Assembly: GCF_024323335.1 (NCBI RefSeq)
Contig: NC_066580.1
Coordinates: 254,672,977 to 254,736,976 of the forward strand
DNA length: 64,000 nt
Source of the DNA: Lathyrus oleraceus
Lineage: Eukaryota; Streptophyta; Magnoliopsida; Fabales; Fabaceae
Direction: 5' to 3'
Made by a program: the position numbers and the translations under genes. Numbering within the stretch: the stretch's first letter is position 1; each line of letters starts with the position of its first letter. This document shows, piece after piece, positions 1 to 64,000 of the stretch. The notes below the pieces were generated by a model. That model did not search any database. It was not told the origin of the DNA and saw nothing but the letters and a program-made list of their open reading frames with translations.

Positions 1-1265
1 TATATAGGGTTTGAGACCCTCAATGCAAGGGGTATAATCAAGAGATGGTTCACATTGACTCTAGACATCATATATGGATCCCCATGATCTTCATTTATCA
101 TTTTGATCAAGAATTCATCAAGAGTTTGAAGCTTGTTTGCCTTGGAAACCCTAATTCATCTGGGTATCTTGTGTGACTTCCTGAGCAAGTTTATTCATCA
201 TTTGATCAAATATTTCAAGGGATACTTCATATTACATCATATTATACATATATGACCCTCCAATAGTCCCAAATATCAAGATAACTTCAAGTTCGCAAGA
301 TGGTTCATAGTGGTTGACCAGAGAAAGTCAACTGGTCAAAACTGGGGTTCCCTAGACCCTATCTCCTACAATATTTGTCATATGAAAATGATTCCAAGAG
401 AAACGTTACACCTTATGACATTACAAAAAACTTTAATTTTGAGGTCAATAGCTAGTCTTGCTTGGAAAGTCACTTTTTATGGTGAGCTATTATATGTCAT
501 TTTGTTTGAACCCTAGTTAGAAGGTCAACTTCCAAGGACCACAACTTGCTCAATTTTTATGAGATGAAAGATATTCAAGTTTAATGATCAAATTAAATAT
601 GTCCTCTCCAAATTTTATTCTTATAATAAATTCAAATTCAACTTGAAAATGCATGTGCCAAGAGGAAACATTATAGGTCATTTTGGGCCATTACCATTGA
701 AGAAGTGATATACCTCAACTTCTAAAATGCATAACTCCTTCATGCCAAATCCAAATAAGGTCAAATTTGTGACAAATTTTAAGAGGTTTTAAATAGCTAC
801 AACTTTGGTGAAGGAACGTTTTCCATTTGAATCCCATAGCAAAAGTTATTCATGGTGGAAGAAATGAACATTTGGCTTGATACTTAGAAACATTTTATTT
901 ATGTTTGATTTTCCAAACTTCCACCTCAAAATTCATCATGATCCAAACTTCAAATGGATAAATGTTAAGCATAAAAGTTGTTCCTGTTGATCTCACCTTT
1001 TCAAAAAGTCTAAGATCATCTTATTTGGCAAAACATTGGATGGCTTGCGCATGGTTTCTCTTCAAGGCTCCATTTGGATGAATCTCATGTTCACGTTCCA
1101 ATTTCCATTGCATGTTCACATGACACACTTTCAGCATTGCACATGATGAAATTTGGACCTGATTACATCATTTCATGGGCCTATCACACGCCCATGCAAC
1201 CATACAAGAGCGAATGGCTATTTTTGGAAATTTGATGGAAGGGTGTGAAATCCAATTACATTGCC

Positions 1266-1273
1266 TATAAATA
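1266..1273 (+). promoter_or_regulatory. TATA box of LTR A
   Basis: TATAAATA in a GC-flanked setting (gcc..ca), at the same place in the LTR as the TATA boxes of the other Ogre LTRs in the window. It probably drives retrotransposon transcription; the start site would be about 30 bp downstream. Confidence 0.65.
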
Positions 1274-1620
1274 CAACTCTTCATGCTCAAAATTATGGAC
1301 ACCTGGCCCAAGCTTTGAACCTAGAATCCTAACCCTCACCATTAGAGGGCAATCTTGAAGATTTTCAATTGAAAATCGAGTTTCAATTTCACTTCATTTT
1401 TAAAGTTGAAACTCCAAGAATCCAAGCCCTTCCTTGATCCATTTCACTTCCTGCAAGCATCTGAAGTCAAGCCAAGGCCAATTGGAAGCAAAATCCAGCA
1501 AGATTCAAGCTCCCTCGACGGTGATTTTCCAGAATTTTCATCTCTTCGATTCTCTCTCAATTCTTCACCATTCTCTTTGATTTTTGGTTGGCTGAAGTCC
1601 TACCAATGTAGGCAACAAGA

Positions 1621-1655
1621 TTGAGTTGCTTTTAGGTCAAATTGAAGCAACTCAA
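1621..1655 (+). other. Conserved LTR hairpin
   Basis: TTGAGTTGCTT at 1621-1631 pairs perfectly with AAGCAACTCAA at 1645-1655 around a 13-nt loop. The same hairpin is at 6327-6359 (10 bp), 14998-15030 (10 bp, reverse LTR) and 23017-23045 (8 bp, reverse LTR). It lies about 350 bp downstream of the TATA box, so it would be in the RNA leader. Confidence 0.6.
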
Positions 1656-4157
1656 CTCATGATCCTCAAAATTCAAATCCTTGTATCTTTTTATATACTT
1701 GGAATTGGAGAAAATTGAGGCCAGATTCGTGATCCTGAGCATTTTCTCTTTGAAATAGTATCCTTGTTTTTCATTTTCCATTGAGATGAAGTTGGACCAG
1801 TCCGGTGGAAGTCACCGGAGAAGATGACTGGAGCCCTAGCCCCAGTGGTGTGTTGGCACACTTCCTGACCATTTGATCATGTTTGGATGTTCTAATCTGA
1901 GCCATTGTCCTTAATTACCACGCATACATCACGTTGACTCAAGACTACCATGGAACGCACGCGTGTGGACATCAAATCTACCACCTCAATTAATTAGGGA
2001 GATATGATGACCCTTGGTTTTTCTTATTTTATTTTAATTTCTGATTTTATATTTAATCCTTTTATTTTGTTTCATTCACAGAAATTTCATTTTTAATCCA
2101 AAAAATATGGGACTTTCACCCAAAATCTTTAAATATTTTTCTCTTTCATATTCTGAATTAACATTATTTTTTGGATTCATTTTGATATTTTTCATGAATT
2201 AAATGTTTTTATGCATATTTTTAATTGTTTAAAAATACTTCTGACTTTTCAAAAATCATGAAATTTTTTGTCTAAGGTCCTTTGACCTTGTTTGACCTAG
2301 GATAAATACCTTGGCCATTTATTTGGTGTTTTGAAGGGATTTTAGGTTTTGACCAAATTAATTTGTATTTTAATTCATTTTAAATTATTTTTTATTGATT
2401 AAATGTTTAAAAATTATGTTGAGTCATTTTTATGGTCTTGTGATGTTTGACTTTCTGTTTGGGCATTGGTCAATGTTGATTTGACTTTTGTTGGATCAAA
2501 ACCATTGGATTTAGGGGATTGATGAAATGTACATTTCATCTCCCAAAATGAATGGATGATTTTGATTTGATGAAACTCTTCCGATGACCAATTTGTGTTT
2601 CTATCTTCCCCTCCCTCTTCATCTTCATCCCTATTCTTTCACATTCCCTAATTGGATCAATAAAATCTCTAATGTCTAAAGGCTAATTGGTTCATCAATG
2701 ACCTTGTGTCAGATGAACCAATACAAGTATGACTGAGATAGGTCCCTCCCTCTTGATATTTTCTTTTAGTGTGTGATATGTTTTAGGATTTTGGTTCTTC
2801 ATACCAAATCTCTAACATGAATTAACACCTAAATTTCTATTGCCCGGCCTCAGATAGTTGTGACTTCTACATAAGTCCAATCACGATTACTTAACATATA
2901 GCTAAATTTGACCCTAATGGCATATCATTCTAGTAAGTGAGATTGTAAGTCTCCCATTCTTCATGGTATTGTGTAAAGACTTGACCTTTTTTTCCTTTCA
3001 TGAGAGCTAGTGGCATACTTGTTGAATTATCCAAGTTGGAGCCCTTATCATGGAATATGTCTTGGTTTAAGGATTCATACTTGTGAATGAATGGTTGAGT
3101 GTTCTCCAAAGAATGACTTAATCAATTAAAAACCACCACTAACACTTGACTAACTTTTGACTAAAATTCGACTAATTCTTGTTAATATTGCTTTACTTTC
3201 AAGTCATTTACTTTATGCAATTTAAATTTCAGTTACTTATCATTCATTGCCATTTACATTTAATTTAATTTGGTTATGTTTATGTCATTTGAGCCATATC
3301 TTGTGATTGTATATACTGTTTGTGTACTTTGATTTTTGGTTGTGGTCTTAGGACCTTAAGACATCTAATAACAACAAAAACCCTAAAAAACATCTGGTGG
3401 ACTGTTGATCTTGATCTGAGCTTTTGGACTTAGAATTAGGCAACATTCCCTATGCAAAAAAGACTTGGCCAATGCCAACATTCTAAGACTAATCTATCTC
3501 GAACTGAGCCTTCATCCAATACAAGCCTTGGGATTTGTTTGAATTCATCTGCTACTCTGTTTTTGTGCTAATTATTATTTTGACCTAGTGCCTGATGCTT
3601 TGTTCTGAGTTGATCAAGGAATATTTCATCTGATACCTTGGAAAACAAAGACGACTGCCAGCTATGGGGATTGCTTGCTTGGATGTGGATATCTTTATTT
3701 GATGCCTTGATCTTCTCAATGTCTATTATTTCTCATTTCTTATTGATGATTTCTTGATTAATGTCCAAAAGGAAAGTGGGTTTTCTATAGGACATTCTTG
3801 TCTGTTGGATTGCATCCCATTGGTCAGATCTTTTCAACTCTTAACTTTTGCTTAGGATAGCCTCTTCATCTCCTCCCACTTCTTAAATTTCAAAATCTCT
3901 CCCTCTTTTCAAAAACCTTCTTTTCATGTGATTTCAAACTTAGACTTTGTTTTAATGATTAGAAACTTTGGCCTTATGCCAATGAATTTTTAAACCTTTT
4001 TTCTCTTAAATCAAATTTTTAAATAAACTTAATCATATCGACTTAACATTTCAAAAAGACAAAAAGAACTAACAACTTCACTCAAATTTTGGCCCTTTGT
4101 GCCTTTTCTTATTAAACCTTTATTAAAAGCAATTCACCAATTTCTTTGAAATATTTA

Positions 4158-4345
4158 CCACGAACTACGAGGTTTTGATCCCTCATTTTTATGTTGGTAC
4201 GTGGGCACAAGTCCGAAGATCTTGTCAAACACCAAAATCTAATAAATGAATTATCTTCTCATACTCACACTCTATTTTTTACCAAACATCATTTATACCA
4301 AAAACAGATGCACACATAAAAAAAGGCCCCCTAGGAGTACCTAGG
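4158..4345 (+). promoter_or_regulatory. Conserved U5 blocks of LTR A
   Basis: Two blocks recur near the end of every full Ogre LTR here. The first runs from 'accacgaactacgagg' to 'ggtacgt(a)ggc' and is able to pair CTACG with CGTAG in most copies. The second is a palindromic CCTAGGAGTACCTAGG at 4330-4345 followed by 'acactttgggtgctaacacc'. Their conservation in diverged LTRs suggests a function in RNA 3'-end formation or integration; the function itself is not known to me. Confidence 0.55.
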
Positions 4346-4386
4346 ACACTTTGGGTGCTAACACCTTTACCGCTACAGAAATTAAG

Positions 4387-4404
4387 TGGCGACTCTGTCG
4401 GGGA
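4387..4404 (+). other. Primer-binding site of element A
   Basis: TGGCGACTCTGTCGGGGA begins 9 bp after the LTR end at 4377. Ogre elements are reported to use a tRNA-Arg primer; I cannot check the tRNA here. Relative to element D (GCTGGGGA) the inner part reads GTCGGGGA. Confidence 0.8.
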
Positions 4405-5970
4405 GTAGTCCTCAGTGGGTTTGGCCTACTTTTTTTATGTTTATATATTTGTGTAAGACCCCAATTTTGACCCCAAGATCCCTCATGATATTCTGATCAT
4501 TTGCATTAGCATTGAGATCACACCTTGGCATCCTCCTTACCCCTCATTCATTGGGTTTGCATTGGGAGAGACCACCGAGCACCATTTGATTGTATCATAC
4601 TTCATTTTTTCTTTGTTTACTAACCAAAATACCAAAAATATGTCAGTGTATAGTTTAACTCTTTTGAAGGTAGTGCACATGCTCACCTATGCTCTATCAA
4701 GTTCATATTTAGGGTTTAAGACCCTCATTGCAAGGAGCTCAATCAAGAATTGGTTTAATATGGCTCTAAGTATCATATATGAATTCCCAAGATCTTTAGA
4801 TGTTATTTTGATCAAGAAATCATCAAGAATTTAGAGTTGGTTTGCCTTGGAAACCCTAATTCATATGGGTATCTTATGTGACTTCTTCAACGAGTTTCTT
4901 CACCAATTGATCAAATATTTCAAGGGATACTTCACATTTCATCATATTATGCATATATGATCCTCCATGAGTCCCAAAAGTCAAGAGAATGTCAATCTAG
5001 CAAGTTGGTTCATGGTGCTTGACTAGAGGAAGTCAACCGATCAAAACTGAGGTTCCCTAAACCCTATCTCCTACAACTTTTGTCATATGAAAATTATTCC
5101 AAGATAAAAGTTACTCTAAATTACATTACAAACAACTTTCATGTTAAGGTCAAGATCTAGTTTTTCTTGGAAAGTCATTGTTTATGGTGAAAGATTATAG
5201 GTCATTTTTCTAAACCCTAATTTGAAGGTCAGCTTCCCAAGACCATAACTTGCTCAATTTTTATGATATGAAATCCATTCAAGTTGAATGATCAAATTAA
5301 AGATGTCTACTTCAACTTTGATGTTTAGAGGAAGTTAAAATTCAACTTTAAAATGCATGTGATATGAGAAGACATTATAGGTCATTTTGGGCCAATACCA
5401 TTGAACAAGTGATTTTCCTCAACTTCTAAAATGCATAACTACTTCATTCTAAATCCAAATAAGGTCAAATGTGTGGCCAATTTGAAGGAATTTGAGATAG
5501 ATACAACTTTTATGAAGGAAATTTTCTCATTTTAAGTCCATAAAAAAGTTACTCAAGGTGGAAGAAGTGAACATATGGCTTGATACTTAGAATTTTTTTT
5601 TATATGTTTCATTTTCCAAACTTCCACCTCAAATATTAATCATGATCCAAGCTTCAAATGAAAACGTGTTAAACATGAAAGTTGTTCCTCTTGATCTAAA
5701 CTTTCCAAAAAGTCCAAAATCAATATCATTTGGACAAAGAATGAATGACTTGAGCATGGCTTAAAGTTGAAGAACCATTTGGAAGATTTGAAGTTCCACT
5801 TTCCACACGCAAATGCATGGCCTTTCCACATGACTTCAGTATTGCTTACACTCATTTTTGGACCTAAATGCATTATTACCTGGGCCTATCACATGCCCAT
5901 GAATCCATGCAAAGGAAAATTGTTGTTTTTGGAATTTTGAAATAAGTGTGCAATTATCAATCACTTGGCC

Positions 5971-5978
5971 TATAAATA
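5971..5978 (+). promoter_or_regulatory. TATA box of solo LTR
   Basis: TATAAATA after 'cacttggcc', matching the position of the TATA box in LTR A. Confidence 0.65.
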
Positions 5979-8900
5979 GAACCCTCCATGCTCAGAATTA
6001 GGGACCCTGGCGCGCAAGCTTTGAATCAGCAACCCTAAACCCTCACATTCAAAGGATAAGCTTGGTGATTTTTATTAAAATTGAGTTTGAATCTCTCAAC
6101 TATTTTGATGTTTAAACTCCAAGAGTCTATCACTTTTCTTGATACATTTCCACTCCATCAAGCATCTGAAGCAAGACCAAGCACAATTGAGAGCAAGATC
6201 ATATCCTTCTGAACCTGCAGTGAAGGTGAATTTATGAATTTTTCATCTCTTCAATTCTCCCTCAATTCTCCACTATTCTTGTTGATTTTTGGTTGTTTGA
6301 AGTCTTACCAATGTAGGCAACAAGATTGAGTTGCTTAGAGGTCAAATCGAAGCAACTCAGATCATGATCCTCAAAATTCAACTCCTTGTATCTTTATATA
6401 TACTTGGAGTTAGGTGAAATTAAGGCCATATTCAAGCTCCTGAGCATTTTTACTTTAAATTCATTTCCTCCTTTTTTATTTTGGTGATGGTTGAAGGTGG
6501 ACCAGTCCGGTGAGGTCCATCGGAGAAAAAGACCGGAGCTCTGGCTTCGGCGATGTGTTGGTATGTCTCCAGACCACATGATCCTTCTATTTTATTTTAA
6601 TCTTGAGCGTCCAAATTGATTACCACGCGTGTGGAACATTGACTAAGGTTCACCATGGATAGCACACTCTGATCCACTTGATCTTCCACCTCAATTAATG
6701 AGGGAGATCAAGTGGTCCATGTTTTTTTTTGTATTTTCTGATTTTTATTTTAATTTCTTTATTTTCATTAATTCATATTAATTTTAATATTGATCCAAAA
6801 AATATGGGACTTTCACCAAAAAATTTCAAATATTTTCCTCTTTCATTTTCTGAATTAAAGTTATTTTTTGGATCAATATTAATATTTTTCATGATTTAAA
6901 TGTTTTTATTCATATTTTTAATTGTTTAAAAATACTTTTAAGTTAAAAAAAATAATGAAATTTTTTCTCCAAGGTCCTTTGACCTTGTTTGACCTATGAT
7001 AAATCTCTTGGCCAATTCATTTGGTGTTTTGAAGAGGTTTTAGGATTTTGACCAACCATATTTTAATTTAATGCATTTTTAATTGATTTTTAATTGTTCA
7101 ATTGTGAATAAATTGTGTTAAGCTATTTTTGTTTACTTGTTGAGTTTGACTTTTGTTGTTGGGCCTTCGTTAAGGTTGATTTGACTTTGCTGGATTAAAA
7201 TAATTAGATTTAGGGGATTGATGAAATGTACATTTCATCTCCCAAAATGAATGAATGATTTTAATTTGATAAAAGTCCTCCCATGAACAATTTGTGTTGA
7301 TCTCATTTCCCCTCCCTCTTCATCTTCAATCCCTTTCTACCCTATTCATTTCATTGACCTATGATATCTCTACATCCTAAGGCTAATTGGTTCATAAACC
7401 AATATAAGTATGGATGAGATTAGGTCCACCCTTTTGCCATTTTTCTTTTAAGTGTGGTATGTTTTAGGAGTATGGTTCATTACACCATATCTCTAACATG
7501 CATTAACACTAAAATTTCTATTGCCCGACCACAAATAGTTGTGACTTCTACATAAGTCCAATTACGATTGCTTAACATAGCGCTAAATTTTGACCCAAAA
7601 GCACAACATTCTAGTAATTGAGATTGTAAGTCTCCCCCTTTCATACTATTGTGTGGAAACTTGGCCATTTTTCCTTCCTTTGGAAGATGTCTTGGTTCAA
7701 GGATCCATGCTTGTGAATAGAGGGTTGAGTGTTCTCCAAAGAATGACTTAAACAATTGAAAAGAAAAAGCAATACTAACTTCTAATTAACTAACATTTGA
7801 CTAACTTTTAATTTCAAGTCATTTACTTTATACATTTTAAATTCAAGTCTTTATCATTTGCCATTATTCATACCATTTAACTTATTTATTTTAACGCCAT
7901 TTTCACTTTGCTCACTTGAGTCATATCTTGTGATGATATTGTGATTGTATATACTTGTTTGTGTATTTTGTTTGTGTTTATGGTCTTTTGACCTTAATGT
8001 ACACGATAACAGCAAAACCCTAAAGAAGATTTGTGTGGACTCTTGGATTTGATTTGAGACATTGGATTTAGAATTAGGCAACATTTCCTATGTAAAAAGG
8101 ACTTGGCCAAAGCCAGCTATTTTGAAGCCAGTCATTGTAAATTGAACCTTCATCTGAAGCAAGTATTGAGATCCCTTTTGAGTTCATCTGCTACATGGTC
8201 TTGATGCAAATGTTACTTTGAACATGTGTCTAATGCCTTATTCTGAGTCACTCAAGCAGTATGTCATCTGATAAATGGGAGATCATGAAGTTGCTAGCTT
8301 ATATGTGGCTATCTTTATTTGATGCCTTGATATTCACCTTGCGATTTGTGTATTGACATTGCTTGATTCTAAAGTCCAATGGAAAATTGGGTTTCTATAT
8401 GACATTCTTATCTATTGGATTGCATCCCATTGGTCAGATCTTTTCAACTCTTAACTTTTTAAATTTTTGCTTAGGCTTAGTCTCTTCATCTCCTCACACT
8501 TCTTAAATTTCAAATCTCTCCCCCTTTTTTTAAAAAAAAAAATTTGCTTGTGATTTCTAAACTTAGACTTTATTGTAAATTAGAAACTTTGGCCTTATGC
8601 CATTGCATTTTCAAACTTCTTTTTCTTAATCAAACTTGTAAATGAACTTAATCATATTAACTTAAAATTTCAAAAGACAAAAAGAACTAACACTCATTCA
8701 AACCCCTTTAGGCCTTTTGTGCCTTTGCTAAATTTGAAATTTTGTTAAAAGCAATTCACTCACTTTGAAATTGTTACCACGAACTACGAGGTTTTGATCC
8801 CTCATTTTATGTTGGTACGTAGGCACAAGTCTGAAGGTCTTGTCAAACACAAAAATATAATTAATGAATTCTTTTCTCAACCTCACACTCTATTTATTGC

Positions 8901-9096
8901 AAATATCATTTTATATTAAAACACATGCACACACAAAAAAGGGCTCCCTAGGAGTACCTAGGACACTTTGGGTGCTAACACCTTCCCTCTGTGTAACCAA
9001 CCCCCTTACCTGTAATCTCTGGCATTTTATTAGTTTTGATTTGAAAAATTCTTATCTTTGGGTTTTGTTCGTACTTTTCCCTTTTCCCTTGGAAAC

Positions 9097-9119
9097 AATA
9101 AAAGTGTGGTGGCGACTCT
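9097..9119 (+). promoter_or_regulatory. AATAAA plus PBS-like TGGCGACTCT module
   Basis: AATAAA at 9097-9102, then GTGTGG, then TGGCGACTCT at 9110-9119. The last part equals the first 10 nt of the primer-binding site. The same arrangement occurs at 34604-34625, 52018-52039 and, on the minus strand, with TGGCGACTC at 24369-24377. It is probably the poly(A) signal region of the LTR. Confidence 0.6.
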
Positions 9120-9175
9120 AGTTTAATTGACTTTAAGTTTATTCATAGCTTAATGGTCGTGAATTTACCGCTACA

Positions 9176-9989
9176 ATTTGTATATTTGGTGTTTGCATAT
9201 TTGTTTCTGTGATATAATCTGTCTGTAGTGCTTGGTGATCTATGAGTGGTGAGATAAGTTCTAAGCCGAACTTGAGTGAAATTAAGATATGAGGATGGTA
9301 TAGTCATGTTCAACTTGTATGGAGTAGTCCTTAACAAGTTGGCTTGAGACACATCTACTAAGTGGAGACCCTTTTGGAGTTACTAATGTCACAGAAGTTA
9401 TTTGTGGTTAGGTATTACTTTCTCTGATTTGGGGTCCGAGAAGCTGAGGACCGTAGAACATTTAACCCAACTTGGCATATTTAGGACGTAGTGAGGAGAC
9501 TGTTCAGGTGTATACTTGATAAGAGTTGTTACATGATACTACACTCAGACGAGTTTCTCTTGAGAATATTATGGGTTAATGAGTCAGTCATCCTAACCTA
9601 TAATATTCGATAGATGGGATTAAGACTTTGGGAAAATTTTAGAACATGATCTACAGGTTTTTATCCTTAGTACACTCCTTTAAGATGGTTCTTAACCCGA
9701 CTTCATGCACGTGACTCATTACAAACCCTTTGATTCTTGGTTGATCCGATCAAGTCTTATCAGTATCAATGGAACTTGGGTGTTGATAAGGTGAAAACCA
9801 TAATCCACCAAAATGGATGATTGATCTTGATGATGACTTGATCCATCCCTTGACCTTTGTTTATGTTTGCCTTGTGTGTGATCTCTCATGTGTGATTGTT
9901 GCATTCATGCATACATGCACATCATAACGTTCATCGCAAAAAAATAAATTTCAAGGAACTAAGGTTCTATTTGCAAATATTTTCAGACC
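9176..9989 (+). other. Untranslated leader of element A
   Basis: Continuation of the internal region interrupted at 4451. It resembles element D's leader (52132-53127) throughout: 'ggtgatct..gagtggtgagataagttct', 'ggacgtagtg' and the segment around 'atcaatggaacttgggtgttgataagg'. No coding frame is supported. It ends in 'tttgcaaatattttcag' just before the ORF1 start, which resembles a 3' splice site. It contains the hairpin at 9748-9843. Confidence 0.75.
9748..9843 (+). other. Leader hairpin of element A
   Basis: GATCAAGTC (9748-9756) pairs with GACTTGATC (9835-9843), and ATCAAT (9765-9770) with ATTGAT (9820-9825). The enclosed loop is similar to that of the element D leader hairpins, although the stem sequence differs. 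Confidence 0.5.
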
Positions 9990-11501
9990 ATGGATTATGG
10001 ACGAAGGAACACTAAGAATCACGGTTTCAAATGTCCTGATTTGAAAGAGCTAAGGAAGTTGTCATCCTTTGTATTAGATCCCTTGTACTTCAAACAACAT
10101 CATGGGAAGCTCTTGTCTGTGTTATCTGCTGATGTGGTTGAAGGACTTCTGAGTGTTTTGGTTCAGTTCTATGATCCTCTCTATCGAGGCTTCACTTTTC
10201 CTTATTATCAGTTTGTACCTAGGTTAGAGGAGTATTCCCATCTCTTGGGAATGCCCGTATCTGACAAAGTACCTTTTAGTGGATTGGAGGAGATTCCCAA
10301 ATCTCATGTCATAGGTGAAGCTCTTCATCTGAAGAAATCTGAGATCGATGCTCATTTAGTGAAGAAAGAAGGTATTATTGGGTTGACTTCTGAGTTCCTC
10401 GTTGATAAAGATATTTTCTTTGCTCAAGCCGGTAGTATGGATGCTTTCGAAGCCATCTTTATATTACTCATCCATGGTCTAGCTTTGTTCCCTAACATTG
10501 ACGGTTTTGTTGATGTTAACGTCATTAGAATCTTCTTGATTGGAAATCCTGTTTCTACTCTATTGGGTGACATGTATTTCTCGTTGCATTTAAGGAATTA
10601 TAAAGGTGGTGGGACTATTGTGTGATGTGTTCCTCTTATGTACAAGTGGTTTATTTCGCACTTCCCGCAGATGCCTGCTTTCGTGGAGAACCGACAATGT
10701 ATACGATGGTCCCTGAGACTTATGTCTCTCACTTATGATGATATTGTTTGGTATGATCCTGCATTGGGTAGCTTAGACATTATTGATAGTTGTGGTGAAT
10801 TATCTAATGTGCCTCTCATTGGTACACATGGAGGAATCAACTACAACCCTGCTTTGGCTCGTCGTCAACTTGGGTTCCCCTTGAGAGATAAACATAATAA
10901 CACTCAGTTATAAGGTCTTTTCTATCAAGAGGGTAAAGATCCCCAACATTTGAAACAGAGGATGGTACATGCTTGGCATAATGTGCATAGGAAAGGAAGA
11001 TCCGAGCTTGGTCCATGCAACTGTGTAGCTTTGTAAGCTTACACCATTTGGGTGAAGAAGAGAGCTTTGGAGCTGAAGATGTCGTATGCCTGTGAAAGAC
11101 TTATGTCTTTGGTTGTGGCTAAGCCATCAACTCTCCCTAACCAAGATATAGAGGAGTTGGAAGACGCGCTCACCAAGATGAAGCGAGAGAAAGATATGTG
11201 GGAAGAACGGTTCCATGCTTTAAACGGAAAGCATGAAGAGTTGCAACTTGAGTCAAAAGACAAGGATACACTTATTGAGATTCAGGAAGATTGAACAGTG
11301 AAGAGACAAAGAAAGCCAGAGGGTCTATCTTCCTCTGGTATGCCTCAACCTTCCGGTGCTTGGAAGAAGATTGTTTATCAGCTAGTTCTTGAGAAAGCTC
11401 AGATGAAGACATCCTTTGAGTCTGAGATTCGATGCATCCGAAGGAAGTATGCACCCACAGCCAGATCGTCTGATACAGTTGCTAAGGGATCCTTAGGATG
11501 A
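9990..11501 (+). pseudogene. Ogre ORF1 (element A), four premature stops
   Basis: Extra ORF upstream of gag that characterises Ogre elements. The start is ATG at 9990 (MDYGRRN..), equivalent to ATG 53128 of element D. The N-terminal two thirds carry the conserved block (VLDPLYF.., VQFYDPLY, YSHLLGMPV, KVPFSGLEEIP, LFPNIDGFVDVNVIRIF, NPVSTLLGDMYFSLHLRN). I recall this as a Pfam domain of unknown function (DUF7745). The C-terminal third is acidic and basic coiled coil. A single reading frame runs through all 504 codons but is broken by TGA at 10623, TAA at 10911, TAA at 11034 and TGA at 11292. The first replaces a Cys codon found in element D. The function of ORF1 is unknown. The damage shows this copy is old or unconstrained. 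Confidence 0.88.
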
Positions 11502-11803
11502 TCGTTTCCTTTTCTCTTATATTTGTATTTTGGTTTCTTAAATTGTACTTAGTGTAATCCTTCCAAATTTTATGAATAAAAAGAGATTTTTATGGTCAAT
11601 CAAATTGTTGTTGTTATTATTATTATATATTTGCAAATAGGACTTCATATGTTCCTTGAAATTAAAAACAATAAAAAACATTGCATTTCATACATCATTT
11701 GCATAACAGGTTTTTCTTCCGCCAGATATCTTATCAGTTCTCCTTCTGTGCGTCAACCAAGCTGGCTCACTGTGACAACACTCATGCTAATCAACCAAGG
11801 ATC
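11502..11803 (+). other. ORF1-gag spacer (element A)
   Basis: AT-rich non-coding spacer, with equivalents at 54577-54875 and 39605-39909. It includes 'ttgcataacagg' just before gag; the D and B counterparts read 'ttgcataagcagg', similar to the known intron acceptor 'ttatgcagg'. A second splice acceptor is possible but unproven. Confidence 0.5.
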
Positions 11804-13062
11804 ATGGAGCCTCTAGAGCAAGAGAATCAAGAGCTGAAGGACGAGATCGCCAGATTAATAAATCAGATGGAATCTGTCATCGCTGCCCAAAATCAATCTT
11901 CACCAACTCGTGCAACTCCTCCCCAAAGGACTGTCATTTCTGAGGCTACTACCTCAACTGTTTCGGTTGCTGCTGCCAATCAGTCTATGCCTGCTGATTT
12001 CCCTTGGGGGATTCCATCAAACTTTGTGCCATAAGGGTATGCGTCCACATTTGTTTTTATGTCTAAATTTAGCCCGGTCATGTCAATGCCACCTCCAGTT
12101 GTTCACACACTGCCTCGTGTTGATGATACCATCTACCATTCTGAGCCATCTGAGGGCCCAGATGTATATAAGAAAATGGATGAGATGAAAGATCATTTCC
12201 TAGAGATGCGCAAAGAATTGAAGACTCTGAGAGGAAAAGATCTATTTGGGAAGAGTGCTTCTGAACTCCGCTTGGTCCCCAATGTTAAGATCCCGATGAA
12301 GTTCAAGGTCCCCAACTTTGAAAAGTACAAAGGAGCACTTGTTCACTGAGCCATCTTGTTATGTATGCCAGAAAAATGTCTACTCAATCTGATAATGATC
12401 AGTTTCTGATTCACTATTTCCAAGACAGTTTGACTGGAGCTTCTTTGAGGTGGTATATGGATTTGGACAGTGCAAGCGTCCATACTTTCAACGAATTAGG
12501 CGAGGCCTTTGTCAAGCAGTATAAGTACAACATGGATATGACGTCTGATAGAGACCAATTGAGGTCTATGTCTCAGAAAGATAAGGAGACATTCAAAGAA
12601 TATGCCCATAGATGGAGAGAACTGGCTGCCCAGATTAGTCTACCTTTGGAGGAGAAAGAAATGACGAAGATCTTCCTGAAGATGTTGAGTTCGTTTTATT
12701 GCGAACGCATGATTGCAAGTTCCCCCCAATGATTTTACTGAAATGGTAAATATGGGGATGAGGCCAAAAGAAGGAGTTCGTGAAGGACGTTTGTCTAAGG
12801 AAGAAGCATCATCCAATAAGAAGTATGGTGGGAGTTTCTCCAAGAGGAAGGAAGAAGATATTGATTCAGTATCAGTGGGGAGGCAGAGGAGGCCTCATAT
12901 CAGAAAGAGTTCTCAACCTCGTTAACATCAACACCAAGTTTCATTAGTAATTCCTGTATTTTCCAATAATTCTAATCAATCAGTTCGAATTCAGCAACAA
13001 CAACATCAACAACAACCGCAACAAAGAACCAACTACAACAACAACAACAATAATCATCATAA
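11804..13062 (+). pseudogene. Ogre gag fragment (element A), frameshifted and truncated
   Basis: Start MEPLEQENQELKDEIARL at 11804, a coiled coil, then a Pro-rich linker and the retrotransposon Gag core (LRWYMDLDSASVHTFNELGEAF, DRDQLRSMSQKDKETFKEYAHRWRELAAQI). Breaks are TAA at 12032-12034, a frameshift near 12330 (in KYKG..CPLSHL), a second frameshift near 12720 at a C-run, and TAA at 12923. The tail is the Gln/Asn-rich linker, seen as (CAA)n from 12988. Similarity stops at about 13062, where a reverse-oriented LTR piece begins. The zinc-binding knuckle, protease and pol are missing. Confidence 0.87.
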
Positions 13063-13064
13063 AG

Positions 13065-16000
13065 TTGAAGAGAAATGAATCAAATAAAGATAGCCACATT
13101 CAAGTTTAGAAACTCCATGATCTTTTTCAAAATTCCCCATGTATCAGATGACTTCAAAGATGGCATGACACACAGATTCAAAATAACAGCTTCACAATGA
13201 TCATGTTGTAGATGAACTCAAATGGATCTTCAATATTGTATCAGATGAATGTTCACTTCATAAGCAACTTGGTTTCATGAAAGTTGGCATTGGCCAAGTC
13301 CTTTGCATAGGGGATGTTGCCTAAATTCTAAGTCCAATAGTGTCAGATCAAACCAACAGTCCACATAAGATGTTTTTTAGGGTTTTTGTTCTTATTATGT
13401 ACATTAAGGTCAAAAGACCAAACAAACAAACAAGTACATACAAACACAATGTATCACAAAATATGGCCCAAGTGGGCAAAGTGAAATGGCATTAAAATAA
13501 ACAAGTTGAATGGTATGAATAATGGCAAATGAAATAAAAGTTTAAAAATTAAAGTGCATAAAAGTAAATGACTTGAAATTAAATGTTAGTTGTTATTTGA
13601 TTAGAAGTTAGTATTTCTTTTGCTTTTCTCTTGTTTAAGTCATTCTTTGGAGAACACTCAACCCACTTATCATAAGCATGGATCCTTGAACCAAGACATC
13701 CTCCAAAGGAAGGAAAAAAGGCCAAGTTTCCATACAATACCATGAAAGAGGGGAGACTTACAATCTCACTAACTAGAATGCTATGCCTTTTGTGTCAAAA
13801 TTTAGTGCTATGTTAGGCAATCGTAATTGGACTTATGTAGAAGTTACAACTATTTGAGGTCGAACAATAGAATTTTGGTGTTAATGCATGTTATAGACTT
13901 AGTATAATGGACTATGCTCATGAAACATACCACACACAAAAAGGATATGCAAAGTGAGGGACCTAATCTAATCCATACTTACGTTGATTTTGCAATCAAC
14001 TAGCCTTAGGATATAGAGATATCATAGGTCCATGACATGAATGGATAAAGAAGGGGAATGAGATGAAGAGGTAGGGGGAATGGATCAAACACAAATTGGT
14101 CAAATGAGGACCTTTACCAAATTAAGATCATTCATTCATTTTGAGAGATGGAATGTACATTCCATTAATCCCCTAAATCCAATGATCTTAACCTAGCAAA
14201 GTCAAATCAACTTTGACCAAGGCCCAACAACACAAGTCAAACTCACAAAGCCAATTAAAATGGATCTACACAATTAATTTGGCATTTAAACAATTAAAAA
14301 TGATAAAAATATGCATTAAATTAAATTATGGTTGGTCAATTTCCTAAAACTTCATAAAAACACCAAAGAAATGGCCATGAGATTTATCATAGGTCAAACA
14401 AGGTCAAAGGACCTTGGAGAAAAAATTTCAGAACTTTTGGAAACTTAAAAGTATTTTTAAACAATTAAAAATATTCACAAAATCAATTAAATCATAAAAA
14501 ATATTAATAATGATCCAAAAAATAATTTTAATTTAGAAAATGAAAGAGGATTTAATTTAAATTTTTTGGGTGAAACTCTCATATTTTTTGGATCAATATT
14601 AAATTTAATATGAATTAATAAAAATAAGACAAATAAAATGAAAATTCAATTAATCAGAAAAACGTGGACCACTTGATCTCCCTCATTAATTGAGGTGGCA
14701 GATCAAGTGGTCTGAAATGCGCGTTCCACCAAACACACGAGTCAGTGCACTACAACAATGGTATTCAAAAGCAACACTCAAGATTAAAACACCAAGGTTG
14801 GATCATGTGGCTCAGAACATGTCCAACACATCGCCAGGGCAAACCACCGGACTGGTTCTCTCATCACCATCACAAAAATGAAAAAGAAGGACGTGATCTT
14901 AAAGAGAAAATGGCACTGATCATGAATCCGACCATAATTCAAACTAACTCCAAGTATATTGAGAGATACATTGAGTTGAATTTTGTGGTGTATGAACTGA
15001 GTTGCTTCGATTTGACCTCAAAGCAACTCAATCTTCTTGCCTATATTGGTAGGACTTCAGACAACCAAGGATCCAAGAGAATTAATGATAATTGAGAGAG
15101 AATCGAAGAGAAGAAAAATCTAAGAAAAATACATTCAATGATTTCCAGGACTTGATCTCTCTTGCTTTAATTCGTGTTTGATCTTGCTCAAGAAGCTTGC
15201 AGAAGTAGATTAGGATTGGTACAAGGCTTTGGATCCTGGAGTTTTTGAATCTCCAAATAGTGAGATTCAAACTCAAATTTCAAATGAAATTTCTCAGGTT
15301 TTCCTTTCAAATGTGAGGTTTTCAAGTTTGGGAGGCAAAGCTGGCGCACAAGGGTCCAATTTTTGATGCCAAAGGCCTCTTATTTATTTCTTAAGCAAGT
15401 GTTATTTGCACTTCTCAAAATATTTCCAAATTTGGAAAAGTGAAGTGCATGCTTGCATGGGCGTGTACATGCCCGTGAAGCTACTCAATTTAGTCCATAT
15501 GCGAGTGTAATTAAATCTGAATGTGGACTGTGATGCAAGGCAAAAGTGTATTGATGTTTGAAGATTGATCCTTGCCAATTGATGCAGCCATGTTCAGACC
15601 ATGCGCAGACCCCTCAAACCTTGTCCAAAACGAATGAATTTGAACTATTTGGAAAGGTTAGATCAAGAGAAACAACTCTTATGTTGAACACCTTTCCATT
15701 TGGAGCTCGTATCATGCTGAATTTTAAGGTGGAAGTTAGGAAATTTCAACATGTCAAAAAAAATTCTAAGTGTTAAACCATATGTTCAATTATTCCAGCT
15801 TGGCTAACTTTTTATGTGAGCTCCAATGGAGAAACGTGTCTTCGTCAAAGTTGTAGCTCTTTAAAAAACCTTCAAAATGGTCACAAATGTGACCTCATTT
15901 GGATTTGGGATGAATGAGTTATGCATTTTTTAAGTTAAGCAAAATCACTTGTTTAATGGTATCCTCATATCACATGCTCATAAATGTTAAATTAGCTCTT

Positions 16001-16876
16001 CCTCCAAAAATAAAAGTTTAAGTAGACACCTTGAATTTGATTGTGCAACTTGGAAATCTTTCATCTCATAAAAATTGAGCAAGTTATGGCCTTGGGAAGT
16101 TGACTTTCAAATTAGGGTTTAGACAAAATGACCTATAATCTTTCAACATAAAAAATGACTTTCCAAGCAAAACTAGCTCTAGACCTCAACATGAAAGTTG
16201 TTTGGAATGTCATTTAGAGTAACGTTTCTTTTGGAATAATTTACATATGATGAAAAGTGTAAGAGATAGGGTCTAGGGGACCCTAGTTTTGATAAGATGA
16301 ATTCCTCTGGTCAACCTCCATTAACCAACTTGCTAGCTTGCAATTCTATTGACTCTTTGGATTCTCGGGAGATCATATATGCATAAGATGATGAAATTTG
16401 ATATGCCCCTTGAAATATTTGATCAATTGGTGAAGAAGCTTGTTGAAGAAGTTACACAAGATACCCAGATGAACTAGGGTTTCCAAGGCAAACCAATTCC
16501 AAACTCTTGAAGAATTCTTTATCAAAATTACACGTAAAGATCATGGGGACTCATATATGATTCCTAGAGCCTTTGTGGATCATTCCTTGGTTAAGCTCTT
16601 AGCAATGAGGGTCTTAAACCCTAAATGTGAACTTGATAGATCAAAGGTGATCATGTGCCTCACCTACAAAAAGGTTACACAAATGCACATATTTTTTGTA
16701 TTTTGGTTAGTAAATGATAAAATAATAAGTATGATACAATCACATGATACTTGGTGATCTCTCCCAAAACAAACCCAATGAGTAAGGGGTAAGGAGGGTG
16801 TCAAGGTATGATCTCAATGCCAATGCATATGATGAGATATCATGAGGGATCTTAGGGTTAAAATTGGGGTCTTACA
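13065..16876 (-). mobile_element. Ogre LTR fragment, reverse orientation
   Basis: Aligns with reverse LTRs at 21062-24312 and 25149-28976. On the minus strand it starts TGTAAGACCCC at 16876, but its last 830 bp or so (U5 end) are missing at the left, where it abuts element A's gag. To the right is 'cactgctaac', not a polypurine tract, so it is not a normal 3' LTR. It is a truncated solo LTR or a rearranged end. The hairpin is present at 14998-15030. Confidence 0.85.
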
Positions 16877-18380
16877 CACTGCTAACAGAACTTCAATAAA
16901 GTCTTAACAAATTGTACTTAGCTAACTACAATAATTGCTAACTAATCTTTTCAACAGTTTGTCACATAAACAATATTTAATCTAACTTTGAATCAATATT
17001 TAACAGGACCTGCATCAATTAGCTCATAACAGAGGCATTCAAGCTAGTACATCCTCAAAGCATTCACCTGCATAATTAATTAGTATTTCATCAGTTCATA
17101 GCAGATTGTCAGCATATGGTTCATCACATACATTCACATATTCGCATAATATGGTTCGATTCAGACATTCATCCATGTAGAAACTTTGTCACTTGATTAC
17201 TGAACTATTGAGTACCAAGCTGACAGAAGTTGAAGCAGGATCAACTTCATTCATGAAGTTGGCAACTAAAAAAGGAGAGACAATTGGCGCAATTTCAAAA
17301 AACAGAATTATTTTAGATATTTCATTTTTTACTAATCGTTTCATTCATAATTGAATAGCTACCCAAGAGTCTATAACAGGACGCGGAAACTAACTGAAAA
17401 CATGATTCCACAACCAACCTAGCAAACCACAACCAACTTAACAAACTCTAACCACCCAACTAACTCACTAACTGATTTAAAATCATAACAGAATTTCCAA
17501 ATAACCAACTCTAACAAACTTTTAAACCATTCTAACAAAAAATTGGAGGTAAGTACAAGTTCTTACACACTATAAAAGATAACCTCATTGTGATTTCCAG
17601 AGGATTTTTTTTGCCTGCAGATTCCAATTCTTCTCCAATTCAACCTCTTCATTCAATTCTTCAAATCTTCTTCCATCTTTTTCTTCAATCCTCTTCCACC
17701 ATATCCATGATGCTCACCCTCAACCAATGGAGAGCTTCCTTCATTCTTTGAGCAGAATCTCCCAAGTGCTTGTAACCTTGAAACCCAAGCCTCACAACCT
17801 CACCAAATCATAGATCAACAACGGTAAGACGAAGAAGGATCATGAGTGTCCAAAACAGAAAGAAGAAGTTAGAAGCAAAGATGATTTGCTACCTGCTCGC
17901 GTCGGGACGACGATTCGATGTTCCAAAGAATTGAATCGAGTTTGGAGTTTTGTTCTGTGAATCTTTCCGTTGTCGACGGCAAGCTAGTACTGCCGTTCGA
18001 AAATTCATCTTCACTGTCGTGTTGACTCACCTTCGATCGTTCATCATCTCTTACTTTTTTTTCTGCGGAGCCTTCATCACTTATCTCTGAACAAAATCAG
18101 AATCTCCCAAACACTTTCGATCTGGAATTTATTCAATCACCCGCATTGGTAACAGATCATTCATCCAAAATAGAAAGAGGGAAATCGTCGCGTAAATCAA
18201 TCCTTCATCTATCTTCACGACAATTCAATAATCGCCACGGAATCCATTTCACAACAATAGCAAGAGAATTCGAGAGGAATTATAAGTTGAAATCATAAGG
18301 GATTAGAAAGATTTTAATACCACTTTGGGATGGAACGTCGATTCGGTGAGTTTCTTATTCTTTTCGATATTACTTCCATG

Positions 18381-18668
18381 TGCGTAAAGATGTTGGATTG
18401 TGAATGTTGGGCGGAGATTTAGGGAACGGAAGTTGAAGTCAAAGCCGTGTTCTTTTTCTTTTTCTCCGTTTTCGTGTGGGTGAAGATGTTGGATCGTGAA
18501 TGTTGGGTGGATATTTAGGGAACGGAAGTTGAAGTCGAAGTCGTGTTCTCTTTCTTTTTCTCTGTTTCCGTATGCGTGAAGAGATTGGATCGTGAACATT
18601 GGACGCTGACATCTGGAACAGAAATTGAAGTCGAAGTCATATTCTCCATTCTTCCCGTCACAAATTTC
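18381..18668. repeat. Three tandem 96-bp repeats
   Basis: Units start at 18381, 18477 and 18573 ('tgcgtaaagatgttgg', 'tgggtgaagatgttgg', 'tgcgtgaagagattgg'). The period is exactly 96 bp, that is 32 codons. The minus strand therefore stays open from 18599 to 18303 with a repeated FDFNFRSLN..PTFTIQ peptide. The third unit is the most diverged. Without other support I do not call a gene. Confidence 0.85.
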
Positions 18669-19834
18669 CTAATTGATGAAGAAGAATCCATGATTCTGAG
18701 CGACACCATGTTCGGCGCTGGTGAGTTGTGGCATCAAGTTCGTGAACTTTGGCCATGTATGGAGTAAGAAGACCGATTCAGGCCATTCGAACCTGGGTGC
18801 GGGTTGGGCCCGAGGCCCAAAGCTTTCCATACCTCCTCCTTTCTGCATTGCCCAAATTTCTCTTTCTGCACCCTCCCTCTGTGGGCCTGCACAGTCTTGA
18901 TCCACCAGGCCCACTCTCATTCTCTTGGGCCTTTCCTTTGGTTATTTCAGGTTATTGTATCTTTGCTTAGGCAATTTTAGGATATTTAGTTAGTGATTAG
19001 AGTTTTGGTTATTAGGATACTTAGGATTTTCATGACGATCAGTTTAACTAGCTTAAATAGAAATCCATTTAGTTTAATTTTTTGAAATGGTTAGGAATAT
19101 GTCTTGATTAGTAATTAGAAAATTAAAGATTTTTTAGCTTAATATGCTCTTAGAAATAGAAATGTTTAGATTAGATTAGTCCTTTAGGATTTAAAACAAT
19201 TTAGGATTTAGAATTGATTTTAAGTAGGATTTCAAGATTAGGATTTCAAGATTAGGAGTTCAATCTAATATCATTTTTGTAAATGACAATTTTGCCCTTT
19301 AGAGGAAATTTTAGGCATTTTATCCACTTTATGGCATGATCCCATTAGGATTAGAATTTGACATTAAGATGTAATCATTTCCTAACATTTGTAGATCCCT
19401 TTAGGACTTATACATCGATTTTTAATCAATATTTTAACCGATATGTACATGTTCCCTTAGGGTTTCTAAATTAGAATTTTCAATCAATTTTAATAAATCA
19501 ATGCATGATCCCTTAGGGTAGTTTCTAACATTTACTAACTTTGATTAGATCCAACCTAGTTCCCTAAAACCAAAATAAATCCCATGGTTAAATTGATCAA
19601 AAGAAATTTTGATTGATTAAAACCTTTGAACTTGTATAATCCCACAGTCTAGATTAAGTGGCCAAAAGACCCTTGATCACTTAATAAGACTTTTCTTCCA
19701 AGCTGTGGAGCTCAAGGCCTCAAGACAAGATCTTCAATCAAGGCATCCTCAGCCATACCAAGTTGCGGATTATTCAAGCACATCAAAGGTGGCATCTTCA
19801 AAAACTTGTCAAATCAAAGTTAGAAATGTGTGGC

Positions 19835-20186
19835 ACGAGCCTTAAGCAATAGAGAAGAAGTGGGACTGGAGTGTTCCTACGCCCATTCTGAGTAACTTTG
19901 GGTATGGGACGTATGACCCAGCGCTCATCGTATTCGCCTCTATTCATAGACTTTAGCACAATTATACGATTGACAAATCTCTCCCTTCACAAATAAAAAA
20001 CAACAAAAGCAAGGATTACGTCAACAAATTATCAATCATGAATCAAGTTGTACGATACGAGCCTTAAGCAATAGAAAAGGAGTGGGACTGGAGTATTCCT
20101 ACCCCCATTCTAAGTATCTTTAGGTATGGGACGTATGACCCAGCGCTTATCGTATTTACCTCTATTCATAGACTTTAGTGCAATTT
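19835..20186. repeat. Two direct repeats of about 129 bp, 222 bp apart
   Basis: 19835-19963 and 20057-20186 share 'acgagccttaagcaatag', 'gtgggactggagt', 'tatgggacgtatgacccagcgct' and 'tctattcatagactttag'. The intervening 93 bp are less similar. They end 25 bp before the reverse Ogre LTR. Confidence 0.85.
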
Positions 20187-20540
20187 GAATCAAACGATTA
20201 ATAAGGTCTTTGTATCGGGAAATTCATGATCATCAAGCTAATACAAGTTAGAGATCAAATAACAAGATTCGCCACCGCGCTTTTATTGTTTCCAAGGGAA
20301 AAGGGGAAAAGTACGAACAAAACCCAAATAGTAAGAAGTTTTCAAATAAAAACTAATAAAAGTCAGAGATCAAAGGTAAGGGGGTTGGTTACACAGAGGG
20401 AAGGTATTAGCACCCAAAGTGTCCTAGGTACTCCTAGGGAGCCCTTTTTGTGTGCATATGTATTTTGTACAAAGTGATGTTTACAAACAAATAGAATTGG
20501 GGGATGATAAAAGAATTCATTAATTATATTTTTGTGTTTG

Positions 20541-20559
20541 ACAAGACCTTCGGTCTTGT
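20541..20559 (-). other. U5 hairpin with three-nt loop
   Basis: ACAAGACC TTC GGTCTTGT is an 8-bp perfect inverted repeat. It recurs perfectly at 24645-24663. In plus-oriented LTRs (about 4207 and 8824) the arms have one or more mismatches. Sense-strand loop GAA. Confidence 0.55.
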
Positions 20560-23397
20560 GCCTACGTACCAACATAAAAATGAGGGATCAAAACCTCGTA
20601 GTTCGTGCTACAAATTTCAAAATGAGTTAGTTGATTTTAACAAAATTAAGTTTGAAAGGCACAAAGGCCTAAAATGATTTGAATGGGTTAGTTCTTTTTT
20701 TTTGGCTTTTTGAAAGTTTAAGTCAAGTATAGTTAAGTTTATTTACAAGTTTGATTTAAGAAAATAAGTTTGAAAATGCAATGGCATAAGGCCAAAGTTT
20801 CTATCTTTTTTTAAAAGTGGTCAAAGTTTAGAACAAAATTAGTTCACACAAAGAAGTTTTGAAAAATGGAGGGAGAGATTTTGAAATTAAAGAAATGGGG
20901 AGAAAGATGAAGAGACTATCCTATGCACAAAAATTTAAAAGTTTAGAGTTGAAAAGATCTGACCAAATGGGTAGCAATCCAATAGACAAGTATGTCAATA
21001 GAAACCCAGAATTCCCTTGGACTTTTAGAATCAAACAACACACAAATGCACAATTATATCAATCTTGAAGAGAAAAGGCATCAAATAAAGATGGCCTCAT
21101 CCAAGCTTATCCACTTTATGATCTTATTCAAAATGGCCCATGTAGCAGATGAATCCCACAAGTCACAGGTTCAACATAACAGCTTAACAATGATCAATGT
21201 TGCAGATGAACTTGAGATATCTTGAATGATGTATCAAATGAATTTCAAATTTCAAGAACTTGGTTCTTCAACAAATTGGCATTGGCCAAGTCCAATAGCA
21301 AAGGAATATTGCCTAAGTTCTAAGTCCAATTGGTCCACTGATCAAGCCAACAGTCCACACAAAAGTTTTTTAGGGTTTTTGTTGTTATTATGTACATTAA
21401 TGGTCAAAGACCATACAAACAAGCAAAGTAGCACAAAACAAAATATATCATACAATATGGTCCAAATGGACAAAGTGAAAATTACATTAACATAAACAAA
21501 TAGAATGATATGTATAATGGCAAATGATAATAGAGTGCTAAAAGTAAATTGCATTAAAAGTAAGAGCTTGAAATTAAACGTTAATGGTTAGTAAGTTAGA
21601 AGTTAGTTTTGTTTTGCTTTTGATTTCAAGACATTCTTTGGAGAACACTCAACCCACTTGCAACAAGCATGGATCCTTGAACCAAAACATCTTCAAAAGG
21701 AAGGAAAGAAGACCAAGTTTCCACACAATACTATGGAAGAGGGGAGACTTACAATCTCACTAACTAGAATGCTTATGCCTTTTGTATCACAAATTTAGGG
21801 CTATGTTAAGCAATCGTAATTGGACTTATGTAGAAGTCACAACTATTTGAGGTCGGGCAATGGACTTTTGGTGTAGATGCATGTTGGAGACATAGTATTA
21901 TGAACTATGCTCATTAAACATACCACACACAAAATATATGCAAAAGGTGTGGCTTAATCTCATCCATACTCAAGTTAATCTTTCAATCAACTAGCATTAG
22001 GACTTTGAGATGTCATAGGCCAAATGGAAATTAATGAATGAAGAAGGGGAATTAGATGAAGGGGAAGGGGATGAATGAGATCAAAAATTGGTCAAAGGAG
22101 GACTTTTACCAAATTAATATCATTCATTCATTTTGGGAGATGGAATGTACATTCCATCAATCCCCTAAATCCAATGATATTAACTTGACAAAGACAAATC
22201 AACCTTGACCAAGGCCCAACAACAAATAAGAAACTCAAACAAGTCAATACAAAATGGTCAACACAATTAAAATGACATTTATTCAATTAAAAATAATAAA
22301 ATAGTGCATTAAATTTAAATATGTTTTGTCCAAATCCTAAAATCTCATCAAAACACCAAAGAAATGGCCATGAGATTTATCATACGTCAAACAACGTCAA
22401 AGGATCTTGGAGAAAAAATTTCATAGTTTTTGGACATTTAAAAATATTTTTAAACAATTAAAAACAAATTCAAAATCAATTAATTCATGAAAAATATTAA
22501 TAATGATCCAAAAAAATAATTTTAATTCAGAATGTGAAAGAGAAAAATATTTGAATTTTTTTGGTGAAAGTCTCATATTTTGGATCAATATTGAATTTAA
22601 TATGAATTATTGAAGAAAATGCAATTAAAATGAAATATCAGAAATTCAAAAATATGTGGACCATCAGATCTCCCTCATTAATTGAGGTGGCAAATTTGAT
22701 GATCCAAATCGCGCGTTCCACATGTGTCCAAGTCAACTGCGTTGTACCATTGGTAATTACAAGGGACGGTTAAGATTAAATCATGAAGAATGGATCCTAT
22801 GGTTTAGAGGTTGTCCAGATCATCGCCGGAGCCAGAGCTCCGGTCATCTTCTCCGGTGGCACTTACCGAACTGGTCAACATAAACCATCACCAAAAAAGA
22901 AACAAGGACATGATCTTAAAGAGAAAATGGCACTGAGCTCGAATCTGACCTCCAATTCCTCCAATTCCAAATATATTAAGAGATATGTGGAATTGAAAAA
23001 TGAGGTACATGATCTAAGTTGCTTCAATTTGACTTCAAAGCAACTCAATCTTCTTGCCTACATTGGTAGGACTTCAGACAACCAAAGAATCAATGGAGTT
23101 GAGCAACAATTTAAGAGAATCGAAGAGTTTAAAATTTATGCAAATTACCTTCAATGGAGGTCTGAACACGATGGATCTTGATCTGAATTGCACTTGGACT
23201 CACTCTACTTGCTTGCAGGAGAGGAATGGAAAGGTTTAGAAGCAATGGATTCCTGGAGAAAATTGAATTCCAAAATAGTGGAGATTCAAGCTCAAATTCA
23301 AATGAATGTATCAAGTTTATCCTATGAGAGTGAAGGGTTTTAGATGGGGGATCAAAGCTGGCACAATGTGTGTGTTAATTCTGAGAAAATGGAGCTT

Positions 23398-23405
23398 AAT
23401 TTATA
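23398..23405 (-). promoter_or_regulatory. TATA-like box, reverse LTR
   Basis: The minus strand reads TATAAATT after 'catc', at the equivalent position to the TATA boxes of other Ogre LTRs here. Confidence 0.5.
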
Positions 23406-24312
23406 GATGAATCCATGTGATATTTGCACACTCTTTCCACTTTCTAAAACTGGCAAATGATGATGGAATGGTGCATGGGCGCGCATGGACCCATGAAATG
23501 ATGGTTTGAAGGTACAAATTGAAGATCATATGTTTTGAAGATTGATTGGATTGCAAGGCAACTGAACATTGATGCTTGAAGTTGGATCCATGCCAAATGA
23601 TATCAGCCTGTTTAAGCCATGCGCAACCTATGCATTTCTCATCCAAAAAGAATGAATTTGAGCTCTTTGGAAAGGTGAGACCAAGAGGAATAAGTTTGAT
23701 GTTGAACACTTTTTCATTTGGAGATTGGAACTTGGAGTAATTTGAGGTGGAAGTTTGGAAAAATTTAACATATCAAAAATTTTCTAAGTGTCAAGCCATA
23801 TGTATCAATATTCCACCTTGCTTAACGTTTTATAGGAGCTTCAAATGAGAAAAGTGTCTTCATCAAAGTTGTAGCTCTCTCAAAGACTTTAAAAATGGTC
23901 ACCAATTTCATGTCATTTGGATTTTAAATGATAGAGTTATTCCTTTTTGAAGTTTGGAAAAATCACTTGATCAATGGTATAGGTCAAAAGTGACCTATAA
24001 TGTAGCCTCATATCACATGCTCAAAAAAGTTGAATTAGATCCCACTTCAAACACCAAAGTTAAAGTACACACATTGAATTTGATTTTGAAACTTGGAAAT
24101 CTTTCATCTCATAAAGATTGAGCATGTTATGGCCTTGGGAAGTTGACTTTCAAATTAGGATTTAGACAAAATGACCTATAATGTTTTAACATAGAAAATG
24201 ATTTTCCAAGCAAAACTAGCTCTAGGTCTCAACATTAAAGTTGTTTGGAATGTCATTTAGAGTAAGTTTTCTCTTGGAATCATTTTCATATGGTGAAAAT
24301 TGAATGAGATAG

Positions 24313-27300
24313 TGTAGCGGGAAATTCATGATCATTAAGCTATTGACAAGCTAAAGATCAATTAACAAGAGTCGCCACCACGATTTTATTGTTTCCAAGG
24401 GAAAAGGGAAAAAATGCGAACAAAACCCAAATAGTAAGAAGTTTTCAAATAAAAACTAATAAAAGTCAGAGATCACAGGTAAGGGGGTTGGTTACACAGA
24501 GGGAAGGTGTTAGCACCCAAAGTGTCCTTGGTACTCATAGGGAGCCCTTTTTGTGTGCATATGTATTTTGTACAAAGTGATGTTTACAGACAAATAGAAT
24601 GTGGGGATGAGAAGAGAATTGATTAATTATATTTTTTTTGTTTGACAAGACCTTCGGTCTTGTGCCTACGTACCAAAGTATAAATGAGGGATCAGAACCT
24701 CGTAGTTCGTGCTAGAAATTTCAAAGTGAGTTGGTTGGTTTTAACAAAAATTAAGCTTGAAAGGCACAAAGGCCTGAAAATGGTTTGAATAAGTTAGTTC
24801 TTTTTGGCATTTTTGAAAGTTTAAGTCAAGTATAGTTAAGTTTATTTACAAGTTTGATTTAAGAAAATAAGTTTGAAAATGCAAAGGCATAAGGCCAAAG
24901 TTTCTAATTTTTTTGGAAGTGGTTAAAGTTTAGAATAAAAATAATTCACACAAAGAAGGTTTTAAAAATGGAGGGAGAGATTTTTGAAATTAAATAAATG
25001 GGGATAAGATGAAGAGACTACCCTAGATACAAGAATTTTAAAAGTTTAAAGTTGAAAAGTTCTGACCAAATGGGAGCAATCCAATAGACAAGTATGTCAA
25101 TTTGGACTTTTAAGAATCAAACAACATACAAAACGCACAATTATCAATCTTGAAGAGTAAAGGCATCAAATAAATATGACCTCATCCAAGCTTATCCACT
25201 TCAATGATCTTCTTTAGAATAACCTATGTAGCAGATGAATTCCACAAGTCACAGGTTCAACATAACAACTTAACAAGGATCAATGTTGCAGAGGAATCTT
25301 GAAGGATCTTGAATGATGTATCAGATGAATTCAAGATTGCAAGTTCTTGGTCTTTCAACAAATTGGCATTGGCCAAGTCCATTAGCAAAGGAATGTTGCC
25401 TAAATTCTAAATCCAATTGGAGAGATCAAAACAACAGTCCACTCAAATTGTCTTTTAGGGTTTTTTTTATTATTATGTGCATTAGTGGTCAAAGACCAAA
25501 CCAACAAACAAAGCAACAAAGTATATCACACAATATGATCCAAGTGGACAAAGTGAAAATTGCATAAACATAAATAATTAGAATGATAAGTACAATGACA
25601 AATGATAATAAAAAATAAATTGCATTGAAAGTAAAAGCTTGAAAGTAAAGGTTAATGGTTAGTAAGTTAATGGTTAGTTTTGTTTTGCTTTTTGATGTCA
25701 AGACATTCTTTGGAGAACACTCAACCCACTTTCCACAAGCATGGATCCTTGAACCAAAACATCTTCCAGAGGAAGGAAAGAAGGCCAAGTTTCCACACAA
25801 TACCATGGAAGAGGGGAGACTTACAATCTCACTAACTAGAATGCTTATGCCTTTTATGTCACAAATTTAGCGCTATGTTAAGAAATCGTAATTGGACTTA
25901 TGTAGAAGTCACAACTATTTGAGGTCGAGCAATAGACTTTTGGTGTTAATGCATGTTGGAGACATAGTATTAAGAACTATGCTCATTAAACATACCACAC
26001 ACAAAAAATATGCAAAGGTGGGGCCTAATCTCATCCATACTCATGTTAATCTTTCAATCAACTAGCATTAGGACTTAGAGATGCCATTGGCCAATTGAAA
26101 TGAATGGATGAAGAAGGGGAATTATATGAAGAGGGAAAGGGATGAATGAGATCACAAATTGGTAAAAGGAGGACCTTTACCAAATTAATATTATTCATTC
26201 ATTTTGGGAGATGGAATGTACATTCCATCAATCCCCTAAATCCAATAATATTAACTTGACAAAGTCAAATCAACCTTGACCAAGGCCCAACAACAAATGA
26301 GAAACTCAAATAAGTCAATCCAAATGGTCAACACAATTAAAATGGCATTTATTCAATTAAAAATATTAAAATAATGCATTAAATTCAAATATGTTTTGTC
26401 CAAATCCTAAAATCACATCAAAACACCAAATAAATGGCCATGTGATTTATCATAGGTCAAACAAGGTCAAAGGACCTTGGATAAAAAATTTCATAATTTT
26501 TGGACATTTAAAAATATTTTTAAACAATTAAAAACAAGTGAAAAATCTGTTAATTCATGAAAAATATCAATAGTGATCCAAAAATATGAAAGAGAAAAAT
26601 ATTTGAAATTTTTTAGTGAAAGTCCCATATTTTTTGGGTCAATATTGAATTTAATATGAATTATTGAAAATAATGGAATTAAATAGAAAATCAGAAATTA
26701 CAAAAATATGTGGGCCATCAGATCTCCCTCATTAATTGAGGTGGCAGATCTGATGATCCACAGCGCGTGTTCCACCAACACGTGAGTCAACTGCGTGGCA
26801 AATATGTTAATCAAAAGGAAGGGTTGAGATTATAACGTGGGAAACGGATCACACGGTCTAGACCTAAAACACCTCATCATCGGAGCCAGAGCTCCGGCTG
26901 TCTTCTTCGGCGAGCCTCGTCGGACTGGTCATCAACAACCATCACCAAAATTTCAAACAGGGACATGATTTTAAAGAGAAAACATCATTGAGCACGAATA
27001 TCACTTCCATTTCTTCCAATTCCAACTATATTGAGGGATATGTGGAATTGAAAAATGAGGTTCATGATCTGAGTTGCTTCGATTCATCATCAAAACAACT
27101 CAAACACCTTGCCTGCATTGGTAGGACTTCAGCCAACACAATAATCAAGACAATTGAGCAAGAAACAAGGAGAATCGAAGAGATCAAATTTTCTGCAAAA
27201 TACCTTCAATGGAGGTCTGAGCTTGCTAGATCTTGATTTGAATCGTGCTTTACTTCACTCCAATTGCTTGCAGAAGAGGAATGGAATGGCTTAGAATCAA

Positions 27301-28976
27301 AGGACCCCTGGAAAATTGAATTCCAAAATAGTGGAGATTCAAGCTCAAATTCAACAAAACTTTTCAGGTTTATCCTCTCAATGTGAAGGGTTTTCTAAGG
27401 GGAATCAAAGCTGGCGCAGTGTGTGTGTGTTGATTATAAGCAGTTGAGCTTCAATTTATAGAGGATTCAAGTGTTAATTGCACACTCCATTCAAGTTTCC
27501 AAAATTGGCAAAGTGAGGTAAGAAGTTGCATGGGCGCGCATAGGCCCATCAAATGATTGCTATAAGTCCAAATTTGAAGTTCAGATATGTTGAAGCGGGC
27601 TTGGAATGCAAGGCAATTGAACATTGATACTTGAAGTTTGATCCATGACACATGATACCACCCTATTTAAGCCATGCGTAACCTATGCATTTCTCATCAA
27701 AAATGCATGAATTTTATCTCTTTGGAAAGGTGAGATCATAAGGAATAAGTTTTATGTTGAACACTTTTTCATTTGGAGCTTGAAATTTGGATATATTTGA
27801 GGTGGAAGTTTGGAAAAATTTGACATATTGAAAATTTTCTAAGTGTCAAGCCATATGTCTCAATATTCTACCTTGCTTAACTTTTTATGGGAGCTTCAAA
27901 TGAGAAAAGTGTCTTCACCAAAGTTGTATCTCTCTTAAATACCTTCAAAATGGTCACCAATTTAATGCCATTTGGATTTGAAATGATAGATTTTTGCATT
28001 TTTGAAGTTTGGCAAAATGACTTGATCAATGGTATAGGTCAAAAGTGACCTATAATGTTGCCTCATATCACATGTGCAAAGAAGTTGAATTAGCTCTCAC
28101 TCCAAACATAAAAGTTTAATTAGGCACATTTAATTTGATTGTGAAGCTTGTAAATCTTTCATATCATAAAAATTGAGCAAGTTATGGCCTTGGGAAGTTG
28201 ACTTTCAAATTAGGGTTTAGACAAAATGACCTATAATGTTTCAACATAGAAAGTGATTTTCCAAGCAAAACTAGATCTAGGTCTCAACATAAAAGTTATT
28301 TATAATGTCATTTAGAGTAAGTTTTCTCTAGGAATTATTTTTATATGGTGAAAATTGTAGGAGATAGGGTCTAGGGAGACCCAGTTTTGATCAGATGAAT
28401 CCATCTGGCCAACCACCATCAACCAACTTGCTAATTTCCAATTCTCTTGACTTTCTTGGCTCATGGTAGATCATATATGCATAATATGATGAAATTTGAA
28501 ATGTCCCTTTATAAATTTGATCAATTGATGAGATAGCTTTTTGGAGAAGTTACTCAAGATACCCAATCAAACTAGGGTTTCCAAGGCAAATCACCCTCAA
28601 ACTCTTGAAGCAAACTTGATCGAAATAACATGTAGAAACAATTCGAACTCATACATTATGCTCATAACCATTCTTGAATCAATTCTTGATGGTGCTCTTT
28701 GTTCATGACGGTATCAACCCCTAGATGTGATCAATGAATCAAGGAAATCATGTCCCTACCTACAAAAGAGTTAGATAGATACAAAGACATGTTTTTGGCA
28801 TTTTGGTTAGTGAAATGATAAAATACAAGTATGATATAATCACAAAGTGCTTGATGATCTCTCCCAAAACAAACCCAATGAAAGAGGGGTAAGGAGGATG
28901 CCAAGGTATGATCCTAATGCTTATGCTTATGATGGAATTGCATGAGGGATCTTAGGGTCAAAATTGGGGTCTTACA
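24313..28976 (-). mobile_element. 3' LTR of element B (Ogre, reverse)
   Basis: 4664 bp. The minus strand starts TGTAAGACCCC at 28976 and ends CCCGCTACA at 24313. It is directly preceded on its own strand by the polypurine tract AATAGGGGCAGC (28977-28988), which makes it a 3' LTR. TATA-like TATAAATT is at 27453-27460, the U5 hairpin at 24645-24663 and the PBS-like TGGCGACTC at 24369-24377. The 5 bp left of it (GATAG, 24308-24312) would be one target duplication; its partner is not in the window. Confidence 0.9.
27453..27460 (-). promoter_or_regulatory. TATA-like box of element B LTR
   Basis: The minus strand reads TATAAATT preceded by CTC. The position matches TATA boxes in the other LTRs. 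Confidence 0.55.
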
Positions 28977-28988
28977 GCTGCCCCTATT
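28977..28988 (-). other. Polypurine tract of element B
   Basis: The minus strand AATAGGGGCAGC abuts the LTR start TGTAAGACC. The identical 12 nt precede the 3' LTR of element C at 46371-46382. It primes plus-strand DNA synthesis. Confidence 0.85.
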
Positions 28989-29823
28989 TAAGGACATTCT
29001 AACTGAGGAGGCGAAGGTTAAAATCTTCGTGTCGACTCGGTAGAATGGGCTTAAATAACAACATAGAGAAACAAATTTTGGTCCCTAAGAGACCTCATGG
29101 TGCATATGATATGAATGCAAAAGTTAACGCTTTGTGGGGAAATATTGCCACAAAGAAAAAGAAATCAGAGAGACCGAAAGTCTGCAGGAGTATAATGCGT
29201 TCCATAAGGAAAACTCACTAGGGAGACAGAGACTCTGGGGGATACAGGGAGTTTATGCGTAGGCCAGGCTACGACTTGAAACTACTGGGGGACTCGAGGA
29301 AATCTATACAAAATGGAAAGACTCAGCCGGGGAAACAAAAAAACTTATGCAGGGGATACGAATAAGTCAGGATAAAACTGAAGTATTCGACTCATGCGGG
29401 GAACAACGATTTCACTAAGGAAATGCGCTCTCGACTCGACTGGGGAGAAAATAAAATTTCAACACAGGAGGAGCAGACATTTATTATCTACTACCCGTTA
29501 CTGGGTAAGGAGATAATAAAGATCTGACCGAGAGGACATCCGTCATCGGTTAAGATAAACATATCAAGGATGACTCGCTGAGAAAAAGCCAGGAGGGAGT
29601 ACTCATTACCGGTTACTGGGTAAGAATATCCTTGTTGGGGAAAACTGCAAAAAAAGGATTTACAACTACCAGTTACTGGGTAGAAAACCAAAGGGTGAGA
29701 GTATCCGTCATCGATTAGGATGAACATATCAAGGATAAACTCGACAGAGAAGAAAATATGTCACCGGTTAAGATGAACATATCAAGGATAAACTTGCCTG
29801 GGGATGTCAAGGAGGATACCCGT
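28989..29823 (-). other. 3' UTR of element B, LTR-proximal part
   Basis: Non-coding. It carries repeated G-rich text on the plus strand ('ctgggggatac', 'actgggggactcg', 'cgactcgactggggaga'), equivalent on the RNA strand to the CCCCAGYAG array of elements C and D. From about 29491 it holds diverged units of the minisatellite that resumes at 34687. It is cut at 29823 by a solo LTR. Confidence 0.75.
29491..29823. repeat. About 105-bp minisatellite in element B 3' UTR, left part
   Basis: Units alternate 'ccggttactgggta' and 'gtcatcggttaggatgaacatatcaaggata', more diverged than the units on the right side. Such repeats in Ogre 3' UTRs are known sources of satellite DNA. Confidence 0.8.
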
Positions 29824-31354
29824 TGTAAGACCCTAATTTTGACCCTAAGATCCCTCATGGCATCATGTTATTGCGCAAGTGCATTGCCTCAAGGATCATA
29901 GCATGTTTGGCTCCTTAACCCTAGGGTTGGGACTTGTTTGAGTGTTTTGAAATCACCAAGCATGCTTGTATTGTATATTATTGCTTTTCTTATTTGATTA
30001 CTAACCAAAAGCACAAAAATATTTCACTAACTCTTTTTGTTTTGAAGTTCAATTGATCATGTGCTCCACAATGCTCCTAGGAGGCTCCTAAGCCCAATGT
30101 AATGGCTAGATGAAGATGAGAAAAAGCATGACAATGGTCCAAAAAGTTCCTAATCATCATATATGTCTCCCAAGTATCTCAATTTGCCAATTTGATCAAG
30201 ATAACCCAAAGGGCTTGAAGATTGTTTCCCAAGGAAACCTTAATTTCACTGTGCTTTGATTGTGCCTTGCCCATGAAGCAATCTCAACCTCTGATCAAAT
30301 TTAATCAAGGGAAGTTCTTTAATTTATCATTTTATGCATATATGAGCCTATTTTAATCCCCTCAATCATTTATTCATCAAGATTAGAAGTTTGACTTTGA
30401 AAAGTTGATCAGTCAAGTCATCTGACTAAGCTGAGGTCCTATAAGATATAACGTTTTATGTATTTGTTAAATGAAGGTGACCCCAAGAGAATAAATGTTC
30501 CTAATAACCATATGAACAACTTTCATGTTTATCAAAAATCCACTTTAAGTTTAGAAGGTCATCATTCATTTCAAAACATTAGAGGTCATTTTGACTGAAA
30601 CCCTAATTTTGGGTCAACTTGCCAAAGGCATAACTTCCTTAATGTTTATGATTTTGAGGTGAGACCAAAGGCATTGTAAAGCTTGCGATGTCTACTTCAA
30701 ATGTTATGTTGGACAAAACTTCATAATCCTAAAGTAAATACATGTAATAATGCAAAACATTATAGGTCATCTTGGACCTAATTCATTGAATTTGAAAAAG
30801 TACCCAACTTCAAATGCCCATAACTTTGTCATAGAAAATCCAAATGATGAAAACTTTGAGTCTATATTTACCATGTTGAAACTATCTACAACTTTGATGT
30901 TTGATATGTTTTCATTTGAAGCTTGTATCATGAGGACAAAGGGGTTTGATTAAGCTTACTTTTGGTTAACTTTTTCAAAGTGATTTGAATATGTTTTACA
31001 CTTGAATTTTCCAAGCCAGTTTTGATCAATTTGCACATGCCAAATGATTTTTTGCCCAACATGAATTTTTTTCCTTATTTCAAGAGCTTTCCAACCATTA
31101 CTCACAGTAGTCCTTGTGGTCTACCATTTTTGAGTTTCGAATTTCTTTTCATTTATGTGCATTCTTGATATTTTATGTTGAAACTTAAAATGCAAGTCCT
31201 TTCCATCCAATGTACATGACCACATGCCTTCTATGTGAACTCAGCAAGCTTCTTCAGCCATCCATGGGCCTTTCACACGTCCACAAAGGCCCATGCACTC
31301 AAATTTTCAAATCTCATGCACATGAGCAAAGTGTGATGATCAGATGCATTCACC

Positions 31355-31362
31355 TATAAATA
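31355..31362 (+). promoter_or_regulatory. TATA box of solo LTR
   Basis: TATAAATA in 'cacc..gagg', about 1530 bp from the LTR start. Confidence 0.65.
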
Positions 31363-33410
31363 GAGGCTTCATCTCCCTCATTTGATAACCTTTTGGAGAT
31401 CCCATATGCTGTTGTACTGAAACCACACCCACCAAAGGAATCATTCACCATTTTTTTTTTCAGATTTTCGAGCTTGAAATTCAGCAACATTAGTTGAATT
31501 TCAAAGCCAGATTCCTTAGCCAATCATCTCCCCTACGTCCAGAGGTCAAAAAGGAGCAAAGAGTTTGAAGAATTCGTGGCCAGAAGCTCACCAATTTGAA
31601 GGTATCAACTCAAACTGTTTGGATTTGAAACTCTTAATTCAATGTAGTTTTCTTGTGTTTTGGTGGTTCTCTGAAGTCCTCACACTTGAGGCAAGCCTTT
31701 GGTGCATTCAATTTTTCATTTTATAAACAATCCGTGTGGACACCGTGATTTTCTCCTTCATCTTTCTCTGAATATTGGAAGAGTGAGAGAAATCTAATGG
31801 TACAGTGATGATCTACATCACACGGGCTTCATTTCCATGTCCTTGTTTTTTATTTTTGATAAGTTCCATTTTCCTGCAATTCTGGCTGGAGTTTGTGTGG
31901 TTGATCAGAGAAGACAGTGGTTTCCACCACCACCACCACGTGTTCTAATCCCTGGCCCTTGGATCTCCCTTCCACGATCTAATCTCATGTGTCCGTTTTA
32001 ATTCGTTATGTGGCGCTATTGACTTGAGTGTATCGTGTGTCCTCAGATCCAAGTCGTGCACCACTGCCACGTCAATTAATGAAGTGGATCTAGTGGCTTA
32101 GCATTTTTCGCTTATTCCATTTTCTTTTTATTTTCTGTTAATTCATTCTATTTTCAAAAATTCATTAAAAAATCATGTGAAGTCAGAAAAATATGAGACC
32201 AACTTTGAAATTTTTCTTGAAAAATCTAATTTCATATTATGATTTTTAATTATTTTTGTGACTTCATTTGATATTTTTCATGAATTATTTGGTTTTTAAT
32301 AATTTTAATTCATTTGAAAATACTTTCTGACTTTCAAAAAATACAAAAATATTTTTCATAGCATCCATGGATCATGATAAGTCAATGAAAAATAGTCTCA
32401 ACAATTTCTTGTTTGTTTTGAGATTATTTGAGATTTTAATTCATATTATGTTATTTTTTGTTGTTTTTAATTGATTTTAATTACTTTCTGACTTTAAAAA
32501 TTTGTGAGAAAATTAGTCAAAGTTTGTTTGACTATGTTGAACCTATGAAAATTTAATTGGACTTTTTGAAGTTGCTTTGAATTGAATTTGAGGTTCAACT
32601 TTGTTTGTTTATTTTTTATTTGTATTTTCTTTTAATTCAAAAAATACCCAAAAATATTGTTGACTTCTTGACTTGTTATACTCATTCCTCTTTTATTTGG
32701 TGTTGATCAAGGTTGATTTGATTCAACTTTGATCAATTGGGATTGGTTGTTGTCTTCTTACCCCCTCGCTTTCATCTTCATCCCTTTCTTTCCCTCAATG
32801 GTCAATGAGTTAAAGTCTTGAGGTTGGTCTTGACAAATAGGAGTTTAACCTTCTTTGATCCAAACCAAGCTCAACTTGATCCATGATCAAGTGAGTTATT
32901 TTGTGTCAAAGATAGGTTACTTCTTGGTCAAGCAAATAACCAAAAGTCAATACAAGACCCTTCCCCTTTTGTTTGGCATGACAAGTTTATGGAGCTTGAC
33001 TTACTAGTCATGACCTCTAACTTGTGTTCTTTGCCTATATGCTTATTGACCGGCCTCATATAGGTGTGACTACTATATTAGTCCACTTATGATTGCTTAA
33101 CATAGCGCTACATTGTCTCATGACAAGCTAACATAACTCTACTAACTACTAAGTTTAATTTGAGCTTTTAATTTCTTGTCATTTACTTTTAATGTCATTT
33201 ATTTCTTGCTCATTATTCATCTTGATTATCACTTTGTTCACTTGAGCACATATTTTATGTTTATGTCATTTTTATTTTGCTCATTTGAGCCCATTATTGT
33301 ATATAAATATATTGTTATTTTGTGTTGTTTTGTGTTTGTTTTGATATGAACCAAAATGCAAAAGGAGAAAGGACTTAGAATTAGGATTTACCCATGCTTA
33401 AAGGAGTTCA

Positions 33411-33496
33411 AGAGCAACTAGGCCTCATGCCTTTAGAATGCAAAATTTGTTGAAGAGCAACTAGGCCTCATGCCTTTAGAATGCTAAAATTCAAAG
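33411..33496. repeat. 43-bp tandem duplication in solo LTR
   Basis: 'agagcaactaggcctcatgc' occurs at 33411 and again at 33454, with the following text also repeated. Confidence 0.85.
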
Positions 33497-34686
33497 TTGA
33501 CCTCAAAGGACTTATCCTCAAACTTATTCTTTGTCCATTCCCTTTATTATGCTGTGATCTTTTTGATGTGTGCTTTTGTGTGATAGGAACCTCATCTTAA
33601 GATTGTGAAAAGAGGACCATTGTCATGAGTAGCCAAGTTAAGAGCCAAGCCAAATGGAGGTCTTAGGAGCTTGAATTCAAATTATTGATTGCTTGTTTGT
33701 GTGCTAAATCCAAAGGAAAGGGGCATCTTGAGTCATCTCTATATGACTCCAACAAAAGGAACTCCAAGGGTTATCTTTCCCCTCTTATCTTTGTATGCTT
33801 TAGGAATAGCCTTTATCTCTTCTCTCCACTCTAACCAAGCCAAAAAATCATTTTCAAAACTTTGACCTTGTTTCAAATTAGAAACCTAGGCCTTAGGCCT
33901 TTGACTTTTCAAAACCATTTTCATCAATACTCATTGTAAATAAACTTTAATCCAACTTTGACCTCATTTTGTAAATAAAATTAACTTGTAAATATAACCC
34001 ATTTCAAGTTTGTTTTTGTGGTTCCAATGGCCACTTGTTACACTCCTTTTCAAAAACATTAGTCATAGGTTTGAGTTATCATAGTGGTTGATATAAATCT
34101 CACCTCATCCTTAGTGTTGGATTGTAAGCCTTCCATGCTTATTATAGGGTTGACCCCTCACTAGTATGTTGAAGCCTTCCTCACATGGTGGATTGTTGGT
34201 TTAGGTTGAGTTTTCTCCCTTTGATAACAAAAGACCTTAAGGCTTTTGATTAAAATCAATTCACCAATCTTTGAAATTTTTACCACGAACTACGAGGTTT
34301 TAATCCTCCTTTGTGATGGTACGTAGGCAATGGGTTCATCCATTCAAACAACAAATTTGTAAATATAATCTATTCTCTTCTCATCCCTCCAATCTTTTGC
34401 TCAAATCTTTTCACAAATACCAACCTACAACACATATTTGCAAAAAGAGGTTCCCTTAGAGTATTAAGGATGTTCTGGGTGCGTAAAACCTTCCCATTTC
34501 ATAACCAACCCCCTTACCTAGATATATGACATTTTTATTAGTTTTTGATTTGAAAAACTACTTACTTGGCTTTTTTTTCGCTTTTTAGCCTTTCCTTTGG
34601 ACAAATAAAAGTGCGGTGGCGACTCGAATTGTATGTTGACTTTTGGTTTAGTCAATAAACTTAAAGGTAACGAAAACCCCGCTACA

Positions 34687-35330
34687 CTCGTCATCGGTTA
34701 GGATGAACATATCAAGGATATACCAACTGGACATCAAAGGGGAATTACATCTATTGAAAGCTGGATAGAAAACCATCAGAGAGAGAATCCGTCACCGGTT
34801 AGGATGAACATATCAAGGATAAACTCTGCGATGGGACAAAGTAGGATTTACAGCTACCGGCTACTGGGTAGAAGACCAAATCAAAGAGAAAATTCGTCAC
34901 CGGTTAAAGTGAACATATCAAGGATAGACTCTGAAAGGGGAGAAAATAGGGATTACATCTATCAGTTACTGGATAAAATACCATCGGAGAGAGAATCTGT
35001 CACCGGTCAAGATGAACATATCAAGGATAGACTCCGCTCAGGGGAACAATAGGATTTACAACTACCGGTTACTAAGTAGAAGACCAACAAGGAGAAGAAA
35101 ACCCATCATCGATTAAGATAAACATATCAAGGATTAACTCTCTGGGGAAACAAAATAGGGATTACAACTACCTTTTTACTGGGTAGAACACCAAAGATGA
35201 GAATATCCATCATTGGTTAAAGTGAACGTATCAAGGATAGACTCACGCGGGGGAATGAAAGATATCTGTCACCGGTTAGGATGAACATATCAAGGATATA
35301 CTTCCAGGGGACTCCACTAGGGAGGAAAAG
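34687..35330. repeat. About 105-bp minisatellite in element B 3' UTR, right part
   Basis: 'gtcaccggtt' or a close variant recurs at 34791, 34896, 34999 and 35105 (spacing 103-106 bp), each followed by 'aacatatcaaggata' and later by a 'ccggttactgggtag'-like half. Several units contain a plus-strand text resembling the primer-binding site (GACTCTGAAAGGGGA at 34927, ACTCTCTGGGGA at 35137), which is PBS-complementary in the element's RNA. Confidence 0.85.
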
Positions 35331-35745
35331 GAGTACTTTTATCGGGTATTAGGCAAAAAGTAACAACCACAAACAAAGAAGAATATTATCAGTTACTGGG
35401 TAATAAACTCTTAGGGGACCAAAATATCTATCTAGGTAAGAGCTAGAAAGAACAGTCAATCAAGACTCAACCCAATGAGGACATAACTCAAGGGGAGTAA
35501 TTCCATCCAGAAAATTCGCCGGAGAGGAAACTGAAATAACAATCATCCACGAGGAAACAAACTCAGTGGGGAAACAGAGAAAGGTTAAAGTCTTCTCTGC
35601 CTAAGGGGCTAACACTCTACAATTGAAGGAGGACAGACACCAAATTGGATATGGGGATAAAGTATCTCCATAACAGAGAATGAAAATCTCGAACAATCAA
35701 GTATGCAGGATATGTAAAAATCATGAAATTAACCCCTTCTCAATA
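35331..35745 (-). other. 3' UTR of element B, pol-proximal remnant
   Basis: Non-coding. Contains a few more 'ggggaaac' motifs ('ctcagtggggaaacag'), then meets the RT fragment at about 35740. The post-integrase hairpin array seen in C and D is absent, so the deletion that removed pol also removed it. Confidence 0.6.
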
Positions 35746-36063
35746 TCAGAATCCAAACCAGGCATGTCTTGATAGGACCAAGCAAACACATCTGAATACT
35801 CTCGAATAAGATCAATCAACCCCTTCTTAGCATCTGGACACAATCGAGACCCAATCTTGACTTCCTTCACATCATCCTCGAAACCCAAGTTAACAAGCTC
35901 AATCCGCTCTTCAAACGGCTGAATAATCTTCTCATCTTGCTCAAGAAGACGAGACAATACCTCACTCACCTCTACATCACTTTCCTCCTCGGCCTCAAAC
36001 ACAAGGAATTCAAAATTTGGAGAAGGAGAAGGATTATTGTATTCAATGGGGTTAGGAACCAAC
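35721..36063 (-). pseudogene. RT N-terminal fragment after the intron (element B)
   Basis: On the minus strand, from 36063, this is the start of the exon that encodes RT: PNPIEYNNPSPSPNFEFLVFEAEE.., then GLIDLIREYSDVFAWSYQDMPGLDSDIE. It is homologous to 58430-58750 of element D. Similarity ends right after GLDSDIE; the frame then runs a few codons into 3' UTR sequence and stops. RT catalytic domain, RNase H and integrase are all missing, so element B is an internal deletion derivative that could only move by using proteins from another copy. Confidence 0.88.
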
Positions 36064-36315
36064 CTGCATAATGATTTGATATTTTGATTTTAGAGAAGTG
36101 AATTTGTCACCAAATATTATGCAGATGGACAATTATATTGTTTATTTATGTCTTTTGTGATTACCATTTTCAGAATAAAGCAAAAAGTAAAAATAAACAT
36201 CAAAGATGTGGATGACTAGAATTAATTTTATCGATGATCAATTTAAAATGCCCAACAATGTTCACTTCTCCCTTAGGCATAGGAGAAGGATTTTAAAATA
36301 TGAAAAGCAAATTAC
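36064..36315 (-). other. Intron between protease and RT (element B)
   Basis: 252 bp on the minus strand. Donor AA|GTAATT at 36315, acceptor ATTATGCAG|G at 36064. The donor contains the stop (TAA) that ends gag-protease, and splicing would keep the frame into RT. Ogre elements are known to have such a spliced intron. Identical acceptor text is found in element D. An internal hairpin lies 27 nt from the donor. Confidence 0.85.
36265..36288 (-). other. Intronic hairpin near 5' splice site (element B)
   Basis: On the minus strand CTTCTCC (36288-36282) and GGAGAAG (36271-36265) enclose the 10-nt loop TATGCCTAAG. Element D has the same stem with loop CATGCCAAAA at 58187-58210. Confidence 0.65.
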
Positions 36316-39300
36316 TTAGATCGATGCAAAATAACAAGAATATCAACAGCAGTCCAATTGTTGCATGTATGTTCATGCGTCACAAAGTTGGTGTAGTCTT
36401 CCTTTTCATTATCCTCTAGCATAGAAGCCAAGTGTTGTTCATTCCCATTAATGAACCCTCCGCTACGGAAGCTGAGTTGCATCTCTTCTGATCTAACGAT
36501 TGACGAACCCTTCTGCAACCCCAAACCTGTTCTTCCCTTGTTCTCGGCGACCTCTACCACGCGCCCCCACTGATCAACAGGACCTTCTTCAACAATCTTT
36601 TGTGCATCTTTCGAAGAGGACATAGGTGCCCCAATTCTCTTCTCAGCAGCAATAGACAAATCTTGGAACGGCGTCCCAACCTCATCCTCAGCTTCTACAT
36701 ATGAAAAAGATGACAGATGGCTGACCAACGGCGCTTTCTCACCTCCCACAATCACCAACTTGCCATTCTTGAAAAATTTGAGCTTCTGGTGCAGAGTAGA
36801 AGTAATAGCTCCTGCTTCATGAATCCACGGCCTTCCCAACAAACAGTTGAAGGGTGGGTGAATGTCCATTACCTGGAAAGTAATCTGAAAATCACTCGGA
36901 CCTATCTTCACTGGAAGGTCCACTTCTCCAATGACCGTCTTGTGCGAGCCATCAAAGGCTTTGACAATTACTCCACTATACCTCATGGGAGCTCCTTGGT
37001 ACGATAACTTTGACAATGTTGATTTTGGAAGCACATTGATTGACGACCCAGTACCAACTAGCACGTTTGACAAAGCATCTTCTTTGCAATTCATCAAAAT
37101 ATGCAAAGCCAGATTGTGATTTCTTCCCTCCTCAGAGAGTTCTTCATCGCAAAAGTTCAAATTGTTGCATGAAGTGATGTTAGCTACAATGTGATCAAAT
37201 TGAGCCACAGTAACATATTGCTCCACGTATGCCTGTTCAAGAACTCTCTGGAGTGCTTCTCTGTGCGCTTCAGAATTTAAAAGCAGAGACAGCACGGAAA
37301 TCTTAGAGGGAGTCTGAAGCAACTGCTTAACCACATTGAATTCACTCATCTTGATCAGTCGGAGTACCTCATCATCATCACTATTGGCTTTTAAATTGCT
37401 GGATTCACCAGACTTATCTTTTGAACATCCCACAGGATCTACCACAGGCACCTCTGCCTTCTTACCAACGATCAACTCTTTCTTATTCTCTGGCCCAAAA
37501 ACTCGACCACTATGGGTTACCTTCGTAACATCTGCAATGCTCACTACTAAACTTGTCGTAGGCAACGGAACCTCTTGACCTTTCTCAATCATCTTAGCAT
37601 TGTATTGATACGGTACAGCCTTATCAGATGCATACGGGATTGGGCCCGCCAACCGTATTACCAACGGTGAAACTGATCTATTGCTGACGTTCTTGTTGCT
37701 ATCATATTGCATCACCAACCGCTCTGGTTGCTTAAAAACGGGAACAATGACATTAACATCATCATCTTCATGACGGGATTGAGAAATCTGGATCATGCCT
37801 TCATCCATCAGATGTTGGATGTCCCTTTTCACCACAACACACCCTCTTGGGTTCACACTACAAATATCACAACCTTCGTGATCATGTTCACATTCACTCA
37901 CCATACAGATGTCCTTGTGTATCTGCGCCAAGGATCCATGAATGAAACGCACATCAAAAACTTTGTATTCACCTGGACAGCCGTCCACCATATTCAATGA
38001 GGTATTCCCATGAGTGGGCAAGGGATTAGCTTTCATATTAAGCGCGTGGTCTTCAAAAGACACCATGCCACTCTTCATAAGCTTTTGCACCTCATATTTC
38101 AGCGGATAACAATTCTCAATATCGTGCCTAGGTGCACCTTAGTGGAAAGCACAACGAAGCTCGGGTTTATGCCACCAGGGAAGTGGTTCTGGTATCTGTG
38201 GTGGATTCCTCGGTTGGATAAAATTCTTGAGGACTAAAGACGGGTACAGCTCTGCGTACGACATAGGAATCGGGTCGAAAGATACCTTCTTCCTCTCGAA
38301 GCTCTGTTGCTGGTGATGATTGTTGTTGGAATTGTTATTGTTGTAGGTGTTTGTTCTTTGTTGCGGTTGTTGTTGTTGACGTTGATTTTAATGTTGATGT
38401 TGTTGTTGTTGTGGAATTGGTGTTGTTGACTGATTCGAAAACACTAGAATAATAGAAGATACTTGATGATGATGATGTTGACGGGGTGGTAAATTCCTTC
38501 TTGCTTGAGGCCTCATTTTCCTTCCACTGCTTGCTGCATTTGTTTCATTCTCTTTCCTCTTGCTAAAATTGCTCCCATACTTCTTACTAGTTGACGCCTC
38601 TTCTTTCGATAATCGTCCTTCACGGACCCTTTCTTCAAGTCTCATCCCCATGTTTACCATTTTGGTAAAGTCACTAGGGGCACTGGCAATCATACGTTCA
38701 TAAAAAATGAACTCAGGGTTTTGAGAAAGATTTTCGTCATCTCCTTCTCCTCCAAAGGAGGAGTAATCTGGGCAGCCAACTCCCTCCAACGCTGGGCGTA
38801 CTCTTTAAATGTCTCCTTGTCTTTCTGAGACATGGACCTCAGCTGGTCCCTATCTGGCGCCATATGCATGTTGTATTTATACTGTTTCACGAAAGCCTTT
38901 CCTAGATCATTGAAAGTGCAGATGCTTTCACTACCTAGCCCCATATACCAACGGAGTGCAGCACCTGTCAGGCTATTCTGGAAATAGTGAATCAGTAGTT
39001 GATCATTATCTGTCTGGGTTGACATCTTGCGGGCATACATCACAAGATGACTGAGTGGACACGAGTTTCCCTTATACTTCTCAAATTCAAGCACTTTGAA
39101 TTTGACTGGGATTTTCACGTTGGGTACTAAGCACAGTTCAGCAGCACTCTTCCCAAACAGAGCTTTGCCTCTCAGCGTTTTTAATTCCTTGCGCAGCTCA
39201 AGGAATTGATCCTTCAACTCATCCATCTTCTCATAAACGTCTGGGCCCTCAGATGGCTCGGAATGATAGATGGTGTCTTCTACACGCGGCAAAGTATGCA

Positions 39301-39604
39301 CAACGGGAGGTGGCATAGACATGATCGGGCTAGATGCTGACATGGAAGCAAAAGTGGGAGCGAAACCCTCAGGCACAAAATTGGGTGGCATTCCCCAAAG
39401 GAACCTAGCAGGCAGATTCGGAGCGAAGTGGGTGGTGGCAGTAGGCACTATAGAGGTAACCACTTCAGAGATGACAGTCCTCGCGGGAGGAGTTGCAGGA
39501 GTTGGAGAAGCTTGGCTCTGGGCAGCAAGAACTGACTCCATCATGGCAATCATTCGGGCAATCTCCTCCTTCAAATCTTGGTTCTCTTACTCAAGGTGTT
39601 CCAT
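36316..39604 (-). pseudogene. Ogre gag-protease (element B), damaged
   Basis: Gag starts MEHLE at 39604. A Pro/Ala-rich linker is followed by the Gag core (LRWYMGLGSESICTFNDLGKAF, QKDKETFKEYAQRWRELAAQI), a Gln/His-rich linker, a zinc-knuckle remnant (FH..GAPRHDIENCYPL), a Cys/His segment (CEHDHEGCDICSVNPRGC) and the aspartic protease. Damage: TAA at 39587-39589, a frameshift near 38705 in a T-run, TAA at 38388-38390 and TAA at 38139-38141. The protease signature reads LVGTGSS: the catalytic Asp is replaced by Gly at 37053-37055, so the enzyme would be inactive. The frame from 38090 to 36312 is otherwise open and ends inside the intron donor. Confidence 0.9.
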
Positions 39605-39909
39605 GATCTTTGAAAGATTGACTCGAGTGTTGTACTGGTGAATCAGCTTGGCTAAAGCACAGAAGAACACTGATCAGACACCTGGCAAAAACCTGCTTAT
39701 GCAAATGATGCATGAAATGCAATGCTTGATTATTTTTATTTCCAAGGAACTTACTATATTATTTGCAAATATATAAAAACTGAAATGACAATTGCAATAA
39801 TTTGATATGACCAAAAATCTCTTTTCATTTATATAAATCGGAAGGATTACACTGAGTATAATTTCAGAAACCAAAATAAAAGATACAAGAGAATAGGAGA
39901 CTAGTCATC
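39605..39909 (-). other. ORF1-gag spacer (element B)
   Basis: Non-coding. It carries 'ttgcataagcagg' on the minus strand, as in the other elements, and AT-rich text matching 54577-54875. Confidence 0.5.
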
Positions 39910-41133
39910 CTAAGGATCCCTAACAACAGTGTCAGAAGATCTGGCTGAAGGCTCATACTTCCTTCGAATGCGACGAATCTCGGTCTCAAAAGAAGCCTTC
40001 ATCTGAGTCTTCTCGAGGACAAGCTGGTCAACAATCTTCTTCCAAGCAATGGAAGGCTGAGGCATCCTAGAAGATGAAACCTCTGGCTCTCTCTGTCTCT
40101 TCGTCACTCGGTCTTCAAGTAGCTCAATCAGTGCATCTTTTCCCTTAGACTCCAACTGCAACTCTTCATGCTTCTTGCTCAAAGCATGGAAACGCTCTTC
40201 CCACATATCCTTCTCTTGCTTCATCTTGATGAGCACGTCTTCCAACTCCTTTATATCTTGGTTAGGGAGAGTTAATGGCTCAACCACAACCATAAACATA
40301 GGTCTCTCACAAGGATAAGTCATCTTCAACTCCATAGCTCTCTTTTTCACCCAAAGAGTGTAAGCTTCCAAAGCTACACAATTGCACGGACCAAGCTCGG
40401 ATCTTCCTTTCCTATGCACATTATGCCGAGCATGCACAATCTTCTGCTTCAAATGTTGGGGATCTTTACCCTCTTGATAGAAAAGACCTTCTAACAACAT
40501 GTTATTAGGTTTGTCTCTCAAGGGGAACCCAAGTTGACGACGAGGCAAAGCAGGGTTGTAGTTAATTCCTCCTTGTGTACCAATGAGAGGCACATTAGAG
40601 AATTCACCACAACTATCAATAATCTCCAAACTTCTTAAGCATGGATTATACCAAACTATATCATCATTAGTGAGAGACATAAGTCTCTGAGACCACCTTA
40701 GACATTGTTTATTCTCCATAAAAGCAGGCGTCTGAGGCAAGTGCGAAATAAACCACTTGCACAGGAGAGGAGTGCAACAGACAATCGTTCCACCGCCTTT
40801 AGAATTCCTTAGATGCAAAGAGAAATACATATCACCCAACAAAGTAGGCACAGGATTCCCAATCAAGAAAAGTCTAATGGCGTTAACATCAATAAAACCG
40901 TCAATGTTAGGGAACAAAGTTAATCCAGAAATGAGCAACAAAAAGATATCTTCAAAAGCATCTACACTACCAGCTTGAGCAAAAGTGGTAGCTTCCTTAA
41001 TGAGGAAAACAGATGGCAATCCAAATAACCCTCATTTCTTCACCCAATGAGCCTATATCTCAGACTTCTTCAAGTTAAGAGATTCAGCAATAATACTAGA
41101 TCGGGGAATCTCCTTAAATCCACTAAAAGGTAC
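39910..41133 (-). pseudogene. Ogre ORF1 (element B), 5' truncated
   Basis: On the minus strand, conserved ORF1 text from VPFSG (about 41133) through LFPNIDGFIDVNAIRLF, NPVPTLLGDMYFSLHLRNSKGGGTIVCC and QLGFPLRDK to the coiled-coil C terminus (LEDVLIKMKQEKDMWEERFHAL..KHEELQLES). From 41019 to 39910 the frame is fully open (369 codons). Upstream it has TAG at 41053-41055 and TGA at 41032-41034. The first third of ORF1, the leader, PBS and 5' LTR are missing because of an inversion-type junction at about 41134. Confidence 0.88.
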
Positions 41134-41146
41134 TCTACTAGAAACA

Positions 41147-42517
41147 ATGGTAGAGAGGATCATAGAACTTCACCAATACACTCATCATGTGCCACACGTT
41201 GCTGTGAATCGACTCGAGAGGCCTGTGTATGTGTTTGCAGCCAAGTCTGTTGTTGATGAGAAGTCGTGGTACTATGATATTAAGAATTTCCTCAAAAGCC
41301 AGGAGTATCCTGAGGGAGCGTCAAAGAGTGACAAGAAGACCCTGAGAAGGCTAGCTGGAAGCTTTTATTTGAATCAGGATGATGTGTTGTACAAGAGGAA
41401 CATTGACATGGTTCTACTCAGATGCGTGGATAGACACGAAGCAGACATGTTGATGCAAGAAGTACACGAGGGGTCTTTCGGTACCCATGCTGGTGGTCAT
41501 GCAATGGCCAAGAAGTTGTTGAGAGCCGGTTATTACTGGATAACCATGGAATCCGATTGTTTCAAATACGCTCGGAAGTGCCACAAATGTCAGATCTATG
41601 GAGATAAGGTGCATGTACCACCAAGCCCTCTGAATGTCATGAATTCGCCTTGGCCATTCGCGATGTGGGGCATCGATATGATTAGGAAGATTGAACCTAT
41701 TGCTTCTAATGGACATCGCTTCATCCTGGTCGCGATTGATTACTTCACCAAGTAGGTGGAAGCAGCTTCCTATGCTAATGTTACCAAGCAAGTGGTTGCC
41801 CGATTCATCAAGAAGGAGATTATCTGTCGTTATGGGGTTCCTGAGAGAATCATCACTGACAATGGTTCGAATCTTAATAACAAGATGATGAAAGAGCTTT
41901 GCAAAGACTTTAAGATCGAGCATCACAATTCTTCTCCTTACAGACCGAAGATGAATGGCGCTGTAGAGGCGGCAAACAAGAACATTAAGAAGATTGTGCA
42001 AAAGATGATCGTGACGTACAAGGATTGGCATGAGATGTTGCCTTTCGCTTTGCATGGGTACCGTACCTCAGTACGTACGTCGACCGGGGCAACCCCTTAC
42101 TCCCTTGTGTATGGTATGGAAGCAGTCCTACATGTTGAAGTGGAGATTCCTTCTCTGAGAGTCCTGCTGGATGTCAAGCTTGACGAAGCTGAATGGATTC
42201 AGACAAGGTTCAATGAGTTGAGTCTTATTGAGGAAAAGCGGTTAGCAGCTGTGTGCCATGGGCAACTGTATCAAAGAAGGATGAAGAAGGCCTTTGATCA
42301 GAAAGTGCGTCCTCGAAGCTATCAGACAGGTGATTTGGTTTTGAAGAGGATCCTTCCTCCCGGTACAGATAACAGGGGCAAGTGGACTCCGAATTATGAA
42401 GGTTCATATGTTGTTAAAAAGGTTTTCTCTGGTGGAGCCTTGATGCTGACAACTATGGACGGTGAAGATTTTCCATCCCCTGTGAACTCAGATGTAGTCA
42501 AAAAATACTTCGCATAA
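41147..42517 (+). pseudogene. Ogre integrase (element C), one stop
   Basis: Starts near the RNase H-integrase linker (RLERPVYVFAAKS..), then the H2C2 zinc-binding domain (HEADMLMQEVHEGSFGTHAGGH..CHKCQIY), the catalytic core with Asp at 41675 (WGIDMI), Asp at 41858 (ITDNGSN) and Glu at 41966 (VEAANKN), which is the DX35E spacing, and a C-terminal domain ending VVKKYFA at 42517. A single in-frame TAG at 41753-41755 replaces Trp (FTK-stop-VEA). Everything upstream (RNase H, RT, gag) is missing. The fragment joins element B's ORF1 head to head at about 41134. Confidence 0.9.
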
Positions 42518-42526
42518 ATTGACCCG

Positions 42527-42728
42527 CTGGACGAAAAGAATAAAAGAGTCCAGGCAAAAAAGGGCATCCCGGCGAACCAAGAAAAAAAAGAAAAAAGGTT
42601 CAGGCAAAAGTTAGGGATAAAGAATAAAAAAAAGATGTACACCCGGTAAGTCGAAAACCTGAAAAGGCGGCTTAGGCAAAAATGGGTATCCCGGTGGATT
42701 GAAAACCTGAAAAGGCGATCCAGGCAAA
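42527..42728 (+). other. Post-integrase tandem hairpin array (element C)
   Basis: Four short stem-loops start 10 nt after the stop codon: CTGGAC/GTCCAG (42527-42532, 42548-42553), GAACC/GGTTC (42574-42578, 42597-42601), TAAGTCG/CGGCTTA (42647-42653, 42668-42674) and TGGATTG/CGATCCA (42695-42701, 42716-42722). Loops are A-rich; the last two contain AAAACCTGAAAAGG with an inner CC/GG pair. Each 3' arm is followed by, or merges into, GGCAAA(A), and each 5' arm is preceded by CCCG. Stem sequences differ, but pairing is kept, with G-U pairs in two stems. Confidence 0.75.
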
Positions 42729-43329
42729 TGAGGAATTAAAGCGAAGACTACAGTCTGATTTATCTGTACTTCATCGCGCTTCAGTGTCTACCATCTTGAA
42801 GGATATGACCGGTCCAATCATTCTTCTCAGAAAGCAAGGAATTTGGGGGAAATTGAGGATATACGAGTCATAACAGAATTGGAAAATAGTGGATGCCGTG
42901 TTCACATTGCCAATAGGATAGTTTATTCCTTTTTTTTGTGCAATTACCTCTTCCTAGGAATTGCTTCCTGATGTACTTTGCCTATTACAGGCCATTTTCA
43001 ATCAATAAAAATCGTTATTCAGTCAAATTGCTCTCTTGTTTTTATTTTACTGTTTTGTTTGCAAAAACGTCCGAATTTTTGATAAACATTGCATCTAAAA
43101 AACATGAAGGATAGACAATAACGTGCAGAAAGATAAAACATTTGAAAATCATTTTGAATGTTTGAGTACACTTGGGAGTATCTTGTCCATACAATCCCCT
43201 AGGGCATGTATGTCTTGCTGTTTTGCGGATCACTATCTTTGATTGCGGGCTGAAGTAGATAAGCCACAGTTTGTTCAAAGATGTTTCAGCACTGTCCAGT
43301 AGTGTGAGAAGTTGGGTTGTCCAAAGCAA
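42729..43329 (+). other. 3' UTR of element C, proximal part
   Basis: No coding signal and no clear repeat. Moderately AT-rich; it carries 'caatcaataaaaatcg' (43000-43015), a possible poly(A) signal. Confidence 0.45.
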
Positions 43330-44180
43330 GACAGGGCTTGTCTCCCCAGCAGATTCGAGAACGATATCCCTCAGCGGCTGAGCCTGAAGGTTGCTGTAAT
43401 CCCCAGCAGGTTCGAGAATGCCTTTCCCCAGTAGGTCTGAGGACTGTCAGTTCCCCAGCGAGCCTGAAGATTGTTATTTCCCCAGCGGAGGTGTCTGTGG
43501 GTAGGTCGTTCCTCAGCAGCCAGGTTTGAAGTGTTGTAACCCCCAGTAGGGTTGAGAATGTTTTTCCCTAGCAAGTCTGAAGGAGGTTATTTCCTCAACG
43601 ATGGTGGGCGTTGTTTGTTTCCCCCAGCGGAATCCCCAAGCGGATAGGGTTCAGTGGAGGTCGTCCCCGGTGAAGACTATCTTTTCCCCAGCAGCAGTGC
43701 AATTCCCCAGCATGATTGGAAGGTTGGTTGTTTCCAACAGATGACTCCCCAGTTGAGTCGGTTTCTCTGTCGTTCCAAGAATGTCAGATCATCAAGTATC
43801 CGCAGTAGAATTGTTGCGTCTCCCCACAGAGTTGGAAGACCGAATCAGAATCGTGTGCTCAGCAAAGTGATCATTTGCTCTCCCAGCAGGAGTTTTCCTC
43901 CATTTGCATCTTGCATATTAGTAATCATTTGCATCTGCATCCTCAGAGTGCATAGCATTTCCATTCAGTATGGAGCATTACGCCATAGAAAACTCAAACA
44001 TATGCATACATGTGTTAAACCAATCTGGACCATATCCCCAGCAGAGGCGGGCCTTTTTTCAGCATCTGTATGACACATTTGCGGCAGTTGCTCCTGACAG
44101 CATTCAGGATTGGTCATCCCCAGAGAAATTTGTTTCCTCGTCCGTCCGTGAAAGGAAAGCGTGACTCCCCAGTTTAGTCC
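43330..44180 (+). repeat. CCCCAGCAG motif array in 3' UTR (element C)
   Basis: About 20 copies of a TCCCCAGCAG-like motif at 30-60 bp intervals, for example at 43343, 43400, 43746 and 44032. They fit the reverse complement of the PBS: 44032-44046 equals the reverse complement of 52117-52131 over 15 of 15 nt, and 43746-43760 matches TCCCCAGCAGAGTCG at 13 of 15. Confidence 0.75.
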
Positions 44181-44318
44181 CCGACAAGCGTCTGCCCAGT
44201 TTTGACATATGTAGATGTCATCCTTGCAATACCAGTTGGTGTCGTGTTGATCCCCGGGTGGGTCGTCCTTTTTTGGTGTTAGTAGACATCATCTTTCGAT
44301 GTCCGTAACATCGAGTTT

Positions 44319-44816
44319 CTTCCCCATTCATCCATTGATGTTTGGTCATGGTTTCTTTCTTCCCATTCATCCGTTGATGTCTAGTCGTGGCTTCTTTATT
44401 CCCATTCGTCGTGAGACGTCTAGTCGTGGTTTCTCTTCCCATTCATCTGTTGATGTCTGGTCGTGGTTTCTTTCTTCCCATTCATCCGTTGATATCTGGT
44501 CGTGGTTTCTTTCTTCCCATTCATCCGTTAATGTCTGGTCGTGGTTTCTCTTCCCATTCATCTGTTGATGTCTGGTCGTGGTTTCTTTCTTCCCATTCAT
44601 CCTTTGATGTCTGGTCGTGGTTTCTTTCTTCCCATTCATCCTTTGATGTCTGGTCGTGGTTTCTTTCTTCCCATTCATCTGTTGATGTCTGGTCGTGGTT
44701 TCTTTCTTCCCATTCATCCGTTGATGTCTGGTCGTGGTTTCTTTCTTCCCATTCATCCGTTGATGTCTGGTCGTGGTTTCTTTCTGCCCATTCATCTGTT
44801 GATGTTTGGTCGTGGT
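44319..44816. repeat. 39-bp minisatellite in element C 3' UTR
   Basis: About 13 units of 'ttcccattcatc..gttgatg tctggtcgtggtttctttc', with starts at 44436, 44475, 44514, 44551, 44590 and then every 39 bp to 44785; one unit is 37 bp. The first three units are diverged. Because 39 is a multiple of 3, long repetitive open frames appear on both strands. I regard them as by-products. Confidence 0.93.
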
Positions 44817-46191
44817 TGAAGATGAATTGCCATCCAAGGCGCAGCGGAATTTAAAAATTTCTCCATTTAGTGATCCTTACGAATGGGCATGATCAGTGAT
44901 AGAATCGTTACCTCTTGTGGCGATTCAAACCTTTGGTGCAGATCTCTGATAATGATCAAAACCTTTGATACAGATCCACGGGGCGATCACGAACTTTGAA
45001 CGATGACAACGTCTCTACTCAGTCCACATGAACGGATTCCTTCAATCGCAGTGCTAGCTGTTATGAATGAAGGCTTTGAGTGAGAGAAAGAGGGAAACAA
45101 AATTCCAAGTCTCTAATTGAATTTCTGTCTGAGTGGAATGGAGTTACAATGCTTCTACCCAAGGGGTTCTATTTATAGAACCACTTGTGTGGGCTTCAAG
45201 CCAAAAAGCCCACTTAAGTGCATTTTGGACCATATCTCATAATATGCCAAAATCACTTAAGTATTTGGTACCTTACCATATTTCGTCTCCCACTTAAGTG
45301 CACCGTACCTTACGGTGTTCCTTAATTATTCTATCTCTCATCAATCCGTCCTTTGTGTGTGACCCTATAGGTTTTCGCGGCGTTGACAATTATATTAAAT
45401 CACGCATTTAACATAATAAATAGTGAGCGGTATCTAGCAACACATCACTGCTACCCAAGTCACGAAAATGTCATGTGATCTGACAAAACCTCCTGTGATA
45501 ATAATTATGTGTATAATTACCCCTTTGCCCTTATGTCTATATTGAACACAAGGTATAGACCGTGTCACCCTTGTCCAGTTCAATATTGGGCCCATAGACA
45601 TTTATCCTGTTAAGCAGGATTGACAAATTCCATCTAGGACACTCATGTCCCTCAGCATGCTTCGTGGAGTACTCATCAACTGTCTTTATGGTCATCCAGT
45701 TACGGATGACGTTGGATCAGTAATAAGGCACTCAACTCTACATCTAGGATCCATAGTGGTTTCAGGTCGAAGAGTGGTATACACTATTATCACCATGAGA
45801 ATAACTTATGACACTTTGCATAACTTTCTATATAGTATTCTCATAGCGGGTCAATCCGGTATAAATATTACTCCTAATATTCATACCTATGTTTAAGACT
45901 TGATAACTCTTTATCCATGATCCATGAGATGTGATCATCAGTCTACAAACATAATAGTCTTAATGCTTTAATGTTATCCCACTTCACATTAAAGCTCGAC
46001 TACGGATACTTTAAGAACAGTGCCCTTATGTTTAATGTGTTCTCATGATTAAGTCACACTTAATACATTAAACGGACTATCTATCCTAGGGACTTTATTA
46101 ATCAACCATAATAAAGAAAATGCCTTTTATTATTAATAAATAATTCGATACAAGTACCAAAAAATATTGGCCTCTAGGGCTTACACCAACA
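44817..46191 (-). mobile_element. Solo LTR, probably Ty1/copia (Angela-like)
   Basis: 1375 bp flanked by a perfect 5-bp duplication GTGGT (44812-44816 and 46192-46196). The minus strand starts TGTTGGTGTAAGCCCTAGAG and ends CATCTTCA. The start resembles Angela-type Ty1/copia LTRs as I remember them (TGTTGG.. with CCCTAGAGGC). No internal region, so it is a solo LTR. It sits in the last unit of the 39-bp minisatellite. Confidence 0.88.
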
Positions 46192-46196
46192 GTGGT

Positions 46197-46370
46197 TCCT
46201 TGCATCGATAAATATCAAAATCCCCAGTAGAAACTGCCATTGGTGAACAGTCTTTTCTTTGACTCATCCCCCGCAGAGTGCAAATTCTACGGTTCCTTGG
46301 TATTCAATCCCTGTTTACCTTGAAGGTCTGACAGCCGCTGCTCTCATCCGTTCAGGTTCCCAGTTGATTG
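46197..46370 (+). other. End of element C 3' UTR
   Basis: Continues the 3' UTR after the solo LTR, with two more CCCCAGTAG/CCCCGCAGAG motifs (46223, 46268). Confidence 0.7.
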
Positions 46371-46382
46371 AATAGGGGCAGC
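46371..46382 (+). other. Polypurine tract of element C
   Basis: AATAGGGGCAGC directly before the LTR start TGTAGCACC, identical to the tract of element B. Confidence 0.85.
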
Positions 46383-47218
46383 TGTAGCACCTCAATTTTT
46401 CACCCCACATTCATGCATTCATTCCATTTTTAGGTCCTTGACATTACACTAACATTATATTAACACTACATAGTACATTGCATCTCATCAGTCAAGACTG
46501 GCATCAAGAGGATTCATCTGTGCAAGAGACCAAGTATTTCCTTGAGATGAAAGCCCTATGGTTGTTCTAGAGAGCTTATATGAATCAAGGTTCATTTTGA
46601 AGCTATTGTACCAAGTGCTAGAGGCTCAAAAGTCATCAGTACATGTCCAGGTCATCTAAGGCCCATGAAAGTCAACTGCAAGTCAACTGAGGGCTATGAG
46701 GTGGAGAAATGGTTTGAGACACTTCATTCATGTCCAAAGAGGTTTATTCATCAAGTCAAATATCTAAATTGAAGATTTTGCAGCCAGATCAAAAGTTTCC
46801 CAAAATGGAAAGTGGCCTGTAATTTCAAGTTTCCAAAAATGGCAAGTTTTTGGATCACATTCAACTTGACTTTCTCTCCCATTTCCAAAAAGTCCAAGAT
46901 CATGAGCATCTGATGGATGGTTGAGAAGATATGATCCAATCATTGCCAAGTGTGCTTGAAACTTCAAAGAGCCATAACTTTTGATCCAAAACTCCAATTT
47001 AGGCCACTCTTTTTTCATATTGCTTGTCATGACCTATATTTTCCAAAACCCTCATTGCATTGCATGAAATTTATTCACATGATCATTTGGCCATGCATGT
47101 GTTTTTTGGAGGGAAAATCATTAATTTGAAATTGGTTGATGCTACAAGTTTTTTAACTATTCCATCATGTTCATAAGCTCATTTTAAGTGTAATTGGACC
47201 ATTCATGCTACTGTTCAC
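46383..47218 (+). mobile_element. 3' LTR of element C, first 836 bp
   Basis: Starts TGTAGCACCTCAATTTTTCACC after the polypurine tract. Text such as 'gtcaactg..agtcaactga' and 'aagtccaagatcatgag' is shared with the LTR of element D, so the subfamilies are related although the first bases differ. It is cut at 47218 by the insertion of element D. The remainder would lie beyond the window. Confidence 0.87.
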
Positions 47219-48349
47219 TGTAAGACCCTAATTTTGTCCCTAAGATCCCTCACGGCATCATATCATATCATTTCATTGCCTCAAGGATCATTGTGCACCT
47301 TGCTTCCTTCCCTATGGATGGGCTATCTTTTGAGTGTGATTCTTGATCACCAAGCATGTTTGGCATATGTATATCATTGCTTTTCATTTGTTTACTAACA
47401 AAAAGTACAAAAATATGTCATCTAACCTTGTTACTTGCAGATGAAGCAATCTTAGGTCAAGACAATCAAAGGCAGCCATTGAGCAATAGATGGTGGCCAT
47501 TCTTGAGAATTTGGGCACCATAATCATTCATAAGAGTTCATATGAACTATGATATCATTTTGAATCAAAATCCCAAGTGGTAGAGGCTTGAATTTCATCA
47601 GAACATTGTCAGGTCAACTGAAGACCTAGAAAAGTCAACACAAGTCAACTGTCAGTTCAATCATGGATTTGAAGGTGGGAGATGGTTAGAGAGGCCTCAC
47701 TCATGTCCATACAAGTCTCATTTAACCTTTCAAACAACAACAATGAAGAATTTGAGGTCAGATGAAAACTTTCCAACAATAGTAAGTGACCTGTAATTTG
47801 GAATTGCCAAAAATGGAAAGGTTTTCTCCTCAAGATTACATCATCAATAAAGCTTCAAATGGAATTTTTTCCAACATGAAAGTTGAAGATCTTTCTCTCC
47901 CATTTCTAAAAAGTCCAAGATCATGAATTTCTCATATGTGGTTCAAGAGATATGGATCAAACATGGCAAAGTGTACATGGAGGTTCAAATGTGCATAACT
48001 TCTAAACCAAAACTCCAATTCAAGTGGTTCTTTTTGCTAAATTCTTCTCTTGACTTCTACTATCCAAATCATGCATTGCATTACATGCATTCTCATCACA
48101 TAATCATTTGCATTTTCATTTAAATTTTGGAGGGAAAATTCAAATTTAAAATTGGTGCATATTTTGAGCATTCCACCACTTCCAATAGCTCCAAAATGAT
48201 GTTTTAAGTGGAATTGGATCACAAACCCGTGCACTGTTCACCATGCACCCCATGCACAAGGGTGAAATTCCAATTTGCATTCACACTCCATTTTGGTGAA
48301 TTACAATTGCACATGCTTAAACATGATTAAGGATTGGATTAACAGGACC

Positions 48350-48357
48350 TATATAAA
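48350..48357 (+). promoter_or_regulatory. TATA box of element D LTR
   Basis: TATATAAA after 'aacaggacc', about 1130 bp from the LTR start. Downstream text 'caaatctcagatctagaaatttctctc' looks like an untranslated leader. Confidence 0.6.
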
Positions 48358-50840
48358 CCTAATCATAACTGTTTTCTGATAACAACACTTCACAAATCTC
48401 AGATCTAGAAATTTCTCTCAAATTTTCTCTCAAATTTTTCTCTCATTTCTTCAAATCAATTCACAAGCCATTGCTTAATTCATCACTATGAAGCATCATT
48501 GATCAAGACTCAAGCAGGAACCAAGCCAATTCGTGCATGATTGGAGCAGAGGAAGCTTGAAGCTCAACAATGGTGAAATTCATTTATGGTTGAATCGCGA
48601 GCAATTGAACCTCAAGACCTCTTCCAATCAACTCCACAAGCTTGCTAGAGGAAGATCTAAGCAATGCAAGGCCTGGAACGCGTGAATTCGAAAGCTGCTC
48701 TCCAAGAGGTCATAAAATCGCGTCTCTCTTTTCTCAATTTCATTATGCTAAACTTGTAGATCTTGTTTGTGTGAGCATGTTGAGCTTTGAATCACTTAAA
48801 ACCGTGCATTATTCACTTAGTTTCGATGATTTGAATTTTGATGTTGAATTCTTGATTTGCTCGATCCCTTCGATTCTGGATAATCCATGCCTAACTAATG
48901 ATTGATTCATGACCTATGATGTGTGTACTTCATGTTGATATGATTGTTTTCAAAAACTGGAAAAAATGTTCATGTTGTTCTTGTTGGTTCACTGTTCATC
49001 GCGTTTTGCTGAAGAAGATGATCCAGTTTTGGCCACGGTTTTCGATTTCCATTGCCATGCGTTTCCGTTGCCTTAGGTGTTTTAGGGTTTGAATTCCATT
49101 GGTGCATGGAGCGCTCCATGCTGAGCGCTGATTGGCCAGGCGAGATAATTAGTGAAACGCAGCGTATAAGCAGCGCGCCAAGGCCATTTTCAAATTAATT
49201 AATATAAATTCTGATTAATTCATTTTCTATTTCAATTTTTATTTCAATTTTTATTTGCATCTTTAAAAAATCACAACAAATCAAAGAATGATCCAAATAA
49301 TATGGGGATTTTTGCTATGGTTTTCTTTTTCTCTCTAGTTTTTTATCAGCATGAAAATCAAAGTTGTGCCTGGCTGATTTAATTTTTGCCCTAGGGTTCT
49401 TGTATGTGTATGCATTTTGACATTGCTTTGCTTCTGCATGTGTGAAATTTTGGTTGTTGATCCTATGAATCTGAAAATTTACATGTTGAAACTAGATACT
49501 TTGCTGGATATTTTGGTGTTGAGTTTGCATTTTTATCATTTGTGGTTTCTGGTTTGTGATTTTTCTAAGTAGGTGTGACAATTTGTGTCACACCTTGTGA
49601 TGTTCATCTTGTGCTATGTGTTTACCCTATCAAATGATGCTCAATTGTTCTGATTTTTTGCATGCTGATCATATGAGATGTCTTGAATATTCATGAATTT
49701 TTCCAGATTTTTGTGAATCATTTCTGATTTAATTGAGATTTTTCATTCTGGTTGGTCACTTTTGTGCTTTAAAATAGTCTTGAACTTCAATTGATCATAA
49801 AATGCATTTGGTAAATGATATTGATGTGAGACTTTTTGCTATGTGTCAATAATTGTTTGAAGTTTCATCATGTCAAATTTGAGCTTCTGTTTAAATTTTT
49901 TCTCCATCTTTGACCCTAGGCTTTGACCTAGTGGTTTGTCTCTCATCTTTAAGTTTTGTTTTCAGGTTGAACATCCAAGTTATATGGTCCATGATGCTCC
50001 ATCATTTGAGCATTTGATGTCTACCTTTGTCTACTAACATTGTGTGTTTTGTAGGGTTGTTAACTCATTTGAGTTGGACTTGTGGCTTATGCCTTTGCTT
50101 ATTGGGTTTAACTGTTGATATTGATGTTGTTTGATTGTCTGAGTTGTATACTGATTTGTTTGATGTTTCCACAGGTACATAAGTTGCTTAAGTTCATTTT
50201 GAACTTGCTTTTGCTTGGTTGCTTAACCAATTAGGTATAATTTCTCTTCTTCATGTAGTCTGGAAGACCTGGCCTGTTATGTGGTCAGGCACCTGTCTGA
50301 AGTCCTCCTTAAGAGGCAATGCTTGTGATTGTTTACTCTTTGTGCCAAGAAGGAAAAGTCCTCATATGAGGCAATTGGTAGATAAAAGAGATGTGTAGTC
50401 CATCTCCTACTATTCAGTGTGTCATCCCTTTGCTCACATAACATGTTGATGCATTGTGGATATTAACCCAAGATCCTATAGAGTCATTTACTTGTGGAGA
50501 AGAGTTCCAACTTTCTGAACTCCCACACTTGCTAATATTCAAAGCTCTCCCAGGCCAGGGATAGAAGCTATGAGGCACACCCCTCATCTCCATTTCATCT
50601 GCTTCACCTTAACTCTCAATGTTAAGGTTAAGAGCACAACATACCCTATTCCAGTTGACTTTAAAGTCTAACCTTGTTTGAGCCTAATTGCTTGTATATA
50701 GTGTGTGCTAACTGACTTGTTTTTCTGATTGCTTGATTCATCTGTGCATATTTGCTTATGTGTGCCCTTGTGCATTTATCATCATTAATTGTACATAATT
50801 GCATAATCATTGTTCATATCTGTGTGATCATTTTGTTTTG

Positions 50841-51085
50841 AGGAGTCAACTGTAAGTCCATTTATTGGCAGTTGTTTCCTATGACCATTGAGGAGTCAAT
50901 TATAAGTCCAGTTATTGGCAGTTGTTTCCTGTGATATGGTAAGAGATTGGTGTAAATCCATTGATTGGTATCCGGTATCCACCTTTCTTTGTGAGACTAG
51001 TATAAGTCCATTGATTGACATCTGGTATCATTTGGTTTTGTTTTAGGAGATTGGTGTAAGTCCAGTAATTGGCATCCGGTATCCA
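50841..51085. repeat. Five tandem units of 50-56 bp in LTR D
   Basis: Units start near 50841, 50891, 50943, 50993 and 51049, with consensus 'gagattggtgtaagtccatt' followed by 'gattggcatccggtatcc'. The first two are alike (variant with 'ggcagttgtttcct'), the last three alike. They fall in the U5 or R part of the LTR. Confidence 0.8.
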
Positions 51086-52110
51086 TTTGTTTTGCTTATT
51101 TGTTATTGCTCATTGCCTATTCCAAAGGAATCACTTGAATCATCTTCCATATGATTTCAAGAGGTGAACATCTAAGAAGTTTTACACTCCCTCACCCTCC
51201 CACCTTTTGTTTCTTTAAACCTCCATTTGCATGTTAATCCAAACTTGAAAAATATTGTGCAAACATTTTCACCTCTTTTTCAAATTAGAAACCTAGGCCT
51301 TAAGCCTTTGAATTTTCAAACTTCCTTTCTTAAGACTTCTTTGAATTGAATTCTAATCATACTTTGACCATCTTTTGTGAATAAATTCTAATTGGTTAAT
51401 CCAACTCATTCAATTGTTTTGTGGCTCTGTCCATTCCTGATAAGTTTTCATACATTAGCCATAGGTTTGATTTATCCTAGTTGGTTGATGTTAATCTCAC
51501 CTTTTGTCCTTAGTGATCGAACTGTAAGACTTCCGTACTGAAAACAGGGTTAACCCCTCTAGTACGTCGATGCTATTCTCACATGGTGGACTTGTTGTTT
51601 GTATAAGGTTGAGTTTTCTCCCGTGGATAACGAAAGACCTTAGGGCTTTTGTTTTAAAATGAACCCATTCATATTTTGGAAATCTTTTAGCCGAACTACG
51701 GCGTTTTGATCCTTACCTTCCATGGAAAGGTACGTAGGCAACGGGTTCATCCGTTCAAACACAAAAACAAATAAAAATTGTATATTCTTTTCTCATCCCT
51801 TCCATCCATGTTTGCACAATAAATATTTCATAAACAAATAACATGTCATACAACAAGTTGTGAAAAGGGCTCCCTAGGAGTACCTAGGACATTTTGGGTG
51901 CCTAACACCTTCCCATTGCGTAATTTACCCCTTACCCAGATCTCTGGTCTTTTCATTAGTTTTCTATGTGTAAAACTTCTTAGGCTTTTGTTCACTTTTT
52001 AGCCATTCCTTTGGATAAATAAAAGTGTGGTGGCGACTCGATTCTTTGTATGCTTTGCTTTTGATTTAGTCAATAAATCATAAAGTGACGAATACACCGC
52101 TACAGAAAAG

Positions 52111-52128
52111 TGGCGACTCTGCTGGGGA
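52111..52128 (+). other. Primer-binding site of element D
   Basis: TGGCGACTCTGCTGGGGA, 6 bp after the LTR end. Family knowledge: Ogre uses tRNA-Arg. Its inner part CTCTGCTGGGGATAT is complementary to 44032-44046 in element C's 3' UTR. Confidence 0.87.
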
Positions 52129-52131
52129 TAT

Positions 52132-53127
52132 AAATTTCCTTGGTGGTATTGCCTACTTTTCACCCTTGTTGTATGATATTGTTTATCTGTTATTTGACAT
52201 ATTTTTGTACAATTTGGGATGACTGTATTGATTGTAATGTTTGAATTGCTTGATATACAATTACTGTTTGCTTTGGTGATCTCTGTGAGATGAGTTCTAT
52301 ACCCGAACTCGAGTGCACCTTAGGATATGAGAATGGCATAGTCTTGTTGACTTGTGTGGAGTATTCCTTAGCCAGTTGACTTGCGAGTCCATTCACTTGG
52401 TGGAGGTCATGTTGGATTAATAATGTCACACAAGTCATTTGTGGTTAGGCATTATTCTTTCAATCATGTGCCTTAGAAGCCAAGGACCTTAGTTTACCAA
52501 AGCCCATCTTGGCCTATTTTTAGGACGTAGTGCGGAAGTCGTTCAGATGTCAGATCTGATGCGATTGTTACGCGATACTACACTCATAAGAGTCTCTCTT
52601 GAGAATATTTTTGGAATACGAGTATTCGTTCCTCCGATAATATCCGAAAGATGGGACGATGATTATGGGAACCTCTGGTAGAACATGCTCGGCAGGTTTA
52701 AACCCTAGTACACTCCCTTGGGTGGTTCTTAACCAGGACTCCATGCTCGTGACTCTCAGCAAACCCGTGATTCATGGTTGAGTCGTTCAGACAACCTTAA
52801 TATCAATGGAACCTGGGTGTTGATAAGGTGTAAATCCTAATCCACCAAAACGGATGGTTGATATTAAGGATGTTTGAGCCGGTTCATGTACCGTTAATAT
52901 CAATGGAACTTGGGTGTCGATAAGGTGAAAACCATAATCCGCCAAGATGGATGATTGATATTAGGGATACAATGAGCTTTCCCATGACCTTTGTCTGGTG
53001 TGACTTGCTTGATCCTTGAGTGTGATTGTTGCATTCATGCATTCATGCATTCATCTGCATTCATGTCATCAGAAAATTGAGAAAATTTTCAAGGAACTTA
53101 AAGGGTTTATTTGCAAAATTTTCAGAC
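52132..53127 (+). other. Untranslated leader of element D
   Basis: About 1 kb without a supported gene. Homologous to 9176-9989 but with the 'atcaatggaac..gggtg' hairpin segment duplicated (52795-52975) and a short CATTCATG tandem near 53034-53062. It ends in 'tttgcaaaattttcag' directly before ORF1, which looks like a 3' splice site. Confidence 0.7.
52795..52975 (+). repeat. Duplicated leader hairpin (element D)
   Basis: Two copies about 97 bp apart. Copy 1: CCTTAATATCAA (52795-52806) pairs with TTGATATTAAGG (52858-52869), 12 bp perfect. Copy 2: TAATATCAAT starting at 52896 pairs with ATTGATATTA near 52960. Both loops keep 'ggaac.tgggtg' and a small ATCC..GGAT stem around 'ccaaaa'. Confidence 0.65.
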
Positions 53128-54576
53128 ATGGAAAGACCAAAAAGGCATACAAAGAAGTACAGCTTTAGACAGCCCGATGTGAAAGAGTTAAGGAATTTGA
53201 CATCTTATGTATTAGATCCTTTGGGTTTCAAAGCTCGTTATGGGAAGCTTCTGCCTCTGTTGACTACTCAGGTTGATGAGGGACTGATGAGTACTCTGGC
53301 TCAGTTTTATGATCCTCTGTATCACTGCTTCTCTTTTCCTGACTTCCAGTTGTTGCCTACTTTGGAGGAGTATGCTCATCTTGTGGGTATTCCTGTTCTG
53401 GATCAGGTGCCGTTCAGTGGCTTAGAGAGTATTCCGACTGCTCAAGAGATTGCAGATTTGTTGCACATAGATGAATCTCTGATTAAAGCTCATATGACTA
53501 CCAAAGGTGGAATTCAGGGTCTTCCTTCTGATTTCCTCATCGCTCAAGCTACCGTTTATGGGAAGGCCATGAGTGAGGATGCCTTTGAGGCTTTATTTGT
53601 GCTGCTCATCTATGGTTTGGTATTGTTCCCCAACATCGACAAATTTGTGGATGTGAACGTCATTAGGATCTTCTCTGTTCTTAATCCCGTTCCTACTCTG
53701 TTGGGTGATGCCTATGTCTCTTTGCATCTGAGGAATGCAAAGGGTGGAGGAGTTATTGTGTGCTGTTTGCCTCTGTTGTATAAGTGGTTTATTTCTCACT
53801 TACCGCAAACGGTCGCTTTCAAGGAGAACAAGGGATGTCTACGGTGGTCTACGAGGCTTATGTCTCTCACTAATGATGATATCTCTTGGTATGATCGCGT
53901 GTATGATACTGTTCAGATCATTGGTTATTGTGGTGAATTCCCTAATGTGCCTCTTCTTGGTACATGTGGTGGGATCAGCTAGAATCCTATCTTAGCACGT
54001 CGTCAGCTTGGGTTCCCCCTAAAGGATAAACCTCATAACATTCTGTTAGAAGGTGTATTCTTTCAGGAGGGTAAAGATCCCCAAGGCCTGAAAGCCAGAT
54101 TTGTCCGTGCTTGGCGCAATATCCATAAGAAGGGAAGGAACGAATTGGGTCCGAAGAATTGCATTGCTTTGGAGCCATATACCTCTTGGGTCAGACAGGG
54201 AGCTTCTGAGTATCTTATGCCGTATGATCATCCGAGACCTACACCGTTGAATGTGGTTGGGCCTTCAACCCTCCCTAACCAAGGCGTAGAGGAGTTGAGA
54301 GAAGAAGACCTTTCACGTGCCTGGATCCGTGAAAGAGAAGAATTGCTTCAGCAAATCAAGGAGAAGGACGCTCTGATTGAGTTTCTCGAGCATCAGGTGA
54401 TCCATGATCCGAATGATACTTGGACTTCTCTGCTTCCTCAGTCTTCCAAGTTCTGGAAGAGGAAGTATGATCGACTTGCCAAGGAGAAAGCGGACATGGA
54501 AGCTGCCTATGAGAGAGAGATCAATAAGCTTTGTGTATCTCGTCTTCCAGCATCCCGAGCTTCTAGGGATCCATAG
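53128..54576 (+). pseudogene. Ogre ORF1 (element D), one stop
   Basis: ATG at 53128 (MERPKRHTKKYSF), chosen because element A's ORF1 starts at the same place; an upstream in-frame ATG at 53026 is in the leader. 482 codons. Conserved block: VLDPLGFKARYGKL, LAQFYDPLYH, YAHLVGIPVLDQVPFSGLESIP, LFPNIDKFVDVNVIRIF, LNPVPTLLGDAYVSLHLRN, RWSTRLMSLTNDDISWYD, QLGFPLKDKPHNILLEG. The C terminus is a charged coiled coil (REEDLSRAWIREREELLQQIKEKDALIEFLEHQ). One TAG at 53980-53982 replaces a Tyr codon. Function unknown; family knowledge says only Ogre-like elements have it. Confidence 0.9.
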
Positions 54577-54875
54577 GATGTTTATTTTCCTTTTCCCTTG
54601 TAATAGTTGATAATTCTGTACTTCTTTGTTCCAAATATATTTGATGAGACATTTTCCATATGCTATTAACTGCTTAAAAATTCAAAAAATTGCAAACAGA
54701 ACCCTAAAAGTTCCTTGGAAATAAAAATAAAGCATACGCACAATCATCGCATGCATCATTTTGCATAAGCAGGTTGTTCTGGTGTTCTTGTCTGTGGCCT
54801 AACTCTGTGCTCTTCATTTATTTTGAAGACAAGCTGACTCACTGGTACTATATCAGAGCCAATTCTGCTAGAGTG
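54577..54875 (+). other. ORF1-gag spacer (element D)
   Basis: Non-coding, 299 bp. Contains 'ttgcataagcagg' at 54761-54773, shared with elements A and B, resembling the intron acceptor. Confidence 0.5.
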
Positions 54876-57800
54876 ATGGATCAATTGGAACAAGACAACA
54901 GAGAGCTGAAGGAAGAAGTCGCCCGTTTGAGTGCTCTGATGGAGCAATTTCTGGCTGCTCAGAATCAACCTTCTCCACCTCCTGCAACTCCTCCCCAGAG
55001 GACTGTTATATCTGAAGTCGTTGCTCCGACTGTGCCAGCCGCTAGTGCTCACTTTATGCCGAATGCCATGCCAGCCGGGTTTCCGTGGGGTATGCCTCCT
55101 GGTTTCATGCCAGATATTCCAGCGCCTACCTTTGCTTCTATGCCGGCATCTAGCCCGGTCCTTGCTGCTCCTCCTCCTGTCGTGCATACCATTCCTAGGG
55201 TAGACGACACCATCTATCATTCTGAGCCGTCTGAGCGCCCAGATGTCAATGAGAAGATGGAAGCAATGAATGACCAATTCCTCGAGCTGCGAAAGGAATT
55301 GAAGACCCTCCGAGGGAAAGATCTGTTTGGCAAGTCTGCTGCTGAAATTTGCCTTGTTCCCGGTGTAAAGATTCCAATCAAGTTCAAAGTGCCTGACTTT
55401 GAAAAGTATAAGGGGAACACCTGCCCTCTTGCTCACCTGATTATGTACGCCAGGAAAATGTCTACGGAAACAGATAATGATCAGCTTTTGATTCATTACT
55501 TCCAGGATAGTTTGTCCGGTGCGGCTCTTCGCTGGTATATGAGCCTTGATAGCGCAAACATCCGATCCTTCAACGATCTTGGCGAAGCCTTCGTCAAGCA
55601 GTACAAGTATAATGTTGATATGGCGCCTGACCGTGATCAACTCAGGGCCATGTCCCAGAAGGATAAAGAGACATTTAAGGAGTACGCCCAGAGGTGGCGA
55701 GAGTTGGCAGCTCAGATTACTCCTCCGCTGGAAGAGAAAGAAATGACTAAGATCTTTTTGAAGACTCTTAGCTCATTTTATTATGAGTGGATGGTCGCTA
55801 GTGCTCCCTCTGATTTCACCGAGATGGTGAACATGGGGATGCGCCTGGAGGAAGGAGTCTGTGAGGGACGTCTGTCAAAGGATGAGAGCTCTTCTAAACG
55901 GTATGGGGCGTTTAAGAAGAAAGATGGGAGGCACATGTTGTGCAGTCCCATGCTAAACCAAGAAGACCCTCTGTCAAGAGGAAGCCGGCGCGTCATCAGC
56001 ATCAGGTGGCTCATATAGCACCTGTTTTCAGAGATAATGCTCAGTATCAGCAGCCTAATCAGCATCAGCAACAACCTCAGTATCAGCAGCAGCATCGTCC
56101 ACAGCAACAGGCTTACCAGCCTCGTGGCAGCACCAGCAATCAGGCCAATCTGAATTATGATAGGAAGAAGATCAGTTTCGACCCCATTCCTATGTCATAT
56201 GCTGAATTATATCCTTCCTTGTTGGAGAGGAAACTCGTTACTCCCAGGGAGCCTCCGGCTGTGCCTGCTAACCCGCAGTGGTGGTACAAGCCAGATCAAC
56301 ACTGTGTGTATCATTCCGGTGCTCCGGGTCACAACATTGAAAACTCCTATCCTTTGAAGACTAAGGTTCAAGACCTTATGCGGTGCGGTATTCTGAGATT
56401 TGAGGACTCAGGCCCCAATGTTACAAAGAACCCATTGCCCGAGCATGGGAAATCAGTGAACATGGTCCAGGGGTGTCCTGGTAAATATAAAGTCAAATAT
56501 GTCAGCCATATTCGACAGTCATTGGTCGAGTTGCACCGTTTGCTGTGTCAGTACAATCATATGGAGCACGACCATGACAGATGCCGCATTTGCTCCGTCA
56601 ATAGACTGGGTTGTCGCCAAGTGCGCAGAGAGCTTCAAGAATTGTTGGATGAAGGTACTATAGAGATTCTTCAGAATCGAAATGTTGATGAAGATGAACC
56701 AGAAGTGAATGTTATTTCTCCTGTGTTCAAGTTGCCCAAGCCTGTTGTCATCCGTTATGATGGTAGCAAGCCGAAGGTCTCTCCTTCTCTGATAATCAAG
56801 CCAGCAGGCCCTGTGCCTTATTCTTCTGAGAAAGCTATTCCCTTTCGTTACAGTGTTGTTGCTGTTAAGGATGGGAAAGAAGTGCCTTTGCCTTCAACTT
56901 CGATTGTTAATATTGCTGACGTGAGTGGGTTGACCCGTAGTGGTCGTGTGTTCTCTGCACCCCCGAAGCCTCACATTGCTTCTGATTCCGCTGAGAGTCC
57001 GGTTGGGACTGCTGTGAATGTTCAGAACCCGGCACTTGCTGTTGCCAAACCCTCCTTTGTACAAAAGACTCATGTTTCTTCTGTTGGCCCGAGTGGCGTT
57101 GTGAATGAAGAATGTGATGAGATGCTGAGGCTCATCAAGAAGAGTGAGTACAATGTTGTAGACCAGCTTCTACAAACGCCGTCTAAAATCTCCGTTTTAT
57201 CCTTGCTACTAAATTCAGAACCCCACAGGGAGGCTCTGCAGAAAGTATTGGATCTGGCTTATGTTGATCATGATGTCACGATTGAACAGTTTGATAGTAT
57301 TGTTGCAAACATCACTGCTTGCAACACGTTGAGTTTCTGTGATGCTGATCTCCCTGAGGAGGGAAGAGACCACAACATGGCTCTACATATTTCCATGAAT
57401 TGCAAGACTGATGCCATGTCCAACGTGTTGGTGGACACTGGGTCATCTCTAAATGTATTGCCGAAGACCACTCTTTCGAGACTGTCTTATCAGGGGCCTC
57501 CTATGAGGCAGAGTGGTGTTGTTGTGAAGGCTTTTGATGGGTCGCATAAGACCGTGATTGGGGAAGTTGATCTCCCAATCAAGATTGGACCAAGTGATTT
57601 CCAAGTTACCTTCCAGGTTATGGATATCCACCCATCTTATAGCTGTCTCCTTGGTAGACCATGGATTCATGAGGCTGGCGCCGTGACATCCACCCTACAC
57701 CAGAAGCTGAAATTTGTCAAGAATAAGAAACTAGTTGTGGTAGGGGGAGAAAAGGCTCTCCTGGTTAGCCACTTGTCTTCTTTCTCATATATTGATGCTG

Positions 57801-58161
57801 AGGATGAAGTTGGAACGCCTTTCCAAGCTTTATCTATTGCTGAGCCAATTGAGAAGAAGTCTCCTTCATTTGCTTCCTATCGTGATGCGAAACTGGCCAT
57901 TGAATGTGGTGCAGTTGCTGGTTTAGGGAAGATGATTGAGCTTGAAGACAACAAATCCCGGGCTGGCATTGGCTATTCTTTTGGGGCATTCAACGAGCAA
58001 GGTTTGTTCAAGAGTGGAGGTTTCATCCATGCTGATCAGACTGAAGAAGCTGCTGCTATCTTGGAAGAGGATGCAGAGGATTTGAGCAACTTCATCATAC
58101 CTGGTGGTGTCTGCCACAATTGGGTCGCTGTAGATGTTCCTACAGTCATTCATAGATCAGA
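54876..58161 (+). pseudogene. Ogre gag-protease (element D), one frameshift
   Basis: Gag starts MDQLEQDNRELKEE at 54876 (coiled coil), then a Pro-rich linker, the Gag core (LRWYMSLDSANIRSFNDLGEAF, QKDKETFKEYAQRWRELAAQI) and a Gln/His-rich linker. A zinc knuckle is at 56303-56347 (C-x2-H..GH..; the last Cys is Ser), followed by a second Cys/His segment (HDHDRCRICSVNRLGC) and the aspartic protease with its catalytic DTGSS at 57434, flap-like and LLGRPWI segments after it. The frame changes once near 55930, between Gag core and linker. The rest is open to the intron donor. Protease would process the polyprotein; Gag forms the particle. Confidence 0.9.
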
Positions 58162-58429
58162 GTAATGGTTCACTTTGTTCAAAACCCTTCTCCCATGCCA
58201 AAAGGAGAAGTGATGACATTGTTAGCAACATTTAATACAATGATATTTCATTCAATTAATGCATTGTTAAACATTTGTTTTTCCATTTGTTTTCACTTTT
58301 TGCTTTTTGCATGAAGTCAGTGATCACAAAAAACCATAAAAAACAAGAATAAAAGCAATCTTTTTCATCTGCATAATGATTTGTTTGTTTAAATTCTAAA
58401 GTTTTTCATTAACCAAAATCATTATGCAG
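58162..58429 (+). other. Intron between protease and RT (element D)
   Basis: 268 bp: donor GA|GTAATG at 58162, acceptor ATTATGCAG|G ending at 58429. The stop TAA at 58163-58165 lies in the donor, so unspliced RNA ends after protease. Removing the intron keeps the frame into RT. The element B intron has the same layout, stop and acceptor. Confidence 0.87.
58187..58210 (+). other. Intronic hairpin near 5' splice site (element D)
   Basis: CTTCTCC (58187-58193), loop CATGCCAAAA, GGAGAAG (58204-58210), starting 25 nt inside the intron. Same stem and a similar loop in element B. Confidence 0.65.
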
Positions 58430-61400
58430 GTTGATTCTAAAACCCATTGAACATAATGATCCAACGCCATCTCCCAATTTTGAGTTCCCTGTATTTGAGG
58501 CAGAGGAAGATGATGTTGAAGAGATTCCTGATGAGATTACCCGTCTCCTTGAGCACGAGAAGAAAATCATTCAGCCGCATCTCGAAGATCTGGAAACAGT
58601 CAACTTGGGGTCTGAGGATTGTGTTCGTATGGTGAAGATTGGGGCACTTCTTGAAGAGTCTGTCAAGAAGGGGTTGACCAGTTTGCTACGAGAATATTCC
58701 GATATCTTTGCTTGGTCATATGAAGACATGCCGGGTCTAGATACAGATATTGTGCAACATTTCCTGCCTTTGAAGCCTGAGTGCGTGCCTGTGAAGCAGA
58801 AGCTCAGAAGAACTCATCCAGATATGGCAGTGAAGATCAAAGAGGAAGTTCAGAAGCAAATTGATGCGGGGTTTCTGGTGACTTCTACATATCCTCAATG
58901 GGTGGCCAACATTGTGCCTGTGCCTAAGAAGGACGGAAAAGTCCGTATGTGTGTTGATTACATAGATTTGAATAAAGCTAGTCCAAAAGATGATTTTCCT
59001 TTACCACGCATTGATATGTTGGTAGACAATACAGCTAAATTCAAAGTCTTTTATGGACGGATTTTCCGGATATAATCAAATCAAGATGGCACCCGAGGAT
59101 ATGGAGAAGATAACATTCATCACACCTTGGGGAACATTCTGTTATCGAGTGATGCCCTTCGGTTTGAAGAACGCCGGAGCCACGTATCAACGAGCTATGA
59201 CTACCTTGTTTCATGATATGATGCACAAGGAGATAGAGGTCTATGTTGATGATATGATTGCTAAGTCCCGAACAGGAGTTGAACATGTTGAGCATTTGTT
59301 GAAGCTTTTTCAGCGTCTGAGGAAGTTTAGGCTTCGTCTGAATCCGAACAAATGTACATTTGGAGTCCGTTCCGGCAAGTTGTTGGGTTTTGTTGTTAGC
59401 GAGAGAGGTATTGAAGTTGATCCTGCAAAGGTCAAAGCAATACAAGAGATGCCTGCACCCAAAACTGAGAAGCAAGTCCGAGGTTTTCTTGGTCGCTTGA
59501 ACTACATTTCCAGATTTATATCCCACATGACTGCCACATGTGCGCCGATATTCAAGCTCCTTCGGAAAGATCAGTCTCATGATTGGACCGAGGATTGCCA
59601 GAAAGCTTTCGACAGTATCAAAGAGTATCTGTCTGAACCTCTGATCTTGTCTCCGCCTGTAGAAGGAAGACCTCTGATTATGTATTTGACTGTTCTTGAA
59701 GACTCGATGGGTTGTGTACTCGGTCAACAAGATGAATCAGGGAAGAAAGAATCTGCTATCTACTACCTCAGTAAGAAGTTTACTGATTGTGAGGCTCGAT
59801 ACTCTATGCTTGAGAGGACGTGATGTGCTTTGGCTTGGGCTGCTAAGCGTTTGCGTCAGTACATGATAAATCATACAACTTGGTTGATATCCAGAATGGA
59901 TCCAATCAAGTACATCTTCGAGAAGCCTGCTTTAACCGGGAGGATTGCCCGTTGGCAGATGTTGTTGTCTAAGTATGATATCGAGTATCGAGCTCAGAAA
60001 GCTATCAAAGGTAGTATCTTGGCTGACCATTTAGCGCACCAGCCGATTGAAGATCATCAGTTTGTTCAGTACGACTTCCCAGATGAGGAGATTCTGTATT
60101 TGAAAATGAAAGATTGTGATGAGCCTACACTGGATGAAGGTCCGAAACCTGGTTCCAGATGGACGATGGTGTTTGATGGCGCTGTGAATCAGTATGGAAA
60201 TGGAATTGGGGCAGTAATCATCACTCCCCATGGTACGCATATTCCGTTTACAGCAAGGCTAACTTTCAAATGCACAAATAATATGGCTGAGTACGAAGCC
60301 TGTATTATGGGATTGGAAGAATGTATTGATTTGAGGATCAAGCATCTTGACGTGTATGGTGATTCGGCCCTAGTTGTTAATCAGATCAAGGGTGAATGGG
60401 AGACGAATCAGCCTGGTCTCATTCCGTATAGAGATTATGCGAGGAGGATTTCAACATTCTTTACTGAAGTTGACTTTCATCATATTCCTCGAGAGGATAA
60501 TCGGATGGTCGATGCTCTTGCTACGCTTGCTTTAATGATTGTGGTCAAGTATTGGAACGAAGTTCCCAACATTGCTGTGATGCGCTTGGATAGACCAACT
60601 CACGTGTTTGCAGTGGAAGAAGTGAATGATGACAAGCCTTGGTATTTTGATGTCAAGAATTTCCTCCAGAACCAGGTCTACCCGCCTGGAGCATCTGTGA
60701 AAGATAGGAAAACTTTGAGAAGGTTGTCAGGCAGTTTCTACCTCAGTGGTGAAGTGCTGTATAAGAGAAATTTTGACATGGTTTTGTTCAGATGCGTGGA
60801 TAGACACGAAGCAAACCTGTTGATGACTGAGGTCCATGGGGGTTCGTTTGGTACTCATTCCAATGGACATGCCATGGCTAGAAAGATGTTGAGAGCAGGC
60901 TACTATTGGCTGACAATGGAGTCTGACTGCTGCAAATATGTGAAGAAATGCCACAAGTGTCAGATTTATGCGGATAAGATTCATATTCCTCCGACACTTC
61001 TGAATGTGATTTCATCACCATGGCCTTTCTCTATTTGGGGAATTGACATGATTGGCATGATTGAACCGAAGGCGTCCAATGGACACAGGTTTATTCTCGT
61101 ATGAATTGATTACTTCACCAAATGGGTTGAAGCCGCTTCGTACGGGAATATGACCAGGCAGGTGGTCGTGAAGTTTATCAAGAATCAGCTGATTTGCCGT
61201 TATGGTGTGCCAGATAAGATCATTACTGATAATGGATCTAATCTCAATAATAAGATGATGGATGAGTTGTACGCTGAATTCAAGATTGCACACCATAATT
61301 CTTCTCCCTACAGACCTAAGATGAATGGGGTTGTTGAAGCTGCTAATAAGAATATCAAGAAGATTATCCAGAAGATGACAGTTACGTACAAAGATTGGCA

Positions 61401-61887
61401 TGAGATGATGCCATTTGCTTTGCATGGATATCGTACATCTGTCCGCACTTCAACAGGGGCAACCCCTTTCTCTCTTGTTTATGGCATGGAGGTTGTTCTC
61501 CCAGTAGAGGTGGAGATCCCATAAATGAGAGTCTTGATGGAAGCCAAGTTGACTGATGCTGAATGGATTCAGAGTCGTTATGACCAGTTGAATTTGATTG
61601 AAGAGAAGCGATTGACTGCCATGTGCCGTGGTCAGTTGTATCAGCAGAGGATGAAGAAAGCATTTGATAAGAAGGTCAAGCCTCGGGTGTTCCGAGAAGG
61701 TGACCTCGTGCTCAAGAAAGTCTTGTCTTTCGCGCCCGATTCCAGGGGCAAGTGGACTCCAAACTATGAGGGTCCATATGTTGTTAAGAGAGCCTTTTCA
61801 GGCGGAGCTTTGATGCTTACAACAATGGATGGGGAGGATTTCACTCATCCTGTGAATTCAGATGCAGTCAAGAAATACTTTGCCTAA
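58430..61887 (+). pseudogene. Ogre RT-RNase H-integrase (element D), damaged
   Basis: Domains in order: linker (PNFEFPVFEAEED), RT (VRMCVDYIDLNKASPKDDFPLPR, MDGFSGYNQIKM, VMPFGLKNAGATYQR, YVDD at 59242-59253), RNase H (Asp 60175 in FDGA, Glu 60289 in MAEYEA, Asp 60361 in YGDSA), integrase H2C2 zinc domain (HEANLLM..GTHSNGH..CHKCQIY), core Asp 61045, Asp 61228, Glu 61336 (DX35E), C-terminal domain ending AVKKYFA. Damage: a frameshift near 59045 just before the FMDGFSGYNQI motif, TGA 59821-59823, TGA 61102-61104 and TAA 61522-61524. All catalytic residues listed are intact, so decay is recent or mild. Confidence 0.92.
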
Positions 61888-61917
61888 AAAAAGTATAAAG
61901 AAAAACAGAATAGCTCG

Positions 61918-62074
61918 CTAAGTTGAAAACCCGAAAGGGCGGCTTAGGCAAAAATGAGCGTCTCGGTGGAGAACCCGAAAAGGTGATCCAGGCAAAAGTT
62001 AGAGACATAAAAAAAAAGAGAATATTTGTATCCCGCTAGATTGAGTACCTCACCCTGGGGCAATCTAGGCAAAA
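61918..62074 (+). other. Post-integrase tandem hairpin array (element D)
   Basis: Three stem-loops: CTAAGTTG/CGGCTTAG (61918-61925, 61940-61947) with inner CCC-GAAA-GGG; TGGA/TCCA (61967-61970, 61987-61990) with inner ACC/GGT separated by tandem GA mismatches; CTAGATTG/CAATCTAG (62036-62043, 62061-62068). Each is followed by GGCAAAA. The first two correspond to the last two of element C. Confidence 0.75.
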
Positions 62075-62559
62075 ATTAGGGATTTGGCAAGTAACTGCAT
62101 CCGGATAAGACTTTCTGTTCCACAACCGTCTTTTCGTCAGAGATTCTCGATTCGTCGTCAGCTGAAGCTTCGAATACATCGAGATTCAAATTGGTAGAGA
62201 AAGGATCATTATGTTCAATGTAGCCCTCTTCCAATATATATCACTGATTTCAAATTTGTACAGATCTATGGAGTCTTGCCATTTGCAGGCTACCATTCCA
62301 TCAAATCAATTTGGGCTTTTATCCAATTATTTGCATTCTTATTTGTTTCAATTCAACAAATGTTTTGCATGTTTTAATTGATAAAATGTCATTATTTTAA
62401 ACAAATAAAAATTTTCAAATTGTTGTTTTAAACAAAGTGAACGTTCACAATGATGAAAGGATACTTAAGAATCTCTCAGTGCTCTCCCAAGGGTGGCATA
62501 ATTTCCAACAGGTAAGACATTTGTTCATATTCCTGGTTTGGCTGTATCCTCTTTATCCT
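62075..62559 (+). other. 3' UTR of element D, proximal part
   Basis: No gene and no clear repeat. AT-rich from 62330 to 62430. Confidence 0.45.
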
Positions 62560-64000
62560 GCTTTGTTGTTGGGGTTGTTCCCCAAGCAGAGTTGTTGTTG
62601 GGGTGTTGCCCAAGCAGAGTGCTTGTTGAAGACTTCGTTTTCTTCTCCAGCAATTTTATCTCCCCAGCATGGGTGTTTTCCTTTTGGAAGATTCGGTAGT
62701 TGTTGGTTTGAGACCCCGGTACCCCGTCTCTCTCCCTAGTGCAGTTGCCAGAGCGGAGTTGTTGCTTCTCTCCTCAGCTTGGTTGCTTTCTTTTTGAAAA
62801 TTCAGTGGTTGGTGGAGTGATATCCCGGTACTTTACCACTTTCCTCAGCGCAGTCGCCTGCAGAGTTGTTGATATGATATACTGCATTTTGTGCTATATT
62901 TCCCCATCAGAGCGTTTAGCCTTCAGCAGAGTAGTGATTATTTTCCTCCCCAGCAGTTGTTGATGTTGTTTTTGGAAGGTGTAGCATTCAGTGGTTGATC
63001 CCCCAGCTCTCCTCCATATCCCCAGTGGGTTCCTCAGTGGATTCCCTGGCCGCCAGTAGATCTGTGGTATGTTGGACTGTATTTATGCAAAATCCCCAAA
63101 AGAGTGGTATCCCCTCAGAGTCTCCGCCAGAGCTCGTATCCTCGACAGGGTTGCTTTTGTGGCAGTTTCTGCTTGTTGAAACCTCTGTTTCCCCAGTAGG
63201 GTCGGTTGGTGGTCTAGCATCCAGAGATTTGGTTGATTTCCTGATTTGCTTTTGATCCTCAGTAGAGTGGCTTGTTGCAGAATCTACTTGTGTGATCTGT
63301 TTTTCCTTCAGTGGGTGTATCCCCGATGGAGTGGCTACTTGTGTTTTCCCAGTAGAGTTACTTGTGCAATTAGATTCTACATGGATGATCTGTTCTCCCT
63401 TTGTGGGTTGTTACCCAGTGGAGTTATGTGGAGTTGCTTTCATAGCAGTTCTCGCTTGTGCAATGAACTTTTGATACTGAGGATTCCCCGCAGATATCTC
63501 GGGATTTCTCCTTTTCCCCAACAGATTTGTCTTTGTGGCTGTTTATGCCTGTTGTGACTTTTTGTGCCCCAGTTGGGTTGATTGCTGATCCATCACTCAG
63601 AGATTTTGTGATATCTCTGACCTCTTTTGCCTCCCCGCAGATCTTTGCTCTTTAGCATTGAAGATCTCCGGTAGATTGGCTTTCCAGTTGGATTCTTTGG
63701 TTTTCCCCTGGAAGTGTAGTACCGGGCGTTTGATTCCTGGACCTTGTTTGTGTTAGATATGTCTGTTTTGTCAGCATTCATCAAACATAAATTACGCATA
63801 TTCATGCATACTCATAAACATTTAGATATTCATGTTGCATTTTTTGCCATATATCTTTTGTTTGTTGTTCCCTGCTGTGGTAATATAGATCTCCAATAGA
63901 TCTTCCCAAGCAGATGTCGGGTGTTTAATCTCTCAATATAGAGTCAGCCCCATAAGCAGAAAGTGTCTGTCTTTCCTTCTGCAGTTCCCCATCGAGATAT
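62560..64000 (+). repeat. CCCCAG motif array in 3' UTR (element D)
   Basis: Dispersed copies such as 'ttccccaagcagagttg' (62578), 'ctccccagcagttg' (62947), 'atatccccagtggg' (63017) and TCCCCAGTAGGGTCG (63190-63204, 13 of 15 to the PBS complement). The tract runs to the window end. Open frames in it (for example 62437-62739 and 63246-63557) are Pro/Leu/Cys/Phe-rich by composition and not supported as genes. Confidence 0.7.

Follow-up and report, generated by a model that had tools for sequence, protein, structure and literature searches.

Retroviral packaging and dimerisation signals comprise several small-loop hairpins carried on the genomic RNA. Among LTR elements, the CTE of MPMV and SRV, the RTE of IAP and the MTE of MusD are structured cis-acting RNAs that serve the unspliced genomic RNA, the CTE being a stem-loop of 150-175 nt with two internal loops (excerpt of PMC7551171). 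The RSE of Rous sarcoma virus lies directly after the stop codon of gag (excerpt of PMC2925335). In plants, elements of the Ogre/Tat group contain hypervariable tandem repeats in their 3' UTRs, which act as satellite sources and vary in both sequence and length (excerpt of PMC7004042). Ogre elements form a large part of some Fabeae genomes, amounting to 45% of that of Lathyrus sativus (same excerpt), and the export, sorting and packaging of plant LTR-element RNA are hardly known (excerpt of PMC12786077, for export only).

Here we describe arrays of hairpins that follow the integrase (INT) stop codon of Ogre elements, starting from a window of 64,000 nt of the pea genome. Like the CTE, RTE and MTE, the array would be a structured RNA of an LTR element; unlike them, it is divided into three to four separate modules with mostly GNRA loops and it occurs in plants, the comparison at the level of sequence having been made through Rfam alone. 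The array shares with the RSE a position directly after a stop codon and about the same length, whereas the RSE follows gag, with no array of like modules described in its abstract, and the Ogre array follows INT. As in the retroviral packaging and dimerisation signals, several hairpins with small loops occur together, in this case at the 3' rather than the 5' position. The hypervariable repeats lie in the same part of the element and also consist of repeat units; in contrast to these, the array keeps its structure across five families.

A search of the whole window against Rfam gave no match at the gathering threshold, and within 42400-43100 one match (E 1.4), which lies outside the array. 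Hairpins after the Ogre INT go unmentioned in the titles and abstract openings surveyed, and an earlier mention is possible, for example in a 2009 study of the Ogre 3' UTR. A text search of PMC11963269, which deals with the region between pol and the 3' LTR of Retand, likewise gave no occurrence of hairpin, stem-loop or secondary structure. A compact, repeated RNA module of this kind would provide a handle on the way in which the RNA of plant LTR elements is exported, sorted and packaged.

Hairpin arrays in elements C and D

Seven hairpins follow INT in the window, four in element C (42521-42736, outer arms included) and three in element D (61913-62083), and all of them were recovered from the sequence of the two elements at the places given in the earlier note. 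Their features are as follows:

42515..42517, + strand: stop codon of the INT frame, element C
42521..42566, + strand: unit C1 (odd), P2 CTGGAC/GTCCAG, A-rich loop; possible P1 CCC/GGG (probability about 0.08)
42566..42618, + strand: unit C2 (even), P2 GAACC/GGTTC, A-rich loop; possible P1 ATCCC/GGGAT (probability 0.18)
42641..42687, + strand: unit C3 (odd), P1 ACCC/GGGT, P2 TAAGTCG/CGGCTTA, AAAA bulge, P3 CCT/AGG, GAAA loop
42688..42736, + strand: unit C4 (even), P2 TGGATTG/CGATCCA, AAAA bulge, P3 CCT/AGG, GAAA loop; P1 arms ATCCC/GGAAT in the window, with GGGAT in related copies
61885..61887, + strand: stop codon ending the INT-coding region, element D
61913..61959, + strand: unit D1 (odd), P1 GCTC/GAGC, P2 CTAAGTTG/CGGCTTAG, AAAA bulge, P3 CCC/GGG, GAAA loop
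61960..62006, + strand: unit D2 (even), P1 GTCTC/GAGAC, P2 TGGA/TCCA, G-A/A-G mismatches, then ACC/GGT
62030..62083, + strand: unit D3, P1 ATCCC/GGGAT, P2 CTAGATTG/CAATCTAG, P3 CCTC/GGGG

The flanks beginning with CCCG do not stay fixed, contrary to the earlier note: their CCC provides the 5' side of a further helix, P1, which the note had overlooked, which may enclose the unit and in which the partners vary. Tandem Repeats Finder, at a score of 100, called no head-to-tail array at 42521-42736 or 61913-62083. In element C, a tandem repeat of 39 or 115 bp (12.9 or 4.3 copies) is found at 44315-44817, 1.6 kb past the hairpins; it is probably a repeat of the known, hypervariable type of the Ogre 3' UTR.

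Architecture of the module

In the typical module, P1 is followed by G N, P2, an AAAA bulge, P3 and a GNRA loop, and the 3' half continues with P3', P2', (G)GCAAAA and P1'. Three to four such modules make up an array, usually in the form of two odd-even pairs with an A-rich linker between them. In the sequence of the pairs C3/C4, D1/D2, E1/E2, F1/F2, F3/F4, G1/G2 and G3/G4 (families E to G are introduced below), P1' of the odd unit abuts P1 of the even unit with no gap, so that the helices could stack. Exceptions to this spacing are C1/C2, with one base between the units, and E3/E4, with several.

The variants of P2 include TAAGTTG/CGGCTTA, TGGATTG/CGATCCA, TGAGTTG/CGGCTCA, TAAATCG/CGATTTA, TGGATCG/CGATCCA, TGGACTG/CGGTCCA and more, all read at a fixed distance from GCAAA without use of pairing, AAAA and a loop of the form G..A being required of each unit. 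Units C1, C2, D2, D3 and E4, which are irregular, keep P2 and have a different top. The letters of the helices drift with pairing kept, and the bulge, the loop and GGCAAAA look nearly constant. For AAAA and GGCAAAA this constancy was judged on 21 units, which had themselves been located with the help of GCAAA. Taken together, the unpaired sites are more variable within families than the paired ones. Several of the sets used here were selected partly through the AAAA, GNRA or GGCAAAA motifs, and the loops were therefore assessed in a set left unfiltered for the loop, in which P2 and P3 are formed: 171 of its 174 units have a GNRA loop (155 GAAA and 16 GCAA). The tetraloop, which the earlier note had remarked upon once, in CCC-GAAA-GGG, is the rule in regular units.

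Pair probabilities of P2 are 0.9 or more at most positions, and those of P1 depend on the family. All three units form P1 in the best fold of the D stretch (GCTC/GAGC, GTCTC/GAGAC and ATCCC/GGGAT), and C3 alone does so in that of the C stretch (ACCC/GGGT), in which arms also pair across units (GGG of C1 with CCC of C2, and GGGAT of C2 with ATCCC of C4). Other families contribute the partners AGCC/GGCT and GTCCC/GGGGC. The probabilities for P1 are about 0.8-0.98 in D and 0.6-0.95 in one stretch each of F (L103) and G (L095). In E (L085), they are about 0.87 in E1 and E2 and 0.02 or less in E3 and E4. In C and in a second C copy (L002) they alike span 0-0.72, and in a shortened copy (L060, see below) 0-0.74. 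Two of these values, those of window unit C4 and of the middle L060 unit, carry little weight, as the P1 register used for them is off by one. Comparison of the orthologous units C3 and D1 reveals two double changes in P1 and one in P3 (T-A to C-G), all with pairing kept. Two further double changes that keep pairing separate P1 of C4, as represented by the family copies, from that of its ortholog D2. P1 covaries across families, and the case for it is a comparative one, as single-sequence folding predicts P1 weakly in C.

The host elements

Element D contains ORF1 (DUF7745) and gag, together with domains for protease, RNase H, a second RNase H-like fold and the zinc-binding part of INT, and its frame at 59824-61104 includes RT_RNaseH, RVT_3 and Integrase_H2C2 in this order. 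Two hallmarks of the Ogre lineage (Tat, Ty3/gypsy) are therefore present, i.e., a second RNase H-like domain between RT-RNase H and INT, and ORF1 before gag. The third, a gap between the pro and RT frames, was seen by eye. By its domain content, scanned outside the RT frame, rather than by a tree, element D is assigned to Ogre. For element C, the INT end alone lies within the window. The following feature of element D was delimited by eye:

58162..58429, + strand: likely partially spliced pro-RT intron, 268 nt; donor GTAATG overlapping the pro stop, acceptor ATTATGCAG

Such an intron between pro and RT, spliced from only part of the transcripts, has been described for Ogre, and two separated ORFs are named for Ogre and Bianca (excerpt of PMC6317226).

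Distribution of the array

Searches with INT queries from other plants returned 182527, 201431 and 194764 candidates, of which 137, 107 and 100, respectively, were scored. From these, 40 post-INT stretches (20, 3 and 17 per search) were picked by hand for variety, blind to the stretch itself, and compared with a unit model (R1) built from the seven window units. The array is present in all 40 of these INT-selected stretches, with a total of 149 R1 units and at least three in each stretch (four in 29 of them, three in 11). Its first unit starts 3-71 nt past the INT stop, with a median of 21, the distance for one stretch (L104) being that of its second unit. The stretches were sorted by eye into five families: C (4 stretches), D (9), E (14), F (4) and G (9). 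Two members of family F, L102 and L104, have three units and look like unit deletions, which would mean that the unit number can change by recombination.

Among five random stretches of 10 kb, one (L060) has an array, composed of three units. It belongs to an Ogre copy on the minus strand (about 9340-9360 of the reverse complement) in which INT is missing up to P1 of unit 2, and which is a shortened derivative that retained three hairpins. Over all 64 sources, comprising 284357 bases, R1 gave 212 matches, including seven in the window and three in L060; the remaining ones all occupy, by eye, the array position of C and D copies.

In a further family of the same genome, INT shares 33-36% identity with that of C and the opposite strand bears a TRP28 frame, by which the family is taken as Retand (excerpt of PMC11963269). 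In two copies of this one Retand-type family, no unit was found in the 1.05 and 0.92 kb after INT, so that, as far as this family goes, the array is not common to all Tat elements, and R1 gave a single match, at chance level (10.8 bits, E 0.13), around three TRP28 hits. The TRP28 frame, of 355 codons, occurs in many copies among 150 scored places in the pea genome, which suggests an abundant Retand family.

No relatives were found among viral contigs, searched by pattern and by INT protein, or among genome contigs, where one 27% match in a bacterial MAG was set aside, and none was found among plasmids. One translated array matched short metagenome proteins (10 and 29 matches, the 29 including the query) that bear no organism names. 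All 18 of those inspected carry translated units, including RWIENPKGRSRQKLGI or near variants, and the array is thus not confined to the pea assembly. Entries with units like RWIENPKGRSRQKLGI are probably not real proteins. An open frame runs across the units because odd and even units are 48 nt apart, and the short ORFs across hairpin units are probably not genes.

Evidence for selection on the structure

The pairing in the seven window units was assessed by swapping arms between units. The true combination pairs 38 of 42 positions in P2 (permutation mean 31.7, with 4 of 5040 permutations as good) and 30 of 35 in P1 (24.6, with 18 of 5040 as good). For the five non-orthologous units, 1 of 120 permutations is as good in P2 and 12 of 120 in P1. 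Folding energy was set aside as too weak a line of evidence: z lies between -1.0 and -3.9 in single units and is -1.15 and -1.91 in the two arrays.

In a set of 21 units, seven of them the window units from which P2 and P3 were defined, 95.2% of the 207 P2/P3 cells are paired, compared to 84.3% upon shuffling (0 of 500 as high) and 24-50% when the helices are slid by 1-3 columns. The same set has 35 cells changed on both sides (14.8 shuffled; 0 of 500) and a covariation score of 0.546 (0.337 shuffled; 0 of 500). Pairs with both-side change number six, weakly above the shuffles (42 of 500), and the 13 further pair types show no excess, all 500 shuffles being as high. Among 134 distinct units, 1723 of 1941 P1-P3 cells are paired, the outermost P1 position being paired in 66 of the 134.

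Events were further counted on a FastTree tree of the units with parsimony states; the units are short and partly paralogous, so the counts are rough. Between 9 and 14 double changes preserve pairing (mean 11.8), compared to a null mean of 1.45 and a null maximum of 6 (0 of 500). The fraction of changes that keep pairing is 0.559 versus 0.430 in the null, 6 of 500 nulls reaching the lowest observed value. Changes that break pairing (65-71) also lie above their null mean of 44 (maximum 72), the overall amount of change being higher in paired columns. For inner branches, the tally is about 43 changes that preserve pairing and 23 that disrupt it, and at the tips the corresponding numbers are about 43 and 44.

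An R-scape-like tree null, computed with our own script on 77 distinct regular units, gave no column pair with E below 0.05, and the four top-scoring pairs are all structural (P2-2, P2-3, P2-4 and P3-3; E 1.1 to 2.0). From this set, 1173 GCAAA sites lacking AAAA or GNRA at the fixed distance were dropped, plus 53 others; most of the dropped GCAAA sites should be non-units, and the irregular C1, C2, D2, D3 and E4 should be among them. L001 and L009, which represent window places, were dropped, and the unit-tree count re-added the irregular types. Compensatory change no greater than phylogeny would produce, which the earlier note had regarded as evidence against selection, is therefore what the individual column pairs show (best E 1.1), and not what the directional tree count shows (0 of 500).

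These results bear on the possibility that chance or shared ancestry suffices, the units descending from a single hairpin too recently for pairing to have been lost. The tree-null test without a significant pair, the number of broken changes on the tree and the D copies described below, with 25 broken and 11 kept single changes and no doubles, are in line with this explanation. The double changes beyond the null maximum, the higher kept fraction, the arm-swap test and the pair counts relative to shuffles and slides argue against it, and we consider it very improbable.

The array identity between representatives of the five families averages 0.61 (0.34 when shuffled), compared to 0.36 for the next stretch (0.29 when shuffled). 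Arrays of C and D are 0.30 identical, no better than shuffled, a value impaired by their difference in unit number.

The type of imperfect pair is informative as to the molecule involved. G-T cells number 149 and A-C cells 61, and Watson-Crick pairs change to G-U more often than to A-C, about 15 versus 4 times on inner branches and 35 versus 19 times on tip branches. This excess points to the sense RNA, since a DNA palindrome or an antisense RNA would not favour G-U. A feature of the DNA itself was considered in this regard, i.e., inverted repeats kept as cruciforms, or strand-transfer repeats free of selection on RNA, akin to the hypervariable Ogre 3' UTR. Such an origin would agree with the variable number of units and the deletion-like L102 and L104, and tandem repeats are known to originate from the 3' UTRs of Ogre elements (excerpt of PMC7004042). 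Both biases towards G-U are nevertheless unpredicted by a DNA palindrome, the predominance of GNRA loops also speaks against a DNA-level origin, and the tandem repeat of element C forms a stretch separate from the hairpins, so that we give this explanation very little credence.

The proposal of the earlier note, a selected structure in Ogre RNA, is supported by both-side changes with pairing kept, by the excess of G-U over A-C and by the presence of the array in 40 of 40 stretches. Comparison at the level of sequence shows that all five pea Ogre families sampled carry, past their INT stop, an RNA element that is conserved and of sense orientation.

Further copies of families C and D

Additional copies were collected from the assembly (3.80 Gb in 1550 contigs), where 40 of 3087 first-look candidates were scored for the C query and 40 of 2968 for the D query, ranked by their likeness to the window. 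In the 28 C copies, including that of the window, the change per site and copy is 0.0186 at paired and 0.0377 at unpaired sites. Of the single changes, 22 leave pairing intact and 10 disrupt it, and nine cells have a double change from T-A to C-G, in P3 of C3 (six copies) and of C4 (three copies). Paired sites also change less in the 30 D copies, again including that of the window (0.0133 versus 0.0296), where pairing survives 11 of the single changes and is lost through 25, of which 11 fall in P3 of D2, and where there are no double changes. Loss of pairing in other copies, a further finding that the earlier note would have held against selection, was thus seen in part, prevailing in the D copies and not in the C copies. 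The test is weak either way, because loss of pairs is expected after insertion and the copies were ranked by likeness to the window.

Possible functions of the array

As the pro-RT intron is spliced from only part of the transcripts, we infer that the genomic RNA must exit the nucleus unspliced. The array may be a repeated protein-binding module, similar to the CTE or RTE, for the nuclear exit of intron-containing Ogre RNA, a tentative reading to which we assign a probability of about 0.38. The constant unpaired parts (AAAA bulge, GNRA loop and GGCAAAA) would serve as the contact surface, several copies of the module would give cooperative binding, and full-length RNA would thereby leave the nucleus despite its partially spliced intron. 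Consistent with this reading are the structured RNA downstream of pol, as judged from prediction and comparison, and the lack of an array after INT in both Retand-type copies. Precedents for export in LTR elements include the MPMV CTE, the IAP RTE and the MusD MTE (excerpts of PMC7551171 and PMC12786077), and Cer1 is exported by means of its own protein, CERV (excerpt of PMC10309623).

Several observations weigh against export. An element of the 3' UTR sits on spliced and unspliced RNA alike, and the contrast between Ogre and Retand is a single one that fits other Ogre traits as well, such as ORF1 (DUF7745). The tree null yields no significant column pair, P1 is weakly predicted for E3, E4 and the majority of C units, and the D copies break more pairs (25) than they keep (11). 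To our knowledge, plants have no clear NXF1 counterpart. The export of plant LTR-retrotransposon RNA has, according to the excerpt of PMC12786077, not been studied directly. In a variant of the export reading, which we regard as quite unlikely, an Ogre-encoded protein, e.g., that of ORF1 (DUF7745), would read the modules cooperatively in the manner of Rev/RRE or CERV and switch intron-containing RNA between export or packaging and splicing.

Alternatively, the array could act in packaging or dimerisation, whereby Gag or the ORF1 protein would bind the modules and bring full-length RNA into particles, or the GNRA loops would dock with another module or another molecule. A set of similar modules that bear GNRA loops and A-rich bulges would suit multivalent binding, and tandem hairpins occur in retroviral packaging signals. 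The latter, however, are mostly located near the 5' end, and the array would be present on spliced RNA as well. With regard to dimerisation, neither GAAA nor GCAA is complementary to itself, and a kissing dimer formed through these loops is therefore not expected from their sequence. We view a role of this kind as somewhat unlikely.

The array could also be an RSE-like stability or termination element that shields an mRNA with a long 3' UTR from nonsense-mediated decay, or that acts on termination. Its location 3-71 nt past the stop codon in all 40 stretches is reminiscent of the RSE, which is found immediately after the gag stop and has a minimal form of similar length, 155 nt (excerpt of PMC2925335). 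Conversely, a structure built just after the stop abolished the decay resistance conferred by one carmovirus 3' UTR in a plant assay, where a lack of structure past the stop was protective, an objection tempered by the protection that a recoding structure after a stop provided in the same study (excerpt of PMC6277124). This function appears unlikely to us. Nuclear export is the function that we would place highest, ahead of packaging or dimerisation, with protection against decay at the stop in third place.

Surroundings of the elements

Element C starts abruptly inside the RNase H/INT region at 41145-41174, where it adjoins a minus-strand Ogre fragment extending from ORF1 to RT (35727-41145). 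Judging from the sequence, 41145-41174 is a nested or rearranged junction. Elsewhere in the window, at 1-7636 and 13637-28671, there are repeat units about 4 to 8 kb apart; the right-hand part has three copies in direct orientation, and the copies of the left-hand part are inverted.
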